From Pycnopodia helianthoides (taxonomy: Eukaryota; Echinodermata; Asteroidea; Forcipulatida; Asteriidae): a DNA stretch of 64,000 nucleotides. Below are positions 1-64,000 of the stretch, in pieces. Position 1 is the first letter of the stretch. Every line of letters starts with the position of its first letter. The stretch lies in the NCBI GenBank assembly GCA_032158295.1, contig JASTWB010000035.1:62001-126000 (forward strand). Direction: 5' to 3'. A program made the translations under genes and the position numbers. The notes below the pieces were generated by a model. The model saw nothing but the letters and a program-made list of their open reading frames with translations. It searched no databases and was not told the DNA's origin.

Positions 1-420
1 CGGGCTTCGTGTGCGCCCTGCAAACCGTGCGTGCCGCACATCACACAGTGGTTGTATTCAAATCATTGCTGTTTGCTGTTGAGCATCGTATGGCATGTAT
101 GGAGGCAGTGTGCGTTCGTGAGACGAAATTCATCTCTTCACCGTTACTGACTGAGGAGAGAGTTGCGGTTATGTGTCGCCAGTGTTTGCCGAGTAACTTG
201 GTAATCATGCAAGATTATCGGAGAAGACCAGAGAATGTAAATGTAGGTACCCTTAACAAAAATGTGGGGTTTTTTTACTTGAAGTTGAAGTAGCCTTTTG
301 ACGTGATTGAAAATGTTTGTCGTTGATCAATCATGACAATGGATTAGCCTTATTAAAGAGCCTGAACACATTTGCTCAAACTAGTCACTACCTCCATGGT
401 CATAGTATATATAGACATAA
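1..420. other. No supported gene
   Basis: The window edge holds an open frame on the plus strand (about 9-293) with no recognisable domain and no convincing splice borders. It could be the edge of an exon that starts outside the window, but nothing in the sequence decides this. Confidence 0.3.
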
Positions 421-545
421 TGAATAAGCGAGTTCGGCATTCCGACTGCGCATGTCCGAGATTTACTGGGTGAGAGTTCATTCGGGATAAACATTGGCAC
501 ACGCGTACTAGCTCAGTGCACAAACACACGTTGTTCTTATGGCGC
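421..545 (+). repeat. Left copy of an inverted ~100-bp homology
   Basis: This stretch starts with aataagcgagttcggcatt and goes on through attcgggataaacat and a cacacgcg word. The same series of words occurs on the opposite strand at about 2810-2907, directly upstream of the broken SAP gene. The two copies therefore face each other across about 2.3 kb. They could be the ends of one element or two copies of a promoter-type sequence that travels with the SAP gene family. No transposase lies between them. Confidence 0.55.
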
Positions 546-550
546 ACCTG

Positions 551-2470
551 GATAGATGGCAGGCTTTCTCGGAAAATAAGTTAGTTGTTAATATATATAT
601 ATATTCCTTTACATGCTTTAAGCAGGGTTTTCCAACTAAATTGTATTTTGTGAGGCATTAAACAACGAAATTTTGCTCAAATGTAGCTGAGAAAAGCGAG
701 TATTCGGGACCCCTTTGGTCAACACTAGGCACCGGGGGCCGCCGCGGCCCGGCAGGGGCCCCGTTCGTTGTCGTACACCACTAAAAACACGGAGAAGTAA
801 ATCAACTCCAGAAATCAAAGACGATTTTATTGATATTTTGACTTTAAAAAAGGAAGGAAATTTGAATGTCAACTCTTTGAAACTATATTTGTTTGTGACT
901 GAAGTAGAATTGGAAGTCATTGGACACCTTTTTGTGTTTATTTTTCTGCTCGATGATAAAATTCTCTCCATTTTTGTTTTCTTGAAAGCAATTTTTTAAA
1001 TGAAAAGTTAAAGTATTGTCTTGCTATTGAATCCAGAACTTATTAATAATGTTAGTTGTGGGCTGGTTTTTACTAAATATTTGGCAAGTTATTTTGATAG
1101 AACTTTTGGTTTATTTATTTTTTTAGCCAATGAGGATTTGTGCTGCATTGAATTGTGTAAATAGCACGTTTCAGCTTAGTGGAAAGCTTTGTTTTGCAAC
1201 GAACATGGTTGCAACTTCGGAAGAGGACGGTGTACCTGTAGCCCACCCTTCATACTTTTCCAGGGTAAAAAAAGGTGACATCAACTAAAGTTACAAGGAG
1301 ATTTAAATCATCTCCTCGCAAGTCTGGACCATGTTGAATGAGCTATAGGAAGACTCAAATGCTTCCAAATTATCAAACATTTTGCCCATCACACTACTCC
1401 CCCTGATTGATCAAATCTTCATCATTTATGCAGCAATCACTAATCTGTCACCCCCACTTGTAACATAAGTCATCCTGAGAAAAGTAAATGTTAAAGTTTC
1501 AATTTCTGTAAGATTTTGCCAAAGTATGGCATGTGCAATTTATTCATAAAAGAACAAAACAGTTATAAAAACATACAGTTCAATCTGCAGCAAAACAAGT
1601 AGGCACAAAATGCATCTAATTGCTACTTATTGCATACAACATGCACATTACCTCTTACCAAATTAAGGATTATATCTTATGCTTCCTTATGGCCGCTCTA
1701 GTGTGTACAAAAAGTTATTTATATTGTACTATATTTTTACATTTCTATTTATATAATTATATTTAACATACACATTAAAGGAAATCATTTTCTGTAACGG
1801 CCTTCAAATGTGTGCATTATTTTCTTAAGATTTTTTCCTTGTGATAACTTTGTTGTAAACATGTACATTCACTAAACATCATGGATTTCAATGAAAAATT
1901 GTTAATATTTTTGCCAATCCCATGTCAGTATTTATCTATAGACAGTATTAACCATAATACTTAACAAAGTCAGGAAAAATAAACAATTTTTTTTAACACG
2001 TAGGCCTACTACCTGAAATATATCAATTTAAAACCCCGTTATGTATGTGTAGACAGTTTCAACCTCCGTCACACTTTTTCAAATTATGTCATGTGCAATA
2101 AAAGAGCAAGTGCATCCATTAACACGTTTATTTTTTATGTACATAAAACAGGACATTTTAAAAGTGTTTAGGTAAAAGTGTAGGCCCTATAGCAATTTGA
2201 ACCTCTCTCTGGCAGTACCAAATAAATTAAATATCCTGATATGTTCATGTGAAAGACCTAGTGTTTATGTTAAAATTAATTACCCTTCTTGGGTGTTTGT
2301 ATTTCCAACTTAATATCTTTTAATTAGCACCCTGTTACAAATAAAATTTCTGTTCGTGGTCGTGCTCCCAGAACCTCCAGCCGGTTCACCCGCTCGAACA
2401 GCTAGATTGTTTAGATGGTTGGCCAGTTCAATATAACTGCATGGTAGGTAGCAACTGAAGAATCCCCTTT
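551..2470. other. Non-coding AT-rich DNA
   Basis: I see no supported exon, RNA gene or structured repeat here. A GC-rich patch (about 727-765, gggggccgccgcggcccggc) stands out from its AT-rich surroundings. Short open frames on both strands look like chance. Confidence 0.4.
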
Positions 2471-2477
2471 GACTCCC

Positions 2478-2729
2478 CTAGCCTAGCCATCCATCTGTGA
2501 GGTCTTGGACAGGATCTGGCAGCATAATGTCACCATACTTTAGCAGCTCACGATATTGCTGAGCATGCTGCCTCTTTTCCTCAGTTGCAGACGGCAGCAC
2601 CGGGACCTTCAATTCTTTCTTTCTTCCCGTTCTTTTCAGTCCCCTGTCTGCTAAAAAGTTCTTCAAAGCTTAAACTTTCCATCGCATGAAATCATCCGAA
2701 CTCAAATTCTCGTAATTTTGATCACTCAT
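2478..2729 (-). pseudogene. Broken first exon of a SAP-motif protein
   Basis: Reading from the ATG at 2729 gives MSDQNYENLSSDDFMRWKV, then an in-frame TAA at 2672-2670. The frame continues as ALKNFLADRGLKRTGRKKEL and ends in DGWLG and a stop at 2478. The segment after the TAA fits a SAP DNA-binding motif (L-K-x2-L-x2-R-G-L-x3-G-x-K-x-E-L). From memory, echinoderm and fish genomes carry many genes that begin this way, often associated with transposons; that is recollection, not a search. No GT donor follows at the expected point. With the internal stop this looks like a decayed copy. A sequencing error at the TAA is the alternative. Confidence 0.6.
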
Positions 2730-2809
2730 ACTCTAAAAAATAATTGACCAAAAATTAAAGAAAAGCAAGACGTGTGAGCCTATTCGCGTCTGCAAGATGC
2801 TAACACACT

Positions 2810-2907
2810 GCGTAACACACAAGCGCGTGTGACAACGGCGATGTTTATCCCGAATTACCTTTGACCTTTACCCAGCATGCATAGCGCGCGAAATGCCGAA
2901 CTCGCTT
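2810..2907 (-). repeat. Right copy of the inverted ~100-bp homology
   Basis: The reverse complement of this stretch matches 421-545, including aataagcgagttcggcatt and attcgggataaacat. It lies just upstream of the ATG of the broken SAP gene, so it may contain that gene's former promoter. Confidence 0.55.
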
Positions 2908-3024
2908 ATTGAATTCGACCATCATCATCAGGATGCTTTATTATTTTATAGCCTTGAGGAGTGAACAACCACAGTCCTGAAAGTGATTAAACTTGTTTGC
3001 CAACTACACATGTACATCTCTCAC

Positions 3025-3430
3025 CCAATTTCATAAAACTGTTAAGCAGAAAATACTGCTTAACGGATTTCTTTGCTAAGCAATAAATGAGTGGGGCACC
3101 AGTCCGAATAATGAAAACTTTATGGAATGTTGGCATTGTTTTTGCAAAGCAAGATTTTTCTGTATTTAGCAGGTTTTTGTGTACTCCTAGAACTGATAGC
3201 AGAACGAACCTCATAGTTCTAGGAGTAGTTTTTGTGCTTACAATGCTTTAACAGTAGATTCTGCTTTAACAAATTCCTTTGCTAAGCAAGAAATGAGTGG
3301 GGTACCACCAGTCACAGCAATGGTAACTGTGTAGTATTTTGGCTGAACCTATTTTTGCTAAGCAAGATTTTTCTGTGCTTAAATTGTTGTGCTTACAGGT
3401 TGTACAGGTTTTATGAAATTTGCCATTAAG
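3025..3430. mobile_element. Small inverted-repeat element (MITE-like)
   Basis: The left end carries caatttcataaaactgttaagc and the right end caggttttatgaaattt, which are inverted relative to each other. The words gctaagca and atgagtgggg recur inside at about 3073 and 3280, so part of the interior is duplicated. No ORF of a transposase is present. The family resembles the 'aatttcat' elements seen again near 20.3 and 55.4 kb. Confidence 0.45.
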
Positions 3431-3448
3431 TTTACTGTTCCAACAGGG

Positions 3449-3548
3449 CTTAATTTCATGGCTCTGCTTACCGGGGAATTCTGCGCTTACGGAGCCCTCA
3501 TGATTCTATGATACGTAAGCGCAGAAATCCGCGGTAAGCAAAGCCCAA
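3449..3548. mobile_element. Short hairpin MITE of the 'aatttcatggctctgcttac' family
   Basis: The left arm aatttcatggctctgcttaccg faces cggtaagcaaagccc on the right, with inverted 'tgcgcttac/gtaagcgca' words between. It is a roughly 100-bp imperfect hairpin related to the element at 20,269-20,509. Confidence 0.5.
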
Positions 3549-3816
3549 TCTCCATCATAAGGAGTTGTCATATCTAGAGGGGCGTTTTGGTGAATGAAAT
3601 CATAAACAAATATTTAAGTTTTCAATTTTTAACTTTTGAACCAAAACGTTATGATATTTTTCGGCCAATGGAATATTTATCAATAAACAAATGGGAATAA
3701 TTATGTTCTTTGTCGGTATTAAACAGTATTGAGTCTGGATGTTGGTAATTACCCGCACGGTTTAAACATAGTGTTTAAACCCAGCCAAGCACATTTATTA
3801 CCTTATTAAAAACCCT

Positions 3817-3933
3817 TTAATCTTCTGACTGTTCAGCCATCTCTTCCAGTCTGATCAACCGCCGAATGAGGTCATATACAGACTGGAATTTGTGTTTTCG
3901 TAAATCCAGATCATCCATGTACATGCCTCTGAC
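3817..3933 (-). CDS. Candidate terminal exon of an unrecognised minus-strand gene
   Basis: An acceptor (tcatag|GT) at 3934-3935 opens a phase-0 frame of 38 codons that runs VRGMYMDDLDLRKHKFQ, then a basic/acidic helix-like stretch, and stops at 3819-3817. The exon at 4538-4680 ends in phase 0, so the two can be joined directly. I do not recognise a domain. The phase match and the clean splice sites are the whole case for it. Confidence 0.45.
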   Translation of the reverse strand, partial: VRGMYMDDLDLRKHKFQSVYDLIRRLIRLEEMAEQSED

Positions 3934-4537
3934 CTATGACAAGCCAAAAATACAATTCTGTTAGTGCAATATTTTTAACAAGCACATTTGGTGCAAGGAT
4001 GACTGATAGAATAGTAGACCATACAAGCACAACCACAGGAGGGTGTGAGGAAATGGGTCATTTCACCAGGTTGGGACTGATTTTTGCATTCAACATTTTT
4101 CTTTGAGTGTGGAAGTGGGGTTTTGTTAAGTTTGAAGTTTCAGAGTATTTAAAAAAAATGTGATTGATGAAAAATGTTTTCAGACACTGTGTCATTGTTA
4201 CTACATCTGCATTCATAACTCTTTAAAGATTTTTCTCAAATACATTATTATGCAAACTTACATTGTGTACTAATGACTCACAATGCACCAAGGAAGATGT
4301 TTGTTCTATAAGTCAGTTATCAAAAGCAGCAGAAATAGAACTTTTAAAAAATGAGTGCAGACGTAACAAAGACACCAAAATGTAACAACTGATGGTGTCC
4401 TTGTTATGTCTGCATGTTTTTTAGTCCTGCCCAATTATCAAAACAAGTTAAAGACTCATGTTTTCCATGGGGAAGAGCTGGCAGCCCTTTTATTTATTTA
4501 TTTTTTATTATTTTTTATTTAATTGTGTAGCTCTTAC

Positions 4538-4680
4538 CACAGCTTTGAGGGGCCTTTTCTTTCCACCGACTTTACTCCTTTCAATTGCCCATGCCATTTG
4601 GAAGGTTTCAAAGAGCTTCACCTCCTGTTTTGCTGTCAAATCAGCACCGTACAGCTCTAAGAATCGTAGTATATTTCTCG
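4538..4680 (-). CDS. Candidate internal exon of an unrecognised minus-strand gene
   Basis: The frame reads ARNILRFLELYGADLTAK and continues through a lysine-rich end to a consensus donor (GCTGTG|GTAAGA). The acceptor (aacacag|CG) implies entry in phase 1 and exit in phase 0. The exit fits the terminal exon at 3817-3933. It does not directly fit the candidate exon at 6866-6958, so another exon may be missing or that exon belongs elsewhere. Composition is helical and charged; function is unknown. Confidence 0.45.
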
Positions 4681-5763
4681 CTGTGTTATTATTATTTTTA
4701 AAGTTTGGGCAGGGTCACGATTTGCTCATATTGATTACCCCGGTTGTATTCAACACGTAGCCCGCGAATTTTAAACGAGCGGAACGATAGATAACATTTC
4801 ATTGTACATTATATTACATGCATACGCAATATACATGTACAGTGTAATACTACGAGGGACAGTTCGACAGTGGTCATGTAAAGAGTACATGTACCTTGTG
4901 ATATTAACGAGCAGTGTCGCTAGTTCTTTATTACCTTGCATTACCCATACTCATGGTGGGAGGTTCACACATACAACAAGCAGACACGCACGTTTTGACT
5001 CATATACTGCGCATGTGTGATGTTGTGCATACATTAATATGCACTGAAAGGTTGCGGCAGCCAGAAAAGAGCGGGAATGACGTGCCTAGACTTGGTTCCA
5101 AGTCTGTGCTCGTGGTTTTTAGTCTACCTGATAGCCACATACATAGAATTGTCTAGTGCTGCTGATAGCCAATACATTATTGCCTGAAATAGGGCCCTCT
5201 TGTGGATTAAACTCCGTCTTTAACCTACGATCGAGTTAGAGCGCGTGGGGGGATTTTGTGTGGCTGATGCAGATAAATATTACCGCGATCTCAGACTTGA
5301 AATCAAGTCTACAACACGTGTGTCTCGAGCTAGCTGACGATCTATCACACAACCCTGAGGTACAAGACATGTACATGTACGTCATCATACACCATGTACA
5401 CAAGGCTTTTTACGTCGACTATGTACATGTACATGTATTTTGTAAACTTTTCTACTGCGTGGTGTTGCGTTTCAAAGCCTTTGCGGTTCAAGCCTTCCAA
5501 GGTAAACAATAAATGGGCGGTCAGTATATTTAAGATAAATTGGTTGTATCTTGCATAAAGTTACCTTCACTGCAGTTGGCAGGTAGTAATAGTTTGGATT
5601 TGCGTTCGTTTTGCTTACATTTTCAGGTATTCGGATGTAAATTTTTTTTATTATGTACAAAATACAGGGCGTCTTCAAGGGCGTCCAACAGTTTTTCGGG
5701 GCGTTCAAAAATAAAAAAGGGGCGTCCAAAAGACGCCCGGACGCATGCCTGGCTAAAAGCTTG

Positions 5764-6148
5764 TTAAAGACACTGGACACTATTGGTAATTGTCAAAGAC
5801 CAGTCTTCTCACTTGGTGTATCTCAACATATGGATAAAATAACAAACCTGTAAAAACTTGAGCTCAATTGGTCGTCGAAGTTGCGAGATAACTATGAAAA
5901 AAAAACACCCTTGTCACACGAAGTTGTGTGCTTTCAGATGGTTGATTTCGAGACCTCAAATTCTAATTCTGAGGTCTCGAAATCAAATTGGTGGAAAATT
6001 ACTTCTTTCTCGAAAACTATGTCACTTCAGAGGGAGCCGTTTCTCACAATGTTTTATACTGTCAACCTCACCCCATTACTCGTTACCAAGTAAGGTTTTA
6101 TGCTAATAATTATTTTGAGTAATTACCAATAGTGTCCACTGCCTTTAA
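5764..6148. mobile_element. TTAA-bounded MITE, family AAAGRCACTGGACACTATT
   Basis: Both ends lie at TTAA and carry inverted repeats: aaagacactggacactattgg on the left and the complement of ccaatagtgtccactgccttt on the right. The interior holds a palindrome (about 5944-5985, gatttcgagacctcaa / ttgaggtctcgaaatc type). A second copy lies at 29,200-29,556. TTAA borders fit piggyBac-type non-autonomous elements (inference). I recall this repeat as common in starfish genomes. Confidence 0.8.
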
Positions 6149-6860
6149 ATACTGTCACTATTAAGTCCAAACAAGTAGGGCCAAAAATCCCATAGGCACT
6201 ACATGTTAAAAAGGGATTATAGATAGGCCCTAAAATACTAAAGTGGCATGGTGTTATTAAAACAAGCTCAATTTTATTATGTATGTTCACAAAAGCTTTT
6301 TTTTTACTCGTCACTAATCAATTGTGAATTTAAAAATGCATTGCCTGTGTTTGGGCCAAGATGACTGTCAGGAGTGTTTATTTAAATAAATGCTTCTTTT
6401 TCTTGGATATAATCAGTTTTTTTGTTTTACCTTGAAAGCTAAAATTTCAAGGTTCTTAACTATTAAAATTAAAATGGCAAATTATTACAAATAAAATAAA
6501 ATAACAAGTTTCAGAATGTACCTTGTCATCATTATCTGGACTGATGTATTTTTGTGGACATCTTCGTGAAGGTCTGGGCTGTGGTTATGATAGAGATACA
6601 AGCAAGTTGTTCAAAGTACATAAATGCAGCAATGTTGAACTATTAGATAATTTAATTGTTGATTATCAACTCGAAACTTGGGTTGTGGATACATGTAGGT
6701 CTTGCAAATCTCAAGAAGCCTATTTTATTGGACCCCAAGATCAAATGTGGAGGTCATGGCTAAAACAAAATAAATGTTGTCAAATGTCAAGAAACGGACT
6801 GGCTTGCGGGGCATTTCTGTTTAACAAACACAACTTTTCTTGTTATATATTGTTTTTATA
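6149..6860. other. No supported gene
   Basis: A plus-strand frame of 119 codons (6523-6882) is open but has no recognised domain and overlaps a better supported minus-strand exon. I see no RNA gene here. Confidence 0.3.
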
Positions 6861-6865
6861 CTTAC

Positions 6866-6958
6866 ATGCACAGGCAATTTGAGAGATCTGCCTGGTCTAG
6901 AAGGGATGTGTGGGGCAACACTGGATTGAACTCCAGATGGTCCAGCACCTGGATCACC
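6866..6958 (-). CDS. Candidate phase-0 exon (GDPGAGPSG...)
   Basis: An acceptor (ttacag|GG) and a consensus donor (CAT|GTAAGT) frame 31 codons reading GDPGAGPSGVQSSVAPH and a proline/arginine-rich end. The first codons resemble the 12-codon exon at 13,562-13,597 (DDQGAGTS), so the two may be paralogous or belong to related genes. A second frame through the same segment is also open, so the reading frame is not certain. Confidence 0.4.
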
Positions 6959-7648
6959 CTGTAATGGAAAGTGTAGGTACAATTTGTGTTTTTACTTTTA
7001 AAAAATCCTATGTCAGGTTTCACTTGTAAATTACTATGTCAAGTTATGACTGCTGAGTGCTCTGTCTGAAAAGGAGGGCCCACAACCTAATGACTTAGCC
7101 GCCAGAGCTAGAGTTCACTGCTAACCACTGGGCAACAACATATCGTGAATTTGCGTTATTCATTGTTTGCACATAAGCTTGTCTGCCCAACACACAAAGC
7201 CAGCTGGTTTTAAACAGTCCCAGTCGTGAATTCATAATTATTAGCCATATTTAAAGATCTACTTCAGCAATATCTGCGAAATAAAACAAATTGCTGAATC
7301 TTAAACATAATGTTATTAAGTATTCTGACCTTGTAGATTGGATTGTTTTAAACATATATTTTTTTCGTAATTTTAACCGGAAAAAATAATCCGATCTTAG
7401 GGTTTTTAAAAACTCGCGCGCTTCCATGGCTCCCTCCATAGGCACCACGCATGTCCCATACTGAAGCACGTGTATTTACGCGCACCACGAACCAACTATA
7501 AGATACGTGGGTGAACCAGCGAATGATGACGTACTTATAAGAAAGGGGAAAACAGGAAGTAGCGATGTGTCGTGTGTTTACACGGTAACTATGTGTGATG
7601 ATCTCATTATTCGAATACATTCACCAAGTTAAGACGTGAGAATTGACC

Positions 7649-7983
7649 ATGCCGAACTCATGTTCTGTTGGTGGATGTACTTGGAACGCAGATAGGAACC
7701 CAGATGTGAGTTTTTGTTTCGATTCCCAAGAGATCCTGTCCAGAGAAGGGAATGGGTGCGTTCGGTGACCAACACAGCACAGGGTTTCACGGTGACAAAA
7801 TGGACCATGATTTGCAGTGCCCATTTTAAGGACGACTGTCGGGTTGCAACATCGCAACTAAAGAGCAGTTTTGGATTAAAAAGCTATAACAGGCTTAAGC
7901 CAGGTTCAATCCCAACCATGAAAGCCCCATCTGCAGTGCTATCATCTTTTCAAACAGAGAGTAAAACAGGCACAGCCAAATGA
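7649..7983 (+). pseudogene. THAP zinc-finger domain fragment with a frame break
   Basis: The ATG at 7649 opens MPNSCSVGGCTWNADRNPDV, the start of a THAP domain (C-x4-C). The domain continues in another frame from about 7714 with FRFPRDPVQRREWVRSV, then CSAHF (C-x2-H) and LKPGSIPTM, a typical THAP end. THAP domains are C2CH DNA-binding modules found in P-element transposases and host regulators. The join needs one base added (or two removed) near the T-run at 7709-7713. No P-element-type transposase follows. Either a decayed copy or a homopolymer sequencing error explains the break. Confidence 0.65.
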
Positions 7984-8039
7984 AACTAAGCGATTCAGCC
8001 AACACTCGTCTGGCATGTCATTTAAGAAAAGAGAGAAGA

Positions 8040-8859
8040 GCTGGGTAAGCAACTTTTAAGTTCTAAAACTAAGTTCTATGAGTATGTAGTTGATATTTTA
8101 CCATCGTTTCTTTTCATTTCAAAACATGCACTTCTCGCAAGAGATTTCAAACTCAATAGTAGGGCTACCAAAACCATCAACAATTTTCCTTTTCACTCGA
8201 TGTGATTGTGAGCATGATTCGAGTTCGAAGTTTAGGAAAGTTTGTAACTAGTTACCAATTCTACTTCACCTCCTTGACCTTGTCATCCCAGTGCACATAC
8301 ATGTGTACAAGACTCCCCTTCAACTTCAAGTACAACCTACAGACTTCATTATTGACCTTACATTGCTTTTCCAGTTTAGTTTGCTTTCAACATCATTGTA
8401 TCCCTGGGGGAGGAGTACCAGGGGAAGGACCATGGTAAAAAATTACTTGGGCCTACAAAGGGCAAAGCCATACATGTGTGTGAATACAATGCCCAAATTA
8501 TGACATTTTGACTTAAAGGTTAAATACAATGTTTGTTTTGATCTTTTGTTCAGGTTTTGCAAGAAGCTTTTGCTGAATATATGCTAAGTATGGTGACCAG
8601 GAGCCCACTGGTGAACAACTTCTCCCATCTAATGTGATGGAAAGTTCAATCACATCAGAGGAGGTAATGAAACGGTTTACTGGCTTGTTGCAGAAACAAC
8701 CTTAATTATGTTTAGGGGAGAAATATTCAACCGCGGGGGGTGGGGGTCAGCTTCAAAATGCCTGGACCCCGAGCTGAGGGTTATTTTTATTTCATTACAC
8801 ATCAAAATGTGCAGTATCGGAATAATAATTAACTTTACTTTGCATAATCATACACTTGT
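8040..8859. other. No supported gene
   Basis: An open stretch around 8583-8664 ending in a gag|gtaatg donor could be a further exon of the THAP gene, but I cannot find an in-frame acceptor. Nothing else is supported. Confidence 0.25.
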
Positions 8860-9017
8860 CAGGCCTGGAATTTCATCTTGGAGAGGGCAAGGCCATTTTC
8901 ATTTTGTAAAGGGTACTTCCATTGGAAAATCTTAAAGTCTATGGGAGACTTTTGAAGGGGCACCAAGGCCAACACAAGGGCAACGAAGGCCATGGCCTCC
9001 GTGTAATTCCAGGCCTG
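8860..9017. mobile_element. hAT-like MITE with target duplication
   Basis: The 158-bp element begins CAGGCCTGGAATT and ends AATTCCAGGCCTG, a perfect 13-bp inverted repeat of hAT type (CAGG...). The flanks repeat acttgt on both sides (8854-8859 and 9018-9023). There is no coding capacity. Confidence 0.8.
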
Positions 9018-9023
9018 ACTTGT

Positions 9024-10400
9024 GAATATCTTAAAAGTTAACAATTTCCCTCAAGATTTTTAACAAATTTATAAACCCCTAGGTTTGAGATGCATGATTC
9101 ATGTCTGTTTGCAATTTTGTTTCAAGCAGAATTATTAAAATGAAAGAAAGGTTTATTTTGTCTTCCTATTACATGTATTAAAGAGATACTGTTGACATAG
9201 TTTAAACACCTTATTGTTAATGCAGAGGATTATTTCTGATGGTAAAATATGATTTATTCATCAAGCCATTGTGGATTTTTTTCTTTATTGATTATACATG
9301 TATTGTACATATTTTTTGTACACCCTTTATTATCTTATGAGAAGAGTTGTTTTAATGCCCATGTAGCTTTTACTTGACCGCAACCACATCTGGTAATTTA
9401 AATGTAGGGTTTTATTGAGTACATGTACACATGTATACCGTACTTATTTGTTATTGTTATTATTATTTGTTAGAAGGGGGATCAACCACAAACTTGTTTG
9501 CAACGTAAGATTAATGAGCAGCCCCAGTTTGTGCATATTGCATGGTGAACTAAAGTAGTTTTTTTTTGGGGGGGGGGGAGAAAAAGAGGAGTTGGAGTAC
9601 ATGTATTGGGGTTTGCATATTTCATGTGTAATGTGTTTTCAATCCAGGGCAAACACAAAACAATTACACTTCTTTTTGACAATTTGCCAGACAAGCTGTC
9701 TTTCTAAGCTTTGACTGTAATTTGAAATGTTTGTTTACATTTTCTTGAAAGTCTACATTGAGCTGAAAATTTTGATAAGGTCTTTTAGAATGTCTGTAGG
9801 CAAGAAGAGTAAGGATCGCATGGAATTAGTTTTGCAACATTCCCTTTTAATTTAGCTGTTTTCTATTTAATTACTCAATGAAAATTGAAACTAGACAGAG
9901 AGGTCAACTTTGGTGATACAACTTTTCTTGACATTAAGTATCACATGTACACTGTACTGTTAACTCCAAAAATATTGCTTTTTGTACATAAGGTGGTCAT
10001 TTACCATGTAGTATATGCAAGAAGGGTAAGGAACTCATAGTTACATTTTCTTTTAATGGCAACGTGTCCCTTTAATTTATTAATTAAGCTGCTTTCTATT
10101 TATTTACTTCACTTGAAGAGGGGTAGTTGACTTTGCAAAAACAATTGTTGTTTTATTCTATTTTTCTTGAAATAAAATAATACTCATAAAGACTAAAGAC
10201 TGATATGTGTATATTATTAAAAGTATTTATTGTCATTTACTCATGGATCATCTAAAAATGATTGTAACACACTGAAAATTTAGAGTAAATGGAGGCCACC
10301 AATCCCACCATGTTTGTATCCTCAATTCTGAAAACCTTCCTGAAAACCATGTACCACTACTAGATTAGCAGAACATGTTTTGATCATAGTATGATTTGAA
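9024..10400. other. Non-coding AT-rich DNA
   Basis: No exon or RNA gene is supported. A G-run lies at about 9567-9579. Scattered tacatgt words occur but I see no array. Confidence 0.35.
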
Positions 10401-10412
10401 ACTTTGCATGGT

Positions 10413-10617
10413 GGGATCAGGTTTGCAGTGATGCTATGTATAAAATCTCGTTGTGAGTAGTGGTGGTTTTAAAAAGAACAGGTGGTTTGACAACTTCCTG
10501 AAGAGGATCAGGGCATACTGATCAAAAAATCAAGTTGTGAAACCACTGTTTCTTTTCAGAACCACCACTACTCAAAAGAGATTTTACCTATGGTGTCAGC
10601 GCAAACCTCACCTAATT
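10413..10617. repeat. Imperfect hairpin with ~80-bp arms
   Basis: The left arm has gagtagtggtggtt and tggtttgacaactt; the right arm has their inverted counterparts (aaccaccactactc, aagttgtgaaacca). The match extends outward to ggtttgc / gcaaacc. The unpaired centre is about 40 bp. It is probably a foldback-type MITE. No ORF is present. Confidence 0.65.
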
Positions 10618-10898
10618 ATAGACATTGTTCTTGTAATGACACACATCCCATCTCAGTGAGCCAAATATTAACAGATTTTTATCAAAGATTGTGGTTCTCA
10701 AAAAAGTTCCCCTTTTGAAGCCTCTTTGCTGTACAACTTCCATGTTTGTAATATGTACATGTAAGTTGAATGCATTTCACTATTTTCCATTGAGAGGCAC
10801 AACAGCATGAGCTTTATGTTTGACAAATAATTTGTACATCTATTTTTTGAGTCTCATTTACAAACATTTTATCAACTATAGGGGCTAAAAATACCACA

Positions 10899-13214
10899 CT
10901 AAATTCGAGTGAGAAGAGGAATTCTTATTATATGATTGGCAATCAATTTTAGGTTTTTTAAGTTACTAATAGTCAAGTGGCGGGTAAACCCTTTATATTG
11001 TCCATTGGGGTTGGGATATGTCCTTCGGATGGCGTCCATGATACATGAAGGAAGTGGCACTCTGTTGAACCTTCCGAGGTAGCCCGTACACCATCTGACA
11101 ACTTGCCTGTAAACAACATGGCGATTTCTTCTGCAAACAAAGTAGTTGAAGAAAATCAAATTAGGTAAACATTTGATATCAATATTTGTTTAAAAACACA
11201 GTTTTCCCATTTTGAAGAAATCACGTACGAGTAAGGGTGGAAATATACTCTTCTGGTTTGTCCAGTCGAAAAACTTGTAGGAGAACCCCCCCCCCCCCCA
11301 CACACACACCTCTACATATGGCTGTTACAGGGGTACTTTCATTGTTGTTCTCCTTTTTCTGAAGAAATCCTAATTGGGTCACCACCAGAACAAAGAAAAC
11401 CTTATGGGGTAGCATTGCTCCGTAAGTTGGCATGTGTAAGCTCACACACACACACACACACTCAAGTGTGTCATGAGCTCCAATCGTGGACCCTCCTTTG
11501 TTCAACTCTTTGTCCTGACAAACGTGGACCCCATTGTTTTCCTTTGTGATAACAAACATGGACCTATTGTCCCTTTTGTTGTAAGTCCTTGGTTTGATTG
11601 CACTACAAACTCACACACACACACTTTTGGGTTCTTTAAAGAAGTCATAAGCTGTAACATACTCAACAATTGTGACAGAGATCAAAGTGTTTAGAAAAAA
11701 TCTTGTACAGGTTTTATGGTTATTCGTTTTTCTGAGTTGAATAAATCTAATCCAACAGTCAATTATACTCAGGGTCAGGTAAGAGGCGTAATAATTTTTT
11801 TGGGGGGAGGGTTTGCTCCTTACATTAATTTTACAGTTCAATTAAAAAAAGACACTTACTGGTCTAGAGTCCCTTCAACTGCATCTCTGCCATAGTATTC
11901 ACCGGTACTGTAAATACGCGGTTTGAAGTACAGCCGGGTGCAGACAGACTGCTTCAAACCAATCATGCACAGCAAGGCTTTGGTTTTCATCCTCTACATT
12001 AATGTTCAATGCTGCCATTTGGGCTCTTGTCTTCTGCACTTCCTTACAACAGATGCAGTTCACTGCCATTGGTTGGACCACACAGTGTCCGCATGAGCAC
12101 CTGAAAGAAAAATTTAAATAACAGAAAATTAACGGATGAAAGTGTTGCTGTACTGACATAGGATGGACTATGTTCATGACCATTAACTAATTTTACGTGA
12201 ACGGGGGTAATACAAAATGAGTGGGGATTGAAACGATGCGTGTCTCATTTATACATCTAAGTAAAAAATCATGCAATGTTTCGCATTGTTTATCAATGGC
12301 CGTTGTTCTTACTTTGTGTCTCTGGGAATTTTTTTTTATTTTATTTTTTTTATTTGAAAAGTGGTTTGTAATTGTAGTTCTGTTTTAAAGAATAAACATG
12401 ACATATCATACTAGCCTAAAAGAAAACTATGAGAAATAATTAGCAAATGAGCTTGACATAAAAAATAATCCAATTAGGCTAGGACCTACCTCAATCATTT
12501 GCTAAAAAAAATAAATAAAATAAATGCGGTAGAACAGTGACACAGAAAATACGGCTTGTCAGGATCAGTTCGGGTACTGAAAATAAATGTTATCTCCGAC
12601 ACACTGAGATTTGATGATTGTATTGTGAAAAAATTAATGGATAAACGAGGAATTACAGAAACAAATAAAACAACATTCATCTATTTTCCTTCTCCATGGA
12701 ACCCGGTTCTCCGATAAGGATACCTGCACTAACCCAATGGGAACAATTTTTGAGTGACACCATTCAATGTATCATGAAAACGTGAACCATATTGGACAAC
12801 AGCAACCATTTCGTGAGAAAAAAAAATCAACTTTCTGCTGCTATTTCTATCCATTATAGCGGCCTCATATGCCGCATAGATAAATAAGTACTTCATGACG
12901 ATAAAAAACAGTGAACATAGCATTGTTTGTTCTTCAAAAAACCTGTGGGACTCACCATTCAGTATTGTTTAGTCGACCTCCTGCATCAGGATTCGCACGT
13001 TCACGATCATCGGCGGCCAGTGGCTCAAACCTGTATGGTTTGGCACCTCGCACTTCCTCGTCAAGCACTCCCCAGCTTCATCAACGCCCTCTTCGTCTTC
13101 GGAAGAGCTCCCTCCACCGTCAGATCTATCCTCACTATCAATACTATCATCTGTATTTCCTAATTCTTCTTCGTCCACACTGTGTTCCTCCCACGATCCG
13201 CTAATGTCTGACAT
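10899..13214 (-). CDS. P2X7 cytoplasmic-domain-like protein (three exons, one frame break)
   Basis: Exons are 13,214-12,956, 12,100-11,903 and 11,130-10,899, with consensus splice sites and matching phase 2 at both junctions. Exon 1 encodes an acidic Ser/Glu/Asp-rich leader (MSDISGSWEEHS...) and then PYRFEPLAADD and NNTEW. Exons 2 and 3 encode CSCGHC, ICCKE, FEAVCLHPAVLQTAYLQYR, YRQVVRWCTGYLGR, RVPLPSC and GQYKGF. This Cys-rich order matches the C-terminal zinc-binding 'ballast' region of the P2X7 receptor. Many invertebrate genes contain it without the ion channel, and no channel helices are seen here. Between the acidic leader and PYRFEP the frame shifts by one base at a 4-C run (13,070-13,073), so the copy is either damaged or mis-sequenced. 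The end of exon 3 after GQYKGF is uncertain. Confidence 0.75.
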
Positions 13215-13560
13215 TTTGTCCTCGTTTACTGTGTGAATAGCTATAGACGCGTACAATAAACACACTTCGCTGCGCGGGGGGTAAACAAGCCGTCTCCATT
13301 CATGTACGTCATCAGAGTCTATGGTATATTTTTATCACGTGACATGCCGTTTCCAAAAACTCGGTATGAGGAGCTGCTGAACGCTGGCCTAAATGACCTT
13401 TTTTTTAAATTACGCAACTACCGCTAAGTATTTTCATTAATATATACGTAATCATGAAACACAAATTGATTGGATTTCGCCAAAGTTTAAATTATCTTAG
13501 TACCGTTGAAGTAGATCTTTAAACATATGGGGTATAAATTGTGAGTACATGTTACACTTA
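13215..13560. promoter_or_regulatory. Probable 5' region of the P2X7-like gene
   Basis: The stretch directly upstream of the ATG holds a TATATTTTTATCACGTGA-like segment (about 13,324-13,341) and GC-rich words, unlike the AT-rich surroundings. The sequence before the ATG carries stops in the coding frame, so a separate promoter here is plausible. The transcription start cannot be placed from sequence alone. Confidence 0.3.
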
Positions 13561-13561
13561 C

Positions 13562-16500
13562 CACTGTTTCCATCGATGTGCCAGCACCTTGATCGTCCTT
13601 GCATGAAAATGACAGAAATACTATAACTTGTTACTGATTTTCACAGGATGTATGTACACAAGTTTGGATACTTTAAGTACTGTCTCCCCGCCCCTGACAT
13701 TTTCCTTTGTATTTGGTGTCATATAATTATGATGTTCTGATTATACAATTTCTTCAGAAAGGTGCCCCTTTTACAACAAGTAGGCCTCATTTCAAGTAGT
13801 TCGTAATTATCTCTTTTGGTACTAGAATTGCAACTCACCCATAGGCTGTCAATCAGCTGGGATGACACAGCAGCATTGAGTGGGGCTTGGGCAGCAACAT
13901 AGAACCTTTGCTGTGTGCCTTCCAGGTGACTCATGTGGGTTGCAACTTTCGACCTTTCAGAGGCCGTAAGGGCACCCCATGACTAAATTGATGGGTCAAA
14001 CAAGAGTTACATTCGGTGAGAGGGTTAGGAGGAGTAAAAGATAATTGAGAAGTTTATAAAAACAAACCTAAAAACACAAGGGTCAAGACAGGGCCTGAAC
14101 TTGTGCTCTGTTGATTAGAAGACTAAAAATGAAGTCCATGGTGCTGGAAAGCTATCCACGATGTCTCATTTCAGAACTAAATAAGCCCTAGCAATTTATT
14201 TATACTTACTCGGGTAGCTATAGTCTTCCTTATGATGTTTGGGCTTATGCTGCCCTCCAGACCCTTGCTGTGCCAAAGGCTACATGTTAAGGGAAAAAAC
14301 AAAAAACAGGAGTTATTTTTAGCCTAAAGGTGCAGATATAAATTAGTATAGAGTTCATATTGTGATTACAATTGGCTATTGTGATAGTGTTTGTGTTTGT
14401 ATTTCGTCGTGTGCCCAGAAGAAGGACATAAGAGTGCACGCATCATGAATTGTGTGCCCGAAGAAGGACGTAAGGAGATAGCTCCACACGTGCAGCTGAC
14501 GTCCTTCTTCCGGGCACACAATTCATGATGCACGTGGGCTTATGTCCTTCTTCTGGGCACACAACGAATTATTCTTACCGTTGTAGGTGCTGGGCAATCC
14601 TGGTCATGGGGTGTCCTCCGCGGTCAATGAACAAGGGTGATGTTGCCTTATTGAGTTGTTGGTCACTGCAGTTTGGAGTGAGGGGCCTAGCAAGTCTGGC
14701 ATAAATGGACAGCCACCTATTTAGGCACTCGTCCATCGAAATGTTTTGAGGACCATGGGTCCTCATTGTCTTATGGGAACAAACCTAAGATGAGAAATTA
14801 AGGTAATTATGTACATCATTAGTCATCAGTTTTCAGGAGAAAATCTAAGTATCTATTTTAGAGTAAACAAAATAAAATTGAAAAATATAAATGAGCTTTC
14901 CAGACCTAAACCCAGACCCCTGCCTATTCTGTCGAGAGTCAAGAAAAACCTTCTGAATAGAATAACAAATACTGTCTTGTTTGTCAAAAAAGTGCTTTAC
15001 AATTGCCCTGTTATCTGCTATTTCAATCTGTGCATCAAAATTGCTTGAGACTAAGTTTGTTATCATAGATGCACTTAAGGATTCTGGAAGTATGACATGT
15101 TTTCGGGTGTTTTTGTCTTTATTGGTATGTTTGGGGCTAGCTACTCTTGTTAAGCTACACACACACGTCACAGGAGTATTTCAGGGTTCTCAACCCAATT
15201 AAATTTAACAAGGTTAATGTTTTTTGCAAATAGTATACAAATTCAAGCTGCTAATGGACCGAGCTGAGCATGTACATGATGTCTGCTGGTTCGGAGGCCT
15301 TTTACTTGCTAGTTCTCCGAGCTGGTCTTTATACACCCTCAACGTGATCGTGTTTTGACCAATCAGAATCTACAAACTGTCCAAGGTACATATTACAGTA
15401 AAATAATATTAACACTTACGATAACGAAAGGTCGATTTTTGAATCTTGGGCACAAGAATGCCTTTATCAACTAACAATGTGTAGGGTTGCCTTCTGACAC
15501 TGACAAAACTGCTAGTGGAGCACTCTGCATTTTATCAGTACCTTGTACCAGTAATAATCAAAATATCACAAATTCCACAGTTGGTTTTAATTGACAGCAA
15601 CACAAAATGTATTTTTTTAATTACCTTCATGATGTAGTTCAATTCAAAGGAATCGGACTGGAGTTCCTGGCGGTTTTGGAACTCCCCAAGTGTGGCATTG
15701 GTTATGACACCACTCCTGGGGGCACCCCTAAATAACACCTCTGCAATGAGGCAGTTCCTCAAATGGATTACATCTACTGAAGTTCTGGTCTCAGCTTGGT
15801 CAGCCTGCTGAAGGTTTGCTGTTATTAATTTGAAATACAGTGGACGTGTCAACATTGCTTATAATCACATCATGGTTGATATTATCACTGGCTGTTTTTT
15901 AATCTTGGTTGACCTGCTGATGAAGTTGTGTTGTTATTAATTACCACCATTTCAACATTATTTGAAACATGAGAATAAGGGAATAAACGGGTAGTGACGC
16001 GGTCTTAACCGGCCGTTTAAAACCTTGCAGGGTCGTGGCCGTGTGATAAAGGACTGCGCCGAATTCATAAATGCCCTTTTTGTTAAAAAGCGTAATATTG
16101 TTGGAAAATCTCAACTTTTCTGTTAACTTTCATATCCTGTCACGTCCTCGAGCCCTGTTTCGCGAAAGATATACATGCCACAGTTGTGCGTACGCGCGCG
16201 TCATAACAATAACATGTTTTTAGATTGAATACTAGTATGTGTTGATTGCGTTTCACGTAAATTAGCGCCTGCGTATAACCTTGCGCACCACAAGTGTGTT
16301 TAAAGACTTCTAGCCGTGCATTATCATCTGTTTAAACAGGGCAACGTGACACGCTCTCCACCAATCAGAACTGATAAACTCTCCAAGGTATTTATGAATT
16401 GCTGTTTAAATCTGAATGTGTAAAATTCTCCTTTTAACAGGGTCTTTAAGCAAAATCCACGTGGTAATTGACTCTGCTTCGACATTACTTAGAGTAATGA

Positions 16501-18049
16501 CGATTCAGATTTGCAGACTTGACTCCATCTCTGATGGTAAGTGAGGTACGTTACTACTTTTGACAATTTGATGTGTTTTTTTCCCTGAGATACTGTAGAA
16601 ATAAAATCACTTACATATTATACGTACGATGTCCATTCTTATTTGGCCCCGGAATGATTGGACATCTTCCGGTCTGAGGATTATTGCTGTAGGTATTTAA
16701 AGTTAAGAAGTGGAAAAGAATTTAATTATTTGGAGGGAATAAATCAACTGGCACTCCCAGTGATCTGATATTTATGAAACAATAAAACTAAATCTTTGTG
16801 AATTATAGGGAATGTAGGGAGGCTTGTTTTACTGTACAAATGCCATGGGAAACCAAACTATTATGACAGGGGATGATAAGTTTTTGTTTTAAAGATAAAG
16901 CATACAAACAAATCAACAATAATGTTAATTATCACACGTGCGCTCGTGGAATACAGAAAAAATATAGCACTTCTGCTTCCCATATCCAATGCAGCTGATT
17001 TAGCGATTTCATTTAAAACCGTGCAATCCCTGCATTAGAACAGCGCAATATAGTTTTATATCACCGTTTCATTCTGCAAATCTGATCAGGGGGTTAGAGC
17101 ATACTTGATGATAAAAAGTTTTTATCAACCTCCATGTTTTCAACTAAACACAATTAAGGTAGAAACTTTGTCTTGATTAAAACAGAAACTACTCACAGTG
17201 TATGTTTGCCCGCAGAGCCGCCTCTCGAACACTTATCGACTTCCTGAGGGAGCTTGCAAAGTCTTCCACAACTTGTTTAACGTGAGAGACATGGCTCTCC
17301 GTCAAGCCAAGACGTCTCTGCCATTCCCTTTTTAGGAGAAGAAAATGGCAGAGTTTTGAGATGGTGCCAAGATAGGAGGCCTGCGTCTTGGCTTGACGGC
17401 TGTGCAGGCGCGGTTCTAGAGCCACAATTTTAGGGGGGCTTGACCTTTTGCACGTGACGTCACCCTCTAACTTTCGCTACTGCTATTTCTTTTTGGGAGT
17501 CGAAAAGGAACATATAAACAGCGCATTTTTCATGTATTTGTCGCATAATAAGTAGAAAGATACAATAATCATACAACACATGATGCAGTTGCGTGCAAAT
17601 TATTTTGACTCCAAAACGGTAGACAGAACAAAAGCTTGCAGTGATTTAACGAATTTGATTGAGAATATTATGGGATGTTTACAGAGGGAAGAGTGAAATC
17701 ATAATATGTAGCCGTGTGCAATCAAGCCAGGATGAGATCATGTGGCCACAAAAAATATTTTGATGGTATTCGATATAAGAATCATATAATAGAGAGGTTT
17801 TATTAATGGACAAGCAAAGAAAAAAATAGCACTCAAAATGTTCAAAAAGCATACAAATTTGTCAGTTATGAAGATTCTCTCCGTGACGAGTGAGAATCAT
17901 GTATTGAAAGGCAAGCTTTAAAAAACATTTGAGGCGTCAAGTATAGTTCTTATAAAAAACGGGGAGGGGGAAAGGAAGGGCAAAAAATCGCCGGAAGCCC
18001 GGGGATGGACGGAATGGAGGGAGGGTGGAGGGTGGAGGGTGGAGGGTGG

Positions 18050-18136
<87 letters not shown>

Positions 18137-21049
18137 AGAGAGAGAGTGGAGAGTGTGGAGACCGTATAAGGCCAGGTAAACCAAGTAACATGTTTTTCGA
18201 CTGGACTTTTTCAAAAAGAGGAGGAGGCAGGGCGTTACTATTTACTATTTTCCAATTTTTTTATATATTTTATCAAAGATGGCCGCCATGCTAAATATGG
18301 CTGGCCAAGGTATATTTATTCACATTCGTTCTATTTGAGTATACTGATGCAATGTATGACAAAACAAATGATTTGTATTTTTAGTCCACTTTCTAAGCAA
18401 GTTTCAACATTCAAAAACAGTGAAATGTACATGTGTTCAATATTATTTATATCGCGAACATCACAATTGAGGTAGAAGAGTCGACGCCGGGCTCATGCAG
18501 CGATCTGTGGCTCATACTCAAATACTCTTCGCATGCGATGTTAAGTTAAGAATACTTAAGGTGAAAAAAGTATAGACAAATTCTTAGTCAAAAATAAACC
18601 AAGGAACTTCGTTTTTTCGAATTTTCCTTCCCCCCCCCCCCGTTTCCCCTTTTTTGTTATAAAATAGTAAACAAGAAAAGAAAAGCAAAGAGGCGGAATC
18701 CAAAAAGGAGGCGTGCGGGGACGAGAAACGTGTTACTTTTGTTACTTGGCCTAACCAGTTGCAGCGAATTAGTGATGTGTTAATTGGAGTGCGGAAAAAT
18801 GGAAACTATATTATCTCCAGAGGTAGCCATCGAGAGATAAATAGACAGAGAAACGTTGTTAAAACTAATGTAACATGGCTCTGGTGTGGTCTCGTAATCA
18901 GCCATCCTATGACTGTTTGTTGTTTAAGTGGGAGACAAAGGTCTCTGTTTTTGAAAAGTCAAAAGGCGATGTTTAAAACAGACATGTTTTCAAGCCTCCT
19001 TATACTCTAATAGAAAAAAGGAAGGCTTTTAGGAAGGGAGGGGAGGAAAAGAGGTTAGAACTTACTAAAAATAACATTGTTCCGGTGATAATATGTTGAG
19101 CCACTTGTGTTTTATCACCGCATCGTCATTTCCAAACTGAGATTGGTTTTTATGTTCATGTAATACAAAACAAAACAAGGCGGAAGCGCGCGCCGGCGGA
19201 AACCGCAAATTCTAAGCACCGCGCTTGTCCCGATCCCACATGAAACATTTAACCGTACAAGTCATGTAGTCTGGGCCAAGACTTATATTATGTGAAAAGA
19301 CCGTGCAAATCTATTCATTTTTTTTTTTCAATAAAGATCCAGTATTTTCCAGCTTGTATCTTCTTCTTTTTTTCCCTTGCACTTTTGGGGGGGGGGGGGG
19401 GGGCTAGACACCAAAAAAAATTGGGGGGGGGGGGGCTTTAGCCCCCCCCCCCCCCCGTAGGGGGGGCTTTAGCCCCCCCCCCCGTAGAACCGCGCCTGCG
19501 GCTGTCCTTCTGGAGGAATTTGAGAATTCTGTGAACAAGGCATTTACAAATAATTAGTGGTGTAAGTTGTTAAATTTCCCCTTTGTTGCCGTAAGATTTC
19601 AAGTATATCAAAGGATATTTCATAACACAAGGTACTCTAGGTCTTGAAGAGATTGGTGTTTAGTACAACACTGCCTAGTTACATTTGTATTCCTTACAAA
19701 TCTAAGATGGGTGCACCTGTCCTTTTTGGGGGGTGGGGGTGGGTGTTAGGATTTCTGATTATAAGGAAACACCTTATATAGTTATAAATCTTTTATTCAC
19801 AAGCCAGTTTGATTTATTTCCCTATGGTCATAGGACCATTAAAGATTTGGAGCTACAATCCCAGTCATATCTCATTGTGTTGAACCGACTCTGGGTCAGT
19901 GTTGCAAATTGGCTGTGCTTACAGAAATGCCCTTTTGTTAAAAAGCGAAACAAAATTACGAGTAGGTCTATAGACAATCTGTGACAATTTGTTTGTTAAA
20001 ATGAATTTTCAAAGTTTGTACATTTTCAAAAACTTTTGTAAAAACTGTTTTGTGCGCAGTGGGTTGTGTGTACACGCGTGTACAAAAAGATTTCGTGCGG
20101 GTATACTAATAGCTATATATTGCGTTCCGCATAAGTAAATTGGCTTACATGAGCTTGCGCGCCCAACACGTGAAGCCAGCTGGTCTTAAACAGCTCCAGC
20201 TATGTCTTTATCAGCCGTTTAAACACCCCCACCTGATAAAGAAAAAACTTTAAAATGAGGTATGAAAAGGGCCCAATTTCATGGCTCAGCTTACCGTAAG
20301 CAAAGAATCGGCACAGGGAATTCCGGGCTTATGTCAAGCGTGTTTTATGGCTTAGCAGTGAATTTTTGCTTGTGTGCGTGTGTACTCCACGTTACTAGGC
20401 ATTCTTTGCTTACACAGCTAGCGCAGAAATTCGGTGATTGCACAGTAAGCGGAGAATGGTGGTCGCAAGCGCAGAATTCGGCGGTAAGCAGAGCCATGAA
20501 ATTGGGCCCAGTTTGTTGTGTGCCTGGTAAAGGGGCCTAAGGCTCCCCCTAATAAATTTGTTTCTTGTAACAAAAAAATTCAAGAAATAACGTGGCTCCT
20601 ACCATACATTTTTGTAGCTAGAATTACATGTTAATACATTACATGCAGAATCAAACCCTAAAAAAAGACTTACAGAGTGGCAAGAAAATGATTGCACTTT
20701 CCCACTCAAGTCTCTTGAGACACAATTTGATGTATTTTCAATGGGGGTGACAACCTCCTCAAAGTCTATCAAATATTTTGTTCACCAAGTATGGTTTGAG
20801 TTCACTGAGATTGACAAAGTTTCATTTGAGTCTGAGAGGGTCACCTGGGGACCTCTGGTTGATTTGACATGGAATTACCCATATTAATAAGTGCAAAAAA
20901 AATAATTATCTACTGGTGTGTTTACCTTCCTTTTCGTCACTGTCTGCAGTTTCCTCTGGTGGTGGCTGGGACTGGGGATTAGGGTTGACATGCTTTGCAG
21001 AGGATTTTACAACCATGGCCATAAACTTCTTGTACTCTGCGGAATCTCT
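13562..21049 (-). CDS. Multi-exon gene with tyrosine-recombinase-like C-terminal region, split by a transposon
   Basis: Phase-consistent exons in order: 21,049-20,926; 20,765-20,674; [19,528-19,499 plus 17,396-17,197, one exon split by an insertion]; 15,857-15,625; 14,784-14,579; 14,279-14,210; 13,982-13,839; 13,597-13,562. The split exon reads ILKFLQKDSRQAKTQASYLG and looks like a core-binding region. Next comes MLTRPLYFKL...HLRNCLIAEVLFRGAPRSG. The later exons give SHKTMRTHG, IIRKTIATR and VATHMSH...RFYVAAQ. This K...R...H-x2-H...Y order recalls tyrosine recombinases of the Crypton type (inference). The first exon and one small exon joining 20,674 to 19,528 (phase 0 to 2) are not found, and the final exon is also missing. 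The insertion makes this copy a probable pseudogene unless the element is spliced out or polymorphic. Confidence 0.5.
14405..14570. repeat. Near-perfect hairpin (~66-bp arms) next to a splice donor
   Basis: The left arm runs cgtcgtgtgcccagaagaagg, cacgcatcatgaattgtgtgc and cgaagaaggacgt. The right arm is its inverted copy, separated by about 25 bp. Each arm itself contains the word gtgtgcccNgaagaagga twice. The hairpin sits in an intron of the recombinase-like gene, about 10 bp from the splice donor of the exon at 14,579-14,784. Confidence 0.8.
15245..15390 (+). repeat. Dispersed repeat, copy 1 (ttgaccaatcagaat...)
   Basis: The core reads tggtctttatacaccc, then ttttgaccaatcagaat and caaactgtccaaggta. 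Related copies lie at about 16,350-16,395 and 21,490-21,600. It lies in an intron of the recombinase-like gene. The CCAAT word inside could act in a promoter, but that is speculation. Confidence 0.55.
16345..16400 (+). repeat. Dispersed repeat, copy 2 (fragment)
   Basis: It carries ccaccaatcagaactgataa and actctccaaggtatttatg, matching part of copies 1 and 3. Only the core is preserved. Confidence 0.5.
17397..17404. repeat. Left target-site duplication of the hAT-like insertion
   Basis: The octamer cggctgtg here pairs with cggctgtc at 19,499-19,506. Seven of eight bases agree. The original exon sequence resumes on both sides. Confidence 0.7.
18015..18148 (+). repeat. (GA)n microsatellite with ggagggtgga repeats
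   Basis: Four ggagggt-type units are followed by an almost pure GA tract of about 65 bp and an interrupted GA tail. Long open frames across it on both strands are artefacts of the repeat. Confidence 0.95.
19387..19488. repeat. Alternating G- and C-homopolymer hairpin
   Basis: Runs of 13-17 G are followed by ctttagc and runs of 11-15 C, then the pattern repeats (ggggggctttagcccccc). It is a strong inverted repeat and a potential quadruplex or hairpin at the right end of the hAT-like element. Run lengths here are the least reliable bases in the window. Confidence 0.8.
19499..19506. repeat. Right target-site duplication of the hAT-like insertion
   Basis: The octamer cggctgtc directly follows the element end and is continuous with the exon sequence to its right. 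Confidence 0.7.
20269..20509. mobile_element. MITE with GGGCCCAATTTCATGGCTC inverted ends
   Basis: The left end gggcccaatttcatggctc and the right end gagccatgaaattgggccc are exact inverses. The interior is rich in 'taagc/gctta' words. It is related to the hairpin at 3,449 and to the inner element at 55,376-55,566. Only noncoding sequence lies between. Confidence 0.85.
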
Positions 21050-21239
21050 CTGAAAAGACACATCATAAACCTGTAAGTTCGGTACAAGTGACACGATTTG
21101 GGTGTAAAGTTCCATTGAATTCATGCTTTATGACAAACTTCAGTATATTATGTGATAACAATTTGCTTTCAAATAGGGAATAGCAGTGTGGGGAGCCGGT
21201 CTTCACTGCGTGGTAATGACCGGGTTGGTGGCTGGCCGC

Positions 21240-21610
21240 TGTTAATGGACCGAGCCGAAGCGAGGTCCATTAACAGTGGCCAGCCACCAACCAAGGTTTT
21301 CATGTGCGTACCAGCTGCCTTAAAATGATACATTGTCTGCGCGTTTATGCATATGCGCGTACACGCGGCACCCTCGTCAAAATAACCAAAAACAATACGC
21401 GCAAAGAAAACAGTTTTGATAGTTTCCGCACAATAAGCACGGTGCAAATATAACTTTTACACATCATTGTGCTAGTTCAGGGGCCATTTATTTGATAATA
21501 CACAGCCGGTCTTTATATCACATGTTAATACACCCCCATGTGACTAGTCTTTGACCAATCAGAATGCACAAACTCTCCGAGGTATTTATTAATTAATGTT
21601 ATTGCTTTTT
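21240..21610 (+). repeat. Dispersed repeat, copy 3, with a short palindrome
   Basis: A palindrome (about 21,222-21,292, ggtggctggccgctgttaat / attaacagtggccagccacc) is followed by ccggtctttatatcac, ctttgaccaatcagaatg and aaactctccgaggtattt. The second half matches copies 1 and 2. It lies just upstream of the first exon found for the recombinase-like gene. Confidence 0.6.
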
Positions 21611-22387
21611 TTTAGGGGGGTCTGTATTTCTTAAGTCGGCTTTCAACGTGTTTTTGTTATTGTTATGACAAGTCACATGTGCAACGATGTACAAAGTTTC
21701 AAGAGCTAGCTGTAGTTCAATGTGACACAGTTTATGGGTTTAAGTTGGGTGTTGATGACTGTTGACAACTCGGGATTGAGAATCAAAGTTTCCTGGATTA
21801 CAAATTAAGTGTGTCTCAGGATGTCAAAAATGTAAACAGGTCGGGGGAAGTAGCCTACCCTACAATTCCACATTTTCTTGAAAAATTCAACATTGACCAA
21901 TTATTGAATATCCCTTTAATGAACTGAAGGGTTTGAAAGTAGAATACAAACATATAGGCCCCCTTATGATAATTGATAAGTGTGTTTGTTTATCCACGTT
22001 GACTAACATAAACCATTTCTTCTTTGCCTGACATGCTCAAGGACACACATGCAGTTTCTCAACATGGCAGAACTTGGACCATGCAGGCTGACAATGAAGC
22101 AATAGGTACATGCAGTAAAACTGATGATAAACAAAAAATTGCTTAGCTCTGCTGCTGTATGCAAAGTGAGTATGCTGTATGCAATGTGCCACAGCATGCT
22201 AAACAAGCGGATTATTATAAAACAACAAATTCATACGATTTAATTTACATTGTAGTTTCCTTACAATTCCAAATGCCAGAATCATTTGAAGAATTGTAGA
22301 CTTGCTTGTGTTTATTTACTTTGAACTCACATTCAATTCATGTTTATACCACAAGTGTGTGTCCACACGCTTGTACGATTTGCCGTA

Positions 22388-23110
22388 CACTGCAAAAAAG
22401 TTGGGTAATAAAAGGTTGGGGAAAGCCCAATTTCCCAGATGTTGGTCATTCTTAGTGTAAAGTTTGGTAATTTTCAAAGAAGTTTACCCAACACCGTGTG
22501 TTCAAAGTTGGTGAAAAGCGTAAGACAAATATTTCAGAAAGTTTGACCACATTTGTCAAATCTTGATCACCCAACTCAGTTGGGCAAATGTTGTCCTCTA
22601 AGATGGGGAAAGGTTTTTTACTAATTGATTATTCGGGTATGTAAAACGTTGGGTATTGCTAGATTACCCAGATGTTGGCCAATTTAGTTACAAAGTTGGT
22701 AATTTCCCTAGACACTTTACCCAACACCATTCGTTCAAAATTGGTGAAAGGCATTAAACAAAGTTTCTGGAATATTTGACCAGCTGTTTTATACTCTGGT
22801 TACCCCCAACTGCTTCGGGCAAATGTTGTCCTCTCAGATGGGGAAAAAGTTTTTACTAACTACATTATTCGGGTTATAGTACAACGTTGGAAATTCAAGT
22901 GCTTGGTTTTACCCGGCCCCAGGTTGGCCAATTTTGTTCAAAGGTTGGTAATTTTCCAAGACAGTTACCCATCCAACACCATGTACTCTTAAATTGGTAA
23001 AAGGCATTAGATAACAACTTGAATTTTGGAATATTTCACCATAGTAGGCCTATACGGATTCTTTAAATTTCCCCCCGACTGATATGGGCAACTGTTGTAC
23101 TCCGCCTTGG
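22388..23110 (+). repeat. Left subterminal tandem repeats (~240 bp x 3)
   Basis: Three diverged units start near 22,398, 22,649 and 22,885. Each runs gttgg.., cccagatgttggccaat, aagttggtaattt, acccaacaccatgtgttc, ggtgaaaggcatta and gggcaaatgttgtcctctc. A further partial copy lies in the first intron at 24,370-24,640. The repeated ttggtaa/ttggcca words would suit multiple protein-binding sites. Confidence 0.8.
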
Positions 23111-23479
23111 AGATAGACTAAACTGTAGGTTAATAAAACCACAGTGACGTTTTGGCTAATAGCATTGGCAAAATCTGCTCTTGAAAATTGTTTTCCGCTT
23201 ACATAAATTGCCCTCAATTCCAAGGAAACAAAATAGACAAACAAACAACTTGAACTACAAGGAATAGGCCTATGAACAAAAGTAACACCCTGACGTTGAC
23301 ACCACACGTACGTGACGTGCAGCCCTGAGCTTGGCTTCTATACTATGCACCATCCTCTCAGCGGTATTAGACAAAAAAAATCACACATCACCTGGCAGTT
23401 TTCCAACTTTAAAAAAAAACATAGCATACATTTTAGTACAACTTGGTCTAAACTTGACCAACATTTTGCCACTATTTAC

Positions 23480-23651
23480 GCGCGCGAAAAATTGTTAGGC
23501 CTAATTTACATAAAAGTATTACACTCATCAAGCCGTGTGAGCGCGGAGCGCGCTGCTAGCGAGCTAGCTTGCTAACACTAGCCGTAGCGTTGTCCGAGAG
23601 TACCGATCCCGGTGTGTGTGTGTGGAGTCCGCCATTACCTTCGTGCTAACG
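23480..23651 (+). promoter_or_regulatory. Probable promoter/5' UTR of the SAM-domain gene
   Basis: A GC- and CpG-rich patch (gtgagcgcggagcgcgctgctagc) lies 50-130 bp upstream of the initiation codon, standing out from AT-rich DNA. No TATA box is obvious. The exact start site is unknown. Confidence 0.4.
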
Positions 23652-26600
23652 ATGATGTCTGATGATAGTGATACTGATGAGCAGCAATTGACACAGCAAC
23701 CAGTACCAGTAGGTCTTCTCTTTTCAATTTCATCATCTTTAGTCCTATACATTTATGAGTTGGCATGTCAATGTCGCTTAACAGTAAAATTTATACAATT
23801 TGGGGGCGTTCGACGATGGAATTATATTTGACTTATAATATTAATTATTAATATCCACCACTTTATAAATAAGGACCCTGTGCTGTGGTGCAGAATACTA
23901 GTGATAGCGATAGTGATCATAGTGATGATAGCTATAGTATGACTGAAGTTAAACTTCATATTAGACCTGTTAGTTTGAAAACAACAACGACGGGCTGTCA
24001 AAAACTTTCTGACTTGCACTACTTGGGCATGCTAAAGAAGGTTGACAACTTCGTTTAGAGGCTAGCCGAGCTTTATTCAAGATGATACGAGCATTGTGAG
24101 AAGCCATGTTATAAGGTGATGCATTATGGGAAGTAAACAATAGACTTGAGTCAGTCTACTAATGGCATACCGCTACACATGCCATACTATAAAATCATAA
24201 CTGTTGTGTAATTTGATACGAGCTAGGCCTATATTAGTGGCTTGAAACTACATTATTAGCACAGCCATATCTTACATTGTTATCTTTCATATCGTCTGTA
24301 GTGTAAGAAATTTAAACTATACTGAAAGAATAGCTAAAAACGTATATTTTGTGTAAGTTTCACCAAACTGCTAACGTTACTTAGTTGGGCAAATATTGCC
24401 CTCTCAGGCAGGGAAAAAAAATTACCAATAACAAAAATTAAAAAACGGTTAGTCTTTATGTTGGGGAAACTCTGATTGCCCAGATGTTGGTCATTTGAAG
24501 TATAATGAAGGTTGGTCATTTTCATAATGGACAGTCAAACACCCAATCAATACCTACCATGTGTTCTAACTTCTATGGCAAGAAGTGTTGGACAACCCAA
24601 ATGTTTTGGAAAATTTAACCAGTTGTTTGGTAAATGTCCAATGTCTTTATGTGGGTATGTAGACTCATAAACGGTGCCAATCCACTCCGTATATTCCATT
24701 CCTTGGCCCCTCAGTCATGTATTTAAACATAGTGGAATTTCTATATGGACAAAAATCGGCCGATTTTCCCCCAAATATTACCCACAAATTTAACCCACTT
24801 TCTCAACTTACCCGTTGTTTAAATTCTTTTAAAAAATGTTGATCTTCTGATTTGCTTTGGTGCACCGTGGCCCTTGGTCCATTAAAATTAACTAGTACTT
24901 TCAGATAAAGTGCATTAGTATTAAATGCACGGTGTCAGGAAATATGAAAGGATTTGTGTACAAGTTGATTTAAAAAATCAACCAATCAAACAAGTTGGCA
25001 ATAGTTTTAACCATTTTAAAACCTTTGTTTTACCATTGATACCCCTAAATACAAACAAGTTTGGTGGTGATCGGAAAATAATTAAAGAAAAGTAATTTAT
25101 TTATTTTTTAAAAACAGCAAGTCATTTTCCAGAATGACGACACTCCTACTACAGCCAACCCTATCCGAAGCTTCTTAAGCAAGTGGGGCATACCAGAGCT
25201 TCATGATATTTTTAGAGGTGAGAATCACAGCCACTGTGTTTTGAATATGCTGACTTTTCTTTGATCTCAGAAAATTCATGTAAAAAGGCATCTCTGCAGG
25301 TGCAGGCATGGCCCAGAAAGGTTGAACCCCCTCCACAATGACACAAAAAGGAAAACTAAACCTTTTACATAGGTTTTTATTCAAAATAAAACAAATCTGA
25401 AGGGCCTGTATGATCCCACCACCCTGCGAAAATACCTTGATCTGCCCCTGCTCTGAAGTTTAAAGTTAATTGAATGATACCATTAAACAATTATCAATTC
25501 TTTAAATTTTGTGTTTTGGTTCAAACCAAGGAAAATGAATCTGTAATATAATCTACAAAATGACTATTTTTTACTGAGGAAGTCCTGCAAAAAGCAAGAG
25601 GGAAACATGAAGTGCCATGGGATTTCTTTTATTTAAGATAATTTTGAATCATCATAATGTCCTTCAGAGTAAAGGCAAGGGTGGAGGTGTATAGGTCAAA
25701 ACATGTTCAATGTTGGGGAAAAATACCATTGAGATTCCTGATCATTAGCTGTCATCCTGTGATCAGAGTTCAGTTTGTCAATATTGCAAAAACCATGGAT
25801 GTATGTACATTCTTTATAAAACTGTTCTATTTATTTGTTTCATTTGTTTCCAGAACACGACATTGACTTAGATGCTTTAAAACTGCTTGATGAAAAGTCC
25901 ATTGTTGAACTCATCCCTAAAATTGGAACAAGACTAAAGTTTCTTCAGGGTTGGAGAGCAGAAGTAAGTTTTTGTATGTCCTGGCTCTGCACATAATGGG
26001 TTTCACCTGTTTCAAATGTTTGACTGTTGTGGAAGGAGTACAGCAACTGTTTTATCACTTGAAATATATCCATAATATAACTTCTGGCTCGGCAACAAAA
26101 ATCATTTGCTGTGAAGATGGTTGTTTTGAGAAATTCTCATATTGTTCTTCTTATAAAAGACATCTTATAAAACGACACCAGATCACAAATCCCACAGCAA
26201 CCAAAAGAGATGAAAATGTGGAAGATGTTCAGATGGATATTGAAGATGAGGCACGTGGATTGCAAAATGAAGAGGACAATTTTGAAACAAATGTGTCAAC
26301 AAACAATTCAATGGATGAGACAGATGAAGACCCTCTGATGGATATTCGGAATCACATAGAGCATTTTGCAACAAAAATGATGTCTTCCTTTGCACCAACA
26401 TCATTTATTCAAATGGTTTTTGAAGAAGTTGAAGAGTTGATTCTTGGAATTTTGCATCATCTTGAAGGAGAAGTAAACACTCTGCAGACAGAAGAAATTA
26501 TTCCTGGCAGTTTTAATTCCATCCTAGACGAACTTAAAATCCTAAAGGAATCTTTCAGTGGACTAAGAACTGCTCACCAGCGTACAGCATACCTGAAGAA

Positions 26601-29600
26601 AGAAGGGAATTACATACCACCTAAAGAGAAAATAGTAGGAAAAACATTTGTTTCCGAAACAGACAAACATTCTGGCCAAACCAAACAAGTAGAGAAAAAT
26701 GAAACGTTCCAGTATGTGCCTATTGAAGAAACTATTAAGGACTTTTTGCAACAGCCAGGGGTCTTGCAAGCCATAACTGAGGAAGATAAAAAATTCAAAG
26801 ATCCAAACCTTTTACAAACATTTCGTGATGGAGTAATGTTTCAGGACAAATTTGACAACAATCAGGTGGAAGGTATTGCTACCTTTGATCTCATTCTGCC
26901 TTTACTCTTGTTTAATGATGACTACGAAACAGCTAATCCTCTAGGCTCACGTAAAGGTGTACACAAACTAAGTGCGTTTTATCTAAGTTTTCTGAGCCTG
27001 CCCACAAAATATCAAGCAACGCTAAGCAACATCAAGCTAGTTGCTTGTGCCAAGAGTCGCATCTTAAGTAAACATGGTACTGATATTGTAGTGTCTCAAA
27101 TAGTTGAGGATATCAACAAAGTGCAAGAATTTGGCATAGAGATTACTTGTAAAGATACAACTGTGAAGGTGAGGCCAGTGATTTTCCAGGTAATTGGAGA
27201 CAATCTAGGTCTCCATGGAATGCTTGGCTATGTTGAAAGTTTCAGTGCGAATTTTCCTTGTAGATTTTGTCGAGCTCACAGACAAGTTATCCATCAGCAG
27301 GTTGTTGAAAATGTTGATCTATTGCGGTCTGAAGACAACTATAACGAAGATGTTGCAATGGAGGATGTAAGCCTTACTGGTATTAAACGAGTTCCAGTAC
27401 TAAATAACATTAATGGCTACCATGTGACAGAAAACTTGGCTCCAGATGTAATGCATGACCTTTTAGAAGGTGTGTTGCCACTGGAAATAAAGCTTACTCT
27501 GAAATTACTGATTGCAAATGGATGTTTCACTCTTGAAGAGGTCAACAGTAGGATCAGTTCCTTTGGATATGGATTTACTGACAAGAGGAATAAACCCAGT
27601 GCAATTAGCCAGTCTGCATTGATAAATCCTGGAGGAGCAAGTGGACAAAAGGCAGCACAGATGACGTGCTTAGCTACCTACCTGCCTCTTATCATAGGAG
27701 ATTGCATTGATGAAGGTTCAGACATTTGGGAAGTTTATCTGCTGCTCTTGGATATTTATAAAATTGTTAAGTCACGGAGCATCAGTAAAACAGCTACTCT
27801 CAGATTGAAGCATTTGATCCGTGATCATCATCAACTGTTTCTACAAGTTCATACAGAACGCAGGTTGACACCTAAGCAGCATTTCCTGATTCATTACCCG
27901 AGGTCCCTCAGGCAACTTGGCCCCTTGATGCAATATTCAAGCATGAGATACGAAGCTAAACATAAACAATTCAAAAAGTGGGCTGCAGCATGCAATAACT
28001 TCCGGAACGTAGCAAAGACCGTGTCTACAAGGCACCAACAGGCACAAAGCATCACAAGCAGTATGTTTGGCAACACACTGGATTACAAGGTGGACATTAA
28101 GTATCAGGTGTCTGTAAAGGTTTCATCTTTAGAGGAGAGAATCTCCATTTGTACTGCTCTTGACTGCTCTGAGGACGCTACGGTGGCTGTGGCTAGTGTT
28201 GCAGAGTTTCAGAGTTACCAGATAAGGCCAAACTGCATGGTATTAACAGACTGGACAGAAGATGGTCCAAAATTTAGTCAAGTTGAACAAATGTTGGTGT
28301 CTGCAAAAGGCCTATATTTGGTTCTTCGACCATGGCAAGTGGTTACATTCTTCAGGCATTACCATGCCTTTCAAGTCAAAGAGGCTATAGATGCAGAGAT
28401 CTTGGTGCTTCAACCACATGTTCTCTTTGACAATCGCCCCCTACACTTAACACCATGTCGTGGGGAAATGGATTGTACATTGCAGTGCAATTTGATTTTC
28501 TTTAAGGAAGGTAAACACATTTAATTATTATTTTTGCTTTTCAATTGATTTGCGGTTCAAGGTTGTGCCCGTTCACCGCAATGAATTTTTTGGAAAGGTA
28601 AAATTCAAAACTATTTGTTGGTACCTTTCTCATTGCTCTAAAAATAATCTGAAAAAGACTTTAATTGTATTTGTCTGTACATTGATACGTTTTTATATGT
28701 TGCTCTCCAGTTCAAACAAAAGAATGCACCAAAACAGCATGCTGGACCACCACCATCAAGAAGTAGTGATGCAGACTCCTTAACTACTGACATTGATGAT
28801 CTGCTGGACATGTTGGATCCAAAAGATGATGCTAACTCTTCATCTTCTTTGAGTAACTTGCCAACATCTCCAGATGACTCAATACTTTCCAGCTCATCCT
28901 CAACCAGCACTTGTGTCCCACCCTTGGAAAAGAAGCCTCGATTGATGTTTGTAAGTTAACTGTTCATATACGTATTCGCCTACATGTTGGTTCTCTAAAT
29001 ATTATTGTCAGTGATGAAATTCTCAAAGCCATTACCATCTTTTATTTCAAACAAAAGTGCTTCCCTTCTCTTAGCAAACCATAATCACTGTACAGTATAT
29101 TTTGCTGCAGCAAACAGCTCTATGAAATAGTTGCCATAAGGTTCAACCCCTAAATATCATCCCTGATGTATTAATGTCTGTTACAAATGAAACACATGTT
29201 TAAAGGCACTGGACACTATTGGTAATTACTCAAAATAATTGTTAGCATAAAAATTTACTTGGTAATGAGCAATGGAGAGCTGTTGATAGTATAAAACATT
29301 GTGAGAAACGGCTCCCTCTGAATTTTTGAAAAAAAGAGGTAATTTTTCACTCAAATAATAAACTGAAGCCTTTTTTTATGGATATGAAAGCAAACAAAGT
29401 AATGCAAACAAAGTAATGCAAACAAAGTAATGCAACAAGGGTGTTTTTCCTTTCATTATTCTCTTGCAACTTCGATGACCAATTGAGCCCAAATTTTCAC
29501 AGGTTTGTTATAAATACTGGTCTTTGACAATTACCAAACATGTCCAGTGCCTTTAAGTAAACTGTCAAAGTATTGTAAAATTAAGATTTATTTGCAATGT

Positions 29601-32600
29601 GGGTATGCTTTATCCCAGGATACACTTCAAATCCTCCAAAAAACAGTCACAGGAAAAGACATTGTTGCAAGGCTACAAAAAAACAGACTCTTGACGAAAA
29701 AGGACAGGTCAAAGATGACAGCTCTATTGGTTGGACACCTGATTGACGCCTTTGGTCTGAAGTGAGTGCTTTTTACAATCACTGAATTTCCTTTTTTGTG
29801 TTTGTATTTTTGTTTAACCATTGTTTGATTAGAAGTTTGTAATGAAAATAGAGGTATTTGTTGTATTGGAACAGAATGTTTTTGTTAGTCAGAAGCAGTG
29901 AAGATATCTTGTTTTGAAGATGTGGCGGTCTTGATAAAGACCGGTGGTGTATATTATAAGTTAAAAAAAAAAAAGTAAAGTCAAATTGCTGATTGCAAGT
30001 CCATTGATTGTTTTTAGAGCAACGGAAGACATCAGACAATTGCGTGTTTGAATTCTAAGTCAAACCATTGAAACATCAATCCATTATTCTATTAACAAAA
30101 TCTTGCCAAAACGTACAGGTCTGGCTATTTTTTTGAAAGGCATGGTATATCATTAGTGTTGAGGAGCTTGGAAGAGTTTGTATATGTATTAATAAAATTG
30201 CATTAATACGTGCACATGTTGCTAAACAACTTGCTTCTCATTGTTTTTTTGTTTTTTTAAATGAGGTCTCGGTTCTCAGGCTTTGAGGTCTTGACTCCAA
30301 CACTGATCAATGTTTGGAAGAACAAAAATTCCTTGAAAAATGTTTGAAAACTAACTCTCATATTTCCTTTTGTCTCCTTTTTATAAATCAACATAGACCG
30401 AGTTCGTTTGAGAAAGAGTCACTTGCAGAGAGTATTGTGGTGGCATTTCCTTTTCTTCGTGACCCTGAGGGGAAAGGCTTTGTAAGTATGGACAAAATTT
30501 TGAATTTGTAAAGAACTTGAAATAGGGACAAGCTGATCTGTGAAATTTGTTGCTGATTATACCAAGTGTAACGGCGGAATTTAACTGCAATACACAATAA
30601 CCACTGCTTGTGACTATCCTGACGATTCCTTTGCTCATGTAAATTTATTGTTACTTATCGCTTCTCAGTGCATCACAAAACACAATCTATGTTTACATCA
30701 CTATTTATTTCTGAACGTGTAGTTTGTGTCATTCTCAATGTTCAGTTCTCTCAGTAGTATAACACGGTTGCGAAAGTCATGAGCTGTACATTATAATATT
30801 AAACGATGTGAAACAGTTCAACAGGAACACAACTTTAACAAGGTTTGACAAGAAAGTACAAAACCGAAATGGCTCTTACGCAGCTAATCAACCAAAGATT
30901 CACTCCGCAAGCAGTAGAGATCTTATATGTCCATTACTTGAAATCCAATCAAAGTTGCATACAAACAAGACTCCTTTTGGTAACAAAATCTAACTTTTCT
31001 GATCCAGCTTGTATTCAGCGAAGCTCGCATCTATCTATCCCGCTTTTCCTCTTCCTGCAAGCCTGCCCTCTAGCGGTAGAGCCAAAACTAAACTAAACTA
31101 GCGGTAACACCAAGTAAGACCTAAAGATCTACATCGACTGAGGGTTTTCAATCAAATCGTAGTGATAATAATGTAGTGTTATATTTTATCCTGTGTTGCA
31201 GGAAGCTTGGTACGTGAAAGGTGCACAAAATCGCCCAGCAACTGGCTACGTGGAGGAACATTTAAGATACGTCCGCAAAACAATGCTAAAGAGTCAGAAT
31301 GACAGCGAGAAAAAACACAGAAAACACTCAGCAAAAGGTAAGCCTTTATAAAGTTCACGAATAACCTGATGTTATTTTTATTTCAAAGTATCGTACTGAG
31401 TTTGTTTACATAACTTATTTGGTCCCCGACAATGAAAACAGAGAACATGCCTGCATTGATACAATCTGTAGACATCGTTCTACTTCCATATGTCTCTGAC
31501 TTTTTTCAAAAGAGGCTTTTTGTGTGATTATATGAAATAGAAACATGGAGGAATTCAAAATGTGTACTATCAAAAAATATGCCACAGATAACAGCAATTG
31601 TGATGAACCTGCACAATATTGAAAGTATGGGGAAAGGAGTTTGTTTCTGCTAGATTTGTTGAACAATAGGGTACCCAGTTCCAAAAGGTTCCAAATAGAC
31701 GGTCGTTTACAAAACATATGGGAGGTCATCCTAAAAAATTGAAGTACAAACAAAACGGGGGCACCAGTAGGGTGTGTGTGTGTATTCACAGTTGCAAAAG
31801 GACCTCAATTTGCAGTGTCTTCATTACACAGTCTTTCACCCAAATCAATTTGAAGAATAATGTGTACAATATAGTTTTTGTTTGTATTTTCTCACTTCAC
31901 ATTGATTTCTGGTATGATTGCTTGTGCGTGTCTCATATACATGTAGCTGTGCCAGATGAGGAACACAGTGCAGATAATCAACCTATGCAGTCGGAGGAAC
32001 TGGATGAGATGATTGCATGGATGAAGGAGAATGAAGAACCTGAAGAAACCATCAAGAGCTACATGGCAGCAACAGCAGACTATAGAAAACACTTCATGAA
32101 GGAAGACAGGCATACCCTTGCTGATTTTCTGCAAGCATTCCCAAGGGTTCTCGATAAAGGCATGGTAATTGAACAAGCTAATCTTCATTAAACAAATAAC
32201 TAACTTAGGCAAATGATGCATTGTTATAACAATTGTTATGATTACAATTATAATTAACATGGTTCTCAGTTAAGACTAGTAATCTCAAAAACCATGGTAT
32301 AGATTATGGTTGAAGTCCTTCGAAAACAACAAGGTGTTCAAGATGCTAGAAGAGCACTGCTGAGAACCTGCATAATGCAGATCAAAATGTGCGTGGTCTG
32401 ATTGTCTACCAGATTTGATGTATGAACTCTATCTTTCAAACTCAATTATCTTGTCTTTTTCACACTGAAACTCATTGTTCCCAGAAGTGGGAAATGAAAA
32501 CAGGCTAAGGAAATTTATAATACGTGAACTTGTATGATATGAGTATACCTGCTAAACATTGTAAAGTGGTGTTATTAAAACTCATGAAACCTTCACATGA

Positions 32601-34429
32601 CTAAATGACCAGTGGGCCTGTTAAACGACATTTTAAAAATCTTGTTTTGTGTACTTTTTGTTTTTAGATTGAACAAGATTTTAGACTTGTTCACCATGGA
32701 GACAAGTCTGAGAACCTGTTCTTGAAATGGGAAAGGCCTCTGCAACGGGATAATTGATTATGCCACTGGCATGAAATTTGCGTGGAAGGAAGTGTTGGGC
32801 CTTGAGTTCATTAATACAGCTGAACTGTCAACAGGTAAGGCCATAGTAGTATCCAAATATTGACTTCTTCACATGGCATAGTAAAACTAGTCACTTGAGG
32901 TATTCTCCGGAGCAGCATATCTTCCTAAGGCAAAGATAGGCGGCTCCGGGGTTCACCTCCAGCAACTTATTTTTTACGCCATGAGATAAAGCAGTCAATA
33001 TTGTTTACAATGATACAAAATGAAGAAATCTTGTGAACAGTTCACACTGTTCATAATCACAACACCTGTATTATTATACTCTCCAGGCCTGACCATTAAT
33101 TTGAGCATATTAATCGTCAAAACTAAACTATGCAAACTCACCAGCCAATGCAAGATCACAAGACAGTCGTTTTGGAAACATGGCATTCAGCTGTAAAATA
33201 ATATTATCAATGAAACTACAACATTTGAAACAACCGTGATTGAGAGCTATTGCTGCATATTAGCAGTACAAATACCGGCCATTTTAAAAGGTTCAGAGAT
33301 GTACCAGACAAATGAAATTACAAAAATCAAAAGGAAGAGATGATTTGATGAATGCATGTTTCTTTTATTGAATATATGTTCATTTTGTTTGTCTCTTTTC
33401 AGATGAGAGAAAAAACCTGGCATTTTTGCTTCTCCCATTTGTATTTGGTGGAAGGGGACGTGGGAAGGGTGGAGGTCGGTGTCCTCTGCTGGACAGCCTC
33501 AAGGCATTTGTAGACTTGCAACCGGTATGATATATAAATTTTATATGCTTTAAACCATTCCTTTTGTTTGATATTCATAACTTGGTTGGATTTCTTACCT
33601 GCACACAAAAATGCACAGGCTGTTGACATTCAATCAAAGACTATTGAGCTGCATGTTTAGAGAGCCAGATTGATGCAGCTCATTAGTATACTCTCTCTTT
33701 TCATTACAGTTTGGTTCACATCTTGGTTCTATAAGAAAATTTGATTTTTATGTTCATAAGGAATCCTTGGGTCTTCCTCAGAATAATTATGACTTTTTGG
33801 TTTTCCTCATAAACTGACCTTCTTATCTTTTTCCCTCCAGTTCAATCAGGCTTTTGAGCTGAGTTCCATACGTGAACCCGATCCTCAGTACATAGAAATA
33901 ATGAAACTGAAATAAACTCACTGCTCTCAGTTATTAGAAGTGTTTTTTACACTCTCACTTTGTTTGTCGCTATTAATTGCAGTTTCTGCACTGATACACA
34001 AGTGACAACAGTACACTTTGTTACACAGAGTCGAAGCTCAATTATCCTTTTAAATTATGCTTTTATGAATTTCATTTTGTTGTACTCCTTTTCAAGGCAA
34101 TAATCAGTGTTGAGCACTATTTGAAAAGGATTAGTGCTAAGGACCGCCCACAACCCTTCATATTGGCCCTCTACTCCCTGAAGCGGCTGCAACCAACACA
34201 AGTGTTCACCATTGTTGAGCGACATGCCACTCAGCATCCTTCCATTAGTAAGGCAGTTGACCAAGCATTCAAGGCACACTACGTGTTGAATCTAGACTAC
34301 CAACAGCAAGTCAAGCTAGTGTGGGAGTTCTTGCAGATTGTAGTTTATGACCTCCCAGGATTTGTCAAACCAGCAGTCAGGGAGGTCAGGGCATATCTAA
34401 GCTCGTCAACCAAAACAAAACAGCCATAA
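23652..34429 (+). CDS. SAM-domain protein of the SAMD3-like type (12 exons), transposon gene
   Basis: Exons: 23,652-23,708; 25,118-25,217; 25,854-25,963; 28,562-28,597; 28,711-28,950; 29,619-29,761; 30,397-30,481; 31,202-31,337; 31,947-32,164; 32,668-32,834; 33,403-33,524; 34,097-34,429. All splice sites are GT..AG and all phases agree except inside exon 10. The predicted protein is about 581 aa. Residues 34-89 form a sterile alpha motif (IRSFLSKWGIPELHDIF, LDALKLLDEKSIVEL). Later parts (FGLKPSSFEKESLAESIV, FLQAFPRVLDKGM, and VWEFLQIVVYDL at the end) resemble SAMD3-like proteins abundant in fish and invertebrates. Exon 10 carries one surplus base near 32,731-32,737, giving TGA at 32,755, so this copy may be inactive. 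An alternative last exon (33,841-33,915) is also in phase. Its place inside the element suggests an accessory, tnpA-like role (inference). Confidence 0.7.
24370..24640 (+). repeat. Partial subterminal-repeat copy in intron 1
   Basis: The words agttgggcaaatattgccctc, gggaaactctgattgcccag, atgttggtcattt and agaagtgttggacaaccc match units of the 22.4-23.1 kb array. The coding first exon thus lies between repeat blocks. Confidence 0.65.
25996..28524 (+). CDS. Zinc-finger transposase-like ORF nested in intron 3 of the SAM gene
   Basis: The open frame extends upstream to 25,951, but the first ATG is at 25,996 (842 aa). That start sits just before a C2H2 finger CFKC...HLKYIH (C-x2-C-x12-H-x4-H), followed by a second finger ending HLIKRH. 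An acidic linker follows, then a core with VIGDNLGLHGM, PCRFC, APDVMHDLLEG and MRYEAKHKQF. Numbered from 25,951 these are D417, C437/C440, D499/D503 and E668, candidate DDE residues with a C-x2-C between. LTPKQHFLIHYP lies just before the E. The order fits animal proteins I associate with the CACTA/EnSpm (CMC) group. The frame has no stop or break. It occupies 25,996-28,524 of an intron spanning 25,964-28,561, so it may be expressed by intron retention or its own promoter. A donor at 28,511 exists but leads to no in-frame exon. Confidence 0.8.
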   Translation: MGFTCFKCLTVVEGVQQLFYHLKYIHNITSGSATKIICCEDGCFEKFSYCSSYKRHLIKRHQITNPTATKRDENVEDVQMDIEDEARGLQNEEDNFETNVSTNNSMDETDEDPLMDIRNHIEHFATKMMSSFAPTSFIQMVFEEVEELILGILHHLEGEVNTLQTEEIIPGSFNSILDELKILKESFSGLRTAHQRTAYLKKEGNYIPPKEKIVGKTFVSETDKHSGQTKQVEKNETFQYVPIEETIKDFLQQPGVLQAITEEDKKFKDPNLLQTFRDGVMFQDKFDNNQVEGIATFDLILPLLLFNDDYETANPLGSRKGVHKLSAFYLSFLSLPTKYQATLSNIKLVACAKSRILSKHGTDIVVSQIVEDINKVQEFGIEITCKDTTVKVRPVIFQVIGDNLGLHGMLGYVESFSANFPCRFCRAHRQVIHQQVVENVDLLRSEDNYNEDVAMEDVSLTGIKRVPVLNNINGYHVTENLAPDVMHDLLEGVLPLEIKLTLKLLIANGCFTLEEVNSRISSFGYGFTDKRNKPSAISQSALINPGGASGQKAAQMTCLATYLPLIIGDCIDEGSDIWEVYLLLLDIYKIVKSRSISKTATLRLKHLIRDHHQLFLQVHTERRLTPKQHFLIHYPRSLRQLGPLMQYSSMRYEAKHKQFKKWAAACNNFRNVAKTVSTRHQQAQSITSSMFGNTLDYKVDIKYQVSVKVSSLEERISICTALDCSEDATVAVASVAEFQSYQIRPNCMVLTDWTEDGPKFSQVEQMLVSAKGLYLVLRPWQVVTFFRHYHAFQVKEAIDAEILVLQPHVLFDNRPLHLTPCRGEMDCTLQCNLIFFKEGKHI
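29200..29556. mobile_element. TTAA-bounded MITE, second copy
   Basis: The ends TTAAAGGCACTGGACACTATT and (inverted) TTAAAGGCACTGGACATGTTT match the element at 5,764-6,148. A triplicated word (caaagtaatgca) at about 29,395-29,433 is unique to this copy. It lies in the intron between exons 5 and 6 of the SAM gene, so it inserted into the larger transposon. Confidence 0.85.
33841..33915 (+). CDS. Alternative terminal exon of the SAM gene
   Basis: A pyrimidine-rich acceptor (ttccctccag) opens a phase-0 frame FNQAFELSSIREPDPQYIE that stops at 33,913-33,915. It could replace the exon at 34,097-34,429. The longer exon fits the SAMD3-like family better, so this one may be a minor form or chance. Confidence 0.35.
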   Translation, partial: FNQAFELSSIREPDPQYIEIMKLK

Positions 34430-36059
34430 AATGATAAGTTGTAAGTGACCACTCATGAAACAGCCTATTTTTTCATGTTTTCATGTTTTCATGTTTATAT
34501 TTGCAAGATGTTTGAAATTACCAGATAGGCTGGGTAAAGTCAAGTGGGTTAAAATGCACTTAATGTTTGCTTTTAACTATGACAGAGTCATTGCAGACAT
34601 TGGTTTTATATAACGTTGTCTGTAGATTACCAACAGCAGGTTATTATGATTTTATATGTAATCCTAAAGAGAGAAAAGAGAGAGTATCACACGCTCTAAC
34701 CAAAAAACAAACAGAAATAGAATAAAGAAAGAAAAAAAAGAAAACAAAACAATCTAACTTTTATTTTGTATGGTCAGGAACCAAAAAAGAAGAAAATTAC
34801 AAACAATAAATAATAAGACACAAAGGACTGGTCTTGTGATATATTTTCTAAACCCCAGCAAAATATCTGTTGGAATTTCAAATCACTAGTTTCTAGTCAA
34901 ATCAGGTCTAGCATCTTTAACCTACAAGTTGTTGTTAAAGACATCTCAAAAAATATCAGACCCGCTATCAAGGATATTTGTGTTTTATGTTAAATGTTTG
35001 ACATTAAGCAAGCATTGTATTAGTTAAGTCAAAAGTGCAAAATCATAATGACAATAATGTTAAAATTTCATCACCTGATTCGTTGTTTACTGAAATTATT
35101 CAAATAAGCAGGTTTTCTCAGAAAGAATGTTGATTTATTTTTTTATTTTTTTAGAACATTTTAAAGACCCAAGATCAATATTTTTGCTGAACTTCTCCAT
35201 CTTAGTAAAGGGCTTACGCACAACAACAACAACAACAACCATACCCCCCCCCCCAATTTCTTGTAACGGCTTTACATAAATCATTAAGTTAAGATAATAA
35301 GTCATACTTATGACATATCTTTAGTCGTAAATTTGAGATGATAGATCATAGTTATGACTTATGCTAAGTCATTATTATGAGATATAGGTCAGAATTATAT
35401 CTATGAGATATAAGTCATAACTATGAATTGTTTGATTTCCCTTTATGTATGGAACAAAGTAGATTGTTGAGGCCGAATAAATAAAAAAACATGTTCTTTT
35501 TTTTAAAGAGTTATAGCAAACTTGTTAAATATTTGCAAGATGTTTCCAGATTTAAACTGAACAAATATCCGTGAAATAAGGCAATCACTTTAGCTTAGGA
35601 TGAAAGGAAATCATAGGAAAGTGAAAAGAATATCAAGGCACAAACTATTGTTCCTTTATCTTTTTGTCAGAAATCAGTTTCTATTAATTGAAGTTTAATT
35701 CAAAACTGTAGCTTATGTAGGTTTCAAAGCGTTGGTGCAGGAACCAACATGTTAAATCACGAGATGTAAACTGTTGTTTTACAACAGCGATGTTATAAGT
35801 TTGCTTTGAATCATCAGACAGTCACATTTCCTTTAATGAAAACTGTTATTGAAGTTCTTCTGGAACAGTTCAATTGCAATATTCCACAATTGATTGTAGA
35901 CCAAATCTAATTGACAAGAGGCCAATAAAAGTTTTTTTCAGGTTGCAAAACAATTTGTATTTGAAGTATGTTTATTATTGTCCTTTACCCGTCTTTTTGA
36001 ATGCCTGTTGCGTTTTATTGGAGATTTAACATGTTAGCTGTGAGTGATTCGAAATCTTT
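34430..36059. other. Non-coding right portion of the large transposon
   Basis: After the stop there is an aataaa at about 34,721 that could be the poly(A) signal. Further right are a short CAA repeat (35,219-35,240), a C-run, and a diverged tandem of 'gtcatarttatgagatata' words (about 35,300-35,430). No exon is seen. Confidence 0.45.
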
Positions 36060-36817
36060 ATTTACCACATTTTGTTGGTACGAACTGTCCAACATTGTTC
36101 AATCAACCGTTGACCAAAAGGAGAAATGTGTTCCGACAATTACTGACAGTCTTTGACCAACAATATGGAGCCAAGCGAGACCATTTTCCAAAAGTTGGCC
36201 AATAAAAGAGTTGTGACCGTTGTAAATGTTGGTAAAAAACCGATGACCAATTTATATAAGCTGACAAGACGCCAATAATGTGACAAGCCTGACCAATTTA
36301 TATGACATATTGTTGACCAATTAATGAGTTATTGAAGTTATAAAGGTTGGTGAAAAGCCTGTGACCAACTTATGAGAGCTTAAAAGACACCAACAAAGTG
36401 ACAAAAAGTCTGACCAATTTTTATATATTGTAGTTGACCAATAAATGAGCAAATGAACGTTATAAACGTTGGTAAAAAGCCTATGACCAACTTATGGGAG
36501 CTTACAATACGCCAATATTTGTTAAATATATTTGACCATAAAGTAAATATGTCGATATTCCATTTTATTGGTCAAATCCCACTAACCATCTATTATGTAG
36601 GATATTTTAACCAATAAAATACAAAAACACTGAATGACCAACACAGTTGTATAGAATGTTTTAACCAACAATTTGGTAATATCCCCATCACCATCTTCTG
36701 GTCAAACTGATCTGCCAACTGCAGTTGGGAACAATTTCACCAAAAGTTGGGAAGTTGATATTTGCACCATTATTGGGCAAGAAACTGGGCAAAAAATGCC
36801 CAACATTTTTTACAGTG
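36060..36817 (+). repeat. Right subterminal tandem repeats (~120 bp x 3) and inverted end
   Basis: Units near 36,190, 36,313 and 36,432 share ttgaccaataaatgag, ataaaggttggtgaaaagcc, tgaccaacttatgagagctt and gacgccaa words. The ttggt/accaa vocabulary is the same as in the left array although the unit length differs. The segment ends at the CAGTG terminus. Confidence 0.75.
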
Positions 36818-37336
36818 TAGCAACCTGGCACTGGACAATCAGCCACTCTCCTTTCATATTTGCATTTGCCATTTTTGGGATTGGAGATTGGTACTCTGTA
36901 AAAACACAATAAATACAAATTACCAACATATCAGTTACGTGGGAGAAGGATTTCAAAGAGTAATGTTTTAAAATGTGGATCAAATTTTCAGAGATGTTGT
37001 TGGAGCTGTAAGAAAGTGTTCATGATGGCTTTGGACTTTAGCCAGATGTGAGATCAAATGAATAATGACCAAAGCTGTAAAGGTACAATACTGATGTGAA
37101 ACATTAATTAATGAATTCTCTGTAACTGGTTCACATCTAGCACATTAGTTAAATATATAGAAACAGGAGGTATAATAACCTCAGTTGTCATCATTCTGGT
37201 TCCAGAGCTAATGTCTACATTTATGTATACATTTGTATCGCATCACTTGGGTACACTATAAGTCTTCAATATAATGGACACAAAAATTGTTACCAATGTG
37301 GTACATTGAGTTACTTGTACAGCTCTAGCAACTTAC

Positions 37337-37473
37337 TGTTGTCGGCATTTTGCAATAATTTGCATCCGTTTGTGTTGGTCCAGGACCTTGTGTTTTCTTC
37401 TCAGATGTTGTGCCAGGTACTTCCCTTTTGTGTCATCTGGGCAGAAAGGACATGCCCTTGAAACTCGTTCGGA
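37337..37473 (-). CDS. Candidate C2H2 zinc-finger exon
   Basis: An acceptor (tttttcag|TCC) and a donor (CAACA|GTAAGT) frame 45 codons reading SERVSRACPFCPDDTKGKYL then AQHLRRKH. The spacing C-x2-C-x12-H-x4-H is that of a C2H2 finger. Entry is phase 0, exit phase 2. I found no matching neighbour exon, so the parent gene is unknown. The finger type resembles those of transposon-associated genes. Confidence 0.5.
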
Positions 37474-38173
37474 CTGAAAAACAACAACATGTAGTAGACT
37501 TTACATGTTTAAACAGTTCATCAATTACCAAGCATTATCAATAATTACCAATACCATTGAGATTGTTATTATGTAACCAAACAAGCACGAGTGGAATACG
37601 GAAAAACTGCTATATTTTTGGTATTCCACATGCGCACATGTGATAATGAATTTATCGTCAAGCAAACTGGACATGCAGATTAACGCAGTATGTGGTTTTG
37701 GAACAGCTGTACTTTTTGCGTATACCTAGCTCAAAATTGCACAATACACAGAGTTAGAACAGCGCAACATGTCACGTAGGGTGTGATATGGGCCATGTGA
37801 TACATGGTTTGTATCACACCTTCTGTTGCTATGGGTTGACCATCAGAATCGAGGATTCAAGTTTGCTTGAAGATAAAGACCTATATCAAGGTGCAGGCAT
37901 CTTATTTTCCCTTTGGAGTAGTGGAGGATTGAAGAGCATTGAGTCAGGTACCTTTACTTTTAGTCTAGTACCTGTGTGGTGAGAATTTGTGCTATATTTT
38001 CTCGATTGGTCCAAGATGGCTGCAGAGTGATAAATGTCTATATTTTTTCCTAATTGATGCCCATAGCCTACTTGTCTTACCGGTTTGTTTGTCTTCACAC
38101 GCTGACTTTTATATTTTTTGGCCATTTCAAGGCGCCTGTTGCTGAATTGATATACATCAACGTGATCTTCGTC

Positions 38174-41100
38174 TCATTCCTTGTCTTCTACTTCTAGGTC
38201 TTCCTCGTCTCCCTCATCTTCCTCTTCTTCCTCGTGCTCCTCGTCTTCCTCATCTTCCTCATTCTCCAGTTCCTCATACTCAGGCTCTTCTTCTTCATCG
38301 TCTTTATCCGTGTCCTCCATCATCTCCGGCTCGTCATTGTCATCAACATCGCTTTCCTCATCTTTTTCTCTCTCGCAATCTTCATCTTCGTAGCCACCAT
38401 TGCTCAGACCATGTAATATGTTGTGTGCCTGAAACAAGCAAAATATTAATTGTTTCTTGAAATGATAAACAGTGGAAAATTAAGATGACATTAATAGTGT
38501 GGAAAAAATAGGCCTACGCCACCTTTACCATGCCATAATAACATCCTGTGCTTTTTTCACTATTTGTTTGAAAGTAGGTTGGGAAAAACCCTAATCTAAC
38601 CTGGATTTTAGAGGGATGAATTAATGCAATCGTATGGGATTCTCATGAGGCACAAGAGGTAGCCTATTTAAAATGTGGAATTGCAATTTTTGTAATGTTC
38701 CCTATGTCACATACACTTACCTTTCACATGGTTCTTTCAGTCAACTATAAAAACAATAAGGGGAAAAAATGTTGTAAACATTATGAAACTTCATTTAAAT
38801 AATTGCTATTTTATCAGTGTGTTATTTTATATGCAATTTACTGTTATGCTAATATATTTGTCAATTGTTTGGGAAAACAATTGGGAGCAGTAACACTACA
38901 TTGAGCAGGCAACCCACCTTAATTCTTTGATTTGTTTTTGTCCATTTAAAAAAACATACAAAGATAGTGAATAACTTTGATGTGCTCATAAGTTACTGTG
39001 GGGTGAACAAAAAACTTGTATCAATCACTGTGTGTTCATGCCCTCTATGAAATTGCTATGCTCCCCCCCCCCATTTCAATAAAAACAATCGTCACTCAAC
39101 ATAGCCATAGGATTTGTTTTAATGTCACATGTGGCTTGTGCACCCCAACTTCGTATATAAACATGATAAACGTAGTTAAAATAAAGTAGGCCGAACGTTT
39201 TAATATAGGCCTATCAAATAAATAAATAAATACATATATCCATTCCAGTACATTGCAAAACTGAAAAGGGTATTCTGTGTGTTCCCTTTCTTTGATTATA
39301 TAAACCTTTTTAAACTACTCTGTTCGCTATTACATTGTATAGGCCTATGCGTTCTGTAATGCTGTGTTTTTGACAGTATGGAAATAAATGTGAATTGAAT
39401 TGTGTTTATTAAGTTACAGTTGTCAGTATCTTCTACTAACGCGTTCAGTGTTTGGTAAACTAAACATTATCCTAGTGCAGTGGTAGTGTTAACTGTTGCC
39501 CAGTCGTTTTTTCAGAAAGCATGCCCTTGTTTGAGTGTTCTTTTGGTCGTTTTTTAAACTATAATGTCAGAAAAAATAATCCCTCCTCCGCCCGCGTTCA
39601 GTTATGATTTTCCTAGTCGTAATGATAGTGCATAGATTTCACCGCATAACTTATAAGTTATAAGCAAACAAAAATATTAAAAAGTTATAACGGTAGGCCT
39701 ATGGTGAAGAACTGATGTAGTAATTAATAGTTTGGGCTCACTCGAAACTTCATCATTTGTCCCCAATCGAATATCTCATAACTTGTCCCATCTAGGGACG
39801 GTATGTGAAAACACAATTTACTGTACTTTTGTAGTCCATTTTGTGCGCGTAAAAGTTATTAAAAACTAAAATATCTATGAGTATGAATAATTTCGACTTA
39901 CTTGAACAAGCTGATCAGCAACCCCTGTCTAAATTAGCAGTGGGCTGTTTAAACCTTTTAAATGATCTTTAATAACAACTTTCAGCCAATCAAATTGCAA
40001 AGAGAGTGAAAATAATTTATTGAAACCCTTAGACCAAAAAAAGACGTTGGGATGTGGAGGGCAAAATTTCACATCTTTTTTTTTACAACTAACAGACCTA
40101 ATACAGCTGAAATAAACAGACTTTAAGGAATTGGTGGGATTTTATTTGATTTATCAAAAGTCCTTAAGGAAAACTCAATTTTAATCACGTAGTGTAGGTT
40201 TCATTGATCGAGCGACCCTGGCAACGGCCAATGTGCATTTCCAAGGTGAAACCGTTAGACCAAAAAGTGAGCCCTGTTGCGGTGAAAATCAGCCAGTGTC
40301 TGTAAACTCTCGAAAATGAGCGCGAGCAGCATAATTATTGAAATAACTTTAATCTAACCTTAAAAATTGTTCCAAAAGGTATCCAATTTCATTGAAGTGG
40401 GTTTCGTTTTGTTCCTTATTTGCCGGATATAGCAATTGGAAATGCGGCAGGACAGGCTCCCTTTAAACCAAAAAAAAAAGTAAAATGGTTAAAAAAAACA
40501 TATTTTTTGGGGGGGGGAAATGTACTTTAATGCGAATTTTATCTATTTTATTGTTTTGTAGATATCAGAAAAAAATTGGGTTAACATTGAAGTGGATATT
40601 TTTAAAATGCAAGTGATAACTGTAAAATTGTGTCTCCTTTAGACCAAGATTTATTGCCGAATTTAAACTACTTGAACCTCTCAGATTTTGCAAATTTCTT
40701 GGGTTTTAGGTGCCGCATTTAAAAAAAAAATTGTACTGAAGTGTTAATTAAGATTGTATTACTTCATAAAAAAATCAATGAGCAAATTGGGCCCTATATT
40801 AAGAAAATAAGCAACGGTAAACTTCCAAGACGCATTCGAAAAAATCGCGCAAAGCGTCAAAAAACTAAAGCACACAAGGGGTAGAGGGTCTTACACTACC
40901 AAGTTGTTTTTTTAACCGATTTTGAAGGTGGATGATGACTCGGATTGAGAAAATTGTTAAACCAATCTTAAAGAATGATTCATTCTCTAGTCTTTCCGAA
41001 GAAAGAGTGGCATTTGATTATTACAACTAGTTCTTTTTGGATGGGCTCCCTTTAGACCACGCTAGAAACAACGTCAGTTGGTCTAAAGGGGGTTGTGTTT

Positions 41101-41574
41101 TTAACTATAACGAGTATCATTCAAAACCTAAAACCCCTTTTCACCAAACAGAGATTATCAAACCTAGTCCCCCACATTCCGTTTTTATTACTGGTAATTT
41201 ATTGGGACAGCATCTCCATACAAAATAGTATCAATATTTCAGTCTGAACGTTAAGCCCTGTCTCCAAACAATAGTTTTAACCCCCCCCCCCAACTTCAGG
41301 GCGGTTTGAATATGAATTGGAACAACCCCGCCCGTCTCTTAGCACCCAGACATGGTTGATTGTCCTGAATTTTTTTGCAACACCCGTTTAAACACACCCC
41401 TCCCCCACACCCACACCCATTTTGTAGTTGTAATAATATGAATAATGTCTTTGAACCCACCTGTCTCCTGCATCCAGTCACAGTAGCTGTTGATTGTGTT
41501 TTCATTTCTCCATAACTAGTTGTGGCATCTTCCTTTTCACTTGAACCAGTATTGATGGAGCAATATCTCAGCAT
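38174..41574 (-). CDS. Candidate two-exon minus-strand gene with acidic tail
   Basis: Exon 41,574-41,461 starts MLRYCSINTGSSEKED and ends at GACAG|GTGGGT in phase 0. Exon 38,428-38,174 enters in phase 0 after tttcag and reads AHNILHGLSNGGYEDED, followed by about 60 almost purely Asp/Glu residues (with two YEE/YED sites) and a stop. Acidic tails like this are found in nuclear and chromatin proteins, but no domain supports a function. The 3-kb intron and the start codon are tentative. The acidic tract also produces a spurious Ser-rich frame on the other strand. Confidence 0.35.
38429..41460. other. Non-coding DNA, possible long intron
   Basis: No further exon is supported. It contains several words related to ccctttagaccaaaaa (see separate finding), C- and A-runs, and AT-rich filler. 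Confidence 0.35.
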
Positions 41575-43362
41575 CCTACCTTAGTCGTCTCATATAGGCA
41601 CTGAAGATGTTTACCCCCCCCCCCTTTGCGGAATCGGATTGAACTCCCCAAAAAACATTTATATAGTAACATCTCATGATAAGATTCCCATTTTGATAGC
41701 ATCCAGCAGGCGAAGCTGATATTTTGTCTTCAAATCCCCAAACTGTCGTTGTTTAAAACCTAAACTTCAAGACTATAATTTACACTCCCACTATCCCTCT
41801 TCTGCGGTAAATGAACCAATTATTGCATAACGTCTTACCATCCGACTTCGTCTCCTGGCGTCTGTCCTCTTCAACTCTCCAAACTTAGTTTGAGACACCC
41901 CCCCCCCCATACCCCAACCCATAATGGGGTTTAGATAGTTCCCACTTGACGTCATGTTGGCCAGCTATATGCGGGAGTTGTGGTCAATGAACTATTAAAC
42001 TGGACGCGTGGAAATTAGAACGTTTGACGCAGCTTCAAGACCAAACCTCAGAGTTACCCGTGTTGATGGCGTATTGGGAACTATTTATAATCCGCATTAC
42101 ATCAATTTTTATAAGGATCCAATATATCGGCCCAATAGACCCTTCCCATGAAATATGCTAATTACATTCACGCATGCGTACAGACACTATTGGTGGGCAA
42201 AAGCCAAAGAGATGTGCACTAAGCAGACGCGCAAACGCGTCTGCGTCACGCCACCATCAACCCCATACACAAAGACACGATTTTCTTTCATTTACATATT
42301 TCATGGGAAGGGTCTATTAGCCTTTTGATACATGTGCTAATTACATTCACGCATCTGTACAAACACTATTGTTAAGAAACGCCATGAAGTCCACTTAGCA
42401 GACGCACAAACATGTATGCGTCACGCCACCATCCCAAAAGGCGCGATGTTCCCTCATTTTGCCAACCAGGGCCCAATTTCATAGAGCTGCTATACGGAAC
42501 GGGGGGGGGGGTGCTGAAAAATTCAAATCAAAAGTCGATGATGGCCGCCGGATATATGGCGGCCATTTCGAATTTCAATAATACATTTAACACTATCACG
42601 TGACACATCAATGCCACAATTTATTTTATTATTTTATTATCTTGTTTTTTTGTAATTTGGGGTGGGAGGACGGTGATAAATCAAGAGCAAGTAGAAATGT
42701 TGTGGACAAAAACTTCCAAAAACACTAAAAACGTTTGTCCTAAAGCAAAACAAACGGTTGCTATGGTAACAGATGACGCCTGACCACAAGTGTTTTTTGG
42801 AAGAATATGGCCCAATTTGTAATCGCTTTCGTCCATTAACAAGTTTGCTATGATACTCCAACAGCTAAAATACCTCGAGCCGTTCAACGAACCCCTTGCT
42901 TTCTGTGTATACCCGCTTTGAAAACGTGCGCACAAGGTTGCGTCGTTGGCGTGAGTTTATAACACAACTTGCTGGTGAAGACGTTTTTTTTTAATGCTTG
43001 AACAGACTAACTGAAACATTCTTAATTTGTTATTCATACTTGTAGACTGTAAACAAATAAAACCAACGGACATTACAAACAAACGGCAAAACAGTAATAA
43101 AACGCATGCATGGTATGTATTTTGTCATGGTAATAATATTTATTTACAAATTCATTGAATACAACGTATTTAAACATTAGTACACATTGCAATGTAACCC
43201 CCCTTCAATTTAACCTTCGTTTAACCTTGTTTTATTGAAATCACAAATTTATATCCATAATCCAACTGCGACAGGTGTAAAGCTTCCCTTAGACCAAAAA
43301 AGCCCGTACTCACTAGTGCCTCAAAGTGGAGACTGCAGGGCCGCACGGCTCCCTTTAGACCG
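40020..43362. repeat. Cluster of 'ctccctttagaccaaaa' words
   Basis: Related words occur at about 40,027, 40,254, 40,457, 40,637, 41,046, 43,287 and 43,348, with an inverted copy at 41,080 (ggtctaaaggggg). The sequence between them is not repeated. The pattern could mark ends of several small elements of one family or bound repeats of one nested element. Confidence 0.5.
42134..42318. mobile_element. MITE with aatagacccttcccatgaa inverted ends
   Basis: The left end aatagacccttcccatgaaa and the right end tttcatgggaagggtctatt are exact inverses. The interior contains an inverted gcagacgcg/cgcgtctgc hairpin. A truncated second copy of the interior, without the end repeats, follows directly at 42,319-42,440 (gtgctaattacattcacgca, gtcacgccaccatc). 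Confidence 0.8.
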
Positions 43363-46300
43363 TTGCACGGGGGGGGGGGGGGACCGAGACCTGGAGAGAC
43401 CGGTCTCGAGGCCTACAACACTGGTACAAGTCGTGAAATGGGAGCGTAGTCGTGCTAGCAGTAGCCTCGCAAGATAGTACACTTGACCCAAGTCGGACTT
43501 TTGTCAGTCCGTTAATCGCCTAAATAATCCACTGCATGCCCTCCACACTCACATCGCAGCTTTGGTTCAACACTTTGTTGTGCGCCCTCATTCGCCAGGA
43601 ATGTTGCCAGTCAACTCTGCTTTCAAGAGTCCGACTTGATGAATCCGCCAGGAGGCACTGACACCCCTCTGTGTGTATGCAGCTGATCAAAATGCATAGG
43701 CAATAGTTTAAATATGCAACATATACGCGTCCACTGCTAGCCAATTAAATCAGTTCAATTTATGACGACTCGTAAAGTAGGTGTTCACAAAATAATTTAA
43801 CTCCACAAAGTTGCATGCAACATAGAGAACCTTTATGCATAGCCTACAATTATGACTGTGAAGATTCGATATTGATAGACTATCTATGAACAAAACAACA
43901 GTTTATTTTTATCTGTTATAAGCTTTCGAAGAGAGAGCGTGCCCAAGCTGTGGCACAACCACGTGTTTTGTATCACATGACCACAATCCAATGCAGCACC
44001 TGACCCAGACTTTCTGACTTTGTAAGTTGGACCCAGCCACTCCTTTTAGAGGGGGTTATAATCACAGGGTCAGTTTGGTTATGCCACAAAATTGCCGTGG
44101 AAGATTCCCCTCCATGGGATTCCCCTAATATGTGTGTGTACAAAAATGCTCTCCCCCTTGTAACATTGTAGCAGGCCACTGTGGAGCTTTTACTGCCCTG
44201 GATGGCTCTCCATAGAGTGTAAACAGAAGTTGGTTGCCCTTCTAGTATTTCCTGGGAGGATCCAGTGCCCTGAATGGATCAATTGCCCTTGTGGTCTGAA
44301 GCAAAGGTTTATTGTATTAAAACAGTGTGGCTCACAGTGCGGCACGCCAGACTCTTGTTTGATATTTCCTATTTTTGACGAATTTCCGTTGTTCGTTTAG
44401 ATATTTTTAAGATGGGTTCAGTGCACACTTCTGCACAATGAATTTCCGATGAACCCCAAACGTTCGAGGTGACTTAAACTTTGAACAAGCTGCTAATTAT
44501 TGAAAGGAAAATTATGGAAACAAAATATTCTTCAACAAGCTAAACTCTTGATAAACACATTCCCAAGTTCTGAAGATCTTCCGTTTACATTTAGACATTT
44601 TTAACCCTCCATGAAGCTATCAGGGACTTTTTAAGTGTCTGTTTTTAATTAAACAATTAGCACCTCGCAATTGAATTTTTTTTTAAATCTAAATAAATCA
44701 AGGTTCCTCAGCTTCAGCTAGCCAAACCTAGCCAAATAGCATGCCAACTATCTTGTTACCATCGGGGTTGTTTTTCACACACAAAAATCAATTAATGACC
44801 TAGTTTTCCCATAGGAATTGGTATTCCCATAGGAATTGGTATTCCTATTATTGTACTTAGCATTGGACGTAATAGTCACTACTAGGTGAAGTGAACCATT
44901 TGGTTGTCAGATGACTTCGCGGTGGAACTGTAGAGGGGGTATATCAAGGTGCCAAACGAGTGACACTGTGCCTACTTGACTAGTGGGAAAGACCATTAAA
45001 AAAAGGGATTATGGCTGTCTTTGGTAAACAAACATAGATACTAATTCCATGAGTTTTACAGGCAAAGGGAGAGTAAAGTGGTATAAACTATAAAGACACA
45101 TGTGGGCTAATTTCAAAGGAAAAGTGGCTATAATTTATTTCTATCGGTCACAAGGGTCTTTATCTTATAGTTTGGGTGATTTAAACGTGATTGTGTTCCT
45201 AAAAAACAAGTATTACACGAAATATCAAAACGTACACTAAAAAAGTACCTGTATGTGTCAGTGTGTGAGTTTTTTTTTTGATGGTGTCACGCAGGGTTCT
45301 CTGAGGGTGTATCCAGTGTATTAACCACGACCCCTCGGTCCCGCCAGTACGTGGGGAAGGAGCTCCACCGAGCCCCAAAAGGGTCATCTAGTGTCAATGC
45401 AGAACTGACTCTCCGATGAGCCACAAACGTTCGTCATATTTTAAAACAATTAAAAAATACCCCCAATTATTGATATACCGGCGGAGAGTCGGAGTGTAAA
45501 GAATTTGCTCATGTTGAAATCCAAGCATCCATGATCCAATCATAACCATTCAAAAACACAACCATTGCGAACGTGTCTTCATCATCAATCGCAAGTTTTC
45601 AAACACAAACTTTTATGTCAGAGTTTCCGAGGAAGTCTTGAATATTCATCAATTTTTTAGGTCAAAGTTGGGATTACATTTATATAAAACGCCGGATGCT
45701 GCAATATTATTGGCTGCTACCCAAAGGCTCTAAAGGCCGCGCACAAACCTGTGGCGGATTCGCCAAGTCGGGTTTTAAAATATATAAAACTTACTGGATT
45801 GGCATTTAATTTACACTAGAGGGCGCGCGTTACAAAAGCTAATACATTACTGACTCGATTACATTGATCTCCACAGTTTAATGGAGATCAATGCTCGATT
45901 AGCGCGAGACCCGACTTGAACCAAGTCTTGCAAGATAAATGCTACAGAGCCGTTTCGCTATCACTGCGTCAGACATTTAACGACTTGTTCACAAGTCTAG
46001 TAATGAATACACAGAGAGGATGCTGTATAATTGTATTCCCTTCGGGGTGCACTCCACCAAATAAGGAGAAAATAGACAGCTTTGAGAGCCCCTATAAAGT
46101 GTTTCAGTGTAAAAAAAAATAAAAAAATATATATATATAAATAAAAATTGCCCAATTGTGACCTAGGGGTTGTTGACTTCTAGCTTGAGTGATTTTGGAT
46201 GACATAGGCCCTGAAAGAAATGTTTTTTTTTTGCTGAGAGGTATAGGGACATTTTTCAAGATTGATGCTCGGAAGTTTTGAAAATTTCACCTGTGTAGGG

Positions 46301-47024
46301 TGTGTTTTTATTTGGAGGGAAAATAACTCGACGGGCCCAGAGACTTCCCATATCAAATTGAGCAGAGAACAAAAGTTCAAGAGTCAATTAATAATTTTTC
46401 CTTTACTGTAAAAAGCTGTGAAATTTTAAAGTATTTTTCGTGTATTTTTTTTATATTTAGCGTTTTGCATTGTATGCACTTTTCGCGGATCAAGTGTCGG
46501 TAAGGCGCCCTCTATGTTTATTTATTACAAATGCGTACAAGTGTAAATCCGAATATTGGTTGTGTGTACCCGCAAACATAGTGGGCTTGGAACCAAGACT
46601 AGGTTGCGACTCGTCTTTGTTCAAGGCCCACGGTGTTTGCACGTACACATTACAAAATGTTCGTCTTCGTGTACATCTTTGTAATGAGTAAAAACACAGA
46701 AGGCGCTGTTTAATTAGTGCTGGAACTAACTTAATTGGAGATGGCACAAATTTGAAAACAATTTGTAAACAAATTGCGACCGCCAATGACAGTGCAAATG
46801 GTAACCCAAATTATCATGTTTTTACCTCGTTTTCAATTGAAAAGTTGTCATCGTACAGTCATAATTTTTATTTTTATTTCCTTTATAGATGTCTTTTTTT
46901 TTTGTATCTCATGCCGTCATGCCTTGGCGCTCCCAATTATTAAGAAATCCTTTAACTAGCTCAGCCCGACTGTTTCCATAAACTAGCCCGTGTGCGAATT
47001 TACTATGGGCTTGGAACCAAGACT
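42440..47024. other. No supported gene
   Basis: A fragment of the gggcccaatttcatagagctgc MITE lies at about 42,469. A diverged pair (about 44,435 and 45,405) shares cgatgaNccNcaaacgttcg. A short direct repeat (cccataggaattggtatt) lies at 44,808-44,845. A G-run is at 43,369-43,382. Small open frames lack splice support. Confidence 0.35.
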
Positions 47025-47110
47025 AGGTAGAGCGCCGGCACGTTAAACCGGAGGTCGTTGGTTCAAATCCCGCTCTAGTCAATTTTTCTTTGTTCAACCC
47101 GAAATCATTT
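47025..47110 (+). mobile_element. tRNA-derived SINE, truncated copy
   Basis: It holds the second half of the tRNA-like head (ggtagagcgccggcacgtt, ggttcaaatcc) and the tail ctagtcaatttttctttgtt. The 5' end is replaced by ggcttggaaccaagactagg, which also occurs at 46,583. The copy therefore joined an existing sequence. Confidence 0.7.
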
Positions 47111-47324
47111 TAAAAATTTACCAAGTCAGTTTCCCTTGTGGTTTATTATTTGATATCTGATATAAAAAGTCGCATCCCCTTTAGGTGATCCCCTGTCTGC
47201 CGCTTCCCAGGTTGTATCGTTACCTGGGTGTGATCCCTGGCTACACGGCAGTTTGCGGTTGAATGGCTTCTGACAGGCACCCCCGAACAAAGATATTGAC
47301 AAAATAGGGAGACCGCCAACATAG

Positions 47325-47420
47325 GGCTAGATAGCTCAGTTGGTAGAGCGCCGGCACGTTAAACCGGAGGTCGTTGGTTCAAATCCCGCTCTAGTCAATT
47401 TTTCTTTGTTCAACCCGAAA
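47325..47420 (+). mobile_element. tRNA-derived SINE, full head
   Basis: The first 72 bases fold as a tRNA: acceptor ggctaga/tctagtc, D-arm gctc/gagc, A box tagctcagttgg and B box ggttcaaatcc. The anticodon loop lacks the usual T33 and the stems carry mismatches, so I read it as a SINE head and not a working tRNA gene. The tail caatttttctttgttcaacc is shared with the truncated copy 300 bp upstream. Confidence 0.75.
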
Positions 47421-47454
47421 TTATTTTTCTACTCTGAACATTGGGGTCAGAAAA

Positions 47455-50160
47455 ACAAGTTTCTCACGATCGATAACACTTAAAGAAAGAATACCAGAAG
47501 CAAGAGTAAAACCAAGTTGCTATGATCTGTTTGTAGTTTCCGGTCTAGGAAAAAACAGATAACCTTGTGCTCAGAACAGTAGTAAAGAGGGATGGGCAAT
47601 GTTCATAATTATTCAATCCCCCCCCCCCTTCCCCGCCTTATCATCCATATTGTAATGTGATCTTGTTAAAGAGGTTCACGGAACTGCGGGCGGATACTTT
47701 ATTTATCACTGTGATTTGTAGAGTAGGTAGCAATGAATTCCACAAAGAAAAAATGTTCCTGAGGACTATTCACTCAAAATTTATTTTTTTTGCTAGAGAT
47801 TGTAGACCACACAATGCACACAAACACTTTGCTTAATAACCAAAAATAGAAATTGTCTTAGCCAGATCCCCTTATACCTGCTAGATGTTTCTGAAGTTAT
47901 AAACAGTGCAATGGTCCTTCACTTTACGGAAAAAAAGAAATATATAACACTTTAAGAACTAAAAGGGTATTATTGGAAATCCCTCATGTTGATTTTTTTT
48001 TTATAAAACCGCAGTAGCACATGTAAAATATATATATATATTTTAAACTCTGAGATATTTGAGATAAAGTAAACAATATATTCTTTTTTCACATGGAAAA
48101 AAATATTATGGTTCCAAAAACTTGTATTTTTAATAGAAAAACTCAATTTCCGTTCTTTCAGCGTTAAATACAGTTCTAATTTTATATTTGATTACTTCAA
48201 AATGGATATCACTTCATACGGATTTTATCCACGAAATAGCGATAAGAAACATTTGTAAGGATAGTTCCTCACTAAATGCTTACTTTACCTAGAAAATACA
48301 TAGTTAGTGCATGCTTGGTACTTGCTAACATATAAAACAATATTAATAACAGTACAAAAATACATTTTGTAAAGTTCTTACTCACAACAAGTTTATTTCA
48401 CAGAGAAAACCAAAGTTTCCGAGACTTGGCATTTACAAACAGTAAAATAACAATATTTACGCTAAAAAACATACTTTTGATTACAATTTGAACAAATCAT
48501 AATTTTTAATAAGAATGTATGTTTTATGTGTATATGCACCTATCAAACAACACAATATGCGGTATAGGACCAATTGGCGTAGGCCTACCCAACACAGGCC
48601 ATAGAACAAGCAAAATCATACCATGAAATCAATACTTCATTTTTTTAAAATTTATTACCTTTGCGTTATTTACATGGGAGTGGGTGATTGGTACGCCAAT
48701 TGGCGTACCATTCCCAAGACATATTTCAAAATGGAGTTATTTATCAACCATTGCTTGAATTGCACCATGATTGCACCATGATAATCTTGTATGATTCTGG
48801 TATTTATCTTGTACAAATACTTGTTTTCCTGATTAAACGTTAAAACATTCTTAATTAAAATTAAGTCTAATAAAAATTATAATTATTAGAGTAAAATGTT
48901 TATTATTCTTTGAGTGGTACAAATACTCTTGCACTTAACGTGTTTTGGGTAATTAAAAAATAACGCACATATTTTTTCTGTAAATTTTGTGTTGTTCATT
49001 TTGTTCGGGTTGGATTTAGATTATTATGTAAAAAAAACGCAAACTCGAGTTAGTTCAGCAGTTTATATGAAAGTTTCCCTTTTTTCCGAATTTGTTTTTT
49101 AAATAAAATTAAAACAATATTTTTTCCAGGTTAAAATGTTTAAATCTGAACTTCTTATAATACCCTTTTAGTTTTTATAGTGTTATATACATTCATTTTT
49201 TCATACGGTGGAGGCCACCAGTTTGATGTTGTACATTTGCCACTGCGTGATGCTGCTGTGCAGCAGTTATTGCATTGTTTATAACTGTTTACCCGGGAGG
49301 AAGTGATACTGGGACGCATCAACACTTGTTAAACCAGTACAGAGGCATTGCACGGTCTATTACTTCCGTTTTGGGTCCATCAGGAATGTGAATGGCATGT
49401 CACTGGTGTACGTGAGAGGTTACAAAAAATAGCTCGACCTCATCAATCCACGAGTAGACCTATGTAGAATACCAATGGCACCCCAATGTCAGTGTTAAGA
49501 TACACAATGACTTGGTTCCTTTCATACCAAATTTGCAATTCCAACGTTAGTTTATTTCGATGTCAGGCAACAAAACATGATGTAAAACAAAGATATCGTC
49601 ATGTATCAGGAAATTGAAGGTAAAACATTAATGTTTTTTGGTAAAAAGTTTGTATTAAATCGTCAGCAACATCACCTGGTGCCAAAAAGTCTCCTTAGCA
49701 GCCAAACTCTAATGTTTAGAGAAACCCTCGTTTAAAGTTAAGATTTTCAAAACCATTTGTTCGCCATTAAGATGTTTATATCAGGGAGGTAGATATCTTA
49801 AATCTCAAACAAACCTGACTTAATTTTGTTCATCAAGTGTTTAATAAATTAGTAATATTTCACTGTTATATCTTTATGAGGAATGTACAAACACCCCCTG
49901 TGTGCAGCGTGCTGTGAGTAGACACTTTTGGCCTGTTCGTGAAAACGGTAGGACAAAGTTATTGCATATTCTTAAAGTTTTGTCTTCAAATTCCCATATT
50001 ACTTCTTATCTCTATATTTACAATGCAGCTATTATAAGTTGCTGTGATTTATATATATTTTTCTTCACAACTCGTAATTTTGCCATTGCGTGTAGTGTAT
50101 TGATTAAAAACACACTTTCTTACACATTTCACTTTCTATAAAAGTATAGTTAGAAAAACA
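47455..50160 (+). repeat. Segmental duplication, copy 1
   Basis: The segments 47,455-47,900, 49,225-49,440 and about 50,040-50,160 recur in the same order and orientation at 63,172-64,000. Shared landmarks include tttctcacgatcgataacac, gtttccggt, ccatattgtaat, tgcgtgatgctgctgtgca, ggaggaagtgatactg and catcaacacttgttaaa. Copy 1 carries extra DNA (an inverted-repeat element and about 600 bp at 49,440-50,040) missing from copy 2. Confidence 0.85.
47925..49225. mobile_element. 1.3-kb inverted-repeat element inside duplication copy 1
   Basis: The left end (ggtccttcactttacggaaa, then atatataacactttaaga and actaaaagggtatta) faces its inverse at 49,155-49,225 (taatacccttttagt, agtgttatatac, gtggaggcc). 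The arms are about 60 bp and imperfect. The interior is AT-rich and has no coding frame. In duplication copy 2 only a stub of the right end (about 63,620-63,645) remains. Confidence 0.65.
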
Positions 50161-52965
50161 CACTGTATGCGATTAAGCGAACGTAACTTTATGCCTACAA
50201 TTTTCTGCACAATGTACATGTCTGTATAATTATAAAGCATCGGCACGTTATAAATTATATACATTGTTTTTATCAATTGTATTGCTATGTAATAAATTAT
50301 ATTGAGTGAGTGAAGGCCGTATCCGAATTGGTAGCTACGACTTTTGCTAAGCGTGTTGCTATAAAGAACGTCCTATTAACCAACGCTCAATGACACTGCG
50401 ATCCAGCCGTAGCCGTAGCAAGAACACTGATTTGGTTTTACCCTTGCACATCGGCAATAGGATAAATCTAAAAGCAAAAGGCTACACTTCATTTAGCTGG
50501 GAAACAATCCCTAAACGCAGTTAATAAAGTACATATTGAAACGGAATAGAAAAACCTAAACATAATATTTCAAGGCGCAATATTCTTGTCCATTTGTTCG
50601 TTTCCTCGTTTGACCTTATAATTGATAGGTGATTTTAAAGATGTGCATGTTTTGTAAATAAGAAGTAACTGTAACTCTAGTGAATATGCGACACAAACGT
50701 GTGTAAATCTATTTGGGGAGGAGTGTTGGCTCTGAAAAGAGCCAATGGTCTCCACGTTTCGAACAGTATTCGCCACTTGCACAGATCCGCCATGTACGTG
50801 TAGCGCCTCGACTTCATGCTTCGTTTTATTGTATTATTTTATGTCTACGTTTGGATGAAGTGTCATTACAATACAATACAATACAGAGTAATACAATCCT
50901 TTATTCACTGCTGTTCCCAATTCAAGGCACTACACGCACGCAAAAAATGGCTGACCGTGCAACGAGCGGATATTATGCTTGTCTTTAGTTAAGTGCTTGA
51001 CTGGAGTCGATGATAAGACTTAAGTAGGGTTGGAGGGATGCACATTTGGGCAGGAAGTATCTTGGATACAGCATCAACTGAAAACAAGCAAACCTCGTCG
51101 CACACGTACAGTTCTAGGACCAACGAAGAGTCAGAGTAGCCATATAAATCAAGTCAGACAGCACAAATCCACAATAACATCGGGTTCTTCCCCATCGACA
51201 TGTAGTCACCACTACTCAAGCCAACCCTTCCAGCCACAGTCACCACAACCTTGACACAACCCAGTGGATCCAGCCGGCAGTCAACTCCCACGCATCACCG
51301 GTCAAGAACAGCTTGGATACTTTCCACCTAAATGTGCTTCCCTCAAGTCCTACTAAAGCCACATTATCACCAGCAGTTCAGCATTTTCCTGAAGATGAGC
51401 AGCGTATAGCCTACTGTTTGAAAAGTAGACACCACATTAGCTCCTTTATTTAATGTGTTACTTCTTGAGGATGATAGTAAAGTGCCCAGTGGGATTCTGG
51501 AAGTCTGAGAGCGCAATTAAACTAATTTAGTCAAAGTACAACAAAGTCATACTTTTTACATGTAAATAGTAACTAAAGGGAACAAATCACGCCGATAAAG
51601 TTCCTATTTGTGCACCATTTTGTCTATTACAAACAAGCCATTAAATTCAACATGCCTTCGAAACAAAAAGCGAGCCTCCAATAACATTAAGTACACATAA
51701 TACAATAATTTTGTTTTAAAACAGGATGTAACAACACCAGCAAGTTCAAACATTCATGGCTTTTCATCTTATACAAGATTCATATTCGAGACTTATCATA
51801 CTGGTTTGGTTGAAAGTTCAGTGGAAAATACATTAAACATAGAATAGAGACCTATCCATGTTTTTTCCTGTAATACCGTGTATGTAACTAACTTAAAAAA
51901 TATTTGCTTGTTTAAAAAAAAGGGATTGTTTTGAGAACTCAATCACGAATTATGGTCTTGATGGTAGAAAGAATAGAGTTAATTTTAATTTAAACGTATA
52001 CACTGACCCGTCTACAAAAGTTGACACTTTTCACAAAATTCAGAAGCGGAAGTTACAGAAACAAATTTGAAGTCCCGGTACCAACTAAGCGGTTGCACTT
52101 CTCTTTAAACTAAACTATAATAGGTTTGAGCATTTTGGACACAACATGTTTTTGCGAAACACTGGTAACCAAAACTTCGTGCAAAGTAGTTTCCTTGTAT
52201 CCGACAAGTTGCTTCTAATAATAAAACTAATATAATAACATAAATTGATAACAATAATACGAATTTAGCAAAGTGACCCCTCATTACCAAATAATGTAAT
52301 TTGGGTTTACAGTTTCAGTCATTTGATTAAAAGTCCTGTAGAGTCAATATTAATTTAATGTCCCTTACACAAACACAGCTTGCCATACTAGCGAGATAGC
52401 AACACCGATGCTATCATTTTTACTCATTGATGAAGCAACTTATCTCAGAGCAGCCAGAGTTAATACTACTGGGCTGGATTTGCCACAATAATTTGACTTA
52501 GATAAAATATATACAAGTTTAAGACCAAGACAGTCTTACACCCTTACTTCATAGTCAGCTGAACACGAACAGTTGACTTGGGAAAAACAAAGTATGAACC
52601 TTATAACTCGCTTAGTCAAAAATTACTTCAATGTGAAATAATTCCTTGGTACTCAAATAATATGAGCCTTTTACGGGCGTTCATGTTATCTTATTGGTGG
52701 CTAATTTTGATGAAGCTTTTATCATTTGCGTTGCAAAATATTTGATTTTCTCCCTATTTTTTAAAAAGAGAATCAAAATGTATAATTAATTTATAATCAT
52801 GTGTTTTGTTCTATGTTAACACCCACACTCCCTCCATTTCCAGTTATAATATTGATTACTATGATGTTACCTTCTCCGTTTGTACGGGGTTCGTTCCAGT
52901 TTACAATACTATCCCCAAAGGAGCTGCATGAAAAGTGCTCTTTACACTAAAGCATAGGATCGCCA
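50161..52965. other. No supported gene; 3' flank of the Ig receptor
   Basis: There is a short attacaatac repeat (50,864-50,890). I see no exons on either strand. The minus-strand receptor gene ends at its right border. Confidence 0.35.
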
Positions 52966-55900
52966 TTAATAGTAAAGAGGTGGGTTAAAAATCCCACGAG
53001 GTGGTGGGGGTGGTGCTTCATTTTCAGAGTCCACTATCCATAGCTCCACTTCCTCGTCGTTGTCAAAGATGTGGCCAGATGGCGCTGAAGTGCCGCTGCG
53101 ATGGGTGCGACTCATGTTGTGGCGAATTTCAGCGTACTGAGTAGGTGGTTCGGTTCGTATAGGTGGTGCGTTAGGAGGATGTTGACGTGTGTGCTGCAAA
53201 TCGGCATAGACCAATTCGCCTGGACGGGTCACCTAGTAAATATTTCGGGGAGAACATTGTCATCCCATTAGCGAACCATATGGTAATAGTGCTTTAAACG
53301 GGTATGTGGAAATCTGAATTACTTGTAGGTATTAATGGTCAACTAGTTACAAGGTCTGAATTGAAAAAAGAAGAAGTTTTAAACTGATATATGACAAAAG
53401 TAAAGGAAAGAAAAAAACAGGTTAAAACAATCTACAAACACATTAGACTGAACAGAAATATATTGTGTATAACGACTATATAAAGTTTAGTTCAGGTTGG
53501 TATTGTTTTCATCTGACTAACGATGGCGCTAAAGTTATTTATTAAATTTGGGGGGATGATACCTTTTTTGGTTGGTACTTGATGGCAGCTGCACCCGTCA
53601 CTCCGGTGTAGACACTAGCTGACGCTTGTTGGCTCTTTTGACGGTTCACAGAAGTGTACATCACCCCATCCCCTGCGTAATGAATACGTTGTACAAACAG
53701 CAAACCAGATAATGAAGAGTGTATACATAAAACCAATTGAAAACGGTTTCACAACATCTACTTTTGAAAGGTTACTTGTACATAATGCTGCTCCCTTCAG
53801 AAAAATTATAATTGACAAGAATTGAATAAACTATTAAAAAGATAAAAATGGAATTGTATGTTACAAACAAACTGCCTACCAGACAAATAGACTTATGGTA
53901 TAAATGCAAGACATAGCTAATGGCAAGAAGTCTCGATCTTAGTAGAGTCATAACCATTATCATTTTTAGAAAGACTCTACTAGGGTCCAAACGGCATGCA
54001 CTCCATTAACTATTGTTTACAAAAACATTAAAGGGACACACCGGCTTTGTTGGGATATTTAGGCTAAAAAACTGACCCAACCATGATTACAAAGTTCTTG
54101 AAGGAGTTTAGCAGAATGGCTCATAAAAGAAACCATCCAATTTGGTTGTATTTGAGCGTTACAAAAAAACTCACGTTGTTTTATCCGAACTACCTTTTGT
54201 TTCAGATAAACCATGTGATCGTCTGCGTTGGTTTACTTCTAGACTATAAAAGTTAATTACAGCACCAAATTCAACCTTTTAGTTTTTAAAACTATTCATG
54301 AGTTTTTAAAAAAGAATACTTCAGACTATGGACAAAAGTTGTAAATAATTATGAAAAATGGAGACTCTTATTCAGAGAACAGAAGCACGGTGCACAGCGT
54401 GAGGGTTATACGGAGACGTAAATATTGAGGCATATCCCGTACGTTTTGTCCTGTAGAGGTTTTAGTCTGTACCCCTAGCCATTATACTAGCTATTACCAC
54501 GTTTTACTGCCTGCTGTACACGCGGGACAGACACACATGTGTACAACCAGCAGTACAAAAATACAGGTTGGTATGGATTGGACCGGACTCACCTGTGTGT
54601 GTCGGTTGTACACATTAATTTGTGCTGGGTGGATAATGAAAACTGGCTCCTCGTGCCTAGCCATAATTATGATTTATACATAAACAGAGAAACGTGACCT
54701 ACCACTTTCTTTTAAAAGAGTTAGACAAAATAAAAATACGTTGTCACTTGATGATTGTTTTTTTTACAACAACCACCTAAAAACCATTGCATGTGATTCT
54801 TCATTACTAAATTACGCAAACGGTAAGCCAATGTGTCCCTTTAAGAACACACACTTTTGAAGCACGTAATATTTTTCTCATCTAAGGTATTGTTTAACCT
54901 TTTTTTATTATTTGTTTTTTGTATTGATATGTTTAAATTAAAACTGAAAGTTTGGAAGATGCCATTGTTTTTAAAAGCGAAAGAGTTATCAACGAAACTT
55001 AGATCTGATATCGGATGTACGACATTCCACTGGGAATTTCATTACTCCTTGCATGTTTTGGTTTTGATACAGCTTGTTGCGCAATCAATATTTCAATGTC
55101 TATTGCCTCGAGTAAGACAAAACGCCTGACAAGTTCAATACCATTATGTACATCATAAGTGACACATTTCATTCTTTCCGTTCTGAGTGCATGTTTAAAG
55201 GGGCTGTGTCGTCATGATCAAAGCAGACTAGTTGCTGCACATGGATTTATGAACTGTCACCCAGTTATCGCACGGGCACGCCCTCCCTTCTTATCATGTA
55301 TGAAGGGATCGGAGTGCGCATGCGTGCTGTAACTGAGTGAGAGTTCATAATTATCTGTACAGCCCCCCACAGGTCAGGGCCCAACTTCATAGAGCTGATT
55401 AAGTTCAAAACATTGCTTAGCAGGTTTCTGATAAGAAACGTTTGCAAAAAAGAAGTCACAGATTGTACATGCGAAATGACATTTTGTCTGGTAACCACAT
55501 TCTGGTAAGCATAATTGTGTTGTGCTAAGCCACCTGTGTGCTTAAGCGGCTCTATGAAATTGGGCCCTGCAAGGATCATGACGACAAAGCCCCTTTAATA
55601 AGCTAAACTTGATACTTGAAAGACGGTGAAGTTGGCCCTATTAGGAAAATTACCCTGGATATATGGCCAAAATTAAGACCAAAACATATAATAAATAAAA
55701 TTGTATACATAACAATTAGCGTTACACAAAACTGTCATTATACTTACCACAATGGTAATGTTGTGTGACGTTGTGGTTGTCGATTAGTGATGAAGGCGAT
55801 GATGCAGATTGATTGTCATTTACTCCAGATCTGGTGTCTGCATTTGCAGCTCCTGTGCCTGGCAATAACATTGAAGCCCATTAGATGAAAGTTTATAGTT

Positions 55901-58900
55901 ATACATAAATAAAATAAACTGATTTTTATTTTTTTTCCCTGTCACAACGGACACATCCTTAGAATTTATTTTCATTTTTATTTTATGGTTTAGGCATTAC
56001 GTACAAAGTGTAGACCTAAGAACAAAAGTTGTACATACAATGTAGGGACTTAGGGCACTGGACCTACACACATTAACACAGTGTTTTCACAATGTTGAAG
56101 AAAATACTTGTTTTCTCAACTGCACGAGACAAATGACTTTACATAGAGTGTATGTAACGTAGAACTTGGTGACTATAAAATGTGTTCATATAATTATGTG
56201 AAACAGCGACTTTGGAACTAAACCACCTCGTCGTCTTCTTCACAGTGTGTCCACAGTGGGCCAGGACTTGGTAGCTTTTACATTCATGTGTGCAAACAGT
56301 AGTTTTATTTGTTTTTGAAAGAAAATTAGGGCAAATTTTCACTTCATGTTTTTCGTTGAAACAAAAGTCATTAGTTATACTTTTGTGAGATACAAGAATA
56401 TACTCATTAACGTTAGTGTCAGATGCCGTTACATACTTTGATTATTCCTCCTACGAAGCTCAGTTTCTGTAAAAATGTGCAAAAGACCAGAAATTACAGC
56501 TACCTGCAGAGAGTGCAGCGTGTATATTTTCTGTACTTGATTAAAACAACAACAACAACAACAACAACAACAAACACACACACCCCCACCCACCCACGCA
56601 TGTTTGTGATTCCCGAAAATCGAAGACTTCTCTTCATTCTTCCATTGTTTTAACGTGGTCTTATTTAGCGACATCCCCATTGGTTTTGAACACGAAAGCT
56701 AAGCGAGGACATCCTCGCTCTGTCAAAACACTCGGAACCCTTCAAGCTGCAGTTTAAATTAGCTCATTTCCTTCGAAACTAAATGTTGTTTACCTTGGTC
56801 TTCTACTCTACTCGATAGATTCAATGCAACCATTTGTGCGTTTCCTTGTAAGGAGCATCGTCTGAAAGTCACAGTAGCGGCAATGCTCGAAGCATTGCTG
56901 GTAAAACAAAATGAAACAAAAAAACAAGAATATAATTTTTTTATTTTTTTAAAAATAAGTATCGTTAGGTCATTAGTCAACAAAAAGCTGTAGTAATTCC
57001 CTCGACTGTTATTTTACTTCAAATCTTTCAGATAATGAAACCAGAAATTTCTAAAGCACTGCAAGTTTTAGGCTATGGAGGAAAACAAATAATAATACGG
57101 AAAACTCAAGGTTTTTATTCGTAAGGAAAAGGGTCACATGATTATTAAGTGTTCTTTGAGTAAAGTTACTTACGTCTGGCTTTTAGGGATTGCTGAGTAA
57201 CCTAAAGTAAAAAAGAGACGTGCAGTTAGAGTTGTATTTTCATGTTGAGATGATCACCGTAGTGAATAATAATATGCACAAAATATCGTTTGAAATCTCT
57301 CTCAAATTAGTGTGGGCCTATTTCAAACTTGCCCTACTATGTAATCTCACTGAAGCTTAGTTTAAACTAAATCACTTACCACTGATGCTTAAAATGTCAA
57401 TCAAATCGTTAGTGTACCGAAAAAGCGTACTTTTGTCCAGGATGATGACATTATTAACATGAAGAGGAAGATAACAACTTTTGTTAAGTGTCTTGATAAG
57501 ATCAGGATTATGATTTTGTTTCTTTCCTTTAAAAAAATAACTTGTTTTGATCATTTTCAGGACCAACCGGGGAGAGTCCCATCCGTTGTTTTTTCCCTTT
57601 AGCCTTGTAATGGTAAAGCCATTTACTACATAATTTGTGTAATTTTGTTAAGGTCATGATACAAGAAAAAAAAACAAAAATAAACTGTGAACTGTTAGCA
57701 ATAATTGCACTTTGCATGCCGCCTTTTATTTTAATTTCGTAAAGCACATTTTGCATTTAAAGGTGAACAACTAAAATGACGACGACAACAACAACAACAG
57801 CAACACTGGTGATGATTGTCACATGGGTTGAGGACATTCAGAAAGTAACTTTATACCAAGCAGTCGTCTTCCATCGTTGATAATACCAAATTATCTAAAC
57901 CAATATTTTTGTAAATTTTACTAATAATGTCAAAATTTTCGAGAATCCCCAAATCTCCAACTTGAAAATAATTTCTTACGTTTTGTATGTAGCCTTATTG
58001 CGACGACTATCAGGCTGGTTACGATCACTAAGAGTCCAGATGATGATACGACTATGACCAAAACCAAGCCATTCCAAACAATGGGCTCAAATGCAGTATC
58101 ATCCAACCCTTAACAGAAGCAAATACAAATGCAAACACATAATTATTGTCAATCTGCCAATTTCTGTGTCACAATTTTACATTAAAAACATTATGGACAA
58201 ATATCGACAGGTTGGACTATTTCCATCGAAAATGCAGTTTGTTCAGCATTACCTACCCGCCAAGAAATAAGTCTTATTCTACTTCTCCTTTTTCCGTACA
58301 TTCGTTTTTGTTTATCAATATCCTTTTTTTTTCTTAACAAGAACGTGTTTTAGAAAAAGAAAAAAACATGTAACTGATCTCAGGAATGATTTTTCTGTTG
58401 CATCGAGCAACGGCTCTATAATGTAGCACGAACACTGTATCTTAATGTAGCCCAGAACTACTCTGCCCCAATCTTGAACTTTAATCTAGCCCCCAAACCT
58501 CAATGTTGGAGCACAACTCTTGTGCCTAAAAGTAGCCTGATATAGGTCCGGAAACAATATTGTAAATCATAGAGATTCAAACAGGAACTAGAATGAAACA
58601 TTTAACTCGCCTTGCGCTGTTTTCATACCCGTCGATCCCACATCTCTCGAGCAGTTTGTTTCTGCCGTTGATAAAGGTTGAGCTGGAAACAGGAATTTTA
58701 AATGAATCACTATCATCATAAACAAACAGCTTTTTAACTCGACCACCTCGAACAAGATAACAAAATAGTTTTGTATTTTGCATCTACCATTACGAACACA
58801 CTTTCCGTCCGTACAATTTTTGATGAAAGAAACGAAACTAAAACTTAACACACGCAAGGTCACTTTCCGTTGTTGCTTTTTTAGTTTCAAGTGCTACAGG

Positions 58901-60774
58901 AAATTAAAATAAAGATATCCAACAATAAGTATTTTTAAACAAGCAGTTGGGTCTGTTTGAAAGATGCAAAATATTGTCCTTGCAAATTGTATATTGTCAT
59001 GAGACAAGCAGCCGATACGGTAATCCGGCTCGTTTTAGATAACATGAAATAGTTACTTTGCAAACTTACAAACAGGTACAATTGCCGTATAATTGTAGTT
59101 CGTCTGGTTGTAGAAGGAGTCATGAACATGACATTGGTATCTTCCTTCGTCGTTTAAGTTCACGTTTAGAATTGTAAGATTACAGCTTGTCTTGCCATGA
59201 TGAAGCACGTACTTTCCCGTCTGGTCCATCTCGCCAATTGTAATGCACGACTGCAGCATGGTGTTGTTAAGTGACCACTTATAGGTGAAATTTCTCTTAC
59301 CAGTTGTGCCGCTGTCGATCACAGAGCAAGATAAGGTCACATTCTCCCCTTCTCCTGGACTAAGATTTCTTTCAGTCCGAACACCAAAATTGGCTTTAAT
59401 AAAAACAAATTACGATGCATAATTACATTTTCATTTACAGACTAAACTGTTTTTTTTTTTAAATCTAAGTTCAATTTGTCATTATATAAAATATCATGAG
59501 ATGTTTTTTGAAAGGTGACACAATGTTTCACGCTACGGTATTGATGTGGTGCGCATACGGTGTCATCATTACAGCATTTTGTGGGGGAGACATAGTAATT
59601 AAAATAAATTATTTTTGATATACTAATAAAAGTGCTTTATCCTTCCAGAAGGGTAATGTGTAACGAGTTAGGTTAAGAAAACACATGATAGAGAAGGCTT
59701 CCACCAATTGACATGAAAACCAAAAAGCACACAAAACTAAGCATTCATTGTGACGGCATTGCCTTAACAATTGTGAATATCCCTAATATTTTGAAAGGTT
59801 AATTTCGAAAATTAAATTTATAATCAGTGACATTTTTTTTCAAGAATTACAGAAATTAGTAAATTGCTTGGATGATTGCGTCATTACGCAACAACATAAC
59901 TTGTTGGTAAAATATTTTAAACCAAAATACTTAGTAACATTGGTTTGACGACATTCAACAATGAACATGTGATAACGTAATACATTGTACTTAATAGTTC
60001 CATTATCGTAAATTGCAATAATTTCGGGCTAACACTTACCCTTTTTCACTCTGACTTCTGTTATATTTGCATAGCTGTCGATAAGTCCATACACCTGACA
60101 TCGAACGACGGCTTCATCTGAAAGGCCTATATTCATTATTGTTAGATTGCCATTGTCTTTATTTACTTTCACAGTCTTGTTTTTGAACGCCTCCACTTTA
60201 TTACACAGTGCAATTACATCGTATCTATTGTTTTCTAAATTACTTTTCAATAACCATCTCATTGCAAAGTCATTTTGCTGGCAGAGCGATATTAATGTAC
60301 CATTTGCATATCGAGCCTTGCACTCTAAATCTACGTCTTCACCTTCACAAACTGTGACGATTGGGGGCATGTTGATTGTGATGTTCCCAGAAGAGATCAC
60401 ATCTATTCAAAATACAAAGAGATACAAATGAACACAAGAATTGAATAATACTGCAAAGTCATTTCTAACCAGGTGACACTAACTTAAGTACTGTTGTTTT
60501 ATAATTATTGTTTATTTTGTATTTGCTACTACATCCAAATATAGTTATTTTCGAAAACAAAATTATATTAAAACAGCGTAAAAGACTGAAATGATAAATC
60601 CAACGCATGGACTTTCTTCGATTCATACACGCGCATTATTTCGATGCGCGATATATTTCTCAATACTGACACAGTGGCGCTGCGAGTTCTTCTTATCATT
60701 TTATTTGACTCACCTTGATAAATGTACCCAGTAATTAACAAGACTGTGAACTTCTGGATAAATCCTCCGTCCAT
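52966..60774 (-). CDS. Two-Ig-domain transmembrane receptor with ITIM-like tail (10 exons)
   Basis: Exons: 60,774-60,714; 60,402-60,040; 59,393-59,070; 58,682-58,629; 58,108-57,980; 57,201-57,174; 56,897-56,794; 55,858-55,748; 53,672-53,563; 53,232-52,966. All splice sites are GT..AG, every phase matches and the total is 517 codons including the stop. The 516-aa product has a signal peptide (1-20), an Ig domain with C48, W70, D116 and C122, a second Ig domain with C164, W181, D223 and C229, a short stalk, and a membrane helix (about 280-305). Its cytoplasmic tail carries VMYTSV (Y397), SVYTGV (Y413), LVYADL (Y437) and TQYAEI (Y461), all close to the ITIM pattern; a proline run PPPPPRG lies near the end. 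Several NxT/S sites lie outside the membrane. By family logic it would be an inhibitory or adhesion receptor that recruits SH2 phosphatases. The ligand is unknown. The last two motifs recall myelin protein zero-like 1 (inference). Confidence 0.85.
54028..54844. mobile_element. TTAA-bounded element, family AAGGGACACA
   Basis: The left end TTAAAGGGACACACCGGCTT and the right end, inverted, TTAAAGGGACACATTGGCTT bracket 817 bp. The TTAA at each border fits piggyBac-type insertion. No transposase ORF is present. It lies in the receptor intron between the exons at 55,748 and 53,672. Confidence 0.75.
55195..55598. mobile_element. TTAA-bounded element, family AAGGGGCTGTGTCGTCATGATC
   Basis: The ends TTAAAGGGGCTGTGTCGTCA and (inverted) TTAAAGGGGCTTTGTCGTCA lie at TTAA borders. 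A second inverted-repeat element occupies most of its right half. It lies in the same receptor intron as the element at 54,028. Confidence 0.8.
55376..55566. mobile_element. MITE of the gggcccaatttcatagagc family nested in another element
   Basis: The left end agggcccaacttcatagagc and the right end gctctatgaaattgggccct are inverted. Both lie inside the element 55,195-55,598, so this one inserted later. The family is related to the element at 20,269. Confidence 0.8.
56539..56595 (+). repeat. (AAC)n microsatellite running into CA/CCCA repeat
   Basis: About nine caa units are followed by acacacaccccc and cacccaccca. It lies in an intron of the receptor gene. A similar short CAA tract lies at 57,783-57,802. 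Confidence 0.9.
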
Positions 60775-62137
60775 TGTTTGAATTCAATGTGAAGATGTTG
60801 ACGCATAAGCAATTACGGTACACTATAAACTATTGTGAACAATGCTTTTAGATTAAGTAGTAAGACCTGGAATAAACCACACCCACTTGACTTTAACCGT
60901 TATGATTCAACTGGTTGTTTTGTCGCTAGTCTAAGGAAGTGACCTATCTGTTAAAAAAAAAAAAAACACAATAATAATAATAATGGTAACAAATCTTAAA
61001 TTAAAATCTGTTTATAAATTAATTATCAATAATTTCTGTTAGCATTTTCAACATGCGTAAAGGTAATTAGCATATTTAATGGTTATGGTCCATCGACTCC
61101 CCAAATTGTGGAAATGGTAGACGCACATTTTCTGTAGATGCGTTCCGCGCTGTGCAGGGGGTCAATAGACTATGTAAGTCTCGCGCGTATCGTAACGAGA
61201 AAACACGTCAAACGAAAAACATTTTTTCTAAAATTAAATCTTTGTTTCATAAATTTTTTTTGAACACATTTTTAAAACAAATACTCCTAACAAGTTGAGT
61301 TTTAGTTTGTAAATAATAACAAATACATTGTTAATTATTATTGAAACAAGTTTCAAGATTTAAGACAAGGATGCATATTATTTGATAGAGACTTTTTTTG
61401 TAAACCACGCCCGAGTTTGTTCAACCACTTAAAGCTGCCTAATACGCAGACGCACTATTATCGCACGGGCGTAGAATTGACGCGTGCCGCAGTTTATAGA
61501 TGACGATGACGCCTCAGCAATTACAGCGTCTGGAAATTACAGCGTCTTGTGGTTATCATCGCGTGACCAAAACAAGCGTTTACAAAGTTCAAGTTAAGGG
61601 GCAAAGCGTAAGCGTGTTTCACAGGTTAGCAAGATAATTAGATGGCCAGCTTAAGCTGACACTATGGATTTGCATTGTTACGTCATTCGTGTTCATATAT
61701 ATTTAGGCACTGGGAGGATAGCATGCCTTTTCATTCGCTTACGGTTAGCAGCACTATGAAATGGAAACTCACACTGTAAGCACAACATTTACCGAAATTG
61801 GGCTCAGGTATTGGGCTCGGGCAAGTAACCGGAAGCCGAGTTCGAGTTTAATTCTCAAGTCTTCTTAGTTATTTTGTTGAATTTATTTTACTTTCATTTG
61901 TTATCACTTAGTCTTACATTCCTAACAACAGAAAATGTGTTACGCCAAAAATTATGTTAAACTTAATACTAAAATAATCGACAAAACAAAACCTTGCTTA
62001 CGTAAAATCATGTATGGTTGGGACCACAATGGTCGCAGAAGTTCGAATACGCGCCAGACTTAAATAGTCTGTAGCACAGTTCGAACTTGCGGTTGAGACT
62101 TTAGTGTTTTCACAAAGTGACCTATCTCTCAGACCTA
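60775..62137. promoter_or_regulatory. Upstream flank of the Ig receptor
   Basis: This minus-strand 5' flank should hold the receptor promoter, but I cannot point to a TATA box or start site. An A-run and an (ata) repeat lie at 60,953-60,982. A fragment with gaaattgggctc (about 61,795) belongs to the gggcccaatttcat MITE family. Confidence 0.3.
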
Positions 62138-62700
62138 TGCGCCTAATTTTTGACCGCGTGAGGGCGCTTCCGGGGTATAACTTAAGCGATTATTGTCTGC
62201 TCAGGTAGCTGTGTACAGTTTTAACATCGGCGTTCTGTCACTTCTGTGCGCGAGAGAGTTTAATCAGTGCTTCTAGAATCTAAGGTGGATTACTAACGGC
62301 TCCTTTAAAGAAATATAGAGCCCTGCATCTAATCTTAAAAAATATCAGAACTGGCAGTTAAGCGTGGCTCATCCGTTCCTCTTTATATTTATAGAAACAA
62401 CTGTTCTCCGCAAACAAAAACTGCTTCAAATACTTCCTCCAGACAGTTAAGGACTGAAACATATTACTACCAGACGTCATATCCATCAAAGAAAATAAGA
62501 CCTTTAAAGGAGCCGTTATTACCTTAGATTCTAGAAGCAGTGACTAAACTCTCTTCTTGCGCACAGAAGTGACAGAACGCCGATGCTAAACTGTACATAG
62601 GTAGCTGAGCAGACGATAAGTTATACCCCGGAAGTGATAAAAATATTTTTGAGAGCGCCCTCACGCGGTTAAAAATACGGCGCATTGAAGTGTAATTTTT
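62138..62700. mobile_element. Foldback element with ~170-bp arms
   Basis: The left arm (62,138-62,318) holds accgcgtgagggcgct, ggggtataact, gctcaggtagctgtgtacag, cggcgttctgtcacttctgtg and tctagaatctaagg, ending in ggctcctttaaag. The right arm (62,500-62,690) repeats all of these inverted and in reverse order. The spacer is about 180 bp. No ORF is present, and the arms differ by scattered substitutions. Confidence 0.85.
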
Positions 62701-63171
62701 TCAAGACCTGACCTATTGAAATGTGCCTCGATATGCATTGGTTTTTACACAGCGCTGTGTTTATGAATTAATTACCATTTAAAATAGTTGCAGGATTGTA
62801 ATCATGTTTTACAAAGCATAACCTTTTAACTTATGTTTGTTAACTTTGGGCTGCAAATGAGAATTTCCTATTACCAATGTACATTTTAAATACAGTTTTA
62901 GCCTCCTACCTCAATGCAGCTCATATAAAAACAATGACTTGCAGCTTTTGAGCCCAAAAATTAGAAGCTCTTACGCTTTGCAATCAATGCGCATTCGTTT
63001 GTAAGTGAGGTATACTGTCGGTAACGATGTGGTACAATTCTTCAAGTAAACGGTCGTCGGGTCGCCATACACAACAAAACATTGTTTCTACTAAAACAAC
63101 AGCTAATGGAGATGGTTAAGTTTTGCTTTCTTTGCTTTATTCTCCTACTTGAAACATTGGTTACAGAACAT

Positions 63172-64000
63172 AAGTTTCTCACGGTCGATAACACTGGAAG
63201 AAAGAATACTAAAAACAGAAGCAAAACCAATTAGCTATGATCTTCTTTTGGTTTCCGGTATTGCAAAAACCAGATAACCTTGCCTCATAATGGTATAGTG
63301 AACAGGGTTGGGCAATGTCACCTCCCCCCCCCCCACTCCCCCATAATCCATATTGTAATTTGATCTTGTAAAAGAGGTATAAATAACTCTCGGCGGGTAC
63401 TTTATTAATGACTGTGATTTGTATAGTAGTGAGTAATGATTTCCAAAGAATGACGAAACAATGTTCTTGAGGATTATTCATTCAAAATGTTTGTTTGCTT
63501 GAGATTGTAGACTGCACAATGCACTCGAAACACTTTGCTTAACCATAAATGGAAACTGTCACAGCTAGATCTCCATATACCTGCTATAAGGAAATTTATA
63601 TGTTTCTGCAAATATTTCGTTTTCCTTAAAAGTGAAGGGCCACAGTTTGCTGTTGTTCAATTTGCTACTGCGTGATGCTGCTGTGCAACTGCAACTATTG
63701 CACTGTTTATAGCTGTTTGCCAGGAGGAAGTGATACTGTGATCCATCAACACTTGTTAAATCAGTACAGTGGCATCGCATGGTCTATTACTTCCGTGATT
63801 AGTCCATCAGGAATGTGATCGGAATGTCACTGGTGTACGTGAAGGTTACAGACGCACGATGTGTTTCAATGATTTTTAGATATCTCGACATAAACACTCC
63901 ACTCGTGTAGCTCGTAATTTTGATGATACCTTTTGTTGTATTGATTCAAAATACGTACTTTCTGACACATTTTACTTTATATACAAGTATAGTAAGGAAA
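63172..64000 (+). repeat. Segmental duplication, copy 2 (runs off the window)
   Basis: This matches 47,455-47,900, then 49,225-49,440, then about 50,040-50,160 in direct orientation with many substitutions and indels. It lacks the 1.3-kb element of copy 1 except for a stub near 63,620-63,645. It stops only because the window ends. Confidence 0.85.

Follow-up and report, generated by a model that had tools for sequence, protein, structure and literature searches.

A very recently active CACTA transposon in the sea star Pycnopodia helianthoides, with a transposase gene nested in an intron of a SAM-domain gene

Does a 14.4-kb segment of the Pycnopodia helianthoides genome, bounded by CACTG ends and containing one gene inside another, constitute a single mobile element, and if so, how might the products of the two genes act together? 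The segment lies in a window of 64,000 nucleotides (positions 62,001 to 126,000 of contig JASTWB010000035.1, assembly GCA_032158295.1), which is the whole stretch of DNA that was analysed and to which all coordinates refer. A preliminary description, made from the letters of the window, had proposed one CACTA/EnSpm-like transposon with inverted CACTG ends, arrays of subterminal repeats on both sides and two nested genes. The observation is confirmed: the 14.4 kb from 22388 to 36817 is a DNA transposon of the CACTA superfamily, and we regard it as close to certain that this is an autonomous CACTA-type element carrying nested genes. The contig that holds the window comprises 132,021 bases, in an assembly of 479 Mb and 742 contigs. 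The borders of the element, with TA on either side, and the repeats within them are as follows:

22386 to 22387, unstranded: left target-site duplication (TA), a 2-bp direct repeat (in 11 of 11 both-ended copies)
22388 to 22405, plus strand: left terminal inverted repeat (CACTG...), CACTGCAAAAAAGTTGGG at 22388
22409 to 22949, plus strand: left subterminal repeats (period about 254 bp) in which TTGG[TC][CGA]A is frequent (self-match at 73% and motif density)
36193 to 36515, plus strand: right subterminal tandem repeats, 118 bp × 2.7 (repeat search)
36799 to 36817, minus strand: right terminal inverted repeat, CACTGTAAAAAATGTTGGG, the inverted counterpart of CACTGCAAAAAAGTTGGG, ending at 36817
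36818 to 36819, unstranded: right target-site duplication (TA), a 2-bp direct repeat (in 11 of 11 both-ended copies)

A search of the genome with further copies in mind had been suggested, and was made with the left 313 bases of the element; the other 12 places and their flanks were then compared with the window copy. The left end is present at a minimum of 13 genomic places, the window included. Six of these, again counting the window, hold complete copies of 14,427–14,430 bp, the other five being 99.94–99.95% identical to the window copy. One further copy (C15b) can be matched as far as base 13,947, in a stretch with 100 N where the right end is not seen; five are internally deleted copies that share both ends (5,862, 6,505, 6,786, 7,104 and 11,053 bp); and one (C11) survives as a diverged and rearranged remnant in pieces of 91–95% identity. 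All 11 both-ended copies carry CACTG on each end, in keeping with the terminal inverted repeats of the CACT(A/G) type expected of CACTA / En-Spm elements, and all 11 sit between direct repeats of 2 bp, which read TA ten times and TG once. Because one copy has TG, the TA is not simply part of the element ends. The target duplication of En/Spm is 3 bp, as required of plant CACTA elements in the narrow sense, whereas here it is 2 bp in every case.

The preliminary description had staked its reading on the existence of further copies with both ends, on similarity between copies ending at 22,388 and 36,817, and on the SAM gene having no exons beyond those points. On all three counts the reading stands. 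Both ends recur together in other copies, as listed above. Flanks of 600 bp (13 left and 11 right) are dissimilar between copies, the sole match being between the two flanks of a single copy (C9a), and every predicted exon lies inside the ends. Among the seven near-full-length copies (C15b being omitted near its missing end) there are just 21 variable columns, of which 14 are one-base length differences and seven are substitutions, none of these seven shared between copies. This star-like pattern of variation is that of a very recent burst, and since the copies are so alike, movement must itself have been very recent.

Repeats near each end, as expected of CACTA / En-Spm elements, were found on both sides. 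The left array does not appear in the output of Tandem Repeats Finder; it shows up as a match of the sequence to itself about 254 bp further in. Counts of the motif TTGG[TC][CGA]A, both strands taken together, are 11 for the left 700 bp and 18 for the right 820 bp, compared with 17 for 12,030 bp of interior (1.41 per kb; mean of interior shuffles, 15) and, in 3 kb of outer flank on each side, three on the left (1.0 per kb) and seven on the right (2.33 per kb). In 300 dinucleotide shuffles per end the observed count was never reached (left: mean 1.2, maximum 5; right: mean 1.5, maximum 6), an excess inflated by the choice of the motif after k-mer counts had been viewed; the excess over the interior is still more than tenfold.

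Between these repeats lie the two genes:

23652 to 23708, plus strand: SAM gene exon 1 (GT-AG sites, open frame)
25118 to 25217, plus strand: SAM gene exon 2, first part of the SAM domain (GT-AG sites, open frame, domain match)
25854 to 25963, plus strand: SAM gene exon 3, second part of the SAM domain (GT-AG sites, open frame; same junction in the Acanthaster proteins P0121 and P0019)
25994 to 25998, plus strand: TAATG, where the SAM frame, followed into intron 3, ends in a stop codon that shares a base with the transposase ATG (so in all 11 near-identical copies checked)
25996 to 28524, plus strand: transposase ORF in intron 3 (842 aa in the window frame; 836 aa in each of the other six near-full-length copies)
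27190, plus strand: possible in-frame acceptor within the transposase ORF, equivalent to the junction of Acanthaster isoform X2
28711 to 28950, plus strand: SAM gene exon 4 (GT-AG sites, open frame)
29619 to 29761, plus strand: SAM gene exon 5 (GT-AG sites, open frame)
30397 to 30481, plus strand: SAM gene exon 6 (GT-AG sites, open frame)
31202 to 31337, plus strand: SAM gene exon 7 (GT-AG sites, open frame)
31947 to 32164, plus strand: SAM gene exon 8 (GT-AG sites, open frame)
32668 to 32834, plus strand: SAM gene exon 9 (frame broken only in the window copy among the seven near-full-length copies)
33403 to 33524, plus strand: SAM gene exon 10 (GT-AG sites, open frame)
34097 to 34429, plus strand: SAM gene exon 11, the last (GT-AG sites, open frame; alignment with P0121–P0123)

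The multi-exon SAM gene and the transposase ORF in its intron stand as first described, with one correction: each has a one-base frame difference in the window copy and is not fully intact there. For the SAM gene (11 predicted GT-AG exons, 23652–34429, with a product of 569 aa) this difference falls in exon 9, and in a second copy (C18) exons 5 and 8 each carry a one-base difference; the remaining five of the seven near-full-length copies encode the unbroken protein. An additional exon at 33841–33915 was considered and dropped, as relatives join the neighboring exons directly. For the transposase the difference lies near the end of the ORF and alters the last residues, the 836-aa protein being unbroken in the other six copies.

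The SAM_1 domain was recognised at E 1.4e-4 and 22.6 bits, slightly below the curated cut-off of 23 bits; Pfam searches with four single exon frames of the gene gave nothing useful. Among named relatives, those of Acanthaster planci and Patiria miniata are closest to the protein. A profile of four homologues gave 13 matches in the PDB at E≤0.1, ten of them chains bearing SAM domains: ANKS4B, tankyrases, ANKS6 and Bicaudal-C at E 0.003–0.02, and others more weakly. The three others, designed barrels that match another part of the protein, are probably due to chance. In a structure model made for the Acanthaster homologue (weak, with a pLDDT of 67.7) the SAM fold matches SAM domains of ANKS3/6, BICC1 and tankyrase with a Foldseek probability of 1.00, with zero matches at E≤0.001. 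Several of the matched proteins form polymers through their SAM domains, and two of the tankyrase entries matched by Foldseek mention a filament in their titles. Foldseek recognised no DNA-binding fold in this weak model, and the remainder of the protein outside the SAM domain gave no recognised match.

At least 283 homologues of the transposase were found at E≤0.001 among 8000 scored candidates, and the best 120 of the 283 were examined. Named relatives include Asterias amurensis, Holothuria leucospilota, Apostichopus japonicus and Acanthaster, followed by a nemertean, fishes, a sea spider and moths; viral contigs gave 36 pattern matches and prokaryotic contigs 22, none of them confirmed as a relative. 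In an alignment of 38 proteins (that of copy C5 plus 37 of the best 120 homologues) D308, D402 and E653 are invariant, as are C422 and C425 (a CxxC), D484, H487, H629 and H633, while C5, C8, H21, H26, C38, C43 and H56 are nearly so and fit two C2H2-like fingers. Pfam matches at E≤0.01 among the 38 were to Transposase_21 (five proteins), zf-C2H2 (five), DUF4218 (one) and Plavaka (one); the best to Transposase_21 (PF02992) is that of P0034 (E 4.9e-7; 29.6 bits against a cut-off of 28.6), a protein that matches the query transposase at E 9.8e-134. The C5 protein gave none of these four matches at E≤0.01. The element's own transposase matches neither Transposase_21 nor DUF4218 in Pfam at E≤1, and it is through its relatives that it is placed among CACTA transposases (Transposase_21/tnp2).

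A search of PDB sequences with the window transposase gave nothing useful. The AlphaFold model (mean pLDDT 86.1) gave 49 Foldseek matches in the PDB at E≤0.001, and all 49 are RAG1, BbRAGL (ProtoRAG) or HzTransib, at 10–13% identity. Since TM-scores by query length are 0.23–0.40, the likeness is one of the core fold only: on this model, the 836-aa transposase is predicted to have a DDE core with a RAG1- and Transib-like fold. With respect to the second Asp and the Glu, the CxxC and the two His are arranged in a way similar to the RAG1 zinc site. No RAG2-like gene was seen in the element. Mirage and Chapaev are sister groups in CMC and belong to the same broad DDE group.

The structures of the deleted copies can be read against this map. 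In four of the five the left breakpoint lies within the transposase ORF (26279–26855), the right breakpoint lying in the last SAM exon in three and beyond it (35341) in one; these four lack the transposase core, SAM exons 4–10 and more. The fifth (C2) has lost 30136 to 33507: the transposase region is kept and SAM exons 6–10 are lost wholly or in part. BLAST pieces flanking each deletion overlap by 3, 3, 4, 8 and 11 bases. Internally deleted derivatives of En/Spm (dSpm) are of the same kind, and like dSpm the deleted copies would need proteins supplied by complete copies. With dispersed copies, target duplications and deletion derivatives, the element shows features expected of the CACTA / En-Spm group.

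How are the two genes joined? The transposase ORF (ATG at 25996) lies between predicted SAM exons 3 and 4, that is, inside an intron of the accessory gene, as in elements of the En/Spm type. Read beyond exon 3, the SAM frame continues for ten more codons and then meets TAA at 25994–25996, overlapping the ATG. The overlap suggests that the transposase may be expressed by intron retention; its presence in 11 copies is not independent evidence, because the copies are near-identical.

Relatives extend the comparison. In 10 of the best 120 transposase homologues, whose transposases are 31–62% identical, SAM-gene and transposase sequence are joined in one predicted protein. Three gene models from Holothuria leucospilota (P0011, P0017 and P0026) run from SAM domain through transposase to the remainder of the SAM gene; in proteins from Lineus (P0041) and Nymphon (P0053; weak, E 5e-4) the transposase is followed by a piece of that remainder. 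Acanthaster LOC110990748 has two predicted isoforms: X1, the SAM protein (P0121), and X2 (P0019), in which SAM exons are joined to the later part of the transposase. Residues 1 to 74, as far as the exon-3 junction, are common to both. An equivalent splice is open in copy C5 of the present element, where use of the acceptor at window position 27190 would give a protein of 527 aa without D308. The last four (P0014, P0047, P0056 and P0076) are ORFs from short contigs (sources ena, jgi and lgn) in which the SAM match begins at residues 50–52 and is followed, without a change of frame, by the transposase; by exon lengths, exon 3 begins at residue 53, and these ORFs look like unspliced DNA with exon 3 abutting the transposase in frame. 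For two products made from one transcription unit by alternative splicing, the pointers are gene models: Acanthaster X1/X2 and the joined Holothuria models. The other 110 of the best 120 have no SAM-gene sequence in the predicted protein and speak neither for nor against the layout, because gene starts and splicing are not given by the predictions. Together with the 12 further places and the target duplications, the joined relatives support the earlier proposal of one mobile element with two nested genes.

The arrangement shares with maize En/Spm its CACT-type inverted ends and subterminal repeats, and would share two products of one transcription unit with large ORFs in an intron, as described in PMC2613891 and PMC1636069; here the two products are predicted from gene models. 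It differs in that the transposase occupies intron 3 rather than intron 1 (the position given for maize in PMC2613891), and in combining a single-ORF transposase with a SAM-domain accessory protein. A soybean CACTA element has a 3-bp target duplication (PMC2613891), as against 2 bp here. An animal parallel comes from SmTRC1 and related TRC elements; SmTRC1 is a CACTA-like element of Schistosoma mansoni reported in 2006 (PMC1636069), with a 2-bp direct repeat in 7 of the 14 copies analysed. According to that report most SmTRC1 ESTs omit the transposase ORF through alternative splicing, and one clone has two tandem ORFs. Since its transcripts skip the transposase ORF, SmTRC1 is an earlier animal example of an En/Spm-like layout (PMC1636069). 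No description of a CACTA/EnSpm element with a SAM-domain accessory gene, of the conservation of such a gene, or of the exon-3 abutment was found among the papers listed in searches of the open-licence literature. SmTRC1 is smaller (4.5 kb, with a 54-bp inverted repeat, compared with 14.4 kb), and its authors state that there is no detectable conservation beyond Transposase_21 (PMC1636069), whereas the SAM gene is conserved in relatives of the present element. As far as these searches go, the SAM accessory gene and the exon-3/transposase junction are new.

As a whole, the locus is best explained as an autonomous, very recently active cut-and-paste CACTA transposon in an echinoderm, operating by a two-product scheme; we put the probability of this reading at roughly 80%. 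The mode of expression, DNA binding, end pairing and repression that we infer would run as follows. The transposase, with its C2H2-like N-terminus and RAG1-like DDE core, would cut at the CACTG ends. Splicing out of intron 3 would give the SAM protein, an accessory factor like tnpA, and retention of intron 3 in the RNA would give the transposase, like tnpD, such that splicing of this intron alone would set the ratio of the two. The SAM protein would gather on TTGGTCA-like subterminal motifs, and its self-association would pair the element ends, a part comparable to the one TnpA plays in En/Spm; pairing through SAM contacts is proposed because several of the matched SAM relatives form polymers. 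The X2-like form, with exon 3 spliced into the ORF, might be an inactive partner. These steps differ in standing. That the SAM protein is needed for transposition has, in our judgement, slightly better than even odds; intron-3 retention as the source of transposase is a tentative proposal that falls somewhat short of them; and the SAM protein as a TnpA counterpart binding the subterminal repeats remains an analogy. Unlikely, in our estimation, is the most general form of the scheme, a switch at a single intron in which retention gives transposase (by fusion in some relatives, by reinitiation at TAATG here), removal gives the SAM accessory protein, and the splice of exon 3 into the ORF gives a repressor without the first catalytic Asp, with SAM–SAM tethering of all three forms on the subterminal repeats acting as a control of dosage that CACTA elements have conserved throughout Bilateria.

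The strongest competitor keeps the same CACTA element and denies the SAM protein any part in transposition: it would be a regulator, an anti-silencing factor or a passenger, and the transposase would have its own promoter. We consider this possible without expecting it to be correct. The transposase ORF does begin with an ATG of its own and its C2H2-like N-terminus could be what binds DNA, and a DNA-binding fold is just what was not recognised in the SAM protein; yet the SAM gene is open in five of seven near-full-length copies, SAM-gene sequence is joined to transposases as little as 31% identical (31–62%, in 10 of the best 120), and the clusters of subterminal motifs fit a dedicated binder. 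An ORF inside an intron is also how a host SAM gene hit by a smaller, ORF-bearing transposon, or two transposons nested by chance, would be expected to look. This is very improbable and largely refuted by the relatives: both genes are present in all seven near-full-length copies, gene models from Acanthaster and Holothuria have the transposase nested at the very exon junction used here, and the four contig ORFs repeat this for exon 3. Segmental duplication or assembly redundancy, which the small 132-kb contig and the near-identity of the copies might bring to mind, is scarcely credible given 600-bp flanks that are unlike between copies and a 2-bp direct repeat at 11 of 11 both-ended insertions.

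To our knowledge, most CACTA elements known to be active are those of plants. If the element is an autonomous transposon of two products, as we favor, then this young family, in which both genes survive intact in some copies and deleted copies already exist, would test the generality of the TnpA/TnpD two-component scheme in an animal. Since C2 lacks, among coding parts, part of the SAM gene only, and the four other deleted copies lack the transposase core, natural test substrates of two kinds are at hand. The abutment of exon 3 and transposase in distant relatives suggests that the strategy of expression may be old. Work on this family would show what use a SAM domain is to a transposon. It would also show how a transposase predicted to fold like RAG1 operates where no RAG2-like gene accompanies it, in an element that was active not long ago.

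Both GC content (0.49-0.51 at 23500-23699, around and upstream of exon 1 of the SAM-domain gene) and the CpG observed/expected ratio (1.38-1.54 at 23400-23599) are higher than in the adjacent 100-bp blocks. On base composition, the stretch 23400-23699 is a possible promoter. The control region of En/Spm is GC-rich, and we liken the possible promoter of the present element to it.

Within intron 4 of the SAM-domain gene a stretch of ~350 bp (29200-29556) begins with TTAAAGGCACTGGACA, ends with a near-inverse of TTAAAGGCACTGGACA, and carries between these ends a 14-bp tandem repeat (3.3 copies). It has the look of a non-autonomous transposon of small size, carried as a passenger within the larger element. 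Loss of sequence is evident in C2 (L027 and L028), one of the internally deleted copies in the host genome: its natural deletion, corresponding to window positions 30136-33507, takes away SAM exons 6-10, wholly or partly, and leaves the transposase region in place.

Further features lie towards the right end of the element, and outside it:

35302-35398, right-end side of the element: imperfect 44-bp repeat, separate from the 118-bp array and rich in TATGACTTA / TAAGTCATA-like palindromes
18020-18146, upstream of the element: GGAGGGT repeats, then a GA array of ~50 units
38174-38479, minus strand, outside the element: open frame containing a long acidic stretch
37886-38173: second open frame, adjoining the previous one

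A Pfam search with the two open frames gave no match above the cut-off.

In the transposase (region L025:4207-6717; structure model m07a49157e620) the distances that separate the CxxC motif and the histidines from the second Asp and from the Glu resemble those in the zinc site of RAG1. This resemblance suggests a zinc-site architecture common to the CACTA and RAG/Transib groups.
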